DNA of 64,000 nt from Aldrovandia affinis. Its lineage: Eukaryota; Chordata; Actinopteri; Notacanthiformes; Halosauridae. The position numbers and the translations under genes were made by a program. The stretch covers positions 4,275,830 through 4,339,829 of the forward strand of contig JAINUG010000047.1 of NCBI GenBank assembly GCA_029706075.1, given 5' to 3'. This document shows, in pieces, positions 1-64,000 of the stretch (position 1 is the first letter of the stretch; each line of letters opens with the position of its first letter). Below the pieces are notes generated by a model that was given only the letters and a program-made list of their open reading frames with translations, was not told the DNA's origin and did no database searches.

Positions 1-90
1 CAAAAGGGAAAAAATAATGCAGTATGTGTCTGTGTATTGTAATATTATTTTAGACAGTATTGTAATTGATAACCCTGTTTTGTGTCGTAG

Positions 91-227
91 GGATGGACTT
101 CCCTGTGGATGTCGTGGGCTCCTTGAGCCAAGAAGATCTGGAACGCTCTGCGGAGCATTACATGTCAGATCTTCTGTACAGCAACCCAGACAGGCCAGAG
201 CATTTCACACTGCCCAGCTCCAGACAG
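91..227 (+). CDS. FAM169A: FAM169A coding exon 1 (residues 1-45)
   Basis: The acceptor ends gtgtcgtag at 90, the ATG is at 93, and the donor gtaggag starts at 228. The exon has two untranslated bases before the start, so at least one further 5' UTR exon should lie upstream of the window. It encodes the conserved opening with SAEHYMSDLL. Confidence 0.9.
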
Positions 228-3200
228 GTAGGAGATCATCTTCTTTCCCCCAGCTTTATGTAATATCAGGTACATCAGTTCTATGTACCATGAGGGCATC
301 AGTTTCATGATTTAGTGCTAGTTGTGCTGGATTTACCAAAACCTTACACTGTTGTGTTGATGAAACCACCATCCAGACATTGTCAATGTAGTTGGTCTCT
401 CTCAGTGTCTCCACTAGTGTCGTCTTTTCAAAATTGAGTTGTAAATGTACTTCCATGCTACTTTCCTAAGAACACTTTAATATCCCCATTGTTTCCCTTA
501 TGTTTTACAGTCCATATAACAGTGTAAAAAAGCAGAATTTTTGTGTATGTCCAACCCAGCACCATGATGGCTGCACTGGATGATTAATGTTTTACTATAC
601 ATTATGGTAGTGAAAGTAATAGTACATTTGGATGAGAGGATATTATATGCAGTTTTGGCTCTTAGATTTCTTCTTTCAAGTTTGGCATCAAACTGGTTCT
701 CACAGCAACCCCCATAGGGTAATTATGAATAATTGTTTTGTTCCCTCTACATACATGTGAAAAAGCAAATGGTCTATATATAATCAGAATGGCATATTAC
801 TTAAGCTTGCCTCTGTCTTTTGTATCTGTCTGTAAGCTAATTGGACTAATTTTCATGTCAGGTTTTGAAAATTATTTTATTTTAGCTCTGAATCCTGAAT
901 TGAGGCCAGGGGTACCTCTTTACTTTGGACAGTGCATGTAGTCCTTTTTAACAATTATTTGTACATTTTTAATTTTGTTTATGCTTTTATTCCCCATTTT
1001 TAGTTGCCAATTATACCCTCTCTTTTTCATGTCAATTATACCCACCCTCGTATGAGAGGTTGCTGCCGTAGTCCTGAGAACGGTAGTGGGTGCTATACCA
1101 TCTCCTCTGAGCCAGCACCTGCCACGGTCACCGTAACACACAGGACCACTCATATATGCAGCAAGCTCATATCGGCTTCCCTCCCCCCCTCCCTGGGGCG
1201 GACAGCCAATTGCCGCCCCTGAGTGGCCTTCCCGACCAGAGCTGAACTGGCGCAACCTAGGTGGAATCAAACCCCAGTCGCAGTGGGCAGCGTCAAACGT
1301 CCTTACTGCTACACCACCCGGGAGGCCCAGTGCATGCACTCCTAATTTTTGCTACTGTATACTTTCTGGTCTCCAACGATGCCATACTTTGTGTGCTCAT
1401 GAGCTTTGGCTTGTACCATCTGAAATCAGTGGTGTCCGGTGAATGTCCTTGTTGTGACATTGTACTCTCACTCTCTCTTCCCTCTCCAAAAGATATCCCT
1501 TAGTCTATCCACTGTGGGGTTTGTCCCTCTCTATGGAGCTGACCTCAAGCAGAAGGTTCTGGCTCTCTTCGCACCTGAAGATCAGTTCACAGGTAATCCC
1601 CGCATTGCTGGTTGTCATTATTTCTTCTTCCAGAGTTGTGGTCCATTTTTCTCATCCCAAGCCCCTTGTATGTTCAGCTGTAGCACTGTACCTGGTGGAT
1701 CAGTGGTGGGCTGTGGAGGACATCCTCAAAACTTCAGAACCCTCTCGAGAGGGCTTGCAGAAGGTACATGCCCTAAAGCCAATACACTTAAGGGTTTTTT
1801 TCTTACTTGCCTTAGCCTATAATAAAGTCACAGCTGTCTTGATTGAGACAAGTTTAGAGTTCTGCTTTTGGTTTCCAGGCTTTGTGCATGGACAACCAAA
1901 TTTCTTGATTTATAGTAATGAAGCATTGAAAATATGCATAGGAATGCAGTGAGTCCACTGAAACAAAATGGACTCTGCACTTCGGGAAAATAACTGTTGT
2001 TGACAAGCAAGTAAGCACTGGCCAGCCGGTTTCTATTCCAGACATGCACATTATTTTTCTTCCCTAAATTCATAAATGTCCCTTCATATCCTGTAAGAAA
2101 TTTAGAATTTACATGAAATAGAGGATATCCTTTACTAAATGAAAAAACCCATTGTAGTCAGCACATTGTAGCCATAACCAATCTTTTTGCTGTCTATGCT
2201 TCTAGGTGAGGACTCTCGGGGAGAGGATAGTGCTGTATGTTCTCAACCGAATAGTGTACAGAGCCAAGGAAATGGGAAAAAATGAAGTACCTTTCCTTTG
2301 TCACAGCGAAAATGACTATGCCAAAATCCTCTGGAAAGATGGTGAGGCTATTGGATTTTACTCAGTCAAACCTGAAGGTAATTAAACTTTGACTTTGCTT
2401 GAAGATGTCACTGGGTTATTATGAAAAAGTAATCATTCATGCAGACACCACCATGTTTGTCATGTTACCTCAGTTTCCCAATAACTTTTTGTGCTTACTT
2501 CTGTTCACCTATACTAATATATTTGCGTTGGCCTCCCGCCAGACTAAATGAATAAGTGCTACATTTACCTTGGCCAAATTTGTAGGATTTAAAGAAAAAT
2601 GGATGCGGTGTGCAATAAGGGCGTAACCACATATAAAATGTTGGGGGGGGGACATAATGAAAGGGAATGATTTATATCTACAAATTATTGGGGGGCAGAT
2701 ATGACTGGTTTGAATTTTGGGGGGGACATGTCCCCTCCACTCATTATGCCTATGGTGTGCACAATAAAAGGAAAAGACGAACATACGCATATCCAGTCGT
2801 AGGCAGGGTAAAAGATTCATGCAGGTAGAAGAAAAAATATATATTGCCACACACTGTCTCAATGCCCCCTATGTTTTGAACCTACATGGTCTTCATCAGG
2901 TTCCAATCACTAGAAGCATTGAAACAGTATGTAGGGTGTATTCAATCCAAACAATTTTGGTTTCGTTTTATCTGGGGTGCATTGTCCAATTGGCACTTAT
3001 CTATGACAATAAAGGACGAAAGTGTGGATACATTTTTTTTTCCTCCATTGAATCATTTACAGTCTGTGTCTGTCTTATTTACATCCCTATGTGAATCACT
3101 CATTTTTGACAAACATGTCAGAGAACACTGTAATTCTATACTCTTGATTGGCCTCTACCTCCATTATTACAACATTTACTTAAATGCAGGAACACACACA

Positions 3201-6200
3201 GTCTTCTAAGCATGGTAGACATAAAATAGATATTTGTATTTGTGTCAATTCAGATTAATAGTCACTGTATATTAACATGCATTTGAACAGTTTCACTTTC
3301 ATGGAGGAGTATGTCAGAACATAATCTGTTTTCCAACCCTGGTCACAAGCCACTGGCTGAGATGAGAGAGTTACTACATACAGTCAGTGGTGGGCCGTCA
3401 GGGCCTGCAAGGCCTTCTCTGCTGGCCTAAAAAATATCTGAATCACAGACTGATGTTAATTATATTTGGTCCATGAATACTTATGAAATAATTCCAAATG
3501 GTCTGTTCGCTTCCTTTCATAGCTGTTCCCCTGGTTGCGCTGCATCCAGACGTGTATTTTCATATTAAAGCATTTAACCAATCACATTTCAGCCATCATT
3601 TGTTGCCAGGGTCAAAGAAATCTGCCTGGAGGCCTTCACAATCAGTTCTGCAGGCCCTGTAGCATAAAATAAGTGTTGATCAAACTGTTGCTTCAACCAA
3701 TCAGATTTTGAGTTGGGGACACGAAGGCCTTCTAGAAGGCCTAGGTAACGTCAGCGTATTCACACCCTTTGATTGGATAGTCAGGGAGTGTCTGACTATG
3801 ATGTAATGTGATTGGTTAAATGCTTTAATATGAAAATACACGTCTGGATGCAGCGCAACCAGGGGAACAGCTATGAAAGGAAGCGAACAGACCATTTGGA
3901 ATTATTTAATAAGTATTCATGGACAAAATATAATTAACATCAGTCTGTGATTCAGACATTTGAGCGGACATTTTCAGCCCTAAAGCGAATTAAAACTTAT
4001 GCCAGAAATACGACAGGGCAGGCTCGACTTTCAGCATTAGCTTCGATGGCGATAGAAAATGACTTCTTGATGGAACTGAAACACACGGATAATCTGTACG
4101 ACAGAGTAATTGAACTCTTTTTGAGGAAAGAAAGGAGGATGGATTTTGTGTACAAATAATAAGGATTTTTGGTGAGTAAAATGTTGCTATTTTCCTAAAT
4201 AATATTGCAATTTTATGAGGTTATTATTGGTGCTTTTTTATGTGTGTCGCAGCTGTAGCACCCCAGGTTTGTTTCTTCAGTAAAGGCATTTATTCTGGAT
4301 ACACGAGTTATCTATCTGCGATGCAACGGCAACGGGTGTCTGTTCGGTTTGTTTTTGCACATTGTTTATTTATCTTTCTTCAGTCATGTTTCATTCTCGT
4401 TCTGTTCCCCGTCTGTCATTGTTCCTGTTCGAGTTCCTCTCCTTGTCTTGTCATGCACTTTGGGAAATTCTATGTTTTGGTTTTTTAGGGAGGAGGAGGA
4501 ACGCATAAACAAATCTGCGTGCGAATAAAGCGGAACGTGAGAAGCGTACAGAGATGGGACGAGAGAGAATGACAGCGATAGTTAGAAGCGTGAGATAATT
4601 AGTGATTAGTAGTGTTAGTAACTTAATCTAAATCCCTAATGTTAGTAGATTAGTTGGTTAGTACTATATACATCTAACTAATATATACAAAGTGTAATTA
4701 GAAAGTAAGAAGGAAGTAAAACGAGATTAGAAACGATGACGGAAAAACCGAAACATAGAATGAAACATGACTGAAGAAAGATAAATAAACAAAGTGCAAA
4801 AACAAACCGAACAGACACTCAAAATATAACAATAAGATGGCTTTTATAGCCATAAAATAGTTATTGAGGGGTGGATTGATTCAGACGGAGCACTACTGAA
4901 GGCCTAGGTGTGAAATGCACGGCCCGCCACTGCATACAGTATATGCTGTGAATGTGGGAATACTGTAGTGTTGTGTTGACACTATTCTTAGAAATAGGTT
5001 TTACATTAATATGATTGAAATGTAATGGCAATTGATATAAAGTGTTTGCTGGTTAAAAAACCTTGTAATTGGCAGTTTACAGCTATGGTTAACTTAACAT
5101 TTCGATAACTAATTGTACTGCCTTTTCCCATTGATTAAAAATACATGACTGCTGCTGAATTTCCATTTAAATGCAATATAATATAGTCTTTAATATTTTA
5201 AATGGTCCTGGAATTCATTCAATTTGTAGGGTGCTATCCCACTAGAAATTAGAATTCTAATATGGTTGACGTCACAATGTAAGGCTTGTGAATTCATAAT
5301 TCACATGGTAGCAGCCAAAAATAAAAGTATTCTTATAATATGTCTCATTAGGTTTAATATATCAGTCTCATAAAATATACTCAACTATCAAATTGGAATT
5401 TCAATTAATAATTAAATTAATAATTACAATTAAATTACAATATGAGTAGTTAATTAATCTTAATCAGATCACAACACTATACATTTAGTTAATACCAAAT
5501 GTATAATATTGATGACCTAACCAAGGGGTTTAAGGCATTATAGGAGTAATTATAAGAGGTTGACTCAATTCAGTACAAGTGCAACATTATATTTATCAGT
5601 GATGAAAGTGGTCAGGCTGAAAAAAAGCTGAAAATTTTTATGACGTGTTGGTGGTGTTTACAGTGGGGTTTTACAGACGAAGATTAAGCCTAGTCACCCA
5701 ATACACTATAGGCTACACGTGGTACTTTTTTTTTTTTTTTTAAACAATATATTTATTGAGTTTTGGTTTTTCCCAACAAAAACAATAATACATAACAATC
5801 AATACAAAACAATCAATATAAACAGCAACAAACATTAACCTCCCCCAAAAAAATAAAAATAAAATACATAAATAAAATAAAATAAAAATAAAAGAATAAA
5901 AATAAAGAATAATAATAAATAAATAATACAAAATATATATACATATTTATAATAAGTATTAAGAAGTACAGTACAAAAGACAGAGACTATATACAATGTT
6001 ACCTTCCTATGTAATATAATGTTGCAGTGCACCCGGCCTATCCACGGTTTGTCCAAACAAAAGCACTAGGCACTCACCAGGACCAGTGAATGACCCCGAC
6101 CACGCAAATCAAAAAGAGAAAAAGAAAACATACCATCCCAAGCACAGTCAACAGCCCTAGGGAGCACCCAAGATCTCAGCAGAACTTCAGGTCTGACCAT

Positions 6201-9200
6201 GGCAATCAACATTAGAAGAAGTTCCGTTTTGTAAAAAGGTTACAAAGTCGCCCCAGCATTGAACAAAAAGAAAAGGTTTTTCCTGAGATTAAACATGATC
6301 TTTTCTGAAGGCAAGTATGACGAGAGCTCTTTAAGCCATAGAGATACACTAGGAGGCTCCTCACTTTTCCAACGAATGGCTATACATTTATTAGCCGCAA
6401 TCATGGCTAATCTGACAAAGCGAATATTGCCCCTCGAGTTAGCTGGTAACACTGAGTAATCTCCCAGTAGTGCCAATCTCGGGTTGATAGGAATCTCCAC
6501 CCCCACAATTGTTTTAGTAATATCCAAGATAGATCTCCAGTATTGCTCCAAACATTTACACGTCCAGAACATGTGTAAAAGAGACCCTGTTTCAGTCTTA
6601 CATCTAGGGCAATATTTTGAGTAGCTATTATTTATCTTATGGAGGCGTTGTGGTGTGAAGTAAACCCTGTGTATAAGGTTAAACTGTAGGAGTTTGTGTC
6701 GACTGTTATAGGAGAATGATTGAGAGCTATCACAGATTGACTTCCACTCGAGGTCCTCGAAAACATGATCAACATCCATTTCCCATTTAACTTTTGCGTT
6801 AAGAACTTCGCTACCTGCAAGGCTTGTGAGTTTGTTATAGACAAAGGACAGAAAACCTTTGGAATTAAGTTTTCTTGCATCATAGTATCTATTTGAAAGT
6901 CTTCTAAAGGGGCAAGTCTCCCCCCCTGCTGTACTCTGACATAATCTCTAACTTGTAGATATTTAAAAAAATGTGCCGAAGGAAGCCCCAGAGAGGATTT
7001 CAGTTGTTCAAAGGACATCATTTTGTCGTGCTCGTACAGGTGACCGAACGTGCATATACCTCTGCTATACCAGTCTCCAGTTATGCCATCTCTTAATGCC
7101 CCGGGTAAAACAGGATTAAAATGGAATGGGGTAGACCTGTATATTGTACGGACACTTTGAAACTTTACTCTAATATCATGCCATATTTTAGAAGTATATT
7201 TTATCAATGGATTTTGAGTCACATTTCTCTGGCTGTGATAGGAGGGAATAAATGGAATACTGGACAGCACTTCTGATGTGTGAGATTGTTCAATTTGTTT
7301 CCATGCCGGAGGGTGTTCTAAATTTTTATCCATATCCAAATAGCTCTGGATTGAGCCGCCATATAATATAGCCGAAAGTCAGGTAGATTTAGCCCTCCTT
7401 GTTCATTGGAACGGCAGAGGGTTTTGAGCTTGACTCTCGGAACTTTACCGTTCCACAGGAAACGAGAGATCCGACTATCCAAATTTTTAAAGAAGACTTT
7501 TGGGATTGGTGTTGGAAGCGCTTGGAATAAGTAAAGAAATTTGGGTAGGATATTCATTTTAATACAATTTATTCGTCCAATTAGGGATATAGGTAGAGAC
7601 TTCCACCTTTCTAAATCTATTTCCATTTTTCTAAACAGAGGGTCATAGTTAAGGGAGAAAATTTGGTCTAGTTGGTTGGGTATTTGCAGGCCAAGATAAC
7701 AGAGCTTGAGGGGTTCCCAACGAAAGGGGATATTTTCCCTTGATAGTTCTCGGGCGGCTGCATTGAGAGGCATTATCACACTTTTCTGTGTATTTATTTT
7801 ATAACCAGAGATGCAGCTATATTCGTCTAATAGGATGCTAACGTGGTACTTTGTTTACTTGGTGCACAAACCATCTGTTCAGGTCGGCACAAGCGGCACA
7901 TGCCGTTTTGTGTGCCGGATTTAAATGGAGTGGACATGACGCCCAAGCGGCACAAACTGGCATTGTGCCGGTCGGGTTTTGGAACGGATCCAATGATAAG
8001 CGAGCGAGATAGGCGCAAGGCATAATGTTTCATGATGACTGACTGCTAATAAACCATGCTAGTGCTAGCCACTATGAGGGCTTATCATGGGTCATCAAGA
8101 CCCCCCCGCCCCCAAAAAAGAAGAAAACATCAGATCTACACAAATCTCGGGTTGATGCTTTCTGATCTGGGAAAAGCGGAAATCCATGTATCCGCGGAAT
8201 GCTTTCATCACTGATTTATTGGACATGAAGTATCAAAACAGCAAAACACAATTTGATACATTAATGAACAATAACTGTATATGTGAATGCATGTGTGTAT
8301 CTGTGAGTGTGTGTGCGTGTGTGGGGCATGTTTGAACACAAGCTTGATGAAGCACATGGCCGTGCATGTGTGTGTGTTCTCGAGCGTGCATGGGTGCAAG
8401 TGCATGCATGCTTTAAGTACATGGGCATCGAGACAAAGAGACAAGATGGAGAGAATTTTAAATCTAGGTTGTAACCAAGGTAAAATAAAAGATGGCGCTT
8501 ACTGCGCACACCAGAATAACTGTGGAGTTATTGCGTATGTTGAGATCGGAATGCCGGGTTAGTAGATAAAAATGCATGCAAGACCTGGGTCTATGTGTGG
8601 TGTATTTTATCACTAACACAGGCAGTCAGTGAGCAGCTATGCTAACTACAAAAACAATGCTAAACACAATGGTAAGCACAGTCATGAACCATAATACATT
8701 TTAAAACAGTTTGTACATTCAGTCATGAATATAAAATGTCCGTTGCTAAACTATGCTATGCCCAGATGCTACAGCCTTACTTTGTTGTTTGCTCCGTGGT
8801 CGGCAGGAAAACTGAGGAACAGAGAGAGAAATGGCGAATACTCTTTGGTTTTATTTGTTGTGTTGTGGTACGCATTTCCGCTTGTACAGTATCATCACTG
8901 TACGTGGAAATACGATCCTAGGAGGTGGGGCCGAATGACATCATCGGGATTCCCTTCTGGAACAACTGTTTGTCAAGAAGTTGGATGCGTGGTGGAGGAA
9001 CCTTAAGCACTCAAAATTATATGAATTGAAATTGCATTTCAAGCATATAATTTTATGTGGAATGTGCAGTCCCTACAAATTCATTAAAGATTTTATTAGA
9101 ACCATGTTGAAGCAGGAAACGTGCCATCCATTGTTTTCTTTCTTTCTTTATTTGATTTTGTTTTTGAAGGAAAACCTTAAGTAGAACAATGTGAATCATT

Positions 9201-12200
9201 TCTGAATGTGCTTGCCAGAAAGTATCTCCTAATGCAGTGGTCTCAAACTCAGTGCTATGGAGGGCCATGTGTATGTTGGTTTTTTGGTTCCATTATTTGC
9301 TAAACTATCCTGTTGGCTGGCACATAATGCATACAAAGTGAAAGTAGTTATTTTTGTCATTTAAATAACAATTGTTGCCTATATTCTGTGCTTTGACTTG
9401 AAAAATACATATGGCTGAATGCATAGTTCAATTCAATTAAAGCAGCAGTAATTGGTTGGAATGAAAACCTGCATAATATGGCCCAACATGGCACTGAGTT
9501 TGAGACCACTGTCCTTATGTATTAGATAATAATCCCAGATCCCATTATAATTGTTGCTGCTCAGTGCATGTTTTATGTTAGTTGGGAAACCCTACTCATG
9601 ATGCGTTCTATCTCTCCCATAGGCAGCTTGTGTAGTAGCTTCATGAGCCAGTGCTATCAGCTTCCTGTCATGGATTCCGTATTTGTCAGGAAGGCCCACC
9701 GTGGAAATGGACATGGCCTTCGGATTCTGGAAGACTTTGTGGATTGTTTCAAAGAGGAGGCTCTTGGTTTAAAATACCCTCTCACACCAGCCATGTACAG
9801 AGGTAGGAAACAATATTGGGATCATACTGCATGGTATTATGTATTACATTTACATTTGACATTTTAAGCATTTAGCAGACGCTCTTATCCAGAGCGACTT
9901 ACAAGATGTGCATTATTAAATGCCCTGACTTACCCTACATATAAAGTTTATTTGATTTGATTTAATTTAATAATAATTACATAGGATGCCAAAATATAGA
10001 ACTCACGAATCAGTTAAAATGAAGAGCTAGTTTATTATTAAGTTTACAACATTAAATTTATTGTAGAGATGAAATTAAAGGGACATATACCAAACCAAGC
10101 TTGTCTCTCCCAAATACAAGCAGCCAGAAACAAATAAAAAATGAGTGCCATACTGTGAGCCAGGACAATATTGCAACCAAAAAAACGTCACTCCAGAGAA
10201 TAGTTAGTGAATTAGAATTAGAATGACCAAATAGCCATCAACAGGCCACACTTTAAGTGTCTGAAGAAGGGGGGAACACTTCTCTCTTCCTAGCCCATGC
10301 ATGATTAATTTATGGTTAGGGAAGGACTATAGAAAGTCTGGTCTGTCCTCTTTATAATTTAATTTTGGGTCAATTGACAACTTAACAACACAAAACACAT
10401 TTTCATGGGTATCATTGAAATTATGTTCTCATGACATTACTGTGTTGGGGTTTGGGGAAGACAAGTTTGTACAGAGATGTTAGTTGAGCCACTATGTTAG
10501 GGAACTACCTAAAGCAATGAATGTACCAAGTAGAAAGTTAGCATGCATGACAAAGCTGGGTAGGGTGGAGCCTCTAGAGCAGGTAGGGAGAGAGAGTTTG
10601 GTGACGGTAGGGCGCAAGCATAGAAAAGGATGCGCACATGCAGGGGTGGCATCTCCAGAGTTTGTGGTGTCCAACCGATTCCAGCCCTTGCAGGAAGAGG
10701 ATCTGGCCCAGCCCTCTGTGAGTGGGAGGACTGACTGGGCAGCCTGGCAGCCACACCACCCAGGAAAATGAAAAGGGAGTTAGTCATAGTGGGGTACTCA
10801 ATTACTAGATGTGTAGACAGTATAGTCTGTTTGCAGGAATAGGAGTCTCGAATGGCATGTTACCTGCCTGGTGCCCAGGTCGGAGACCGGGCAAGCTCCT
10901 GGCCAGATCAGGGGTGGATCCAGTGGTCATGGTCCATGTTGGAGCCAGTGACATAGGTAAGGGTAGGTTTGAGGTTCTGCAGGACATAATTTATAGAATT
11001 AGGATCAAAGTTAAGGAGCAGAACCTCTACGGTGGTCTTCTTGGTAATTCTGCCAGTACCACATGCTAGTAAAGGGAAGCAGAACTTTATATGGAGATTT
11101 AACATGTGGCTTCAAACCTGGTGTAGAAAAGAAGGGCACAGGTACACTGGGACTCCTTTTGGAACAGGGGTGACCTGTACAAGCGGGATGGGTTAGACCT
11201 GAACCGGAGGGGTACAGCTGCATTGGGCCAGTATATGCTTAGGGTAGCGGAGAAATATTTAAACTAGGGACTGGGAGGGCAGGGAGGGGAATTAGTAGTA
11301 GTATTAAGGATAGGGAGGTACAGACTGCCCACATGGAAGATACCAGGGTGGAGTATAATAATAACTGTGATGATATAATTAATAAAGATCTTTTACACCA
11401 TAATATGAATAGAGGTGTTTTGGCACAGTTATGTGTGGAGGGGAAGGAAAATATAAGTATGCGTAAGGCTCTGAAGTTCCTGTGTTTGAATGCTTTTGGA
11501 ACTAGAGGCTGTCATGTTTAATGGGGGTTATGTTATCGTTGGTATTACAGAAACATGACTTGGTGCAGTGGATGGGGATGAATATAATGTGGAGGGGTAC
11601 AAATTGTTTAGGAAGGATATAACTAATAAAAGAGGAGGGGGAGTGGCCCTTTATGTGAAAGACAATCTTATTGTGCAGGAAATTCCAGGAATTAACTAAT
11701 TCCTTGTGACATCTGGATTAGACTACTGGGAGATCATGAGAAGAGCCTTAATATAAGAGTACATTATAGACCACTAGCTTCTGACAGCAACATAAATACT
11801 ATGCTCTATGGTAACATAAAACAAGCCTGTGTGGAAAGAGAGATGTTAATAATGGGCGACTTCAATTACCCCTCTATTAATTGGGAAGTAGTGTCAGGTC
11901 AGGGTAAATGTGAAGAGGAGTTTTTAGATGTGGTTAATGACTGCTTTTTGGTACAGTCTGTTACTCAGCCTACGAGAGGGAAATCAATACTGGATCTGGT
12001 TTTGTGTAATAATCCTGACTGAATTTGCACAGAGGTAATAGAACCACTAGGGACAATTAATCATAGTGCAGTTACTTTTGATATTTTTTGGCAAGTCAAG
12101 ACAGCCTCCTCTAACTCTAGAATTTTTAACTTCAGACATTAATAAAATGAGATAGAATTTAAGTAATATAGATTTGGTAAAACTTCTAGATTGCAGAACC

Positions 12201-15200
12201 GTGAATAATAATAAAAATACTACATTTAAAAGGGTTATTGTAGATGTACATGTCTCCACAGTGGATGACTAAATCTTTACGGGAGATTTTGAAGCAAAGG
12301 AAGCAACTGTACAGAGCTAACATACTAAATAGTTATTTTGTTGAGAGGTTTACCAGAGAAGAGGTTATAAATATGCCTAAATGTATAGCCAATGTGCAAT
12401 GCTTTGGAGGGCTTTGAGATAAGTGATGTAGAAGTACTACAAAAACAACAAAAAATAAGGCAGCAGGCCCTGATGGCATATATCCCCCATATAGTGCTCA
12501 TACTATAACTTGGGGAAATTATATATAAACCATTGACAGATATTGTTATGCAATCCATAAACACTGGGGAAATACCATGACTGGAAGCAGAGTAGCAGAG
12601 TGTTGACTACAAAGTGTTTTGACCTGAACCAGGCCTATGATATTATATATTTGGTCTTTCAAAATGTATTTGACAAGGTACCATATGGGAGGCTCATTGT
12701 TAAAATGAATTCAGTAGGAATTACAGGAGTTGTTTCAGAGTGGGTTCATAATTGGCTGCAAGGGCAAATACAAAGAGTAACAGTAGGTCGGGTTGTGTCT
12801 GACCTAGGTGCTGTCGGCAGTGGAGTCCCGCAGGGCTCAGTGCTGGGACCTCTGCTCTTCCTTATTTACATAAATGATCTTGATACGGATGTTAGTAGCA
12901 AAATAGTTACATGTGCAAATGATACTAAACTTGGGGGTTTGGCAAACAGTTTGGAATCAACAAAATTAATCCAAGATGATTTAAACAAAATCCAAGATTA
13001 GGCAGAAACATTGCAGATGACATTCAATATTGCTAAATGTAAAGTTATGCATGTGAGAAATAAAAGCATAAAACCGGATTAGGAGAGGAGAAAAATTAGT
13101 AGGTGTTCAATTTGAAAAATACTTAGGATTTGTAGTTGATCAAAGTCTATCTGCATCTTAGCAGTGTGCTACAACAGTGAAAAAGGCCAACAGGATGCTT
13201 GGATACCTAGCAAAAAGTATTGAGTATAAATCAAAGGAGGTTATATTAATGTTATATGATACCTTTGTCAGACCTCGCTTAGAGTACTGTGTGCAGCCCT
13301 TGGCACCACACTACAGGAAAGATATAGAAACTCTTGAAAAAGTTCAAAGAAGGGCAACTAAATTGGTACCTGGTATGAAAGGATGAGGATAGACTTAAGG
13401 CACTCAACCTATTTAAACTTAGTAAACAGAGACTTAGGGGGATTTGATTGAGGTTTTTAAATTCCTAAAAGGGATTAACAAAGTGAACTACCATAGATTT
13501 TTAAAGATACATTTGGTTAGTAGAATAAGAGGCGGAAATTAGTGAAAGGCAAATTCCACATGGATATTAAGAAGTATTTTACAGAGAGTTGTCAATGCAT
13601 GGAACAGCTTGCCAGGTCAGGTAGTAGAGGCAGAAACACGTGGGCTATTCATGTCCAGGCTAGATAGATGCAGTAGATACTCTTTAGATTAGGAAATGAT
13701 GAGCCTATATGGGCTGAACGGCCCATTCTCGTCATTATGTATTCTTACGTTCTTATGTTCTTAAGTAGCAAGACCAGTAGAAACACTAGACCTCCACTAC
13801 TGGGGTGTGGGGTGGCCTGACCCATAATTTCCAACATAGCACTCGTGGATAGAATCAAAATTGCAATGTGAGGTGTAGGAGGGGTAATGTATTGTGTGCT
13901 AGAGTGGGGATTGGTGACACTCACACCATACACACATACATGGACACACACCTCACATGAATTGCAGAGCACTGAGGTTTTTATCATTCAATCATTGTCT
14001 AAGCATATATCCAAATACACAATCTAATGTAGTACAAAGTAACTTTATGAAGTAAATGAATAAGAGAGTCTTCTATCTCTCTCTCCAGTGTGTGGGCAGT
14101 ATCTAAACACTTACCCAGCAGACAGGGAGTTGCTGTGGGAGGTTGAGAGTGTGGGAGGCCCTTTCCAGAGGTCTCCAATTGCCAACAAGATCCAAACAAT
14201 GACTTTTAGAGGTAAGGAAGCTCAGGGTATGGAATTACCCGTGACGAGCACCGTGTTTATTAAAGTGCTCCAAAAATGATTCCAATTGATTCATATTCTT
14301 CTGATGCTCATAAGTACATGTTTGCCAGCAGAGGATTCGTCGTCTTTGGTTGAAGAATCAGCCCAGACTGAAGTGGTGATGGAGGAAGAATCCATAAAAG
14401 GAACTGTGACACCATCTTTCGAGTTCACGGTATATTCTATTGTTTTACCATCAAGAACTTTCTTTATTTTTTTATTTCTTAAATTCAATGAAGCTAGAGG
14501 AAATGATATAATAATGGAGGATAATGTTAGGTAGTAACACAGTACAATAGCTCACTCTGTGGTCTTCATTTATGTAATTACATCTATTTGACAGATCTTT
14601 GTCTTTGGAATATGACATTTTACAATTATGTATAATGTAATTTTACTGGATGATTTCTTTATTGCCCACAATTTGTATCAGTTATCAAAACTATTTTCTG
14701 AATGTATTTACCTAGTGCTACGTTATTGTCACTTTGTTTGCGATGCAGGAAGAAGTGGTGATTGTTAATAAGCATATCAAAGTGGCAGAAGGCAAGTATT
14801 TCTTCTCAATAACAATGGATTACAAGTTGCCAAAATGTTGCTGGTTTTCTGCAAACCACTATAACAAGCTGTTCCGAATGTTGTTCTGGGAAATTGAAAT
14901 TGATAGATGAATTGGAATGTCACTAATTTGACTGCTGTATGACACTTAGATTCTTAGAAATGTAATTCTGTTTGCAAAATGAAATGTGCCTCCAAACATT
15001 TTTGAACACTGTACAGTCCAATGCAGATCGAGTTTTATTCTCTAAATGGATGTTCAACCTCTTGTTTCAGGCATTAAAGACACACCTGTCTCAACACGCA
15101 CCAGGAGTACCGAGTTCAGACGCAAGAGATTGAGAGAAGAAACGGTTGAAGTTGTTGAAGAAAGCCTGCCAGACAAAATCAACAGGTAACTTTTCTCTTT

Positions 15201-18200
15201 TTAAACATCTTAAATTAATTTCCCAATGTTTCCCAATGGATGGACAATTTCCAATTTTTTCTTCAAATAAAGTGGATATTCTGGGACTGCTCTTGTGTCA
15301 GTTGATTCCGCCACAACTAATAGACTTTGGCTGACTGGAGAATCAGCTGTGATGTGTGTCGTTCAGGGTGGAGGAAACTGAAGCGGTGGTGGAAGCTCCT
15401 GCTATGGAGCTGGTGACTGATGAGCCAGTGGAGGCGAAGGATAAGGAACCAGGCGCTGATGACGAGGAAGTGGAGGACACTGTGGCCCCACAGGAAGAGG
15501 CCAGAGAGGAAGAGGGAGCCCTGGTGAGGAATCACTTTACTTAAAGCAGCCTGAGGCCTGTGGCAACATTGCAAAAATAGCCTGCATAATTAATCAACAT
15601 CATAAATGTTGTTTTCAGTATTCAGGCAGTGCCTTCAAAGTATTACCTTTAACTAAGATCTCCCCATCCTTTCATGATATGTTCCACCCTTTGCTGTTAT
15701 CTTCATTGTTTTGCCATTTTCATATCTAATTTGACAAATGTACATATCCATCTGCACAATGCATTAAGATTAGATGCTGTACTTACTATCTGGAATCCAC
15801 TATAAGCACAATCTTTATTCAAGGATCTTGAGTTTCTTGTCACTCTCACTGTGTGGAGGCAGGGGTTTCAATGGGACATTGATTGGGGTGGTCTTACAGG
15901 AAGTGGAGCCACTAAAAAAGATGGAGGTGGAGCCCATGAATGGCAATGTGATGACTAACGATGAGACGAAGGAGGGGGCAGTCTCTCAAGACTTGGGGGA
16001 GCCAGCTTGTGTGCAGGAAAATGATATTCAGGTGGTCATGAAGGGCCAGGAGGCTGTTGATCTGGACAATCAGGTACAGGTATGGGATAGCTATTTTTTG
16101 TCTAGTATTGACAGTCTTTAAAATGTTAACCTGACATTAATATTCATTTTGCGGAAATAAGGTGGTTAACAGTGTTTCAAATTTCAGTCACAATATAATG
16201 GAAGATAAAAATGGGGAGTCTGTAGTATTACCTTGTCAAGAGTAATAGCTATAGATGTCATGTGCTAAAAGACGTTTATTTCTGTTCCATTCGTGTTCTG
16301 TTCATATTGTGAGTATGATATACATTTATAGAGTATCATTCTCTCTGATATTCAGGGTACTGTCAATATAGTTACTGAAGAAGTGACTAAAGACTCTGCA
16401 GAACAGCAGGTCTCCCCAGAGGTGGAGTCTCCCCTAGGAGAAGCTGCAGCACCATTGGAGGATGCTAACTCAACCAAACCTGTAGCAGTGCCTTCAGATG
16501 TCATGGCAGAAGAAGAGGAGATGGTTGAGGAAGTGTTGAGCACTGAAGCTGCTCCTCTAGAGGAAACAGAAGCTCCAACCAAGTCTGGTCCTCAGGGAGA
16601 AGATGTACAGGAGGAGGCAGATGGGGACGTTACTGAAGAGACCCAGGTCCCCATGGACTTCTGCCAGAATGTTGTACTGCATGTTGGCCTGAAGAAGGTC
16701 TCCTATCAACCATCTGAGAAAGGTGGGAATGACCAAATAGTACCTGAGGTTGAGAAGACGTTGCAAAAGGAGGGTAGTGAAGAAAAGGTGGAGAAAATGT
16801 CTGAGGAGGATGAAGTGGAGGAAGAGGTGGAAGAGGAAGAGGAGGATAAAGAGGTTCATGCAGATGCATCTCCACTTGTGGACAGGAGAGCTCTTCGGAG
16901 GAAGACAGAAGTAACGCCTATACGTAGATCCAAACGAGTCTGCAAACGATCACTGGAGGATGATAACGACCAAGCAACAGCAGAGGAGAAGGCTGAAGAA
17001 AAGGCTAAGGTGGCAGTTGAGGGTGCAGTTGTGGACAGGAGAGTTTTGAGGAGGAGGACATTGATTATCACAACAACACCGAAACGCAAATATGAACGAC
17101 GCAGCAATTCACAACTGAAGGGTGGGAAAGACCAAGCAGAAGTAGAGAAGGAAGTGGAGGAGGAGTCTCCAGTGGTGGAAAGGAGAGTTCTGAGAAACAG
17201 GACACCTGTCAAAAAAGCATTTGTTTGTAGATCCACACGACTTAGCAAAAAACTGCAAAAGGAGAACGAGAGTGACCAAGAAGCAGAGTCAGAAAAAGAA
17301 GAAGAAAAGGACTGGGTGGATAAGGATGAAAAGATGGAGGAGGCTGTGGAGGAGGGAAAAACTACTGAAGCAGATGAGGCTCCATTGGTGGAAAGGAGAG
17401 TTCTGAGGAACAGGACACTTGTCAAAGAAACATCTACACGTAGATCCAAACGACTGAGCATACAACAACAGAAGGAGGACAAAAGTGACCAAGTGGAGGA
17501 GGAAGAGGAAGATGGAAATGTGGAGGAGGAAGGGAAAAAACTTGAGGAGAACAAGGAAGAAGCTAAAGAAAATGCTGCAGAGAAAAAGGAGGGAGAGGAA
17601 GAAGAAAAAGAGGAAGAGAAGAAAGAGGAGGAAAAGGTAGAAGAAGCATTGACGGTGGAGGAGGAAAAGGTAGAAGAAGAAGGTAATGTGGTAATGGAGG
17701 AAAAATTGGCAGATGAGGTTGAAAAGGTGGCAGATGGGGAAAAGGTGGAGGAAAATGGTGAAAAGGTTTTGGAGGTGGGAAAATTGGAGGAAGAGGGTGA
17801 AAAGTTGGTAGTGGAGGAAAAGTTTAAGGATGAGGATGAAAATGTAGTAGTGGAGGAAGAGGAGGAAAGGGTGGTAATGGAAGAAGAAATGCATAGAGAG
17901 GAAGACAAAGTTGAAGAACATGCTGGAGAGAAAAAAGAGGGAGAGGAAGAGGAAAATGTCACACCAACAGAGGAGGAAGGAGAAGCTGCAGAAAAGAGCT
18001 CAGAAGAAACAGATGAACTACTAGTGCTGGAAGATAAAAACATGGAAGAGGAGATGACAGAGGAAAAGGAGGAAGAGGCAAAGGAAAAGGTGGAGGAAGA
18101 CAAAGATGTGGCAAAGGCAGGGGAAAATAAGGAAGAAAGCTCAGAAGAAAAAATGGAAACTACTGTTGAAAAAGAGGTGGTAATGGAAGAGGTAGAGAGA

Positions 18201-21200
18201 GGGGAGGAAAAGGTTGAAGAAACGGAGGGAGAGGAGGAGAAGCATGCGACATCAACTGAGAGAGAAGGAGAGGTGGCAGAAAGGAGCTCAGAAATGGCAG
18301 TTGAGCCTTCGGTTGTAGAAATTAGAGTTCTGAGAAGAAGTGCAAAAGTAGTCATTGAAACACCAAAACGTACATCCAGACGACTCAACAAACAACCACA
18401 AATGGAGAAAACAAATGCAGCAGTAGAGACAGAGAAGGTGAAGATGAATGAGGGAGAGGAAATTCTCACAACAATTGAGAAGGAAGCAGCGGTCATAGAC
18501 AAAGATGATGAGCCCCCAGTGGTGGAAACAAGAGTGCTCAGAAGGAAGATCAAAATAATCACTGTAACGCCACCTAAATTTAAATCCAAACAGCTTAGCA
18601 AAAAACCACAGAAGGAGAACAAGGATGACCAAGAATCAGCCAAGGAGCCAGAGGAAGAGGAAGAGGAAGATGAAAAGGTGGAAGAGAAGGAGGTAGAAAA
18701 AATAGTGGAGCAGGAGGAGCCAGAAAATGTGGAAGAGGAAAAGGTGGTGGAGGAGGAGGTGGAAAAGGTGGTGGAGGAGGAGGGAGATGTGGAGGAGGAG
18801 CTGAAAAAGGTGATTGAGGATGAGAGGGAAAATGAGGGTGAAGAGGAGGAAAAGATGGAGGGGGTAGCAGAGGAAAGGGAAGAGAAGAAGGAAGAAAAGA
18901 TGTTAGAGGAATGGGAAAAAATGGAGGAGAGGGGGCAGGTAGTGGAGGAGAGGAAAGAGATGGATGAGGAAGCAGAGGAAAGGGAGGAGAGGAAAACAAT
19001 TGAGGTGGAAGAAAAGGAAAGTGTAGTGGAGGAGGGTAAAGAGATGGAGGTGGAAGAAGAGGAAAGGGAGGAGGAGAAAGGGAAAGACAAAGCTGATGAC
19101 AACATTGGAGACAAAGAGGAGGCAAATTCAGATATGGAGCAAAATCTTATACAGGAATCAGTAGATATGGTAGAGGAACAGGGTGCACAGAAAAAGATTG
19201 ATGAAGTTGTTGAGAAGGAAAAAGAGGAAACTGAGACAGTGTTGACTACTGAGGAAAAAACACATGTTGAAGAAAATAGCTCAGATGAGGCAGACAAGCC
19301 TCCAGTGGTGGAAAGAAGAGTTCTGAGAAACAGGACACCTGTCCAAAAAACATCTGTTCGTAGATCCACACGACTTAGCAAAAAACAAGAGAAGGAGGAT
19401 GAAAGTGACCAAGCGGAGGAGGAAGAGCAAGAGGAGGGTGAAGAGGTTCATGCAGATCAATCTCAATTTGTAGACAGGAGAGCCCTTCGGAGGAAGACAG
19501 AAGTAATCACAGCAACGCTTATACGTAGATCTAAGCGAGTCTGCAAACAAGCAATGGAGGATAATGATGACCAAGCAATAGCAGAGGAAAAGGAGGAGGC
19601 TGAAGAAAAAGCCACAGTGGCAGTTGAGGGTGCAGTTGTGGAGAGGAGAGTTTTGAGGAGGAGGACATTGATTATCACAACAACACCAAAACACACGTAT
19701 GAACAAAGCAGTAAATTACAACTGAAGGATGGGAAAGACCAAGCAGAAGTAGAGAAGGAAGTGGAGGAGGAGTCTCCAGTGGTGGAAAGGAGAGTTCTGA
19801 GAAACAGGACACCTGTCAAAAAAGCATCTGTTTATAGATCCACACGACTGAGCAAACAACATCAGAAGGAGGACAAAAGTGACCAAGTGGAGGAGGAAGA
19901 GGAAGATATAAATGTGGAGGAGGACGGGGAAGAAACTGCAGAGGTGGAGGAGGAAGGAGAAAAACTTGAAGAGAACAAGGAAGAAGCTAAAGAAAATGCT
20001 GCAGAGAAAAGGGAGGGAGAAGAAGAAGAACGAATGGAAGAGAAGAAGGAGGAGGAAGAGGTAGAAGAAACAGTGATGGTTGAGGAGGAAAAGGTAGAAG
20101 AAGAGGGGGAAACCGTGGTAGTGGAGGAAAAGTTGGAGGATGAGGTTGAAAAGGTGGCAGATGGGGAAAAATTTGAGGAAAATGGTGAAACGGTTTTGGA
20201 GGGTGACAGAAAGGGTAAAGAAATAGAGGTGGAAGGAGAGGAAAGGGAGGAGGAGAAAGGGAAAGACAAAGCTGATGACAACATTGGAGACGAAGAGGAG
20301 ACAAATGCAGAGATGGAGCAAAATCTTATAAAGGAATCAATAGATATGGTAGAGGAACAGGGTGCACAGAAAAAGATTGATGAAGTTGTTGAGGAGGAAA
20401 AAGAGGAAACTGAGACAGTGTTGACTACTGAGGAAAAAACACATGTTGAAGAAAAGAGCTCAGATGAGGCAGACGAGCCTCCAGTGGTGGAAAGAAGAGT
20501 TCTGAGAAACAGGACACCTGTCAAAAAAACATCTGTTCGTAGATCCACACGACTTAGCAAAAAACAGCAAAAGGAGAACGAGAGTGACCAAGAATTAGCC
20601 GAGGAGCCAGAGGAAGAGGAAAATGTGGAGGAGGCTGAGGTAGAAAAAGTAGTGGAGGAGGAAAAGGTGGAGGAGGAAGAGGAGGAAGAGGGAAAGGTGG
20701 AGGAGGAAGAGGAGGTAGAGGAAAAGGTGGAGGAGGAAGAGGTGGAAAAGGTCATGGAAGAGGAAAATGTGGAGGAGGAGGTAGGAAAGGCAGTTGAGGA
20801 GGAGGTGGGAAAGGCGGTTGATGATGAGGGGGTAAATATGGGTGAAGAGGAGGAAAATATAGAGGAGGTACCAGAGGAAACGGAAGAGAAGGAGGAAGAA
20901 AAGATGTCAGAGGAAGGGGAAAAAATGGAGGAGAGGGTACAGGTAGTGGAGGAGAGGAAAGAAATTGAGGTGGAAGAAAAGGAAAGGGTAGAGGAGGAGG
21001 GTAAAGAGATGGAGGTCGAAGATGAGGAAAGGGAGGAGGAGAAAGGGAAAGACAAAGCTGATGACAACATTGGAGATGAAGAGGAGGCAAATGCAGAGAT
21101 GGAGCAAAACCTTATACAGGAATCAATAGATATGGTAGAAGAACAGGGTGCACAGAAATTGATTGATGAAGTTGTTGAGGAGCAAAACGAGAAAACTGAG

Positions 21201-22532
21201 ACAGCATTGGCAACTGAGGAAGAAACACATGTTGAAGAAAAGAGCTCAAATGAGGCAGAAGTGCCAGAGGTGGTGGAAAGAAGAGTTCTGAGGAACAGGG
21301 CAAAAGCAATCATTGTAACACCACCTAAACGTAGATCCAGAAGACAAAAAAAAAAAAAGCCAATGAAGGAATACAAGAATGACCAAGAATCAGCCAAGGA
21401 GTCAGATGAAGAGGACAAGGTGGAGGAGGAGGAGGCAGAGAAAGTAGTGGAGGATGAAAAGTTGGAGGAAGAGGAGGCAGAAAATGTCTTAGAGGAGGAA
21501 AAGGTAGTGGAGGATGAGGCAGGAAAGGCGGTGGAGGATAAAATGGTGGTGGTAGAGGAGGGGGAAATGGTTGAGGATGAGGGGGGGAAGCTGGTGGAGG
21601 AGGAGGCTGTGGAAAAATCAGAGGCTGGGGAGGAGGAGCATGTGATGCAGGAGAAGGAAAAAACAACAAAGGCAGGTGAAGAGGTGATTGTGATATTGGA
21701 GGAGAAAGCACCACCTGAGGAAGAGGGAGAAAATATGGAGGTGGGGACAGCAGAAAAAGTGGTAGAGGAGGAGGACCACATGGTAGAGGAGGAAACTGAA
21801 AGAGCGGTGCAACAGGAACACACAGAGGAGGAAATGGCAGTGGAGAAGGGAGAGGAGGAGGATATTATAGAGAACGGGGGGAATATAGTAGAGGAAATTA
21901 TGGAGGGGGGAGGAGATGACAAGCTCAAAGAAAATGATGGGGCGGCAAAAGGAGAAGAAGTCACAGCAGAGTCAGAGGGGGCTGTAGCAGACAAAAATAC
22001 AGAGGGGGAGATGGAAGGAGAAGTGGGAAAAAAAGAGGATGAAAATGTTGAGCAGGAGGAAAAGATCGCAGAGATGGAAAAGACAGAAGCCATGGAAGAA
22101 AAGATGAAAGATGAGGATAAAATTGAAGAAATTGAAGAGATGGCAGAGGAAGAAAAGGAAGAGGCCGAAATGGAGAAAGAACCAGAAGCGGAGAAGACTT
22201 CGATAGCTGGAGAAGATGGAGGAGAACAGCTTTTGCAGCTCCAGAGCTCGGATGAAGCAGATGAGCCTCCAATGTTGAAGAATCAAGCTCGGAAGAGAAA
22301 GGTGAATGTAAGCATGGCAACACAGAGGCGTAGATCCAAAAGGGTCAGCAACCAAACATCAGAAGAGTCGGAGGAAGAGAAGGCTGAAGAAATGGATGAG
22401 GAAGAAAAGGAGGCCACATCCTCTGAGGAGCATGTACCAGAAAAGCCTGTGAAAAGAAGAAGGTCACAAAGAAAGGGAAAAATTGTTGATATGACACCCC
22501 AACGCAGATCAAAGCGCCGCAGCCGGACCTAA
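93..22532 (+). CDS. FAM169A: FAM169A (SLAP75, soluble lamin-associated protein), giant form with expanded C-terminal repeats; 12 exons
   Basis: Spliced CDS: 93-227, 1493-1592, 1678-1763, 2206-2377, 9623-9802, 14089-14211, 14332-14429, 14749-14791, 15071-15185, 15367-15523, 15900-16073, 16356-22532. Every junction keeps frame, which strongly supports the model. The start Met follows an acceptor AG at 89-90 and begins MDFPVDVV, matching the mammalian N-terminus MAFPVDML. Residues 46-265 carry family landmarks such as VGFVPLYG, LALFAPED, ALYLVDQWW, LGERIVLYVLNRI and ELLWEVE. The tail from about residue 299 is acidic. Human FAM169A (about 670 residues) was found as a lamin-A-proximal nuclear protein; its biochemical role is unknown. 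The predicted length here is about 2,519 residues because the last exon is hugely expanded with Glu/Lys-rich sequence and repeated basic modules. The orthology call is secure; the complete transcript and any upstream non-coding exon are not visible. FAM169B lacks such a tail and is less likely. Confidence 0.93.
228..1492 (+). other. FAM169A: FAM169A intron 1
   Basis: GT-AG intron. It contains one tRNA-derived SINE (939-1327); the rest is unremarkable AT-rich DNA. Confidence 0.85.
939..1327 (-). mobile_element. tRNA-derived SINE
   Basis: Read on the minus strand it starts with a tRNA-like head: A-box-like gtgtagcagtaagg, then the B box ggtttgattcc. A body of about 200 bases and an AT-rich tail follow. 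The insertion is flanked by the direct repeat cagtgcatg at 930-938 and 1328-1336. A 139-codon minus-strand frame across it is incidental. Confidence 0.75.
1493..1592 (+). CDS. FAM169A: FAM169A coding exon 2 (residues 46-78 plus 1 nt)
   Basis: A polypyrimidine tract ending ccaaaag precedes 1493, and the donor gtaatc starts at 1593. It encodes ISLSLSTVGFVPLYGADLK and LALFAPED, nearly identical to mammalian FAM169A. It ends in phase 1. Confidence 0.9.
1678..1763 (+). CDS. FAM169A: FAM169A coding exon 3 (residues 79-107)
   Basis: The acceptor is tgttcag at 1677 and the donor gtacat at 1764. It completes a split Ala codon and reads AVALYLVDQWWAVEDILKT, a family signature. The intron before it is only 85 bases. 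Confidence 0.9.
2206..2377 (+). CDS. FAM169A: FAM169A coding exon 4 (residues 108-164 plus 1 nt)
   Basis: The acceptor is gcttctag at 2205 and the donor gtaatt at 2378. It encodes the most conserved part of the family (LGERIVLYVLNRIVYR, then EVPFLCHS, DYAKILW and EAIGFYSVKP). Confidence 0.92.
3445..3956. repeat. Long inverted repeat (arms of about 150 bp, spacer of about 200 bp)
   Basis: Sequence from about 3445-3595 (tgaatcacagactgatg ... aaccaatcaca) recurs as its reverse complement at about 3808-3956 with very few differences. One arm runs into the transposase fragment, so the upstream arm is a duplicated, inverted piece of the element. Confidence 0.85.
3947..4162 (+). pseudogene. hAT transposase C-terminal fragment
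   Basis: It encodes FERTFSALKRIKTYARNTTG followed by RLSALASMAIE, the characteristic hAT C-terminal dimerisation motif (E-R-x-F-S-x-L-x-x-I-K). The upstream catalytic part is missing, replaced by the inverted-repeat DNA of the element. Confidence 0.75.
4335..4820. repeat. Inverted copies of a repeat unit shared with 62880-64000
   Basis: 4339-4478 (gtctgttcggtttgttttt ...) is matched by its reverse complement at about 4740-4817. The part at 4480-4755, read in reverse, is collinear with 63045-63135 plus 63784-63960. It is part of the hAT element at 3385-4932 and probably part of that family's normal sequence. Confidence 0.7.
5729..7840 (-). mobile_element. 5'-truncated L1-type LINE
   Basis: On the minus strand, overlapping frames (7779-7318, 7339-6632, 6779-6240) encode the C-terminal part of an L1 ORF2: WKSLPISLIGRINCIKMNILPK, SRISRFLWNGKVPRVKL, and a terminal C-x2-C ... 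H-x-F-W-T-C knuckle. Frames are joined by frameshifts, so it is dead. The 3' end is AT-rich with a poly(A), seen as T-runs at about 5726-5741. The direct repeat acgtggtacttt at 5717-5728 and 7841-7852 is the target-site duplication, proving one retrotransposition event with 5' truncation. Confidence 0.9.
9235..9511. mobile_element. hAT-type MITE, 277 bp
   Basis: Terminal inverted repeats of about 20 bp (cagtggtctcaaactcagtg and its complement) bound a non-coding, AT-rich body. The flanking 8-mers tcctaatg (9227-9234) and tccttatg (9512-9519) match at 7 of 8 positions, a slightly decayed target-site duplication. Confidence 0.85.
9623..9802 (+). CDS. FAM169A: FAM169A coding exon 5 (residues 165-224, GNAT-like loop)
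   Basis: The acceptor is ctcccatag at 9622 and the donor gtaggaa at 9803. It contains DSVFVRKAHRGNGHGLRIL; R191-G-N-G-H-G196 resembles the acetyl-CoA pyrophosphate loop (R/Q-x-x-G-x-G/A) of GNAT acyltransferases. It follows a 7.2-kb repeat-rich intron. Confidence 0.92.
9850..9915 (-). mobile_element. SINE 3'-tail fragment
   Basis: It contains tttagcagacgctcttatcc and agagcgacttac, the reverse complement of the conserved 3' tail shared by many fish tRNA-derived SINEs. Only the tail is present. Confidence 0.6.
10440..13763 (+). mobile_element. CR1-clade LINE, near full length but inactive
   Basis: ORF1 remnants (about 10770-11260) include VIVGYSIT and DLNRRGTAALGQYMLRVAEKY, typical of the esterase-like ORF1 of fish CR1 elements. 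ORF2 remnants give the endonuclease segment IMGDFNYPSINWE (11801-12022) and the reverse transcriptase (12600-13001) with [20 protein letters not shown]. The catalytic FADD motif reads CAND, losing the first Asp. A C-terminal piece with MLYDTFVRPRLEYC lies at 13177-13386. The 3' end has the 8-bp tandem ttcttatg-like repeats common in CR1/L2 LINEs (13741-13763). Many stops and frameshifts are present. The 5' boundary is uncertain. Confidence 0.82.
12600..13001 (+). pseudogene. CR1 LINE reverse-transcriptase fragment
   Basis: It encodes RT palm motifs: AYDIIYLVFQNVFDKVPY (F/AFDxVxH region), [20 protein letters not shown] and TCANDTKLGG. The active-site Asp pair is mutated (N-D). The frame is closed on both sides by stops. 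Confidence 0.8.
14089..14211 (+). CDS. FAM169A: FAM169A coding exon 6 (residues 225-265)
   Basis: The acceptor is tctctccag at 14088 and the donor gtaagg at 14212. It encodes QYLNTYPADRELLWEVESV, matching the mammalian QYFEKYPGDHELLWEVEGV segment. It is the last exon of the globular N-terminal half. Confidence 0.9.
14332..14429 (+). CDS. FAM169A: FAM169A coding exon 7 (residues 266-298)
   Basis: The acceptor is ttgccagcag at 14331 and the donor gtatat at 14430. It encodes an acidic linker (EDSSSLVEESAQTEVV...). Sequence similarity to mammals is low; the call rests on splice signals and frame continuity with exons 6 and 8. Confidence 0.75.
14749..14791 (+). CDS. FAM169A: FAM169A coding exon 8 (43-nt micro-exon, GC donor)
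   Basis: The acceptor is gcgatgcag at 14748. The only suitable donor is gcaagt at 14792, a GC-AG intron whose flanking bases (aag|gcaagt) otherwise match the U1 consensus. It encodes EEVVIVNKHIKVAE. Its phase fits exons 7 and 9 exactly, but the exon is short and could be alternatively spliced; skipping it would break the frame of exon 9. Confidence 0.65.
15071..15185 (+). CDS. FAM169A: FAM169A coding exon 9 (residues 313-350)
   Basis: The acceptor is cttgtttcag at 15070 and the donor gtaact at 15186. It encodes TPVSTRTRSTEFRRKRLREE, a short basic segment reminiscent of the basic modules later in the tail, then an acidic stretch. Confidence 0.75.
15367..15523 (+). CDS. FAM169A: FAM169A coding exon 10 (residues 351-403)
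   Basis: The acceptor is gtcgttcag at 15366 and the donor gtgagg at 15524. It encodes a Glu/Asp-rich, Pro/Ala-containing linker and ends in phase 0. Confidence 0.75.
15900..16073 (+). CDS. FAM169A: FAM169A coding exon 11 (residues 404-461, tandem donor)
   Basis: The acceptor is gtcttacag at 15899. It contains EPMNGNVM, matching the mammalian EPMNGEIM, which anchors this linker to the family. Two in-frame donors lie 6 bases apart (cag|gtacag at 16074 and cag|gtatgg at 16080), so isoforms differing by two residues (VQ) are possible. Confidence 0.8.
16356..22532 (+). CDS. FAM169A: FAM169A terminal exon, 2,058 codons of acidic sequence with repeated basic modules
   Basis: The acceptor is gatattcag at 16355 and the TAA stop is at 22530-22532, with no stop in between over 6.2 kb. 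The protein is dominated by Glu, Lys and Val, with runs such as VEEEKVEEE suggesting long charged helices or disorder. Into this are set basic modules of the form V-V-E-R-R-V-L-R-x-R-T, about 10-15 residues, then R-R-S-T/K-R-L-S-K-K. Human FAM169A ends with one such element (PVVDRRNLRRKAKG), so the exon is homologous but multiplied. The extreme C-terminus (TPQRRSKRRSRT) is again basic. An intact frame through thousands of repeat bases argues that it is translated. Collapse or over-expansion in the assembly cannot be excluded. Confidence 0.9.
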   Translation, partial: GTVNIVTEEVTKDSAEQQVSPEVESPLGEAAAPLEDANSTKPVAVPSDVMAEEEEMVEEVLSTEAAPLEETEAPTKSGPQGEDVQEEADGDVTEETQVPMDFCQNVVLHVGLKKVSYQPSEKGGNDQIVPEVEKTLQKEGSEEKVEKMSEEDEVEEEVEEEEEDKEVHADASPLVDRRALRRKTEVTPIRRSKRVCKRSLEDDNDQATAEEKAEEKAKVAVEGAVVDRRVLRRRTLIITTTPKRKYERRSNSQLKGGKDQAEVEKEVEEESPVVERRVLRNRTPVKKAFVCRSTRLSKKLQKENESDQEAESEKEEEKDWVDKDEKMEEAVEEGKTTEADEAPLVERRVLRNRTLVKETSTRRSKRLSIQQQKEDKSDQVEEEEEDGNVEEEGKKLEENKEEAKENAAEKKEGEEEEKEEEKKEEEKVEEALTVEEEKVEEEGNVVMEEKLADEVEKVADGEKVEENGEKVLEVGKLEEEGEKLVVEEKFKDEDENVVVEEEEERVVMEEEMHREEDKVEEHAGEKKEGEEEENVTPTEEEGEAAEKSSEETDELLVLEDKNMEEEMTEEKEEEAKEKVEEDKDVAKAGENKEESSEEKMETTVEKEVVMEEVERGEEKVEETEGEEEKHATSTEREGEVAERSSEMAVEPSVVEIRVLRRSAKVVIETPKRTSRRLNKQPQMEKTNAAVETEKVKMNEGEEILTTIEKEAAVIDKDDEPPVVETRVLRRKIKIITVTPPKFKSKQLSKKPQKENKDDQESAKEPEEEEEEDEKVEEKEVEKIVEQEEPENVEEEKVVEEEVEKVVEEEGDVEEELKKVIEDERENEGEEEEKMEGVAEEREEKKEEKMLEEWEKMEERGQVVEERKEMDEEAEEREERKTIEVEEKESVVEEGKEMEVEEEEREEEKGKDKADDNIGDKEEANSDMEQNLIQESVDMVEEQGAQKKIDEVVEKEKEETETVLTTEEKTHVEENSSDEADKPPVVERRVLRNRTPVQKTSVRRSTRLSKKQEKEDESDQAEEEEQEEGEEVHADQSQFVDRRALRRKTEVITATLIRRSKRVCKQAMEDNDDQAIAEEKEEAEEKATVAVEGAVVERRVLRRRTLIITTTPKHTYEQSSKLQLKDGKDQAEVEKEVEEESPVVERRVLRNRTPVKKASVYRSTRLSKQHQKEDKSDQVEEEEEDINVEEDGEETAEVEEEGEKLEENKEEAKENAAEKREGEEEERMEEKKEEEEVEETVMVEEEKVEEEGETVVVEEKLEDEVEKVADGEKFEENGETVLEGDRKGKEIEVEGEEREEEKGKDKADDNIGDEEETNAEMEQNLIKESIDMVEEQGAQKKIDEVVEEEKEETETVLTTEEKTHVEEKSSDEADEPPVVERRVLRNRTPVKKTSVRRSTRLSKKQQKENESDQELAEEPEEEENVEEAEVEKVVEEEKVEEEEEEEGKVEEEEEVEEKVEEEEVEKVMEEENVEEEVGKAVEEEVGKAVDDEGVNMGEEEENIEEVPEETEEKEEEKMSEEGEKMEERVQVVEERKEIEVEEKERVEEEGKEMEVEDEEREEEKGKDKADDNIGDEEEANAEMEQNLIQESIDMVEEQGAQKLIDEVVEEQNEKTETALATEEETHVEEKSSNEAEVPEVVERRVLRNRAKAIIVTPPKRRSRRQKKKKPMKEYKNDQESAKESDEEDKVEEEEAEKVVEDEKLEEEEAENVLEEEKVVEDEAGKAVEDKMVVVEEGEMVEDEGGKLVEEEAVEKSEAGEEEHVMQEKEKTTKAGEEVIVILEEKAPPEEEGENMEVGTAEKVVEEEDHMVEEETERAVQQEHTEEEMAVEKGEEEDIIENGGNIVEEIMEGGGDDKLKENDGAAKGEEVTAESEGAVADKNTEGEMEGEVGKKEDENVEQEEKIAEMEKTEAMEEKMKDEDKIEEIEEMAEEEKEEAEMEKEPEAEKTSIAGEDGGEQLLQLQSSDEADEPPMLKNQARKRKVNVSMATQRRRSKRVSNQTSEESEEEKAEEMDEEEKEATSSEEHVPEKPVKRRRSQRKGKIVDMTPQRRSKRRSRT
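16851..17560 (+). repeat. Higher-order duplicate, copy 1 (paired with 19443-19985)
   Basis: The segment from EVHAD through modules 1-4 to NKEEAKENAAEK recurs downstream. The start offset is 2,592 bases (864 codons). The end offset is 2,424 bases because copy 2 lacks an internal piece (one VERRVLRNRT module). Near-identity over most of the length indicates a fairly recent in-frame segmental duplication. Confidence 0.8.
19060..19386 (+). repeat. Three-copy block, copy A (KADDNIGD ... RNRTPV)
   Basis: It encodes EREEEKGKDKADDNIGD, then MEQNLIQES, MVEEQGAQKKIDEVV and a basic module. It is almost identical to the blocks beginning near 20239 and 21025; the offsets of 1,179 and 786 bases are both multiples of three. 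Confidence 0.85.
19443..19985 (+). repeat. Higher-order duplicate, copy 2 (paired with 16851-17560)
   Basis: It repeats EVHAD, then the modules VDRRALRRKTEV, VVERRVLRRRTLIITTTP and VVERRVLRNRTPVKKAS in the same order as copy 1, followed by NKEEAKENAAEK. It has one module fewer than copy 1. The reading frame is kept. Confidence 0.8.
20239..20567 (+). repeat. Three-copy block, copy B
   Basis: Second copy of the KADDNIGD block, ending in the module VVERRVLRNRTPVKKTSV. It differs from copy A at a few codons. Confidence 0.85.
21025..21300 (+). repeat. Three-copy block, copy C
   Basis: Third copy of the KADDNIGD block. It diverges from the others inside its basic module (RNRAKAIIVTPPKRRSRR), where it resembles the module at 18519, suggesting exchange between modules. 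Confidence 0.8.
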
Positions 22533-23103
22533 GCATGTAGCTATATGAGGTTGCACTTTTTTGTAGTAGATTATGACGAGGATTTGGGCGAATATGGGGA
22601 TGGGGTGGGGGGGTTAGGGTCTTGTGTATTTGTAAGATTCCAAAAAATATTTTTCCAAAAAAATGTTTAAATCAATCAAAAATTTAAAAAACGAATAATT
22701 TTTTAGATAAAAGTATACAAAACGTGTCAATGATCAATAATAGTAAGAATAATCAAAAGTGAATAATTATTTGTATCATATGGGTTTTTAATGTGGATTT
22801 TAAACATTGGATTTCAATATTTTGCTATGGGGATATGTACTTTATAATATGAAACTGAGCTCAGAGTTTCTTTTTTAGTTCCAAAACTATATAAACCAGC
22901 AGCAACTCAAAGCACTCAATTAAACTATCTCAGTAAAATATTTGTAATCTATATTACAATATACTGTGGTTAGCTTAAATATCCTGATAACCATATAGTA
23001 CTCAGGAGGATCTCATGAGCGCTTATAGGTACCTACCTTACATTTGAAGTTTCTATCTGAATCATTCTTGTTTATACACATATGAGCAAACACTTTCTGT
23101 CTG

Positions 23104-23164
<61 letters not shown>

Positions 23165-23165
23165 A

Positions 23166-23213
<48 letters not shown>

Positions 23214-26100
23214 TATGTCAGTGGGAACATTTTTTTCGGATATTTCTAAGTGGAATGAAAAATAGAATGAAATGGGACACAGCCTGTTTGTACCAATAAT
23301 AGATAGTTTGAAATAAATCCAATGTGCTAAAATTGCTGTCCCTAATTAAAATACTCAAGGGTGACCAATTCAGCCCCCACTGACACATTATGTGGCTCCA
23401 AATAAATCCCTACAAAAAGGGGAATATTTGGAAAAAATGTGACTTTATAAAATTACTTAATAAAGAGGCCATAAGAAAGCCATATTTGATACAAACTGGG
23501 CCATGGTCTTGACAACCATTAAATAATCATTTTAGATAATACTTGTCAAGCCAAACACAAAAATACTTCACCAAATATTGTCACAAGTTCCGCTCAAATA
23601 GGTGGATGAAATTCTGAAGTATGTTATATAAACAAATATTCGGAACATTTACATTTAAAAATTATTAAAAACTATTGAAATGTAGACAGTCATTATTTAT
23701 ATAATAAATAAATAAATGTTCCTAAAGAACTGTGAGAGAATACGGCAGAATAGTCACTGTAAAATGTATAGTAAATGTTACACATTCAAAAATAGACTAG
23801 GTGTTTCTGAAGTGTCAAGTTGTGCTTAAAAACATGTAGCACATTTTGTAGCTTCTTAGTGAATGTTCGGCAAAGGGATCACTGTAAGTGTCATTACTTG
23901 CTGTCATTGTAAAATAAGAATGAGGTATGTGGCTGTTTAACATGACATATGGTGTCCTGTTCATAGCTTTCAGTGTGCGATAAGTAGAACATAGTTCATT
24001 TCTGAGCAGCTGTAGTGTTATTGAATGCAACTAGATTTTTTTACATAATGATTTGAACATGCTCTTCAAAAGGGTTGCATTTATCTGTAGTAGTTGACTA
24101 CAATTATGCATACCAAGAAAATATAATCTTAATGTAAAATACAAAGCCAAGCATAAATCAGAGATGACCTCAATATACAATTGAGGTTCAAAGGCTTGAT
24201 TTGATCGTGTTTGTGAAACAAAGGCAACTTATTAATATTATGCTTGTATTTAGACAGTATTTTGTTTTCTTTTTTATATATCCAAATCTTGGTAGTATTC
24301 AAGTGTATTAATTTTCTATGTTTGATTTCACAGATAGCCCACAAGAGTAAACTGGCCCAAATTAAAGTAGTTTAGTTCACCAAGTCACTCATATAACTAT
24401 GCCTGTCTTTGAGAGTGGACCCTCTCTAAGCAAAATAGAGTAAACGATTCACTGATGAATATTACCCTTTATTGCATGATTGTCTCTTCTTTATTGTAAT
24501 TATAGTTGAATATTCCATATTGAAATAAAATAAACAGGCCATAGCATTTTATACTGGTCTTTGGCTGAGATACTCTATTGACTAACAGTATTAAGAAGTT
24601 CATGGTTTCTTACAATTGATACTGATACTAGATAATTGTTTAATCTGTCAAAGTAACTATTAAAATACCATAAAATAGGCTGTCATATGGTATCTTTGAA
24701 TGAAAATTGAACCAACACATTTACTCCCCCTACTCCTGAGACAGCTGTGATAGCTAAAAGTAGCTATAATTGTAATGACTAATGTCAACCAACATTCAGT
24801 GACTAGCTGTGTTATTCGTTTGTGTCCATTCAATTGTTTTTCAGGTTATCATTCTGTATGCATCTTACTAGTAAGCTAAAAGCATGCTACTCTTACAGTA
24901 ACTGTATTAGTTAGCTACTTCAAAAAAATTGAATTATGAAAACAATTGATGTCAACTTCACAACATGCAGATGTTTTAATGTAGTGTTGTTAGCTAGCTA
25001 CATTATCTGAAACTGAAATTTAATTAGCTTGATAACAATTTTTTGACAAATTATTTGGCAGATTATGATTACAATAAACCAAGCAAATCCCGACTTGCTA
25101 TTATATTATACTTCTTTAGATGCACCTCTCCATTTAATGAATATACCTCTCAAATGAATTGCCTTCTGGATTATAGCGTTGACATTTGCCCATTGATGGT
25201 AGGTAGAGTCATCTAAAGAGGAAACAGTAAAACAAGGCCTTGGTCTCAATTCCATAGCAGCGAATAAAGCCTGTGTTTTATATGTCCTTATACTCAGGTG
25301 ATATTATACTTTGATGTTTGTTTAAATTTGTATTTTTTCTAGACAGGAAGCTGTGATTAGCCAAACACCTTTCATCTCTGATAACTGTATTACAGTACTT
25401 CATCTGCCCTTATCCAAAACAGCTTTTTACAAACAGAATCTTAGCTTAACTCACTTTTATTTGGACCAACGAAATCAGAATCAGCAAGAACGAAACATCT
25501 TGAGAAGATGCATTGTGCATATATTACAGACTAAAGATAGAAATGCAGAATGTGTATTGTTGTTAAAAAGGCTCAGACCACACCAAAATATGAAATTATA
25601 TTAATAGACATGCTAGTAAAACCAGTAGTACTGCTGCCATTCTCTGAGGAAATTCTGAAATGTTTAAAATGTTTTTTTGTAATGTTTTTTTAAATACTTT
25701 GTACATGCATTATGTTGCTGTCCCAAAATAAATATTGGGGACTATTTCACTTGTTACTTGTAGGGAATTGTGCTTCATAAAACATCTCAAAGGAATTGGT
25801 TTATAAAACTGGTGTATACAATTCATTCTTTATGGTTAACATTTTTCCTTATGGCATTGCTTTATATAATGTCATTGTATCTGTCCCAGTGTGACAAACC
25901 ACTCAAACATACCAATAGCACTGCTATAGTTTTCTAATTATAGTATTTTTCAGGTCACGAAACTTTGGTAAGGGTAGATTTTCTAAGGCATTACTGTGTA
26001 TCACTTCTTTGAATACATTTTGCAGAACTTTCTTTTTCAAATGCTGTGATTTGTAACTATCTCTGGTAGTAAATAAATACTTTTCTTATTGAACACTTCA
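22533..26100 (+). other. FAM169A: Probable FAM169A 3' UTR and 3' flank, AT-rich
   Basis: Low-complexity, AT-rich sequence with a compound TC/AC microsatellite follows the stop codon. Many AATAAA hexamers occur (for example near 23706, 24525, 25726 and 26071), so the true end of the transcript cannot be chosen. I see no other gene; the 83-codon frame near 25353 has no recognisable content. Confidence 0.3.
23107..23210. repeat. Compound microsatellite (TC)n-(AC)n
   Basis: About 27 TC units (23107-23160) are followed by a short ACTC transition and about 21 AC units ending at 23210. Confidence 0.98.
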
Positions 26101-26603
26101 AATCTCATTCTTTTTTTACCCAGGCCATGTCTATATTGGTATTATTCATGAATGAGTAATATATATTCCGATTCTGACATCTGAAAGTAGATGTCCTTAA
26201 TCTTTAATTCAAATAAAGCTGGTAACAATTCTGATTCACTTATCTGTCATTTAATTTCCTACACATTAAATTATTTGGTGAGATAGGTTAGACAAACTGT
26301 TCAAATCGGATGCTTCACTTACTTACTTAAGAAACCACTATGGTTTGGAACAAGTTTTGGGAAAATTCTAATATGAAAAAACTATTTTTTACACATTAAC
26401 GTTAATAATCTAGTGACAGTAATATGATAGCTGATTATTTACTAGTATTTTTATTTTTATTTTTAACACACACAGCTTTGCTGCCAGCATGGTTTTCTTG
26501 ACATTTATGTCTTTAAAACATCAGCTGTTGTCATCTCACCTAAGAAGGACAAGACTCAGGTCTCTGTGAACTCCTTCCATAGTTCATCTAGAGCTCCTTA
26601 GTA

Positions 26604-27955
26604 TCAATCAATCAATCAATCTTTATTTTTGTATAGCGCCATTTACAAACAGGTTGTCACACAGCGCTTCACAATTGGCATTTTCCAGAGGGAATCAAAA
26701 AACCAGAAAACCATTGGAGCCAATGTGGGAGACTGGAATATTATTCCCTGACCCCTTAAAAGGCTGTCGAGATGAACTCCTGGAAAATTGTGGGATACAG
26801 AGAAAAACAACACAAATAGTCCTTGAGGCTCATGTGGCTTAACAGACCACCGGAAGGGCATTGTAAGTGTAGGAGTGGGGTGGACCTCATCCCTCCAGAT
26901 ACCAGGGCAGGGCGGGGGATGGAACCAGCAGCTAGGGTCTGGGGCCAGCGGCATCCGGCCAACACATGGCAGGGGTGGGGGGTTGACTCTGGGGCAGGTG
27001 AGCTCCGGGCAGGTGCCACGAAGCCGGGGGAGAAAAAGGAAAGGTGCAATTATGACTATGATAAATATCACACCGGATCAGGGGAAGAGTAGTGATAACA
27101 CTTTTGCACCAGCAGAAGTAATCTAGGGCAGCATAACTAATTAGGTGAGTGGCACAGGAGCACGCAGCCATGAGGGCACTCAGAGACCATCCCACCACAT
27201 CATCAGCAGTCCTGATAGGGGCGGATCATCACTTATGATTGGTGACAGTAAGGATAGCTCATTGCACCAGAAGGCTCTATTGCTACGCCCCCTCCACATC
27301 TGCACCTAATGACTATAAGAGAGACTAAAGAGATGTGTTTTTAACCTAGACTTGAAAATTGAGACCATGTCTGACTCCTTCACAGAGATGGGTAGACTGT
27401 TCCACAGTAAAGGAGCTCTATAGGAGAAAGCTCTGCCACCTGCTGTATTTTTTGATATTCTAGGGACTACCAAGTTGCCTGCATCTTGTGAGCGAAGTGA
27501 ACGTGGGGGATTGTACGGATGAAGTAGATCCGTCAAGTAAGAGGGTGCAAGTCCATGCAACACCTTATAAGTTAAGAGGAGTACCTTATAGTCTACACGA
27601 TAGTTTATAGGAAGCCAGTGAAGTGACGCTAACACAGGACTAATGTGCTCATATTTATTTGTTCTAGTCAGGATCCTTGCAGCAGCATTCTGTACGAGTT
27701 GTAGGCTCCTGAGTGAGGCATTGGAACAGCCAGACAGTAATGCATTGCAATAATCTAATCTAGATGTAACAAAGGCATGTACCAATTTTTCTGCATCTAT
27801 TAATGACAGGATGCCCCTAATTTTGGCAATATTCCTCAGGTGAAAAAAGGCTACTCTGGAAATGTTTTTGATGTGACTATCAAATGAGAGACCAGGATCT
27901 ATAGTAACACCAAGTTAGTAGAAACATATGCCCCCCTGCATTGTATTAGACCTTG
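26604..27955 (-). mobile_element. 5'-truncated L2-type LINE
   Basis: The minus-strand frame 27785-27306 encodes the end of an L2 reverse transcriptase: VTSRLDYCNALLSG, LQLVQNAAARILTRT, LHWLPINYRVDYK, APLLWNSLP and FKSRLKTHLFSL. The 3' end on the minus strand terminates in tandem gatt/attg units (aatcaatcaatcaatc on + near 26606), as fish L2 elements do. The 5' limit near 27955 is approximate. The coding fragment is open for 159 codons, so the insertion may be fairly young. Confidence 0.82.
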
Positions 27956-29848
27956 TACATTGTGCATGGCTTCATGTATTTACCTGAATTATAAAACAAT
28001 AATAGGTAATACTACTTTTAACTTGCTACATAGAAATTGTTTACTGTTCTATGCATTTGATATACATATAAAGCTCCATGGCATTGATGGCTATGACTGC
28101 CTTTTGAGATCACACCAGAACACTTTTTGCCATTAGATGAACAGAAAATGTGTCCTGGTTAAGTGAAATTGTCTTCATTGATTATCAGGTGCATATGATT
28201 ATTTAATTTGTCACTGGGGCAACAGGTGGGACTTCACATGATATCACTTTTCTGATAAAAAAGCTATTTGGAAGCACCTGTCTTTGTGGATGTTTTGCAT
28301 AGTAGAAATATAGTTTGGTGAGTTCAAAGGCAAATTCTATGCAAGATTCTAATGGAATCATAACTACTTATCAGAGAGTAAGGATATAATGTGTAATATA
28401 TTTTGCATAGTATTATAGAACCGCCAGAGTCTGGATTTGGTACATAAATATTTATACCATGAGAGTGAAATTTCACAATTTTCCCAGTAATCATGTGTTT
28501 TAAATAAATTCATAAAGATTATATTACATTACATTAATATGCTTGAATGCACAGAAGGAGAGATTTAAATTTTCCGAATTTTAGCTTCAAATATTAATTT
28601 GACAGCAGTGGATGTAAGAAATTCAGCCACTCAAAACTGGCTGAAAAAACACTCCCATATTGTGGATTTTACATCGTTCCCCATTTACTTTTGAATCTTA
28701 CCATTAACTTTTGTCATATTGTTACTGAGTTTTCGAGGATTCAAGATTGTTATTTTAACCTACCCTGCAACAGAAGCAAAACTGTTTCATAATACTACTG
28801 TTTTATAATACTGCATGAAATGTGTAAGAAATGTACCCTGGTTTAAAGAGACTAAAATGTATGAAGGTTTATCAAGGAATAGAGATTAAAAGCATGTTTC
28901 TGTGGCATGGCACACTTATCTTTTAATTCTTGTTCCCTAGCACATAATAGCGACCCAATTTTTGTTTGCGAAATGAACCGTAAGATGTAATTACATCTAG
29001 GTGGGACAGAACAAATAGTGTGCTGATGGCAGGATATGTGAAAACTAATTCGAAATAAAATATATTATTGGTTCTATTTTCTATTTATTTTTCCATTGAA
29101 TATACACACAAATCACAAAAGGGAAAAAACATTTTGAGGTCAATTACTTTGAATTTGAGCTTACGTCCATATGTATAATTGCTATTAAAGCATCATCAAA
29201 CAGGAACAAACTAAATTTGAGTTTTGATTTATTTGTGTTGGTCATTGCCATGCAGTAACATATTAAGTAAGTTATGATTACCAAGGGAATCTTCTGCATG
29301 GGCCCACAAGGTGTGCTTCATATTACTATACAATCTGGAAAATGGAGAGAACATGAAGGGGAACAGTATAAGTTAAGTAAATGAAAAGTGGAAAACATGT
29401 TTGGAGGCAATAAGTACAGTTGTTTGGTGATGGAACTTATGAACCACACTGTTAAAATGGGTACTGTAATAATGGTTGGGAACCACTACTATAACGTGTC
29501 CAATGATTCCATAACACCACCAATGTATTTTTGTTTTGAAGGAAAGTATGCTTTTAATTGAACACAGGATAAATTAATTGATTGTGGCAACCTACCACAA
29601 AGCCAACAACAATATTTTCTAAAAACCTTATTATACATTTTTATATCGATATATAACTATACCACGGATATGATAACTGCCCCCCCCCCAGTATAAGGAG
29701 GTCATCTTTTTAAAATAAGACTCACAAAACATTAAGCCATTTTATCAGTCTACTTCATTTCGTTTTGCAATTCATTAAAAGGAATTCGTTTCCCTAAATA
29801 TTTATAATGAATATCATCACTATTTATTTGCAGCAACAACACACAGCG

Positions 29849-29865
29849 GCGCCTCCTGGTGGTCA
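29849..29865 (-). promoter_or_regulatory. CTCF-like site (reverse orientation)
   Basis: gcgcctcctggtggtca differs at two positions from the reverse complement of the vertebrate CTCF core (gcgccccctggtggcca). It is the only GC-rich patch in its surroundings. Motif match only; occupancy is unknown. Confidence 0.5.
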
Positions 29866-30518
29866 CTGGGGGTAGCTCCAATTTACCAAAAAAACTGACG
29901 GAGCAAGTTATGTAATCACGTATTCCGGCCCACAGAATACGAGATGTACTAATCCTATTTTGCTTGGCTCGACTCGTGAATTCTAATGTATAAATTGACA
30001 GCAACACTATCGGTTAAAGGGCCATCTCTGCTTCAAATGTAAAATCAGTGGTGTTTCCGTTTTATTAGCACTACAACTACTTTGTTTGTCGAGTGTTGAC
30101 ACGAAGGGGTGTGTCGGTCCAAAGAAGTGCTTGCCCCTAGTGATGTTTGTGTGTACTGTATTTTTTAATTTATTCCACTTGCAATGAGACAGTCCACATT
30201 CACTTATTTGGAGACTACTCCAGACTTTCAAAAAGAAATGAACTAAACTGACTTCGTGTGATGTCATCACGTGGAATTTGAAAGTAACTGGAAACAATTT
30301 ACACGCGATTGAAATGAGATTACAATGCTGTGAAATTAAGCAATATCCTACTACAATAGGGGGGGGCGACCTAACCTTTAATGTTCATCGGTTAGTTTCA
30401 CTAGTCTCTTTAGTACTTAGTTATGAAATTATGCAGAAGCCACCGTGATTTATTTTGTCAATAGACATCATCCCTGTTATTAATTCACTAAGTAAAAAAA
30501 GGTTCTGCTGTATATTCG

Positions 30519-30533
30519 CACGAGGGGGCGCCA
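30519..30533 (+). promoter_or_regulatory. CTCF-like site (forward orientation)
   Basis: cacgagggggcgcca matches the core caccagggggcgc with one mismatch. Together with the site at 29849 it forms a divergent pair about 670 bp apart between the two genes. Confidence 0.5.
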
Positions 30534-30879
30534 GAAACCAAGCAAATGTGCAGATGCTCCCAGAACTAGCGCTTCTGAACAGATCAATTTGATCTTGCCA
30601 AGTTTATCAAGACTGCGCAATAAACTAAGGGAGTCTTTTACGCAATATTATGAAGTTATACTTGATCTGTCCTCCACAATACTAGGACGCTGCACTTAGT
30701 CTGTTATCTTAAATCAATTATAATTGTAAAATATATTCATAGTACTAGATAGTATTGGGAACTGGTTGTATCAGATTTCCTTTTCATTCATGCATGACTA
30801 TTTTATATACTCAGTGTATGCTGTTCTACTAATTATTGTATTGTATGTTGATACATTTGTATTCGATTTTCTGGCAACA

Positions 30880-31010
30880 TATTGTGAAATGGTTAGAACG
30901 CTGAACTCAGGGTTTGATTTCCAGATGGGGTTCTGTCATTGTACTTCTGAACAGTGAAATTTAACTTTATTGCATCACTTAAAATGCAGCTACGTAAGAG
31001 TGTTCCTAAA
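30880..31010 (+). mobile_element. Degenerate tRNA-derived SINE
   Basis: An A-box-like stretch (aatggttagaacgctg), a B-box-like stretch (gggtttgatttcc) and a following body with catacctggttaaaggta resemble diverged fish tRNA SINEs. No clear flanking repeat was found. Confidence 0.45.
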
Positions 31011-31441
31011 CATACCTGGTTAAAGGTATTTGCCTAGAAAATAAACAAAATGATGTAATTCCTCGTCTGATTTTGGTTGGAGTAGTGGACCACATTGGAA
31101 TCTGTCTGCTTTGCTTGAAATGTCACAAAGTTCATTTATTTATGTATGCTTTTGAATTCTGTTATATTTTACACCGTTTTTTCATGCGATTCAGGGTGTT
31201 TACAGTGAAACTGCAACAATTATTATGTACCTGCAACTCTACTGATGATTGTGTTATATAACATGACTAATTTTAAGATGATGATTATGACGATGCTGAT
31301 TATTATTAAATTAGGGTGGCTTGGGGGAGTAGTTTTTAAGGCAGTAAATTCTGCATCTGGGTGGTCATGAGTTTAGGATGGGAGACTGTTTTTGTGAGGT
31401 ACCTATGTACTAGGGAAAAACTTGTGTAAATAGAAGTCTTC

Positions 31442-31508
31442 AACAATTACATTACATTACATCACATCTATTTAGATAATGCTGTTATCCAGAGTGACTT
31501 ACAAAATG
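31442..31508 (-). mobile_element. SINE 3'-tail fragment
   Basis: attacattacat followed by ctatttagataatgctg and ttatccagagtgacttac is a diverged version of the same tail motif found at 9850-9915, in the same orientation. Confidence 0.5.
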
Positions 31509-33239
31509 GAGTACATAAGTGAATTAAAATAGGTCATGCATAAAATAATAATTAACACTGTTAGAGCCAGTAAGAGTGTACCAAGAAGAGACGTGAATAA
31601 AGGTAGCTAGCTATCTGTTAACCCTATACACAATGATAGAAATTGAATATAAAAGAAAAGCTCCACCTCCAATGAGCTAGTTCTGCTCTGGTGTGAATCT
31701 GGTAAATCAACAGAAAAAAATGCTGACACACAAACTGACAGAATTAGACAGCTATCCTATACAAATACACGGGTTGACTTCAGGTCCCAACATGCACCTT
31801 TATTAGAGTGGCTGTGTCTTTTGAGGAGGGCTTTCCCTCTGGACAGAACAGGTTAAGACCGTGTTTATGCAAGCCAACCGTATGAAACCTCCTCTGATTC
31901 AACATGGGACATTTAGGCAAGCCACTGAGCTCTGTGCGGCCCCTGACTCTCAAGCATAAAGGCTTCAAGGTCTATGGCAGCTCTCTGACAAACATTTCTT
32001 TGAGTCCTGGTTTGTCCCGCAATCAGGATAAGTAACCAAAAGATCAAAGCGTGGGCATCACGGTGGGATTTTCAATTTGGCTGTCGCATCGGACGGGTGC
32101 GTTTGAAGCATAGTGTATGACAGGCAGGGTGGCTGACTGCTCCCCAGACCTCCTGTCTCTGGGTCTACTGCTCTGACTAAAAAACCAAAGGCGTTCCCAG
32201 TTTCAATCAGCCGCTTGCACAAGGAACATGGGATGGTCCATCGAATGCTGCATGAGGATTAAATGATGTTTGCCACAGTGGGTAAATTAAGTTATGTTTT
32301 TCATTTAAGTTTAGTGGTCTATTTTGCCAAGTCAAATAAACATGATGTTCATTATTCTATAATTGAATACACTATACAAATTCACAAAGGTTTTTTTTTC
32401 CAAGCCATGAAGATGGCTGTCATTTAACCTAACTGCTGTGCTGTAAGTAATTAGATGCAATAAAAAACTCTATATTTTCCTCTGTACTTTGGATGAAAAC
32501 GCACAATTAAAAAGGTCAAGCAAAGAAAGAAACACTAAAGATTAATTACATTTTTTTAAAAGGAGCAGGAATTTCAATTGAGGAAAAACAGCTTCTGCTG
32601 TCAGAGTGAGAAGCATGTCTGAAACATAAAGATACGAATCCTGTATATCACATAGAATATGTTTATTCTTCAGGGTGCATACACACACACAAATACATAC
32701 ATACATATACACATATATTCATTTAAGATTATGTGCCATTCACACATCAATTGAAACATGTTTCCCATTATTTCAATGAGCAAAATTATATTCGCCTGTG
32801 GAAATAATGGCTTCAGAGCTTGGAAAACTGAAGAACAGCAAACTTCCTAAACCATTCAGAAATCTCCTTGCATCTATCATTTTCTCAGAAATTCTGAATG
32901 TGGAAATATCTGAAAAATATTACTCACATCTTGCATTACCATTACATATCATGCTAACAGGTAACCATAGCCTATGTTGTAGATGAGCGTGTAGTCTGCA
33001 ATATTTTCTTGTGAAGATTAATTGTAAAATTAAGTAGCTTGTGAAGACTATTTTACCTAATTGTAAATTGCATTAGATACCCCAAACAACGATATACCAA
33101 TCTATAGATAAACTGCTAAGAGACAATAGCTAAAGACCTGCAACATTGTATTTGATAGTACTTTTACTATTTTAATAAACTGCAAGTTTTTACACATAAA
33201 TCAATTATATCAACCATAACATTTCAGAAATATCATATA

Positions 33240-33771
33240 CAGTACCAGTCAAAAGTTTGAGTACACCTTCCATCTGGATTACGGCTAATCGGGCACTCCT
33301 TCATTTTTCAGCAAGATAACAACATGAAACACACCTCAAAGTTGTGCAAGAACTATCTGGTGAAGGAGGAATGTGAAGGACAACTCAAACTAATGACCTG
33401 GCCTGCCCAGTGTCCAGACCTCAATCCCACAGAACTTGTATGGGATGAACTGAACAGAAGCGTCAAAGCAAAGCAACCCACAAGTGTCTCTGGAAATTGC
33501 TGTAGAATAGCTGGGAAGACATATCGGGTGATTTCCTGCTGAAACCTAGTAACGGCAGTTATCACGGCAAAGAGTGGCTATTTTGAGGAAGCCAAGATTC
33601 AATTTTCAATTCAATTTTCTTGCACATTGGTTTGATGTTCCTTTTGTTTATTTTTACATGTGTTTTTTCTAATATTCAAGTTTTTACATAAACTTATACG
33701 ATCTAAAACATTGTCAATTATGAGATAACCCTAGTTTCCAGCAGGTGTACTCAACCTTTTGACTGGTACTG
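33240..33771 (+). mobile_element. Internally deleted Tc1-like element (532 bp)
   Basis: The ends are mirror images: cagtaccagtcaaaagtttg at 33240 and its near complement ending ggtactg at 33771, each next to a TA dinucleotide. The interior keeps only the transposase 3' part (33303-33580), including a remnant of the QQDN...H block and CPDLNPTELVWDEL, which carries the final acidic catalytic region. The DNA-binding half and the first catalytic Asp are gone. Confidence 0.85.
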
Positions 33772-34222
33772 TACATTGCAAGTCAATATTTGTCTATATT
33801 TATGTATATAATGCAGAAATCTATGTTGAAACCACTGGAGAACCACGCACAAACAATGCATGTATACATCTTTTATAAAATCATAAGTACAAAAATGACG
33901 TAACACCAGTTATGTATCAACGTATGACAAGTCACATCCAGCGTATTTTTCATCCTCTTCCACAATGCCGCTCCCGGTTTTTCAAGTTGACTGCTATTTT
34001 GCATACCCCTCCTCTTTCTTCACAAACCCATGGATGATCCTCCCTCTTAGCCGTTAAAGCAGTCTCCCGTTGAGTCAAGTAAAGAGACGAGCTTTTTGAG
34101 CCTAACAGCACGAACAATCTCTCAAACGTGAGCGTACATTCAGACAGTAAACATTAGGATACGATTTTGAATAGACACTGACTCGTTCATCTTGATGCCA
34201 TCAGATAGATCACGAAACGCAT

Positions 34223-34230
34223 TATAAAGG
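34223..34230 (+). promoter_or_regulatory. ENC1: Candidate ENC1 TATA box
   Basis: tataaagg lies about 170 bases upstream of a good splice donor (34400), so a start site near 34255 would give a short 5' UTR exon. The surroundings have moderate CpG content compared with flanking DNA. Inference from position. Confidence 0.35.
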
Positions 34231-34254
34231 GAAAACGACAGACGCAGAGAAACA

Positions 34255-34399
34255 GTGAATAACTTCAGCATTGTTTCCTACACTACCCGAGAGACTGGGT
34301 TGTTAAGTTTCCAGTTTCAGCGGAACCGTGGCTTTTCGCGGAGTGGCATGTGCGAGGACGGAAACGGATCGCTTTGAACTCCTGCTTTCACCCAAAGAG
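34255..34399 (+). other. ENC1: Candidate ENC1 5' UTR exon 1
   Basis: The donor aaagag|gtacaa at 34400 and the acceptor tttgtgtag at 35615 would join a non-coding exon to the coding exon 13 bases before the ATG. ENC1 in mammals also has a separate 5' UTR exon. The 5' limit is set only from the TATA-like sequence. A 75-codon frame across the donor is not conserved protein. Confidence 0.45.
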
Positions 34400-35615
34400 G
34401 TACAAATTATTTTAGGCATGGTGTTGGTATTTATCGACATACCACCAAGGTACATGAAAATGGTCTCTTTAGCAGGGCTTGTTGTGGGGACCAAATTAAC
34501 TGTCTCGCATGACAGTGAATTGGAAATATGTTGCTTTCCTTTCAAAGTGCGCTGATACATATTGGCAATCAAGTTTATTTATATTAGATTCACATATTCT
34601 GTAACAGACCCAACTGTTCCAGAGCTAGTGAGGTAACGTGCAGGGAAGGCACAAACTACTGACTACAGTCATTCGCGGAATATTTGTATTCATTAAGTGA
34701 AAAAGCTTTTGTACATGCACTCTATTGACAATTTGTTGATACAATGAAATGAAAGACTTACAAGTGAAATAAACATTCAAACGACGGAGACGATTGTATC
34801 AACAACATTTCATACGCTGGAACGCGTGTTACCGTACTGTGAACGCGGGGATTGATGCGCTTTACGGCAGACTGTCGACATTTTATTGATTATGTATTTT
34901 TATTCAATATAATTAATCACACGCAACATCAGAGGAATACAATTAAACGGCGCACAGATAAACTGGCGACAAATATGCCAAAAGACTGAAAACGTAGAGA
35001 TAAATAATGGGAAACTTAAGATGTGCGCAGTAAAATTTTGGATTGGTAACTTTTATTCTGGTATAGTACATCTACTGGATGTTTCCTGTTTGCGTACCAA
35101 AACAATACTCCTCTGTGATCTTTGAATAATATGTATGTTTTAATTGTCTCTTAATGCTAGCATTCACAGCCTGCATGTTCACAGCACTACTGTCAATTTC
35201 AACCGTACCCTTGTTTTACAGTGGTTTAGAAGTAGAGACTAATGAAATAAACAAATAAATAACAAGTGAAGCAATAAGATTAACATGAAAACAGCAAAAA
35301 GAGAGTGCGATTACTCTGTCATTACACAGACATTTGTTTGCTTATTATTATTATTTTTGTTCTGCATGGGCTTTAGACACCTGATAGAGATTGGTAGATT
35401 GTAGGGAAAAGCATCAATAATGGTTTCATGAAATAGTGCAGTATGACATGATATCATGCCATTCTCTCCTGTATTTGCCTTCACCACTGTGTTATGGTCA
35501 CATAGTTTTCTGATAGCCTGTGCTAACCTGAGCATATTTGGAACCCTTTTGTGTCTGCTGAATAAAAAGCAAACAGAGTCTACATTAATATTATTCCCCC
35601 TCTCTCTTTGTGTAG
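34400..35615 (+). other. ENC1: Putative ENC1 intron 1
   Basis: GT-AG boundaries; 1.2 kb of AT-rich DNA with no repeat or gene recognised. Confidence 0.45.
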
Positions 35616-35627
35616 GGTTCAATGAAA

Positions 35628-37397
35628 ATGTCCGTCTACGTCCATGAGAACCGCAAGTCTCGGGCCAGCACGGGCTCCATGAATATCTACCTATTCCACA
35701 AGTCATCCTACGCTGACAGTGTGCTGATGCACCTCAACGTGCTGCGGCAGCAGCGGCTCTTTACCGACGTGCTTCTGCACGCTGGCAGCCGCTCCTTTCC
35801 CTGTCACCGGGCCGTGCTGGCCGCCTGCAGCCGCTACTTTGAGGCCATGTTCAGTGGTGGCCTGCGAGAGAGCCAAGCCAGCGAGGTCAACTTCCACGAC
35901 TCCATCCACCCCGAGGTGTTGGAGCTGCTGCTGGACTATGCCTACTCCTCCCGGGTCATCATCAACGAGGAGAATGCTGAGTCCCTGCTGGAGGCTGGGG
36001 ACATGCTGGAGTTCCAGGACATCCGGGATGCCTGTGCCGAGTTCCTGGAGAGGAACCTGCACCCCACCAACTGCCTGGGCATGCTGCTGCTGTCGGACGC
36101 CCACCAGTGCACCAAGCTGTCAGAGCTCTCCTGGAGCATGTGCCTGAGCAACTTCCCCACCATCTGCAAAACAGAGGACTTCCTGCAGCTGCCCAAGGAC
36201 ATGCTGGTCCAGCTGCTGTCCCATGAGGAGCTGGAGACAGAGGACGAGAGGCTGGTCTATGAGTCAGCCCTCAACTGGGTCAACTACAACCTGGAGAGGA
36301 GGCACTGCCACCTTCCAGAGCTGCTGCGCACTGTGCGCCTGGCCCTCCTCCCCGCCATCTTCCTCATGGAGAACGTCTCCACCGAGGAGCTCATCAACAA
36401 GCAGTTGAAAAGCAAAGAGCTGGTAGATGAGGCCATCCGTTGCAAGTTAAAGATTCTGCAAAACGATGGGGTGGTCACCAGCCTTTGTGCCAGGCCCCGG
36501 AAGACGAGCCATGCCCTCTTCCTCTTAGGCGGCCAGACCTTCATGTGCGACAAGCTGTACCTGGTGGACCAGAAGGCCAAAGAGATCATCCCTAAGGCTG
36601 ACATCCCCAGCCCCCGCAAGGAGTTCAGCGCCTGTGCCATTGGCTGCAAGGTCTACGTCACTGGGGGCAGAGGTTCGGAGAACGGGGTCTCCAAAGATGT
36701 TTGGGTCTATGACACTTTGCACGAGGAGTGGTGCAAGGCTGCCCCTATGCTCATCGCTAGGTTCGGTCACGGCTCGGCTGAGCTCAAGCACTGCCTGTAT
36801 GTGGTGGGCGGACACACGGCCGCCACGGGCTGCCTGCCGGCTTCCCCGTCTGTATCGCTGAAGCAGGTGGAGCAGTACGACCCTGCCACCAACAAGTGGA
36901 CCATGGTGGCTCCACTCCGTGAGGGGGTAAGCAATGCGGCAGTAGTGAGCGTCAAACTCAAGCTGTTTGCCTTTGGCGGTACCAGTGTGAGCCACGACAA
37001 ACTTCCCAAAGTGCAGTGCTATGACCCGTTGGAGAACCGATGGACTGTGCCCGCCACCTGCCCCCAGCCCTGGCGCTACACGGCTGCTGCCGTGCTGGGA
37101 AAACAGATTTTTGTCATGGGAGGGGACACTGAATTCTCTGCATGCTCTGCCTACAAGTTCAGCAGCGAGACCTACCAATGGACAAAGGTGGGGGATGTCA
37201 CAGCTAAGCGCATGAGCTGCCAGGCTGTGGCTTCTGGGAATAAACTGTATGTTGTGGGTGGCTATTTCGGCACGCAGCGGTGTAAAACCTTGGACTGTTA
37301 TGACCCCACGTTAGACACATGGAATAGTATCACAACTGTGCCATACTCACTCATCCCCACTGCCTTCGTTAGCACCTGGAAACATCTTCCTGCGTAG
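35628..37397 (+). CDS. ENC1: ENC1, ectodermal-neural cortex protein 1 (BTB-BACK-Kelch, CUL3 adaptor)
   Basis: Single coding exon of 589 codons plus a TAG stop, the same length as human ENC1. The start is the Met at 35628 (MSVYVHENRKSRAS, human MSVSVHENRKSRAS); the in-frame Met two codons upstream is not conserved. Domains: BTB at about residues 36-145 (LFTDVLLHAG, FPCHRAVLAACSRYFEAMF), BACK at about 150-260 (ELETEDERLVYESALNWV) and six Kelch repeats at about 296-589 (GG doublets in LFLLGGQ, VYVTGGRG, LYVVGGHT, FAFGGTS, FVMGGDT, LYVVGGYF). Almost every residue of the Kelch part matches mammals. Known roles: actin-associated neuronal protein and CUL3 substrate adaptor, with transcription responsive to beta-catenin/TCF in human cells. 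The coding exon is GC- and CpG-rich against AT-rich flanks. The frame is intact with no odd residues seen. Confidence 0.98.
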   Translation: MSVYVHENRKSRASTGSMNIYLFHKSSYADSVLMHLNVLRQQRLFTDVLLHAGSRSFPCHRAVLAACSRYFEAMFSGGLRESQASEVNFHDSIHPEVLELLLDYAYSSRVIINEENAESLLEAGDMLEFQDIRDACAEFLERNLHPTNCLGMLLLSDAHQCTKLSELSWSMCLSNFPTICKTEDFLQLPKDMLVQLLSHEELETEDERLVYESALNWVNYNLERRHCHLPELLRTVRLALLPAIFLMENVSTEELINKQLKSKELVDEAIRCKLKILQNDGVVTSLCARPRKTSHALFLLGGQTFMCDKLYLVDQKAKEIIPKADIPSPRKEFSACAIGCKVYVTGGRGSENGVSKDVWVYDTLHEEWCKAAPMLIARFGHGSAELKHCLYVVGGHTAATGCLPASPSVSLKQVEQYDPATNKWTMVAPLREGVSNAAVVSVKLKLFAFGGTSVSHDKLPKVQCYDPLENRWTVPATCPQPWRYTAAAVLGKQIFVMGGDTEFSACSAYKFSSETYQWTKVGDVTAKRMSCQAVASGNKLYVVGGYFGTQRCKTLDCYDPTLDTWNSITTVPYSLIPTAFVSTWKHLPA

Positions 37398-37418
37398 TCG
37401 CTGTGATCAACCAAGGAG

Positions 37419-41126
<3,708 letters not shown>

Positions 41127-41935
41127 GTTTCCCCATATTTTTTCTCAACACATCTACTGGATGTCAACTGTGAAGAAGCACACTTTATTATTTGGCATGA
41201 AGGATAAACTTTTGAAATGTGGGGCCATTTGTGCGCGACAGAGATGACGGGATGTCATCGTTTTTTTTTTTCTCTGCTCCCGGGTGAACATGAAGGACTG
41301 ACCCCTTTCTTCAGTGATTTTTCTTAGCTTGCCATTCTAGAGGCATTGATCTTAATATGAGAGAGGAGTAACTGAACTGGAGGTAAAGTGCTTTCTAATT
41401 GAGGATGCGTGTTGGGGCTGATCAGCCCCTGCCAGGGAGAAGAGAGAGAGAAGATTAATGGAGGTGATTTTTCATTAAAGGACTAGGTCCGTTCTCAGCT
41501 CATGTTGAGCAGACTAGAGGGAGATTTTAAATGGTTGTCACCTCATGCTGCGACAATTTTGAATAGCTAGCAGCAGCTGTGTTGAGCAAGAGCTGAATCA
41601 TATTTTGACATGTCATTTTGAGTGACGATACAGCTGGACCTTTGCAGCCGTTCAGAAGGAGGTGTGGGGGGGGCACAGATGGTATTGGTACATGAGTCCG
41701 AGGAGGTGAGAAATGATCAAATTATCAAAAGAAGAGAGAACCTCCCAGTTAACAGCAGATAAAATGAATAAATGCAAGAAATAGTCTGAAGTCTTAAGAT
41801 CTGGCTTTAATGTATGTTCTAGTCTTTATTTATGATGAAAATGTGCTTTGTTTATTCAAATAATATTTGGTTTTGGGGGATGAAACAGTATTTATTGTTT
41901 TGCTGCTTGTATTCCTATATAAAGCACATAATCTT
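41127..41935 (+). other. ENC1: Candidate ENC1 3' UTR exon
   Basis: It begins after a strong acceptor (tgttttctctctatag). The sequence is complex, without repeats, and ends in a region with a TATAAA variant polyadenylation hexamer at 41918 followed by GT-rich DNA. It sits where a spliced 3' UTR would be expected. Frames are short and the DNA does not look coding. Mammalian ENC1 also has a spliced UTR as I recall it; this is inference. Confidence 0.4.
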
Positions 41936-42332
41936 GTTTTGTACCTTGCATGACCAGCTTTTTGGCAGTTGCTTCTTGTTTTGATTGGTCAATAATTCTT
42001 GCACATTTTGAATTTCTATGATATAGAGATGTTTTTTCCGTCTCCTGTCTGGAGTCGAGTTGAAAGGACGGGTGTGAGAGAGTAGGGGGTGTGGGTGCAG
42101 TTGTGTCTGGGGATTGGTCCAGTTTGAAATTGAAGGATTATAATGTTAGAGACAGGACCTGTCAGAAGGGAATCTTAACCAAGGACGCACCAAATCCATA
42201 TTTTTAGGGTTCAGATGAATACTGATTCTAGCACAACAGATTTTCTGAATACTGAACCGGATACTGAACATTATGAATGTCTGAATTCTGAAAAAATAAA
42301 TAAATCATTTCCAGTAAAGAGTCTGCAATGTA

Positions 42333-43916
42333 CAGTGCCTATAGAAAGTCATCATACCCTTTTGAAATTGTCACTTTTTTTTTGTCTTACAGCCTGAAAT
42401 GAAAGTACATAAAATCCATCTTTTTACAGCTTTATTTACACATTTTGCCTTACAACATTCAAATGGAAAAAAAGGGGCACAATTTCTGATAATTAATAAA
42501 AAATGAAAAACTAGGATAACAGGGTTGGAAAATGATCAGTCCCCATAGAATAACCATTATAAACTTGCTCAGGTATAACCAATCACCTTCCAGATCACCA
42601 ATTGTAGTGGTTTTGATTATTTCATAATAAAATCAGCTGTTCCTTGAGGATTCCACTCCTAGTTGTGCATGGTAACGCAAATAATTCACCATGGCTGGAA
42701 AGGTGCTTTCAAAAGGACTCCGGATAAAGTTGTGGATAGGCACAAGTTAGGAGAAGGATATAAAAAGATTTCAAAGGCTTTAACTATCCCTCTGTGTACT
42801 GAGTATTATTAAGAAGTGGAAGGCATATGGCACCACCCACACCTTGCCAAGATTGGGCCGTCCCTCCAAACTGGATGACCGAGCCAGGAAAAGATTGATC
42901 AGGGAAGCTACCAAGAGGCCAATGGCAACCTTGAAGGAGTTACAAGTCTTAATGGCAGAGATTGGGTGATCTGTGCATGTGACAACAATCTCACAAGCTT
43001 TACACAAAGCTGGCCTGTATGGCAGGGTGGCAAGAAAGAAGCCTATTCTAAAAAAAAGTGTCACACTGAGTCGTTTACGTTATGCGAAGAAACACATAGA
43101 AGATTCTGATGCCATGTGGCAAAAGGTTATATGGTCAGATGAGACCAAGATTGAACTTTTTGGACTGAACTCCAAGCGCTATGTTTGACAGAAACCAAAC
43201 ACACCACACCACCCAAAACACACCATACCTACAGTGAAGCATGGTGGTTGCAGCATTATGTTGTGGGGGTGTTTCTCTTCAGCGGGGACTGGGCAATTGA
43301 TCAGGATTGAAGGGAAAATGGATATTGCCAAGTACACCCAAATTCTTGAGGAAAGCCTGTGGCCCTCTGCTAGACAGCTGAAGATGGGCAGGTGGTTCAC
43401 CTTCCAGCACGACAGCGACCCAAAACACACCACCAAAAAAACTATGCAGTGGCTAAAGGACAGGAAGGTGAATGTCCTTGAGTGGCCTAGTCAGAGCCCT
43501 GACCTAAATCCGTTAGAACATCTGTGGATGGACTTGAAGAGTGCAGTCCATCGCTGCTCACCACGGAATTTGACTGAACTGGAAAAGTTCTGCAAGGAAC
43601 AATGGGCAAATATTGCCCAATCTAGGTGTGAAAAGCTGGTAGAGACATATCCAAACAGACTGATGGCTGTAATTAAAGCAAAAGGTGCCTCTACAAAGTA
43701 TTAAATCAGGGGACTGATCACTTTTCCAACCCTGTTATTCTAGTTTTTCATTTTTGATTAATTATCTGAAATGTAGCCCTTTTTTCACTTGAATGTTGTA
43801 AGGCAAAATGTGTAAATAAAGCTGGAAAAAGATGGATTTTATGTACTTTCATTTCAGGCTGTAAGACAACAAAAGTGACTATTTCAAAAGGGGATGATGA
43901 CTTTCTATAGGCACTG
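42333..43916 (+). mobile_element. Tc1-like transposon with about 210-bp inverted repeats (copy A)
   Basis: It is bounded by TA and begins cagtgcctatagaaagtcat; the right end is the complement of this. Similarity between the ends continues for about 210 bp (to about 42545 and from about 43700), including a T-rich tract and aataacagggttgg. It is about 1.58 kb long, the size of a complete Tc1-like element. A second copy lies at 60099-61625. Confidence 0.93.
42691..43704 (+). pseudogene. Tc1-like transposase, broken (copy A)
   Basis: It starts MAGKVLSKGL. The N-terminal helix-turn-helix region (KISKALTIPL-type) is followed by the DDE core: [11 protein letters not shown] (first Asp), FQHDSDPKHT (second Asp) and SPDLNPLEHLW (Glu). 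Breaks seen: a 1-nt loss near 42721, a 2-nt gain near 42801, a TGA at 42967-42969 where CGA is expected, and a TGA at 43186-43188. It cannot make protein. Confidence 0.9.
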
Positions 43917-43918
43917 TA

Positions 43919-46900
43919 TCTCACGGTCTCACTGTGTGCATGCGGTCAAAAGCCCCACTATAAAAATGCATTGCTGCAGTTGTGATCGCCTTAATCAATC
44001 CATTATGAAGTTGTGTCGATGTTAAGTTTGCCCCCCGGACAGTATTTTTCCAGCCTTGCCATTAATTTCATTGACTTTGAAGTACTTTGGATGCCAGCCA
44101 GTATTTTCAAGGCTTTGAATTTATTTGCTTTTTCTTAGTGAAATGTGTGACAGCAAACAATTGCATTATGTTTGGAGTGCATCTGCTTAAATTTCAATGT
44201 TAGAAAATTATTGTGTTATATTGCACAATTAAATCAGTCTTACTGCTTATAATGCAAAATGGGTATAATTTTCTTCTATTTTTAAGATATAAAGTAGTTG
44301 TTTACCTGTTTTATAAATCATACATTAATTATCAATTATAAATCATACATTAATTTTATGCAGCAGATTGCATTTTTGGATGGCAAACCAAAGTTGATTA
44401 CATTTAAAACTAGCATACTTTGATGTATCACACGTGTATGCTAACCAAATCAGCGTCTGAAACAGTGTCTCTAATTTTATTCTTCACCTCCTCCTAAAAA
44501 CAACAGGATGAGATTTTATACTTTGGCTCATTCAGTTGCCACAGATGTGTTAATTCAACATCCTCCACAACAAAGTGAGGCTGCACATCATTACCAGCAT
44601 CTTGGGAATAGCTGCAGGAATCCAATATTCAAATTGACAACTATTTACTCACTGGGCTTGTTTTAGTAATTTTTTTCCCCATTATGAAAATGATGGCATT
44701 CACTAGTTCGAGAACACCCAGAAAACTGGGCCCAATGGGGCCTGCATTAGCCCTTGCAACACTTGAGGTTTATCTGCCTATGTTTAGGCAGATATAGGTT
44801 TATCACACCAAAAATATTATTGAAAAATGAAGTTCAGCTGAATCCTGGATTCATTGCATCCTTAGTCTCAACCGTACCCACCCCCATTACACATAGTGCA
44901 GAACAGCGAAAATTCAGGATTGGTCAGCACATGACTGCAGGCAGCAAACGCTGTCCCAACCAGGAGGCCTGTGCTTATAATCTGAGAAATGTAAAGAAAA
45001 GAATATCTCATGATACAGTAATGTATCATGACTGTGTCCGCTTCAGTGTCACTGTAGTCTTTCCTCTGTGTCTCATAGTATCTTGTATGCTTGCCTGGTC
45101 CCTGCCTGATTCATTAATCTATGGTAAATCTAGCATCAGTTATCACTACTGAGTGTCATTAATGTGAAGACCTATGTGTTACATGGAGCAAAATACCCAA
45201 AGAAGAAAATTAGTAAATATATTAAGCATTTGGAGTTGAAAATTGTAACTCATGCTCATTTTATAGGAGGAGATGCATGATAAAAAGCATTGTGAAAACA
45301 ACAAATAATATATATATATGTATATATATATATAGAAGGCTAGAAAGGCCTGACCCAAAACAGATTGCTTGAATTAGAAAAATGTTCCTCTGCAGTTGGT
45401 GCACAACACTCCATTTTCTGTGGATGTCTGTTCATTCTTGTAAAGGACCCCTGTGTGGTATGATAGATGGGAGAATTCTGGAATGCTGTACAACCCCTAA
45501 TTTCAACCGCTAAGACAATTCACAGGACACTTCAAAACCTTGTAATCAGACAAGGAGTTCCTCCCTTTCAAGCCAAGGGTTGCCATAGTAACACCCGATA
45601 AAGAGCCACCTTCAAGTTCTAGTGTGATTGTGGGGTGTCTCTTACAGTTGAAGTCTGGCACTTGCTTGAATTAGACTGATTGGAAATCTATATTGTCCGT
45701 GCCCTGGCTGAGTCCGTTGTGCTGGGTGTGTTCAGTGAAATATGTTTAGTGCACGAAAAAAGGCAGATGCATCAATGTTGGACTGTTTGTTTGGATCTGA
45801 TCTGTTTTTGGACTACTGCAGTTAAACATTTTGTACTTGTGGATTTTTTTCACAGTGTGAAATTTATGGCTAATAAACAAGAGATTTTCTCTTTATTGTA
45901 CATTGTGTGGTAATTTTTTCATTGTCACAGCAAAAACAAAGCACATTTTCTGTAAACATTAATAACAGATTAATAGTAATAATAATGACGATTCAGATTT
46001 TAAGTATATTGAAAGTTCCTTTCTGGACAAATCTTTCCCCGCCTCTTGATACAATGCACAGGCTTCAAAATTAGTTGTTATTTCAAAAATATATATATAT
46101 TATTAGTTCTCTTTAATATGTTAGTAAAATGACAATTTTTTTCTGTTTCTTGCTATTTTTAAAAGCAAGAAGTAGAAAAAAACACTTCTAAAACCATGTT
46201 ACCATTTTTACAATCCTATCTTTCTACAGTTTTTTCCAAGCACAACTGCCCCCTGTAGTTCCTAGGATCCCATAAGCATTAGGTTGTGGTCAACCATTTC
46301 CTGTACCTCTAAACAGTGATTTTCTTGTGGTGAATATTTCTGACAAAGAGACACCAGTTTAACTTGTTCCCTGGGTCAACACATGGAGCTTCTCTGTCAA
46401 GGACAAACACAGGCTTCAAAAATGCTGCATCATCTCTTCAGAAAAAAGATACCTGCTTCTCTGTAGCAAGCCTTCCTCTTTCATCTTCCTCATCTACACT
46501 CTTCTTTTCTCCTAAAAGTCAGTTGTGACTCATGCATGCACTCGGAGTAGATTGAGTGCCTTGGGCATTGCTCATGACTAGTTTTACTGCAGTTGACAGG
46601 AGCACTATAGAATGAAGAATATAAAGTGACAGTCAAATTAGATTTAAAGCAATGTAACAGGGAAGCAGTTTGATAAAGGAGGTTTATATACTGTAAATCT
46701 TGTTTAGTGGGAGTTCTCTTTATTTTTCTCTTTCAGTTAAGTAGAATGTGTTTCACATGTTCACTAATGGAAGGAAAAAAGTTAACTTTATAACCTGAAA
46801 GCAGATTATGACAGTATAACATGAATTAAATACGTAAATCAATACGTCAATTCTATTCACATGTGTTTTCTAAATTAATTCTGAACACTAGAATGAACCC

Positions 46901-47864
46901 ACAGGAATCTAGTACGCCAATCACATTCCCATTTTTTTAACACATAATTTCCAAATCATCTTGGAGATCAAATTTATCTCATTGTAATATTCTAGATTCG
47001 AGAACAGTCTAGGCCTACTGTTCATTCTAAGGGATACTAGTGAAGCTATAAGATTAAAGAGATGCCAAAAGTATGAAATGCACTGGTGAGTAAGTAAGAA
47101 CATAAATTGATGCATCTTGCATTCTACATGAGTGTATTGTGTTTTTTAAATGTTTTATAATAAAGTATCCTAAGTGTCATGAGCAGAATACAGAATGTAC
47201 TTTGAATTATTTATTTGGCCATAATCAGTTTTATGCATTTAGTTTTTTACTCAACACCAGCAATTTCCTATTTAAGTGACTGTACACACCGCATGACTGA
47301 TCATTTTTTTTTCCTTCAGATTTGTTTTAGAAACATTTTTGGAATTCTTGAAGATTTTATGATTAAGTGATTAGAATTCTCAGCAAATGATGTGGTCCTC
47401 ATGGGTTTCTTAAAATTAAATGAATCATTTACATGCTGAGATTAACCATGTGCTTGGTTTAGTAAGTTTTAGAGTTCTATTAAATAGGCCTGGCATGCTA
47501 TTATTGTTAAGATCAATGAACTTCTCCAGGAAGTGGAATTTCCTGCCTGCCTGGTATGTTAACAATCCCCAAACGTGTCTTTTGCTATGGTGGCATAAGC
47601 TCTAACATGGGAAAGCATGTTCAACAGATTTTGCTCTGAGCCGAACCAGCATGTTGCAGGGAAAAGGAACATAATTAGCAAGAACACAGTAACAAGTATC
47701 ACAGAGCCAACACAGAGCCAAAATATCCCCAACTGGTAGAACAAAAAATGACAGCCGTACTCAGTGGGGAACCGACAGCCTGTGGCTGCATCCTCTTGAT
47801 ACAAAGTATATTGAAAGCAGGTGCTTCCACACAGGTGTGATTCCATCATGCTTAGGAACACCTT
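43919..47864. other. Intergenic DNA 3' of ENC1
   Basis: AT-rich, with no gene or complete repeat recognised. It contains a TA-rich microsatellite at 45307-45335 and a 10-bp perfect hairpin at 44771-44794. Confidence 0.6.
45307..45335. repeat. (TA)n microsatellite
   Basis: Alternating TA interrupted once by TG. Confidence 0.9.
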
Positions 47865-48190
47865 TGAAAGATTGGTGATTGTTGGAGCACATTTGGCAGG
47901 AGCTTCAGTGATGAAGACTGCTCAACTTGCTGGTGTTTCACGAGGAACAGTGGCTAATATGAAGTCTGAGGGAAGTACATCATCAACTAGGGGTAACTGA
48001 GGTTGAAAGTGCATATGCCCTCGACCGTGATGCTCGTCCATTGGTTCGAGATGCAAGGCAGAACATATGAGCCACTGAATTAATTAATTAACTGCATATT
48101 TTGGGGTGTGAGCAGGAAGTTCAAGAATAGTCTGTCGAGAACTTCACAGAGAGGGTTACTATGGAAGGATGAAAGTACAGGACAATAGGA
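47865..48190 (+). mobile_element. Degenerate Tc1-like transposase fragment
   Basis: Translation in shifted frames gives GAHLAGASVMKTAQLAGVSR, the N-terminal helix-turn-helix of a Tc1-like transposase, followed by GTVANM and an altered linker. Later sequence (ctgtcgagaacttcacagag) fits the next part. There are no clear ends; it is old. Confidence 0.6.
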
Positions 48191-51100
48191 AAAAAAAAAA
48201 AATTGAAATAAAATGAATCAGGAAGTGACAGGAAGGCTATGCACCCCAGGGATTACGCCTTAGAGAGAACAGAATCATTTGAATTTCAGATTTCTACACT
48301 ACTATTGGACAGGATGGCTGATCCCATGTGACATTTAAATGATGGATTTTTTCTTCTTCTGAGAGCACAATGCTTGCACACACATTGAGCCTGGGTCCCT
48401 GTGCCATTCACAGAGGCTCCCCTCTCCCTATAGGCACGCTGAGATGATTACAGACTGGCTCAGGCCGCCGCGTGTCTGGCATGGAGACCACTGCACACGC
48501 TGTAATTAACACTCGTCCAGATTAAACATTGTTGGCCCTTCTGAATCCAGCTGCTGGGAGCCCAAAATAACACATGGTGTAAGAATGTGTGTTTCTCTCT
48601 CTGATGGGATTTTAGGATCCTTGCCTTATTATGTAAACTGACACAAATATTATCTGTGACTACAATGCAGATTTTATGTTTGAAAAACTTTCTCAGCACA
48701 TTATTGCCTGAAATAGATGGGGAAAAGTCCTGAGCGTCAAGTTACTATAACTACTATGTTTTTGAAAAGCCTTTGAAATCCTAGTAGATTTGACTGAGAT
48801 TGACCTTGGTCCCTGGCTCAAGACTGGGTCTCCAGATTGACAGACAAGGCAGAAGAAATCAGGCTTCATTCCACTGTTCATCAGCATTTGGCTTCTCAAA
48901 TCATTGTAAAAGCTGCAGGATGACAGGATAGCACTGTTACTCATTGTTACATATTTTGTCTGACTCCTTAGTTATGAATTGGTCTCCACCTTTTGGGCAG
49001 GTACATAAGGGAGCACTTCATGGAGGTGATTCATTGCATGGTGAAGTGGCCCTTTTATCAACTAAGGCATGCAAATGTTTATAGCCTCTCAACCAAGCAC
49101 TTATCATTTTAACGGCTTGGAATAAACAGTTTTAAATTATTGCTTTAAATCAGCTACAAATGGGTGTGCAGTTCCTATGAAATATATAAACTCACTGAGC
49201 ATACATTTAGACTGTTTGAGCAATATTGAGGTGAACATTGTTTGTAACTAGTTCCAAGTCAGCACTGATCTTAAAGGATATTTTTGTCTGCTTCCAGCAA
49301 GGGCTTGGCAGTTGGGAGGACATTTCTAGTGACATTTTTAATGTATATTTGTGTCATGCTGTTGGCTAATATTGGTATGGTTGTATGTTCACTGGGAGAG
49401 ATATGATCTTTCGTCGGCTATGTCATGCTGTCATCTCACCTTTATGGTATTTGTCCACACCATGCAGTATATTTCTACTAACACAACTGATGAACAAATT
49501 CCAAGAAATGTGAAATGATTAAATATTTTCAAATCAAGTTAAAGTAAATTACACTTCAATAAATATCTACTGTTAAAATCAGCATTTTCTACCATATTCA
49601 TTGAGAAATTAATTAAAACCCATAATTAAACAACACAACACAACAATCTTTACCTATTAAGTTAAAGGTATTCCACACACACATTGTTTTGTACATGTCA
49701 AGGATTACCAGTCGAAAGACATTTTCAAAACAAAAAAAACCTTTAATAATAATGTATTGAATATGCATAAATATTGATTGGTGGCCATATGCTATATTCA
49801 ATGGTTCTTCTCTCACATACATGGGTGGAAAGAAAATACTGTCACATTCTATTAAGGTTGCTGATTGACTAGAAAAGTAAAACAACACTTGTATAAGATT
49901 TGCATCCATCAATAACTGTATAAATAGGCAGTATCATGTATGTTGTCTTCTATGTTGTGCTTAGTGTTCTGTTGGGGAATTCTGGCAAAAATAGCATTAC
50001 AAATAGACAATACATTGTATCTGAACTAATTAATCAAAAATCCAAAACATGGTGGATATAAGGATATGCTCCAATAAGAATTTTGTTAGGACATAAAACC
50101 AAGGCCACTATACTTTTGTGCATATACATACAAGTCCAGTTTAAAAGGGTGAGAGCAGAAATGACCACAGGTATTATGCAATGTACTGTGCAATTACTGG
50201 TATTGACAGTAAAGTGATAAGCAAAGTTTAACTTTACATTTATATCTACTTCATAGTTGCATATGGTAGTTTCATGACTTTTTGAAGTTATGGCATTTTT
50301 CAATTATCTGCAGGATATAAAATTCAAACTCATATGACATGCTGTATATTTATTTGGTATGACAAGTGAAATAATTGACAAGATTCATTGAATAAAAATA
50401 AAGCTTTGTAAAAATGCTATTTATTAACTGGTAAATGTTATTTCTTCATGCCACTTGTCTTGTCTTTAAAGTAAAATGCAAAGATAATTAAACATCGGTC
50501 TGTCAACACAAGGACCTAAAAACAAGCAAGATGTATCACTGTGGCTGCTGCACAGAATCTGGCCTTCTCTTACCTTTCTTCTCTCTTGCATCCTCTCTTT
50601 CCTCCATGGGGTATTCAAAAGAGGGTTACCCCAGAAGTTACCCTGTGATGTGGGATTTTATTTTAGAGAGGGAAATAATTGCTGGATAATAATTTAAAAA
50701 GATAACAGCAAAAGTTACATGACATGTCTCCCTGAAAGCAACCATTGTATGGGTGAAATACAAGAGGTGAAATGATGAAAAAGAGATTCATGTTTATATC
50801 TACACCATACTGTTCACTATTTGACTACTAGTACACAGAAATGTTGCAATGTTAGAATATTCAAATAAATTCTGCTTATGACGTGGTTGTATACAATCAA
50901 AATACAATAAAAAGAATGACTTGGTATTCTGACTGTAATCATTCAGAATAAGAAAGGTGGGATATTCAAGTCAAACTAACAAAGGACAGAAACTATGCCT
51001 TAGCTATTTCATAAAGACTGTTTTGAGGAACATATGAAGAAAATATCTCTAGGTACATATGCACAGCAAGTAGCAAGATCTGCCTGTCTATTCACAACAT

Positions 51101-52984
51101 TATTACAGTCACTGAGGAATTGTAAAGTATGTGTCATTAAGCATTGTAATTTATCATGAATACATCTGTGCTTGTAAATGTATCAAACATTATGTGTAAA
51201 CATTTAATTTGGAATATAAATTCAGGATTAACACATTTTGAGTTCCCAAGTATCACAAATACAAATATTGTCTGTTTGTAGACCTGGTCTAACTGCCAGA
51301 TCCTATCAATAGAAAGTAAACCATTCCCATTCTCAATGATCAGCATCCATAGGTTTTCTGTGGACTCTTGAAACAAAATGGAAATGTAATTAAAAGGAGG
51401 TGAATATGTGGTGCTGTCAATGCACCCAGCAGCTCTGGACGGTCCCACGGCCGCTGACCTGCTTAATGTTTTGTGATCCCCGAGGGGCGAGAAGTCCTCG
51501 ATGCATTGAGCTGGGCAGTGCCTTATCAGCCCCACACCATGCCAAAGGTCAGCGACCCCTCCTTTTAAACCATTTAAGCGGTCCTCGCGGTCCGTGACAC
51601 TCCTGTGGAGCCTCTCAGTTGGGAAGCAGGTCCCCTGAAAGTGTTCGTTCAGGAGTAAAAAGTCACGCACAGCGGGAACCTTTTCGGGGAGCGACCCTGT
51701 CCTCCCCTCATAGGGGCTATAGCTTGGGGCCAAACATGATGCACAGGGGGACACAGAGCCCATCACTCTCCCTCAGCCATCAAAAAGTTACCAATGAGCG
51801 GGTGCACAATACAGAGGGATTTGTGTCATGTTGAGATGAATTATGGCAATGGAGTTTATAGTGGAGCTTGCCTGCTTTACCATACAAATAAATGTTTATG
51901 CATGCAAAAAAAACCTGTTAAAGCGTATTTTGTAATTGCCTCTCTGTTTGTTCTGAGAATAGTGACAACATCATCACAATGATATATGAAGTAAATAATA
52001 CAGTCTGTAATACATAAATTCTGTTTAAGGTCAGACACAGAATTGTAACACCTTTGGCTTGATTAAGACACATGGAGTATATGAAAATTTGAATTTTACA
52101 AACCAATCAAGGTTACAGAATACAGCAGTTGAAAACGTAATTATTTATTTGAAATCTTTCCAAAAAAATAATAAAGCCAGGCGAAATCCAAAAGTAACTT
52201 ATCATGCTATATTTGAATTTGACTATGGTTCTGAGTTTGCAGTGAGCTTTCCTTCATCGGTTGATTAAGACAGTTACTAATTAAATGTTCCATGATCAGA
52301 TGGTGTTGTGGAAGCCAGACGAGTTTCTAATTAGCAGGGTTAAAGACAACCAACAGCTGTTTTTGATTTTGAATCTTTATCCTTGTTGTTTGCTGCATCT
52401 CCAAGAAATACTATTGAAGTTGACCCCAGGAATTTACTGAGTCTCCTTTTTTGTTGCAAGATGAATCTCTAGGGACAAAAGCTGGCAGAACTTTAGCATT
52501 AATTACAATCAGACCAACCATATGTGTCCACACAGTGTCAATGGACAGAGGTCAAGATGAAAGCCCTATTCAGTAAATCAAGCTCAACATTCCTGCCAAA
52601 AGTACATTAACGAAGCTGTTATGTGTCTTTGCAGTTTTCTGCAGTCTAAGACCACACAGACTGAAAACGTTTTCAAAGAAAAATACTGAAGTGATTGCAG
52701 AGATGAAAAGGCTAGGCCTTTGATAAGAAGTTAATTGCACCAATGGACAGCGATTTCAGTCAGTCTGTCAAAGCATACATTTGGAGTTCATCTTCAAAGA
52801 CCTAAAACCTTGACGCAATTCAAATGTAATGATCACAAATAAAATGGAAGCAATCCTTTGATAATATTACCCCTTATGTTAGAGATTCCAGTTTTTGAAA
52901 TTACTTGAGCAAATTAATTTTGGAATCACTGAATCCTCACTTTATACTGTATATATATATACGTATGTGCTTGCGTGATAGGCA
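48191..52984. other. Gene-free flank with possible conserved non-coding patches
   Basis: No exon or complete repeat is recognised. Two stretches (about 48255-48640 and 51390-51800) are GC-balanced and complex against the AT-rich background and may be regulatory. Confidence 0.5.
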
Positions 52985-53582
52985 GCTCACAGGACAGCTT
53001 CAAGCACAGCTTAACACTGGTTGAAGTAAGGAAGTCTCAGTTTCAACTGTAAAGAGAAGACTGCGAGCTGCAGGTTTGACAGGTCGAGTGGCAGTAAGAA
53101 AGCCATTGCTAAGATGGCAAAATAATAAAAAGAGGCTTGCTTGGGCCATGAAGCGCCACCAGTGGACTACTAAAGACTGGAAGAAGGTCTTATGGACCAA
53201 TGAATCAAAATTTGAAATCGTTGGTTCATCACGCAGGGTTTTTGTATGCTGTTGAGTAGGCGAAAGGATGGTTCCTCAGTGTGTGACACCAACTGTCAAA
53301 CATGGAGGAGGAAGCGTGATGGTCTGGGGCTCTTTTGCTGGATCCAGAGTTGGCGACTTGCACAGAGTGACTGTTAACCACGTTAACCCATTACTTGTTC
53401 CTGAAAAGGGCCTTTTTATAACTCTGAATTTTACATTATTTTTCAGTTTTTGGTAACCTAAACTTTTTTTTTTAACCTCTGGCAGTTTACCGCTTACCTT
53501 TGTACCATTTCAGGTTATTCACTGGACTTGAACTGCTTAAATTTCAGTAAAAACTGGAAAATGGGGGTGTTGACCGGTAGTG
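52985..53582 (+). mobile_element. Tc1-like element, 3' part
   Basis: 52985-53400 encodes Tc1-like transposase sequence in broken frames (QLTGQLQAQLNTG-like; VSTVKRRLRAAGLTGRVAVR; W...[27 protein letters not shown]). The right end is ttgaccggtagtg, followed by TA at 53583. The left terminal repeat and much of the 3' coding region are missing. Confidence 0.75.
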
Positions 53583-53587
53583 TAATT

Positions 53588-53626
53588 CGGACTACAATGA
53601 ATCATCCTCTGATTCATTGTAGTCCG
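53588..53626. repeat. Perfect 17-bp stem palindrome
   Basis: cggactacaatgaatca, loop tcctc, then the exact complement. It begins five bases after the end of the Tc1-like remnant. Confidence 0.95.
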
Positions 53627-53939
53627 TCAATCCGTTGATGTGAGTTACAGGTCATAATGGATATTATTGTGCCAAATCTGCCCCTCATCAAATGCAAGAC
53701 AAACATTACATGTGTAAGATACTAAAAACATGCCAGCAATTTTTTTAAAGCACATTATGACCATCATGGCCAGTTTAATGAATAATTAGTACAATTTGTG
53801 TGCTTTGTAATGAAAAACGAGTGGTGTAATATCAAGGGAAACCTGTCCTATATGGACAAAAAACGTAAATATCTGGTCAAGTTTGTAATGATAGTCAGTG
53901 ATATGATGATAATTTAAAATAATTAGTTTTTGAGGAGGT

Positions 53940-54181
53940 TAAATATATATATCATACAATTTTGAGGTGACTTATATAGCACCGGCTATTTTTTGCCGAA
54001 ACACTATTCATTGGGTAAACATTGAAACATAATACAAGGGTTAAAACGTAACAGCGGCAGAAAAACTGTATTTCTCTATGATGGTTCAATTTAGCTATTA
54101 ATCCGCGGATCATATGCGTGCCGAACCGTGGGGGTTGATCCGTACGGATCACGGATCAACTGCGATCCGTTACACCACTAG
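53940..54181 (-). mobile_element. Possible hAT-type terminal fragment
   Basis: The reverse complement begins tagtggtgtaacggatcgca and continues with gatccgt repeats, resembling termini of fish hAT elements. No matching opposite end or target duplication was found. Confidence 0.35.
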
Positions 54182-55399
54182 AGTATAACAGGAACAGGTA
54201 GGCCTACATACCCCTTTACAGTAATATATAATTTATTTTCTAGGTTGAAATCGCAGGCAGAGACCCATCCCCTATATCAGCCAATCGCTGTGGGCATTCT
54301 GAGTAAGCTCGTTCATGAGACACAACGTCATCCATAGCAACGATGTCAACCCCGCCCTCACTCTTAGCTTGAAAATTCTAGGACTTCCTTAGTATGAGTT
54401 TGTCTTTGCAGCTTTGTGAATAGGTTTTAAGGTGGGACTCCTAACTAAAAGGTTTTAGTGTGATTTAGGAGTACTCCTAGTGGTAAGATAAAATTCTTTG
54501 TGAATACCGGCCCTGATTCATTCTGATAAATATTTTGTCTGGGAATTGATGTATTGGATTAACAAACTTTTCATCTCTTGGGCTAATGGAAGTTGACTGT
54601 AAAGTTATTTCCATCTATCAAGGTTTTGCTGTTAAACAAATACATTCTTCTCATGAGAGGCTATATTTCTAAATATAGAAATGTGTAAATAAATGTTTTA
54701 TTTACACATTATTTTCCGCTCTAAATGACTTTTCCACACATTCATAATGGCATGCCCCATCATGGCACTAGGGGAAGGATTATGAGGGTGTTACACACTG
54801 TTGTGGAGACTCAATACATACTACCACAGTGTATATGACGACAGTGCATACTACCGCAGTGCAAAATACAGTTGATTTCTGTGGGCCATGAATCATAATT
54901 GGCCTCAGCGCCTTCCTCATGCATGTTAATCCTCAAAACCTGATGCTTAATCTGCACTAATTCCCTTTGTGTCAGCTGCAATTCCTGTTTGAATGATTTA
55001 AAGTAGACCAATCCTTGGGGCACTTTAAGAGCATCAAACGATATTTCCTAGTGTGGATTATTTTCCTCTCCACTGCTAGATTTGAAGGTTGATTTGAAAT
55101 TGGCAATAGCAATTATCAATGGTTTAATTAGAGATTAGCAGAAGACTAAGTGTTCAAAACTGCTGTGCCGTGACCTTGTTTGCTCCCATGGTCCATCATA
55201 GTTATGGCTGACTGTGTGAGGATTTAGTCCAACTGTCAAAGCAGATGCCCCACTGCAAAATGACAGGTTGCACTTTGTGACTGCAAATCAGAAAACTGTG
55301 AGACAGTTTATTTGGATTTATATTTAGATTTATTGCTGCTTTGTTCCAAGCTTCTGAGAAGGATTATGTGGTCTTAGCAATCAAACCTAAAGGTATATA
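54182..55399. other. Intergenic DNA, nothing recognised
   Basis: AT-rich DNA with short stop-bounded frames; no family match by eye. Confidence 0.5.
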
Positions 55400-56760
55400 C
55401 AATGGGGGAAATAAGTATTGAACACATCAACATTTTGTCCAGTAAATGTATTTCCAATGAGCCTATTTAAGTGAAATTTGCACCAGACTTTGGTATTAAC
55501 TCAAAAAGGAAAGGCAAGGAACCAGCTGAAAACTATAACTAATTAGGAGGCAACTCTACCTCCAATCTGTGCTAATTAATGTCAGCTGGGTTAAAATATA
55601 TTGATGGGCTATAAAAGGTTTTTTTTTGTTACCAAGGTGCCACACAAGAAACATCTAATGATGGGTAAAAGCAAAGAGCTCTCTCAAGACCTTTGCAACC
55701 AGATTGTTGCAAAACATGAAAATGGAATTGGCTACAGACACAACTTCTGAATCTTCCAGTAAGCACCATTGGGGGCATTATCCGTAAGTGGAAGCAACAT
55801 CACTCCACCATCAACCGGCCATGCACAGGAGCTCCTCGCAAGATTTCTGATCAGGAGTCAGAAGGATACTTTGAAGAGTAGCCAAAGAGCCAAGGACCAC
55901 TAGGAAAGAGCTCCAGAAAGACTTGAAGAGGCAGGTACAACTGTGACAGAAAGGACAGTAGGCAATGCACTCCACCGCCATGGCCTCTGTGCACGCTCAG
56001 CCCGCAAGACTCCACTACTGAAAAAAGACATGTTGAAGCTCGTTTAAAGTTTGCCAAACAACATTTGGACAAGCCAGTGAACTACTGGGAGCATGTACTC
56101 TGGTCAGATGAGACCAAAATTGAACTTTTTGGCTGTCACCCAACACACCATGTTTGGAGGAGAAATGGCACTGCACATCACCCGAATAACACTATACCAA
56201 CAGTGAAGTTTGGAGGTGGAAGTATCATGATGTGGGGCTGTTTCTCCTCTCGTGGTACTGGCAGACTCCAGCAGGACAACGATCCAAAGCATACAGCAAA
56301 GGAAACTCGCAATTGGTTTCAGAGAAAGAAAATCAACTTGTTGGAATGGCCCAGTCAATCACCTGACTTAAACCCAATTGAACATTTGTGGAAGCATCTG
56401 AAGATCCAGATTCACAAGAGGGCCCCCCGCAATCTTCAAGATTTAAAGACAATCTGTGTAGAGGAATGGGACAAAATCACACCTGAATACTGCGGGCGAT
56501 TAGTTACTTCATAAAGAAAGCGCCTTGAAGCTGTCATTACAAACAAAGGCTTCTCCGATAAGTAATGTCGGTAATTAATTAAGTAATTAATTTCAGTTAA
56601 TGTGTTCAATACTTTATTTACATATGGACTTTAATGTTTATTTTTGTCTGGATTTTAATGTTAATACCGATTTCTGGTGCAAATTTCACTTGAATGGCCT
56701 CATTGGAAATACATTTACTGGGAAAAATTTTGATGTGTTCAATACTTATTTCCCCCATTG
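55400..56760 (+). mobile_element. Tc1-like transposon with about 95-bp inverted repeats (copy C, different family)
   Basis: The ends are caatgggggaaataagtatt and its exact complement, each beside TA. Inverted similarity runs for about 90-105 bp (through gaaatttgcaccag). The interior holds a damaged transposase. The family is distinct from copies A and B. Confidence 0.92.
55658..56563 (+). pseudogene. Tc1-like transposase, broken and internally deleted (copy C)
   Basis: It starts MMGKSKELSQDL. It keeps [48 protein letters not shown] and [16 protein letters not shown]. About 100 bases normally found between GRL and QQDND are missing in frame, removing part of the catalytic domain between the two Asp residues. 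Upstream frameshifts and stops (for example TGA near 55748) also break it. Confidence 0.88.
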
Positions 56761-57101
56761 TATGTATCTCTTTGATTGATTACAAGTTTAAAACTAAACC
56801 AAAGTTTTTGGCATAGCTTTTGAATTTGTCTCACTGTCTCTGCTATACTGCACATGAACTTGGTACCAGGTCCAAGAGTTGCCATTTGGCTATGTGATCT
56901 GTGTGGGATTCTTGGCTGAAGGTGTTACCATTTCCAGCTGGCATACCTGAATTACATAGGCAAAGCTAAAATGACTTTTGCAAGTGTGATAGCTTCTTTC
57001 ACAGAAATGTACTTAAGCCTACATTTATGAATCGGTCGTACCATTCTATTGCCTGAGATGGGATCCCAACGTAGGTCCATTATGTGTTACAACATAGCTA
57101 T

Positions 57102-57838
57102 TGTTACGGCCCCGATGGGTTTAGGGGTACTGGGGAGATTGTAACATAAAATAATATAAATATGATCGGGTGATGAACGAAAATGGGGGTAAATAATAAA
57201 GCCAAGGCAAGAGGGAAGGTGCAGTCGGTGTTTATATACATATAAGTGACAGTAGTGAGGCTATTTACATATTTACAAAGGTCACAATACAAACACAAAG
57301 ACACAAGGCCAAGGGACACGGATGTTGCCAAAGAAATGAACTTAATAAAACAGAACAGGGCTAGCTACAAACAAAAACTAAGATAGGCTGACTATCTAAA
57401 CTTTTATACAAAATAAAAGTCTACCTATGTAATCTATACTAGCTACCCGTAACCAAAGGTACACAGATGGCAACCACCCCTTTCCTAATGTGTGTATACA
57501 CAGGATTGACCTAACGATGAAAATGTATAGAGGCCTCCCTCTTACCTATCCCAAGGCCTATGTGGGAACAAACAGGGAATAAAACCATACACTTTCACAC
57601 TTTCAAACTTTCACTGGCTCTCAGTCTCTCAGTCTCTCACAAACACAGCTGAAACAAACAGACAGGATCTTGCAGGAAGCAGTCACGGGGTTTTTATGGA
57701 AGGGCAGGTGATTGATGGAGGCGGGACCAGGACATACAAATGATTGACAGTGGGGAAGGCGAATGGAATGGCGGATGGCACTCCTGCAGAACACGGAAAC
57801 AGAGAAGACAAAAACACATATACACGTGCAACGTAACA
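57102..57838 (+). mobile_element. Solo LTR-like element (737 bp)
   Basis: It begins tgttacggcccc and ends cgtaaca, with TG...CA termini extended to an inverted heptamer (tgttacg/cgtaaca). The 4-bp direct repeat ctat flanks it (57098-57101, 57839-57842). There is no internal gag/pol sequence, so it fits a solo LTR left by recombination. The orientation and family of the retrotransposon are not determined. Confidence 0.6.
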
Positions 57839-57842
57839 CTAT

Positions 57843-60098
57843 AGCATTACTGTACTGGATTCACATTGCATTTCCTTATTAGCCACAGAGGTGACTATCA
57901 TGTCAATGGAGAGTAAGGAATGGCCAAGAGCCTTCATATCATTTATGCATTTGAAAAGTAAAACTTTCAAAGAAAGCACCAGGTACTTCAATGTGGATTA
58001 TTTTGATAGATTTTCGGTAAATGACAAACTAACACAAAAGAGCATCTCTTCAGAGCAAAACATAAAGACACAGCACATGAAATTGCCATTCAGTTCCTCC
58101 CTTTAACAGATGTGTGAATCAGTGCTTTGATTGGAAAGCTTCTCGGATTCCACAAGACGTGAGCACGAGGCATGCACCATGCGATGAGGCAGCACTGATC
58201 TTCTTCTCTCCTGAATGACGCCAGATTGAAATGGTAATCTTGTAGCAAGGTTTAATTGCTTTGTGAGATGGAGGAATGAGAATACAAGAGCAGAGGGATC
58301 CAGAGGTTCTCGGAACTTCAGGCAGCCTCTCTTTGTCTCTCCAGGACCGATCCAGCCACAGATAAGGCATTATATCCACTCCTCTTGTCACATTAATCAG
58401 ATATTGTATATTTAATCAGATATTGTATATATTGTATCTCTTTAAAAGGCTGCCTTGCATGACTTCGTGGCAGGACTGATATTACAAATCTCCTACATTA
58501 TCACCTGGTTTGATTCTGCATAGGTCCCTCGGGGACATAAAGGAAATGTATTAAACTATTCTTCAAGAAACTTTTTTAACCTGCTTGCAAACAAAAAATG
58601 ACTGTCGCCCCAATGGCGTATAATGGTGGTAAGAAATTCCAGGGTCTAATATTTTGATCTCATCCCAAACACAATACCACTGATTGACAGTGTTCCAATT
58701 ATGCAGGAAAATGACTATGCCCTTCCACAAAGTCACTGACTCTATTCGTGTAGGGCAGAACAAGTCCTGACATATGATTTAGGGCTACGGTAGGGTCAAT
58801 TACTAGAGGAGAATGGAGCATTCTTAATGTCATGTTTTAGCAAATCATTAAAAATGCATGTAAGATTTAAAAAAATGGTTAATATGCAGTATGAAATATG
58901 TTTAAATATAAGTCGTAGAGAAAACCAGGGTATTAGAAAGAATTATGTTTTTTTAAGATTTCAGTGCTACAAATACACATAATGTTTTTGTTTCAGTATG
59001 TTCAACAAGAAGACATACAATGTATTTAAGACTGCATTAACTGATGAATTATGACAGACTATTTTGTTGCCAGGAATAACAAGAATATGATTAAGCTTTC
59101 CATTATCAGATATCTGTCACATGCAACCTTTTTGTAATGGATATATGTAGTTTCCAGCTTTAATATATTTAGCATGCATGTTATCTTGTAATCCTGCACC
59201 TTGAGGGTGTTTAAGGTGCAGGCAGTACAATCTTATTTTTTTTAATGAACAGCTGGTGCATTATAAATATAATGTATTGTTGGGAAAAATTATACACATA
59301 TGTTAATGCTTCAAAATGTAGCATTGTGTATCCACTCTAACTGATAATTCCAGTATAGCGTTTTAACTTTGGCCTGATATCACCACAGTATTTAAAGTGG
59401 AGGCATTTGATAATGTGCACTGGGACATGGGAAAGGTAAGTGCGCCACTTAACCAGAAAGATCAGAGGATTACGTTTGAGCCATACTATCAAGGAAGCTT
59501 AATTTACAAAAATGATTCAGTTACAGAACTACTCTGAAGGGTATCAGAACATTGCATATTACCCATTGTGATGTAATTCAGGCACATGTGTGATTCAATC
59601 ATAATCTAAATATTTTGATTGAAAAAAGGGCAAGATAATTTTTTGACAGGCTAAGATAATTAAAATGGATTAATAACATGCCTAATTTTTTCTAATTGTG
59701 ATGACAAAAACAAGAATTGACATTTGGTCCAAACTCTATGGATGATTAAAACCCCTCTGGTAAATCATCCAATATGAGAACAAGCTGTGAGCACCTTCTG
59801 GTGATGTAAGCCATTAAACACACAATTAGGTTACTTGTTTCACCACCCATGCTTGTTTCACCACCCATGCTGAGAGCACATAGCATTGGATCAAATAATC
59901 CCAGTTGTTTTGAACATGTGACACCATTGCCAGTTTGAGATGGTACTGAAGAGGTAAATGTATTTTGCTTTGAGTCCAAGGATTTATATCATAGGAGGAA
60001 ATATAAATAATATCGTTCAGCCCCTTTTGATTTTGAACCCTTTCATTGATGAGGATCTTCCTCTTGGGTTCAGCTTAATTTAGCTAATGCAAGTATTA
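57843..60098. other. Intergenic DNA
   Basis: No gene. A complex stretch at about 58110-58400 stands out from the AT-rich background, and an 18-bp tandem duplication (cttgtttcaccacccatg, twice) lies at 59834-59869. Confidence 0.5.
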
Positions 60099-61625
<1,527 letters not shown>

Positions 61626-61627
61626 TA

Positions 61628-62879
61628 GTTGTGCGAAGGAAGAATATGACTTCTAATAGGTTTATTATAGGCTACATTCTCACACAGAATATATATTAGG
61701 TCTTTTCAAGTGCAGCAGGCTGCTCAATTAAAACTTTTCTCCTGTGTACTCTAGCTTGTGCCTTGAATGGCTATTCTCTGATACAATTAAATATATTTCC
61801 TTTGCATTTACGCAAATCAGATCTCTGCAGTGAGTATTACACGTGAGTATTACTACACATTGGACTTGTGATATACTTAAATCTACTAAACACCTCTGCA
61901 TACACTCTCTGTGCACTTTTGTGTGTTTACATTAGATAACACTGGTGTCAACAATGACTAAACACATCACACTGTATTTGTTGGGCACCCTCAGGTTCTT
62001 TAAATATAGTTTATTAAAGTTGCTAACTTCAGCTTTTAATGGGTGTCTTTATTACAAGTGTGAAGCACTTCTGGGGCTATTAAATATGCTGCATTCTCAT
62101 TATCTTAGGGCTGGACGTTTTTTCTCTCCCTAACCCTGTAATTTCTTTCATAAGCAGGGCAGTAGAATTTAACCAAGGGCTAAAAATGTGTGGCTTGTTT
62201 TTTGGCAGAGACTCCATGGACTAAGTCTGAGGCCCGTCATCTGCCTAATCCCCATGCTGCTGATGCTGCTTTTCTTTTTCTTTCACATTTGATTTCTGGA
62301 ATTGAGTATTAGTTCATGACAATCTCAAAAACGAAAAGGGATGAACGTCACCTATATTTAATATATTATATTATATATGTTAATGACAATCTCAACTAAA
62401 TCAACTAAATGTGAACCTATACGGGCAGCAATAACACAAAAAATGATGCTAATTAATATGACATGGACATAGTAGCATAGGAAGCTAATGTTATTTAATC
62501 AGAACAGCATTATCTGCTGATTATTGATTGATTGTTTGAGATTATTAATAAAAGTAAATTTTAAAGCTATTCTTACGATGTCCTTCTATTCTCTTATTTG
62601 GTGATCTGGGGCTGGGACTTTGTAGTCATGTGACTGAGCAGAATGTGAGGGAATTTGCTCAGTCACCAAGATGGTTTTATAATTGTGAGAAGAGGACAGC
62701 AGGGAAGCTGCAAAACAGACACTTAGTTCTCCTTTGTGGAGACTATTACTAACTTCAAGGAGGACTGACAGCTGTGACAATGCTCAGGGGGAGAGGACTT
62801 CTTTCCAGCTAACTGTTAAACATTTTCACTGTTAGACACACATGTTAGATACAAACATGTAGCCTGAATGAAAAGCGAT
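61628..62879. other. Intergenic DNA, nothing recognised
   Basis: AT-rich, short frames only. Confidence 0.5.
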
Positions 62880-64000
62880 TGTGTTATGTTCTGCTATGTC
62901 TGTTTGGTTTGTTTTTGTACTTTGTTTATTTATTATTCGTCATTCTTGTTTCATTCACGTTCTGTTCCCCGTCTGTCATTGTTCCTGTTTGTTCCGAGAT
63001 CCACTCCTTGTCTTTTGTCATGCACTTCGGGAAATTCTATGTTTCGGTTTTTCCATCTTAGTTTCTAATCTCGTTTTACTTCTTTCTTTCTTTCTATTAC
63101 ACTTTGTATATATTAGTTAGATTTATATATTACTATATGTATATATATAGAAATCAACCTGCGTTGTAATAACCAGGCGTGCAATATCGGACGTAACACT
63201 AAGCCACTTAATAAACAACCACAACCCGTAAGGAGTACCAGTGAAACAGTGGTATAGAAAAGTTATATATATTTATTAATATGAATACATTTGATGATTA
63301 TTCTCTATTTATAACATGGAAGTCCTTTAAAAGACAAAAACAGGTTGCAAGGTCTCACCGGGTAGCCAGCTAGCTGTTCCAGACCCTCGAAGATGATAGG
63401 GGAGGTCTTCTCCTCGGAGTTCCCAAAATGGTATTACGAATAACAATATTTATTAATTAGCAACTAGGCGGATAATCAGAGTAACGCAATCACCAAGCTG
63501 TAATTAACAATGTCGTAAAGAGAACTGATGGCATTCAGGTGGCAACCACTATATATAGTCCCACATCTTTTTAAAAGTCTCCTCCGTGATGTAGCCCAGC
63601 GATGTCCAACTGCATCTTCTCTTGTCACGTTGCTTGGAGGGTTCCCCTGGAAACCATGTGCGTCCTCAAGCAGGTCCCAGCAGGGTAGTGACGCCATCTC
63701 CACCTAACGGGGAGAAATCAAGGAAACACAGCAGCAGGCAAATCCAAAAGGAAACACGAAGTAAAGGGACGTAACAATTACTAACCTACTAAACTACTAA
63801 CATTAGGGATTTAGATTAAGTTACTAACACTACTAATCACTAATTATCTCACGCTTCTAACTATCGCTATCTTTCTCTCTCTTGTTGTCCTATCCCTGTA
63901 CGCTTATCACGTTTCACTTCATTTGCACGCAGATTTCTATATGCGTTCCTCCCCTTCGAACTATTCACGTGTCTGCCTGCTCTTCCAGGTCGTTTATTGT
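62880..64000 (+). repeat. Repeat copy related to the interior of the hAT element at 3385-4932
   Basis: 62880-63045 is collinear with about 4330-4478 (gtttggtttgtttttgta, gttctgttccccgtctgtca, gggaaattctatgttt). 63045-63135 and 63784-63970 match the reverse complement of 4480-4755. This copy therefore carries the unit in one piece, split by an insertion at 63136-63776, and continues past the window edge. Confidence 0.7.
63136..63776 (-). mobile_element. LTR-like insertion nested in the repeat
   Basis: It interrupts the repeat exactly where the copy at 4620-4700 is continuous. attacta flanks both sides (63129-63135, 63777-63783). On the minus strand it opens tgttacgtccc. The distal end lies in a TA-rich tract, so the true boundary and duplication length are uncertain. 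No coding content. Confidence 0.5.

Follow-up and report, generated by a model that had tools for sequence, protein, structure and literature searches.

The window, a stretch of 64,000 nucleotides, carries a FAM169-type gene of 12 exons whose last exon holds 2,058 codons and an array of 14 basic modules separated by acidic spacers; as read from the sequence, the anatomy of the gene and of the module array is very probably as described here. The explanation we consider best, a FAM169A-type gene with a 14-block array forming a multivalent tail that would be tuned by CDK1, is given a probability of about 0.4 when all of its parts are taken together, and mostly passive growth of the repeats ranks as its equal rival.

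The genome compared comprises 1.22 Gb in 2,576 contigs, and the window sits in a contig of 5.9 Mb. A protein search of this genome recovered two relatives of the window gene, on contigs C58 and C1911. The former, a paralogue at C58:87490-97764, has exons 1-6 of 135, 100, 86, 172, 180, and 123 nt, the same lengths as in the window gene. The exons of the window gene and an anchor used in the comparison of the last exons are as follows:

93-227, forward strand: exon 1, with ATG at 93; 135 nt, as in exon 1 of the C58 paralogue
1493-1592, forward strand: exon 2; paralogue counterpart of 100 nt
1678-1763, forward strand: exon 3; paralogue counterpart of 86 nt
2206-2377, forward strand: exon 4, in which the GNAT region begins; paralogue counterpart of 172 nt
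9623-9802, forward strand: exon 5, GNAT region with RGNGHG; paralogue counterpart of 180 nt
14089-14211, forward strand: exon 6; paralogue counterpart of 123 nt
14329-14429, forward strand: exon 7, in-phase join
14749-14791, forward strand: exon 8, followed by the GC-AG intron
15071-15185, forward strand: exon 9, 115 nt; paralogue counterpart of 112 nt
15367-15523, forward strand: exon 10, in-phase join
15900-16079, forward strand: exon 11; the paralogue exon starts similarly; alternative donor after 16073
16356-22532, forward strand: exon 12, the expanded last exon, 2,058 codons and a stop
16698-16709, forward strand: VSYQ anchor, matching ISYQ of the C58 paralogue

Joining the 12 exons gave a conceptual protein of 2,522 residues, uninterrupted by any stop; an earlier sequence-only reading had estimated about 2,519. 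Ten introns are of the GT-AG type and one, 3' of exon 8, is GC-AG (donor gcaagt). An alternative donor of exon 11, GTACAG after 16073, is in phase, and its use would cost two residues. The open frame spans 16332-22532, with coding from the acceptor at 16356 and TAA at 22530-22532. The claim of the same reading that this 6.2-kb frame is real and in phase with the eleven upstream exons was borne out. The other two forward frames of the exon contain 104 and 161 stops, and 1,075 of the 2,058 codons lie one step from a stop. A minus-strand frame of the last exon is open for 863 codons, and thus base composition alone strongly lengthens frames here. Nevertheless, a chance open frame due to low stop content was ruled out by a Markov null, since in sequences made from the exon the longest forward-strand open run was 217 codons at first order and 250 codons at second order (300 runs each).

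The name FAM169A for the window gene is our assumption, in keeping with the reported position of the GNAT domain. The names ENC1, for a BTB-BACK-Kelch gene at 35616-37394, 13 kb downstream, and FAM169B are likewise provisional; human FAM169A and FAM169B lie near ENC1 and KLHL25. The acetyl-CoA motif of GNATs has the consensus R/QxxGxG/A. In the alignment, examined by eye, the window gene has RGNGHG at this position, the C58 paralogue RGNGYG, and the C1911 relative RRRGIA, in agreement with the consensus and with a putative acetyltransferase activity. The Pfam profile Acetyltransf_1 matched residues 139-210 with 21.5 bits (cut-off 20.7) when a 265-aa fragment was used and with 20.1 bits, just below the cut-off, with a 464-aa query; a match at E up to 1 was obtained for all three family members of the genome. 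The matched region overlaps residues 120-230, where a report on mammalian SLAP/FAM169A places the GNAT domain (PMC10958201), which upholds the assignment of the gene to the FAM169 family. A basic module also stands at the C-terminus, weakly in the window gene (module 14, 4.5 bits) and with 28.9 bits in the C58 paralogue. A search of solved structures with the 351-aa N-terminus gave no match, the only matches to a profile built from the three relatives were two without significance (E 0.41 and, for an acetyltransferase, 0.86), and a search of viral contigs with the N-terminus gave 15 pattern matches and no relative.

The C58 paralogue and the window gene share 210 of 265 residues (79%) with dS 1.36 and dN 0.11, which corresponds to a dN/dS of about 0.08 for exons 1-6. 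Zebrafish genes are named fam169aa and fam169ab in two papers (PMC9210284, PMC6347452). This naming is consistent with two fish copies, and the C58 copy may be the second member of a fish co-orthologue pair. The C1911 relative is more distant (46% identity over the pieced part), and the module was absent from the three forward frames of 20 kb at this locus, with the last exon perhaps lying beyond that stretch. About 0.35 Mb separates the C1911 relative (C1911:11228660-11230772) from an ENC1-like gene at C1911:11582137, which is 77% identical to the ENC1-like gene of the window, as if an old FAM169-ENC linked pair had been duplicated in early vertebrates. No ENC1-like gene was found within C58:47001-87000.

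Several further features were observed in the neighbourhood. The BTB-BACK-Kelch gene is intact, consists of a single exon and lies on the same strand as the FAM169 gene, and a second copy on C2344 shows 96% identity over the 199 residues searched. LINE-like reverse-transcriptase fragments were recognised by eye at 6243-7854 (reverse strand, intron 4), about 11700-13000 (forward strand, intron 5), and 27309-27914 (reverse strand, downstream), and Tc1/mariner-like transposase fragments, also by eye, at 33261-33539, 43189-43701, 55927-56511, and 61183-61488. A perfect (GT)62 microsatellite occupies 40015-40139, and Ty3/gypsy-like retrotransposon frames (by eye) lie about 6 kb before the window begins, at C1989:4266642-4270011.

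A strict motif pattern occurs in 12 copies in the last exon, and all 11 spacings between them are multiples of three. An HMM built from these copies, which themselves score 67.8-87.5 bits, detected two diverged C-terminal modules and listed no match in exons 1-11. Thus, the count of about 12 motifs in the sequence-only reading stands for the strict copies, whereas the total is 14:

16875-16982, forward strand: module 1, strict pattern and HMM
17028-17135, forward strand: module 2, strict pattern and HMM
17172-17279, forward strand: module 3, strict pattern and HMM
17385-17492, forward strand: module 4, strict pattern and HMM
18312-18419, forward strand: module 5, strict pattern and HMM
18519-18626, forward strand: module 6, strict pattern and HMM
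19305-19412, forward strand: module 7, strict pattern and HMM
19470-19577, forward strand: module 8, strict pattern and HMM
19635-19742, forward strand: module 9, strict pattern and HMM
19779-19886, forward strand: module 10, strict pattern and HMM
20484-20591, forward strand: module 11, strict pattern and HMM
21270-21377, forward strand: module 12, strict pattern and HMM
22272-22379, forward strand: module 13, diverged, HMM 16.7 bits
22443-22529, forward strand: module 14, diverged and C-terminal, HMM 4.5 bits

The consensus over the 14 modules is pVVeRRVLRrrT...TPxRRSxRLSK. Each module comprises about 36 residues and is positively charged; identity to module 11 ranges from 30 to 84%, and in modules 13 and 14 much of the VVERRVLR core is gone. 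When positive blocks were defined by a 25-residue charge window with overlapping windows merged, the last exon contained 14, one per module and none elsewhere, and two weaker blocks lay upstream of it (residues 104-128 and 309-335). The modules account for 540 of the 2,058 residues of the exon. The spacers between them are 12-299 residues long, with a net charge per residue of -0.13 to -0.47; they are GA-rich and contain many short tandem repeats. The whole protein has a net charge of -433. The charge segregation, 0.227, was reached by none of 500 shuffles (0.138 +/- 0.008). All nine CDK1-type sites ([ST]Px[KR]) of the last exon fall inside modules, as do 14 of 17 [ST]P sites and 15 of 16 [RK][RK]x[ST] sites, counts that are not independent because the modules are copies of each other; the full T-P-x-K/R site is present in 9 of the 14 modules. 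In the C58 paralogue, three of the four CDK1-type sites are found outside the modules.

Searching the genome with the module scored 16 candidates, of which 13 matched at E up to 1; this exon accounts for 11 of them and the C58 paralogue for the other 2. An origin from a mobile element was rejected: when 16000-17000 was compared with the genome at the DNA level, a search that was not exhaustive, the matches off this exon were four of 41-61 bases on other contigs. A PH_3 match in the last exon (16.6 bits, cut-off 25) was taken as chance, an NCBIfam search of the exon yielded nothing, and a search of solved structures with the module found no match.

Comparison of the last exons localised the expansion. 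The C58 last exon, of 411 codons, contains two modules, the penultimate scoring 36.5 and the terminal 28.9 bits, which coincide with its two positive blocks. The exons align from exon residue 12 in the window gene and 157 in the paralogue through the VSYQ/ISYQ anchor. Between the anchor and the stop lie 1,944 residues in the window gene and 171 in the paralogue, while ahead of the anchor the paralogue is the longer, by about 126 residues (240 vs. 114); the excess of the window gene is therefore restricted to the part 3' of the anchor. The C58 modules are most similar to window modules 7 and 11 and less similar to the terminal module 14. The C58 exon carries an acidic short repeat of its own before the anchor, SPAEEEEQT, unlike the window gene. 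The sequence-only reading had set the array against mammalian FAM169A, a protein of about 670 residues with one C-terminal V-V-D-R-R-x-L-R motif. Within this genome the only comparator, the C58 paralogue, has two modules rather than one; two would then be the ancestral state as judged from one comparator, which could have lost some.

Self-comparison of the exon revealed the following duplicated blocks:

16804-17280, forward strand: block A1 (modules 1-3), 86% identity to A2
19393-19887, forward strand: block A2 (modules 8-10), copy of A1
18507-19337, forward strand: block B1 (module 6, a long spacer, and the start of module 7), 77% identity to B3
20472-21302, forward strand: block B3 (module 11, a long spacer, and the start of module 12), copy of B1

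In addition, the end of a spacer together with module 7 matches the sequence leading up to module 11 (82%). At the level of sequence, these copies show that in-frame duplication of blocks within the exon built part of the array. The dS of the five block pairs is 0.13-0.29, so those duplications that can be dated occurred after the two paralogues had separated (dS 1.36), although gene conversion among the repeats could make them look younger than their true age. Since identity to module 11 varies between 30 and 84% across the modules and the dates refer to block pairs alone, the array as a whole cannot be dated, and part of it may be older than these duplications.

Amino-acid constraint on the tail was assessed with a pooled test that keeps the substitution types and that included three pairs, A1-A2, A1b-A2b (bounds slightly moved), and B1-B3; because the comparisons overlap, the value computed for B1-B2 was kept out of the pool and B2-B3 was left aside. 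There were 65 synonymous changes between copies where 51.2 were expected (P=0.011), and 1 stop-making step, defined as a single base difference that alone makes a stop in the first copy, where 9.1 were expected (P=0.0005). The modules alone gave P=0.17 for the synonymous and P=0.044 for the stop-making changes and the spacers alone P=0.014 and P=0.0015; constraint did not differ between modules and spacers (Fisher P=0.88), and the idea of the modules as a specially conserved unit was thus unsupported. Individually, two of the five block pairs fell below P=0.05 for the synonymous excess and two of the five for the stop-making steps. The dN/dS between block copies was 0.42-0.59, and a shifted frame gave a lower value than the true frame in two of five pairs (A1-A2, 0.51 vs. 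0.57; B1-B2, 0.49 vs. 0.59); these figures ignore transition bias, and the null that keeps substitution types was therefore relied on instead. Indels were dropped as a coding test because they carry little information in sequence of such low complexity; in free nucleotide alignments, 13 of 27 gaps had lengths divisible by three. The low number of stop-making steps and the modest synonymous excess suggest that the frame has been kept open and that the protein is weakly constrained, with the modules not singled out. The proposal of the sequence-only reading is thereby divided: the expanded last exon with multiplied basic patches stands, whereas an adaptive innovation is not favoured by weak constraint that is no stronger in modules than in spacers.

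In the mechanism that we propose tentatively, and hold somewhat doubtful on its own, the tail would be disordered and would work by multivalency. According to two reports, mammalian FAM169A is lamin-associated at the nuclear envelope, and overexpression of SLAP in HEK293 cells made nuclei less stiff and mitosis longer (PMC10958201, PMC5053326). The GNAT region and this reported association would put the protein close to both lamins and chromatin. There, the basic blocks might bind acidic partners, assumed to be nucleic acid or other proteins with acidic stretches, and the acidic spacers would separate the blocks and bind basic partners, assumed to be histone tails or neighbouring tails. A study of charge blocks reports that Ki-67 droplet formation increases with repeat number and that phosphorylation shifts charge blockiness up in Ki-67 and down in NPM1 (PMC9106583). 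As the blocks of the window gene alternate before any phosphorylation, phosphates on the threonines of basic blocks would lower blockiness, in the NPM1 direction. CDK1-type phosphorylation of T-P-x-K/R in the modules could thus weaken the blocks in mitosis and lead to release, as reported for NPM1, and an increase from 2 to 14 blocks would raise avidity and condensation and alter nuclear-envelope mechanics. The loss of much of the core in the two C-terminal modules counts against this mechanism, and the equal constraint on modules and spacers does not favour the module as the selected unit. An unlikely extension is that a Ki-67-like charge-block scaffold evolved independently, in which a nuclear-envelope protein with a 14-block, CDK1-tunable polyampholyte tail would set chromatin-envelope cohesion or nuclear stiffness, with the sister gene keeping the ancestral two blocks.

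Just as plausible as the preferred explanation as a whole is that purine-rich repeats in a tolerant, disordered tail were multiplied mostly passively by unequal exchange or slippage, with only the open frame and acidity kept and little or no function added by the extra modules. The GA-rich spacers with their many short tandem repeats, the wide range of spacer lengths (12-299 residues), and the different short repeat SPAEEEEQT in the C58 exon are in line with such growth, as are the dN/dS of 0.42-0.59 between blocks, compared with about 0.08 for exons 1-6 between paralogues, and the lack of additional constraint on modules. However, the copies differ by 1 stop-making step where about 9 would be expected (P=0.0005), and all 14 modules remain positive blocks. 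A different use of the same charges, with the modules serving mainly as many nuclear-import signals or the protein having a histone-chaperone-like acidic tail and the lamina being irrelevant, would accommodate both the basic cluster in each module and the net charge of -433; since one or two import signals are normally enough, we regard it as improbable.

An artefact of assembly or of the gene model, that is, a misassembled array or transcripts with a much shorter last exon, appears slightly less probable still. Assembly stutter of identical copies is ruled out by the divergence between copies, as block pairs differing by dS 0.13-0.29 are not the same reads placed twice, and the window lies inside the 5.9-Mb contig. 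Sites that might permit internal splicing do occur: 8 of the 282 internal GTs score at least 7 of 9 as donors (real donors 6-8), and 61 of 992 AGs, including 22247 at 0.69, are at least as pyrimidine-rich as the weakest real acceptor. In a control stretch, however, 54% of 2,333 AGs reach the same level, and joining two of the better sites, donor 16722 and acceptor 22247, would remove 5,524 bases, nearly the whole array, and shift the frame. AATAAA and ATTAAA are absent from the forward strand of the exon, and the frame has been kept open. Judged from these sites, splicing inside the last exon is unlikely. The least probable alternative is that the Glu/Lys spacers form rigid single alpha-helices acting as rulers between modules: although E and K make up 44-54% of five long spacers, opposite-charge pairs from i to i+4 were not clearly above shuffled values in any of the five (P 0.10-0.82), and the spacers are strongly net negative.

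Among known systems, mammalian FAM169A/SLAP75 (soluble lamin-associated protein of 75 kDa) resembles the window gene in having a GNAT-like region in the N-terminal half; it differs in having about 670 residues and one motif, against 2,522 residues and 14 modules. The C58 paralogue shares the lengths of exons 1-6, the last-exon anchor, and a basic module at the extreme C-terminus, but has a 411-codon last exon with two modules. FAM169A is barely studied, and one genome with 2-block and 14-block versions offers a natural test pair, which could show if a disordered nuclear protein behaves as it does owing to how many charge blocks it has rather than to their precise sequence. Among the literature matches listed for FAM169A/SLAP75, fish included, no paper title concerned a repeat expansion of FAM169A.

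The repeats of Ki-67 are described as disordered, encoded in one large exon, phosphorylated by CDK1, highly variable in copy number in vertebrates, and under mild purifying selection (PMC8354752), and as forming alternating charge blocks (PMC9106583). The window gene is similar in that its charged repeats all lie in one large exon, are under weak purifying constraint, and contain predicted CDK1-type sites. In contrast to Ki-67, neither residues 1-464 nor the last exon gave a Pfam match to FHA, a GNAT region is present at the other end, the module sequence differs by eye from the quoted Ki-67 motif, and the alternation of blocks precedes any phosphorylation, which is closer to NPM1. Single-exon growth of charged repeats in nuclear proteins is thus already known from Ki-67, while this gene and this scale are new as far as our searches go, and the pair of paralogues bears on whether Ki-67-style repeat growth within one exon recurs in evolution.
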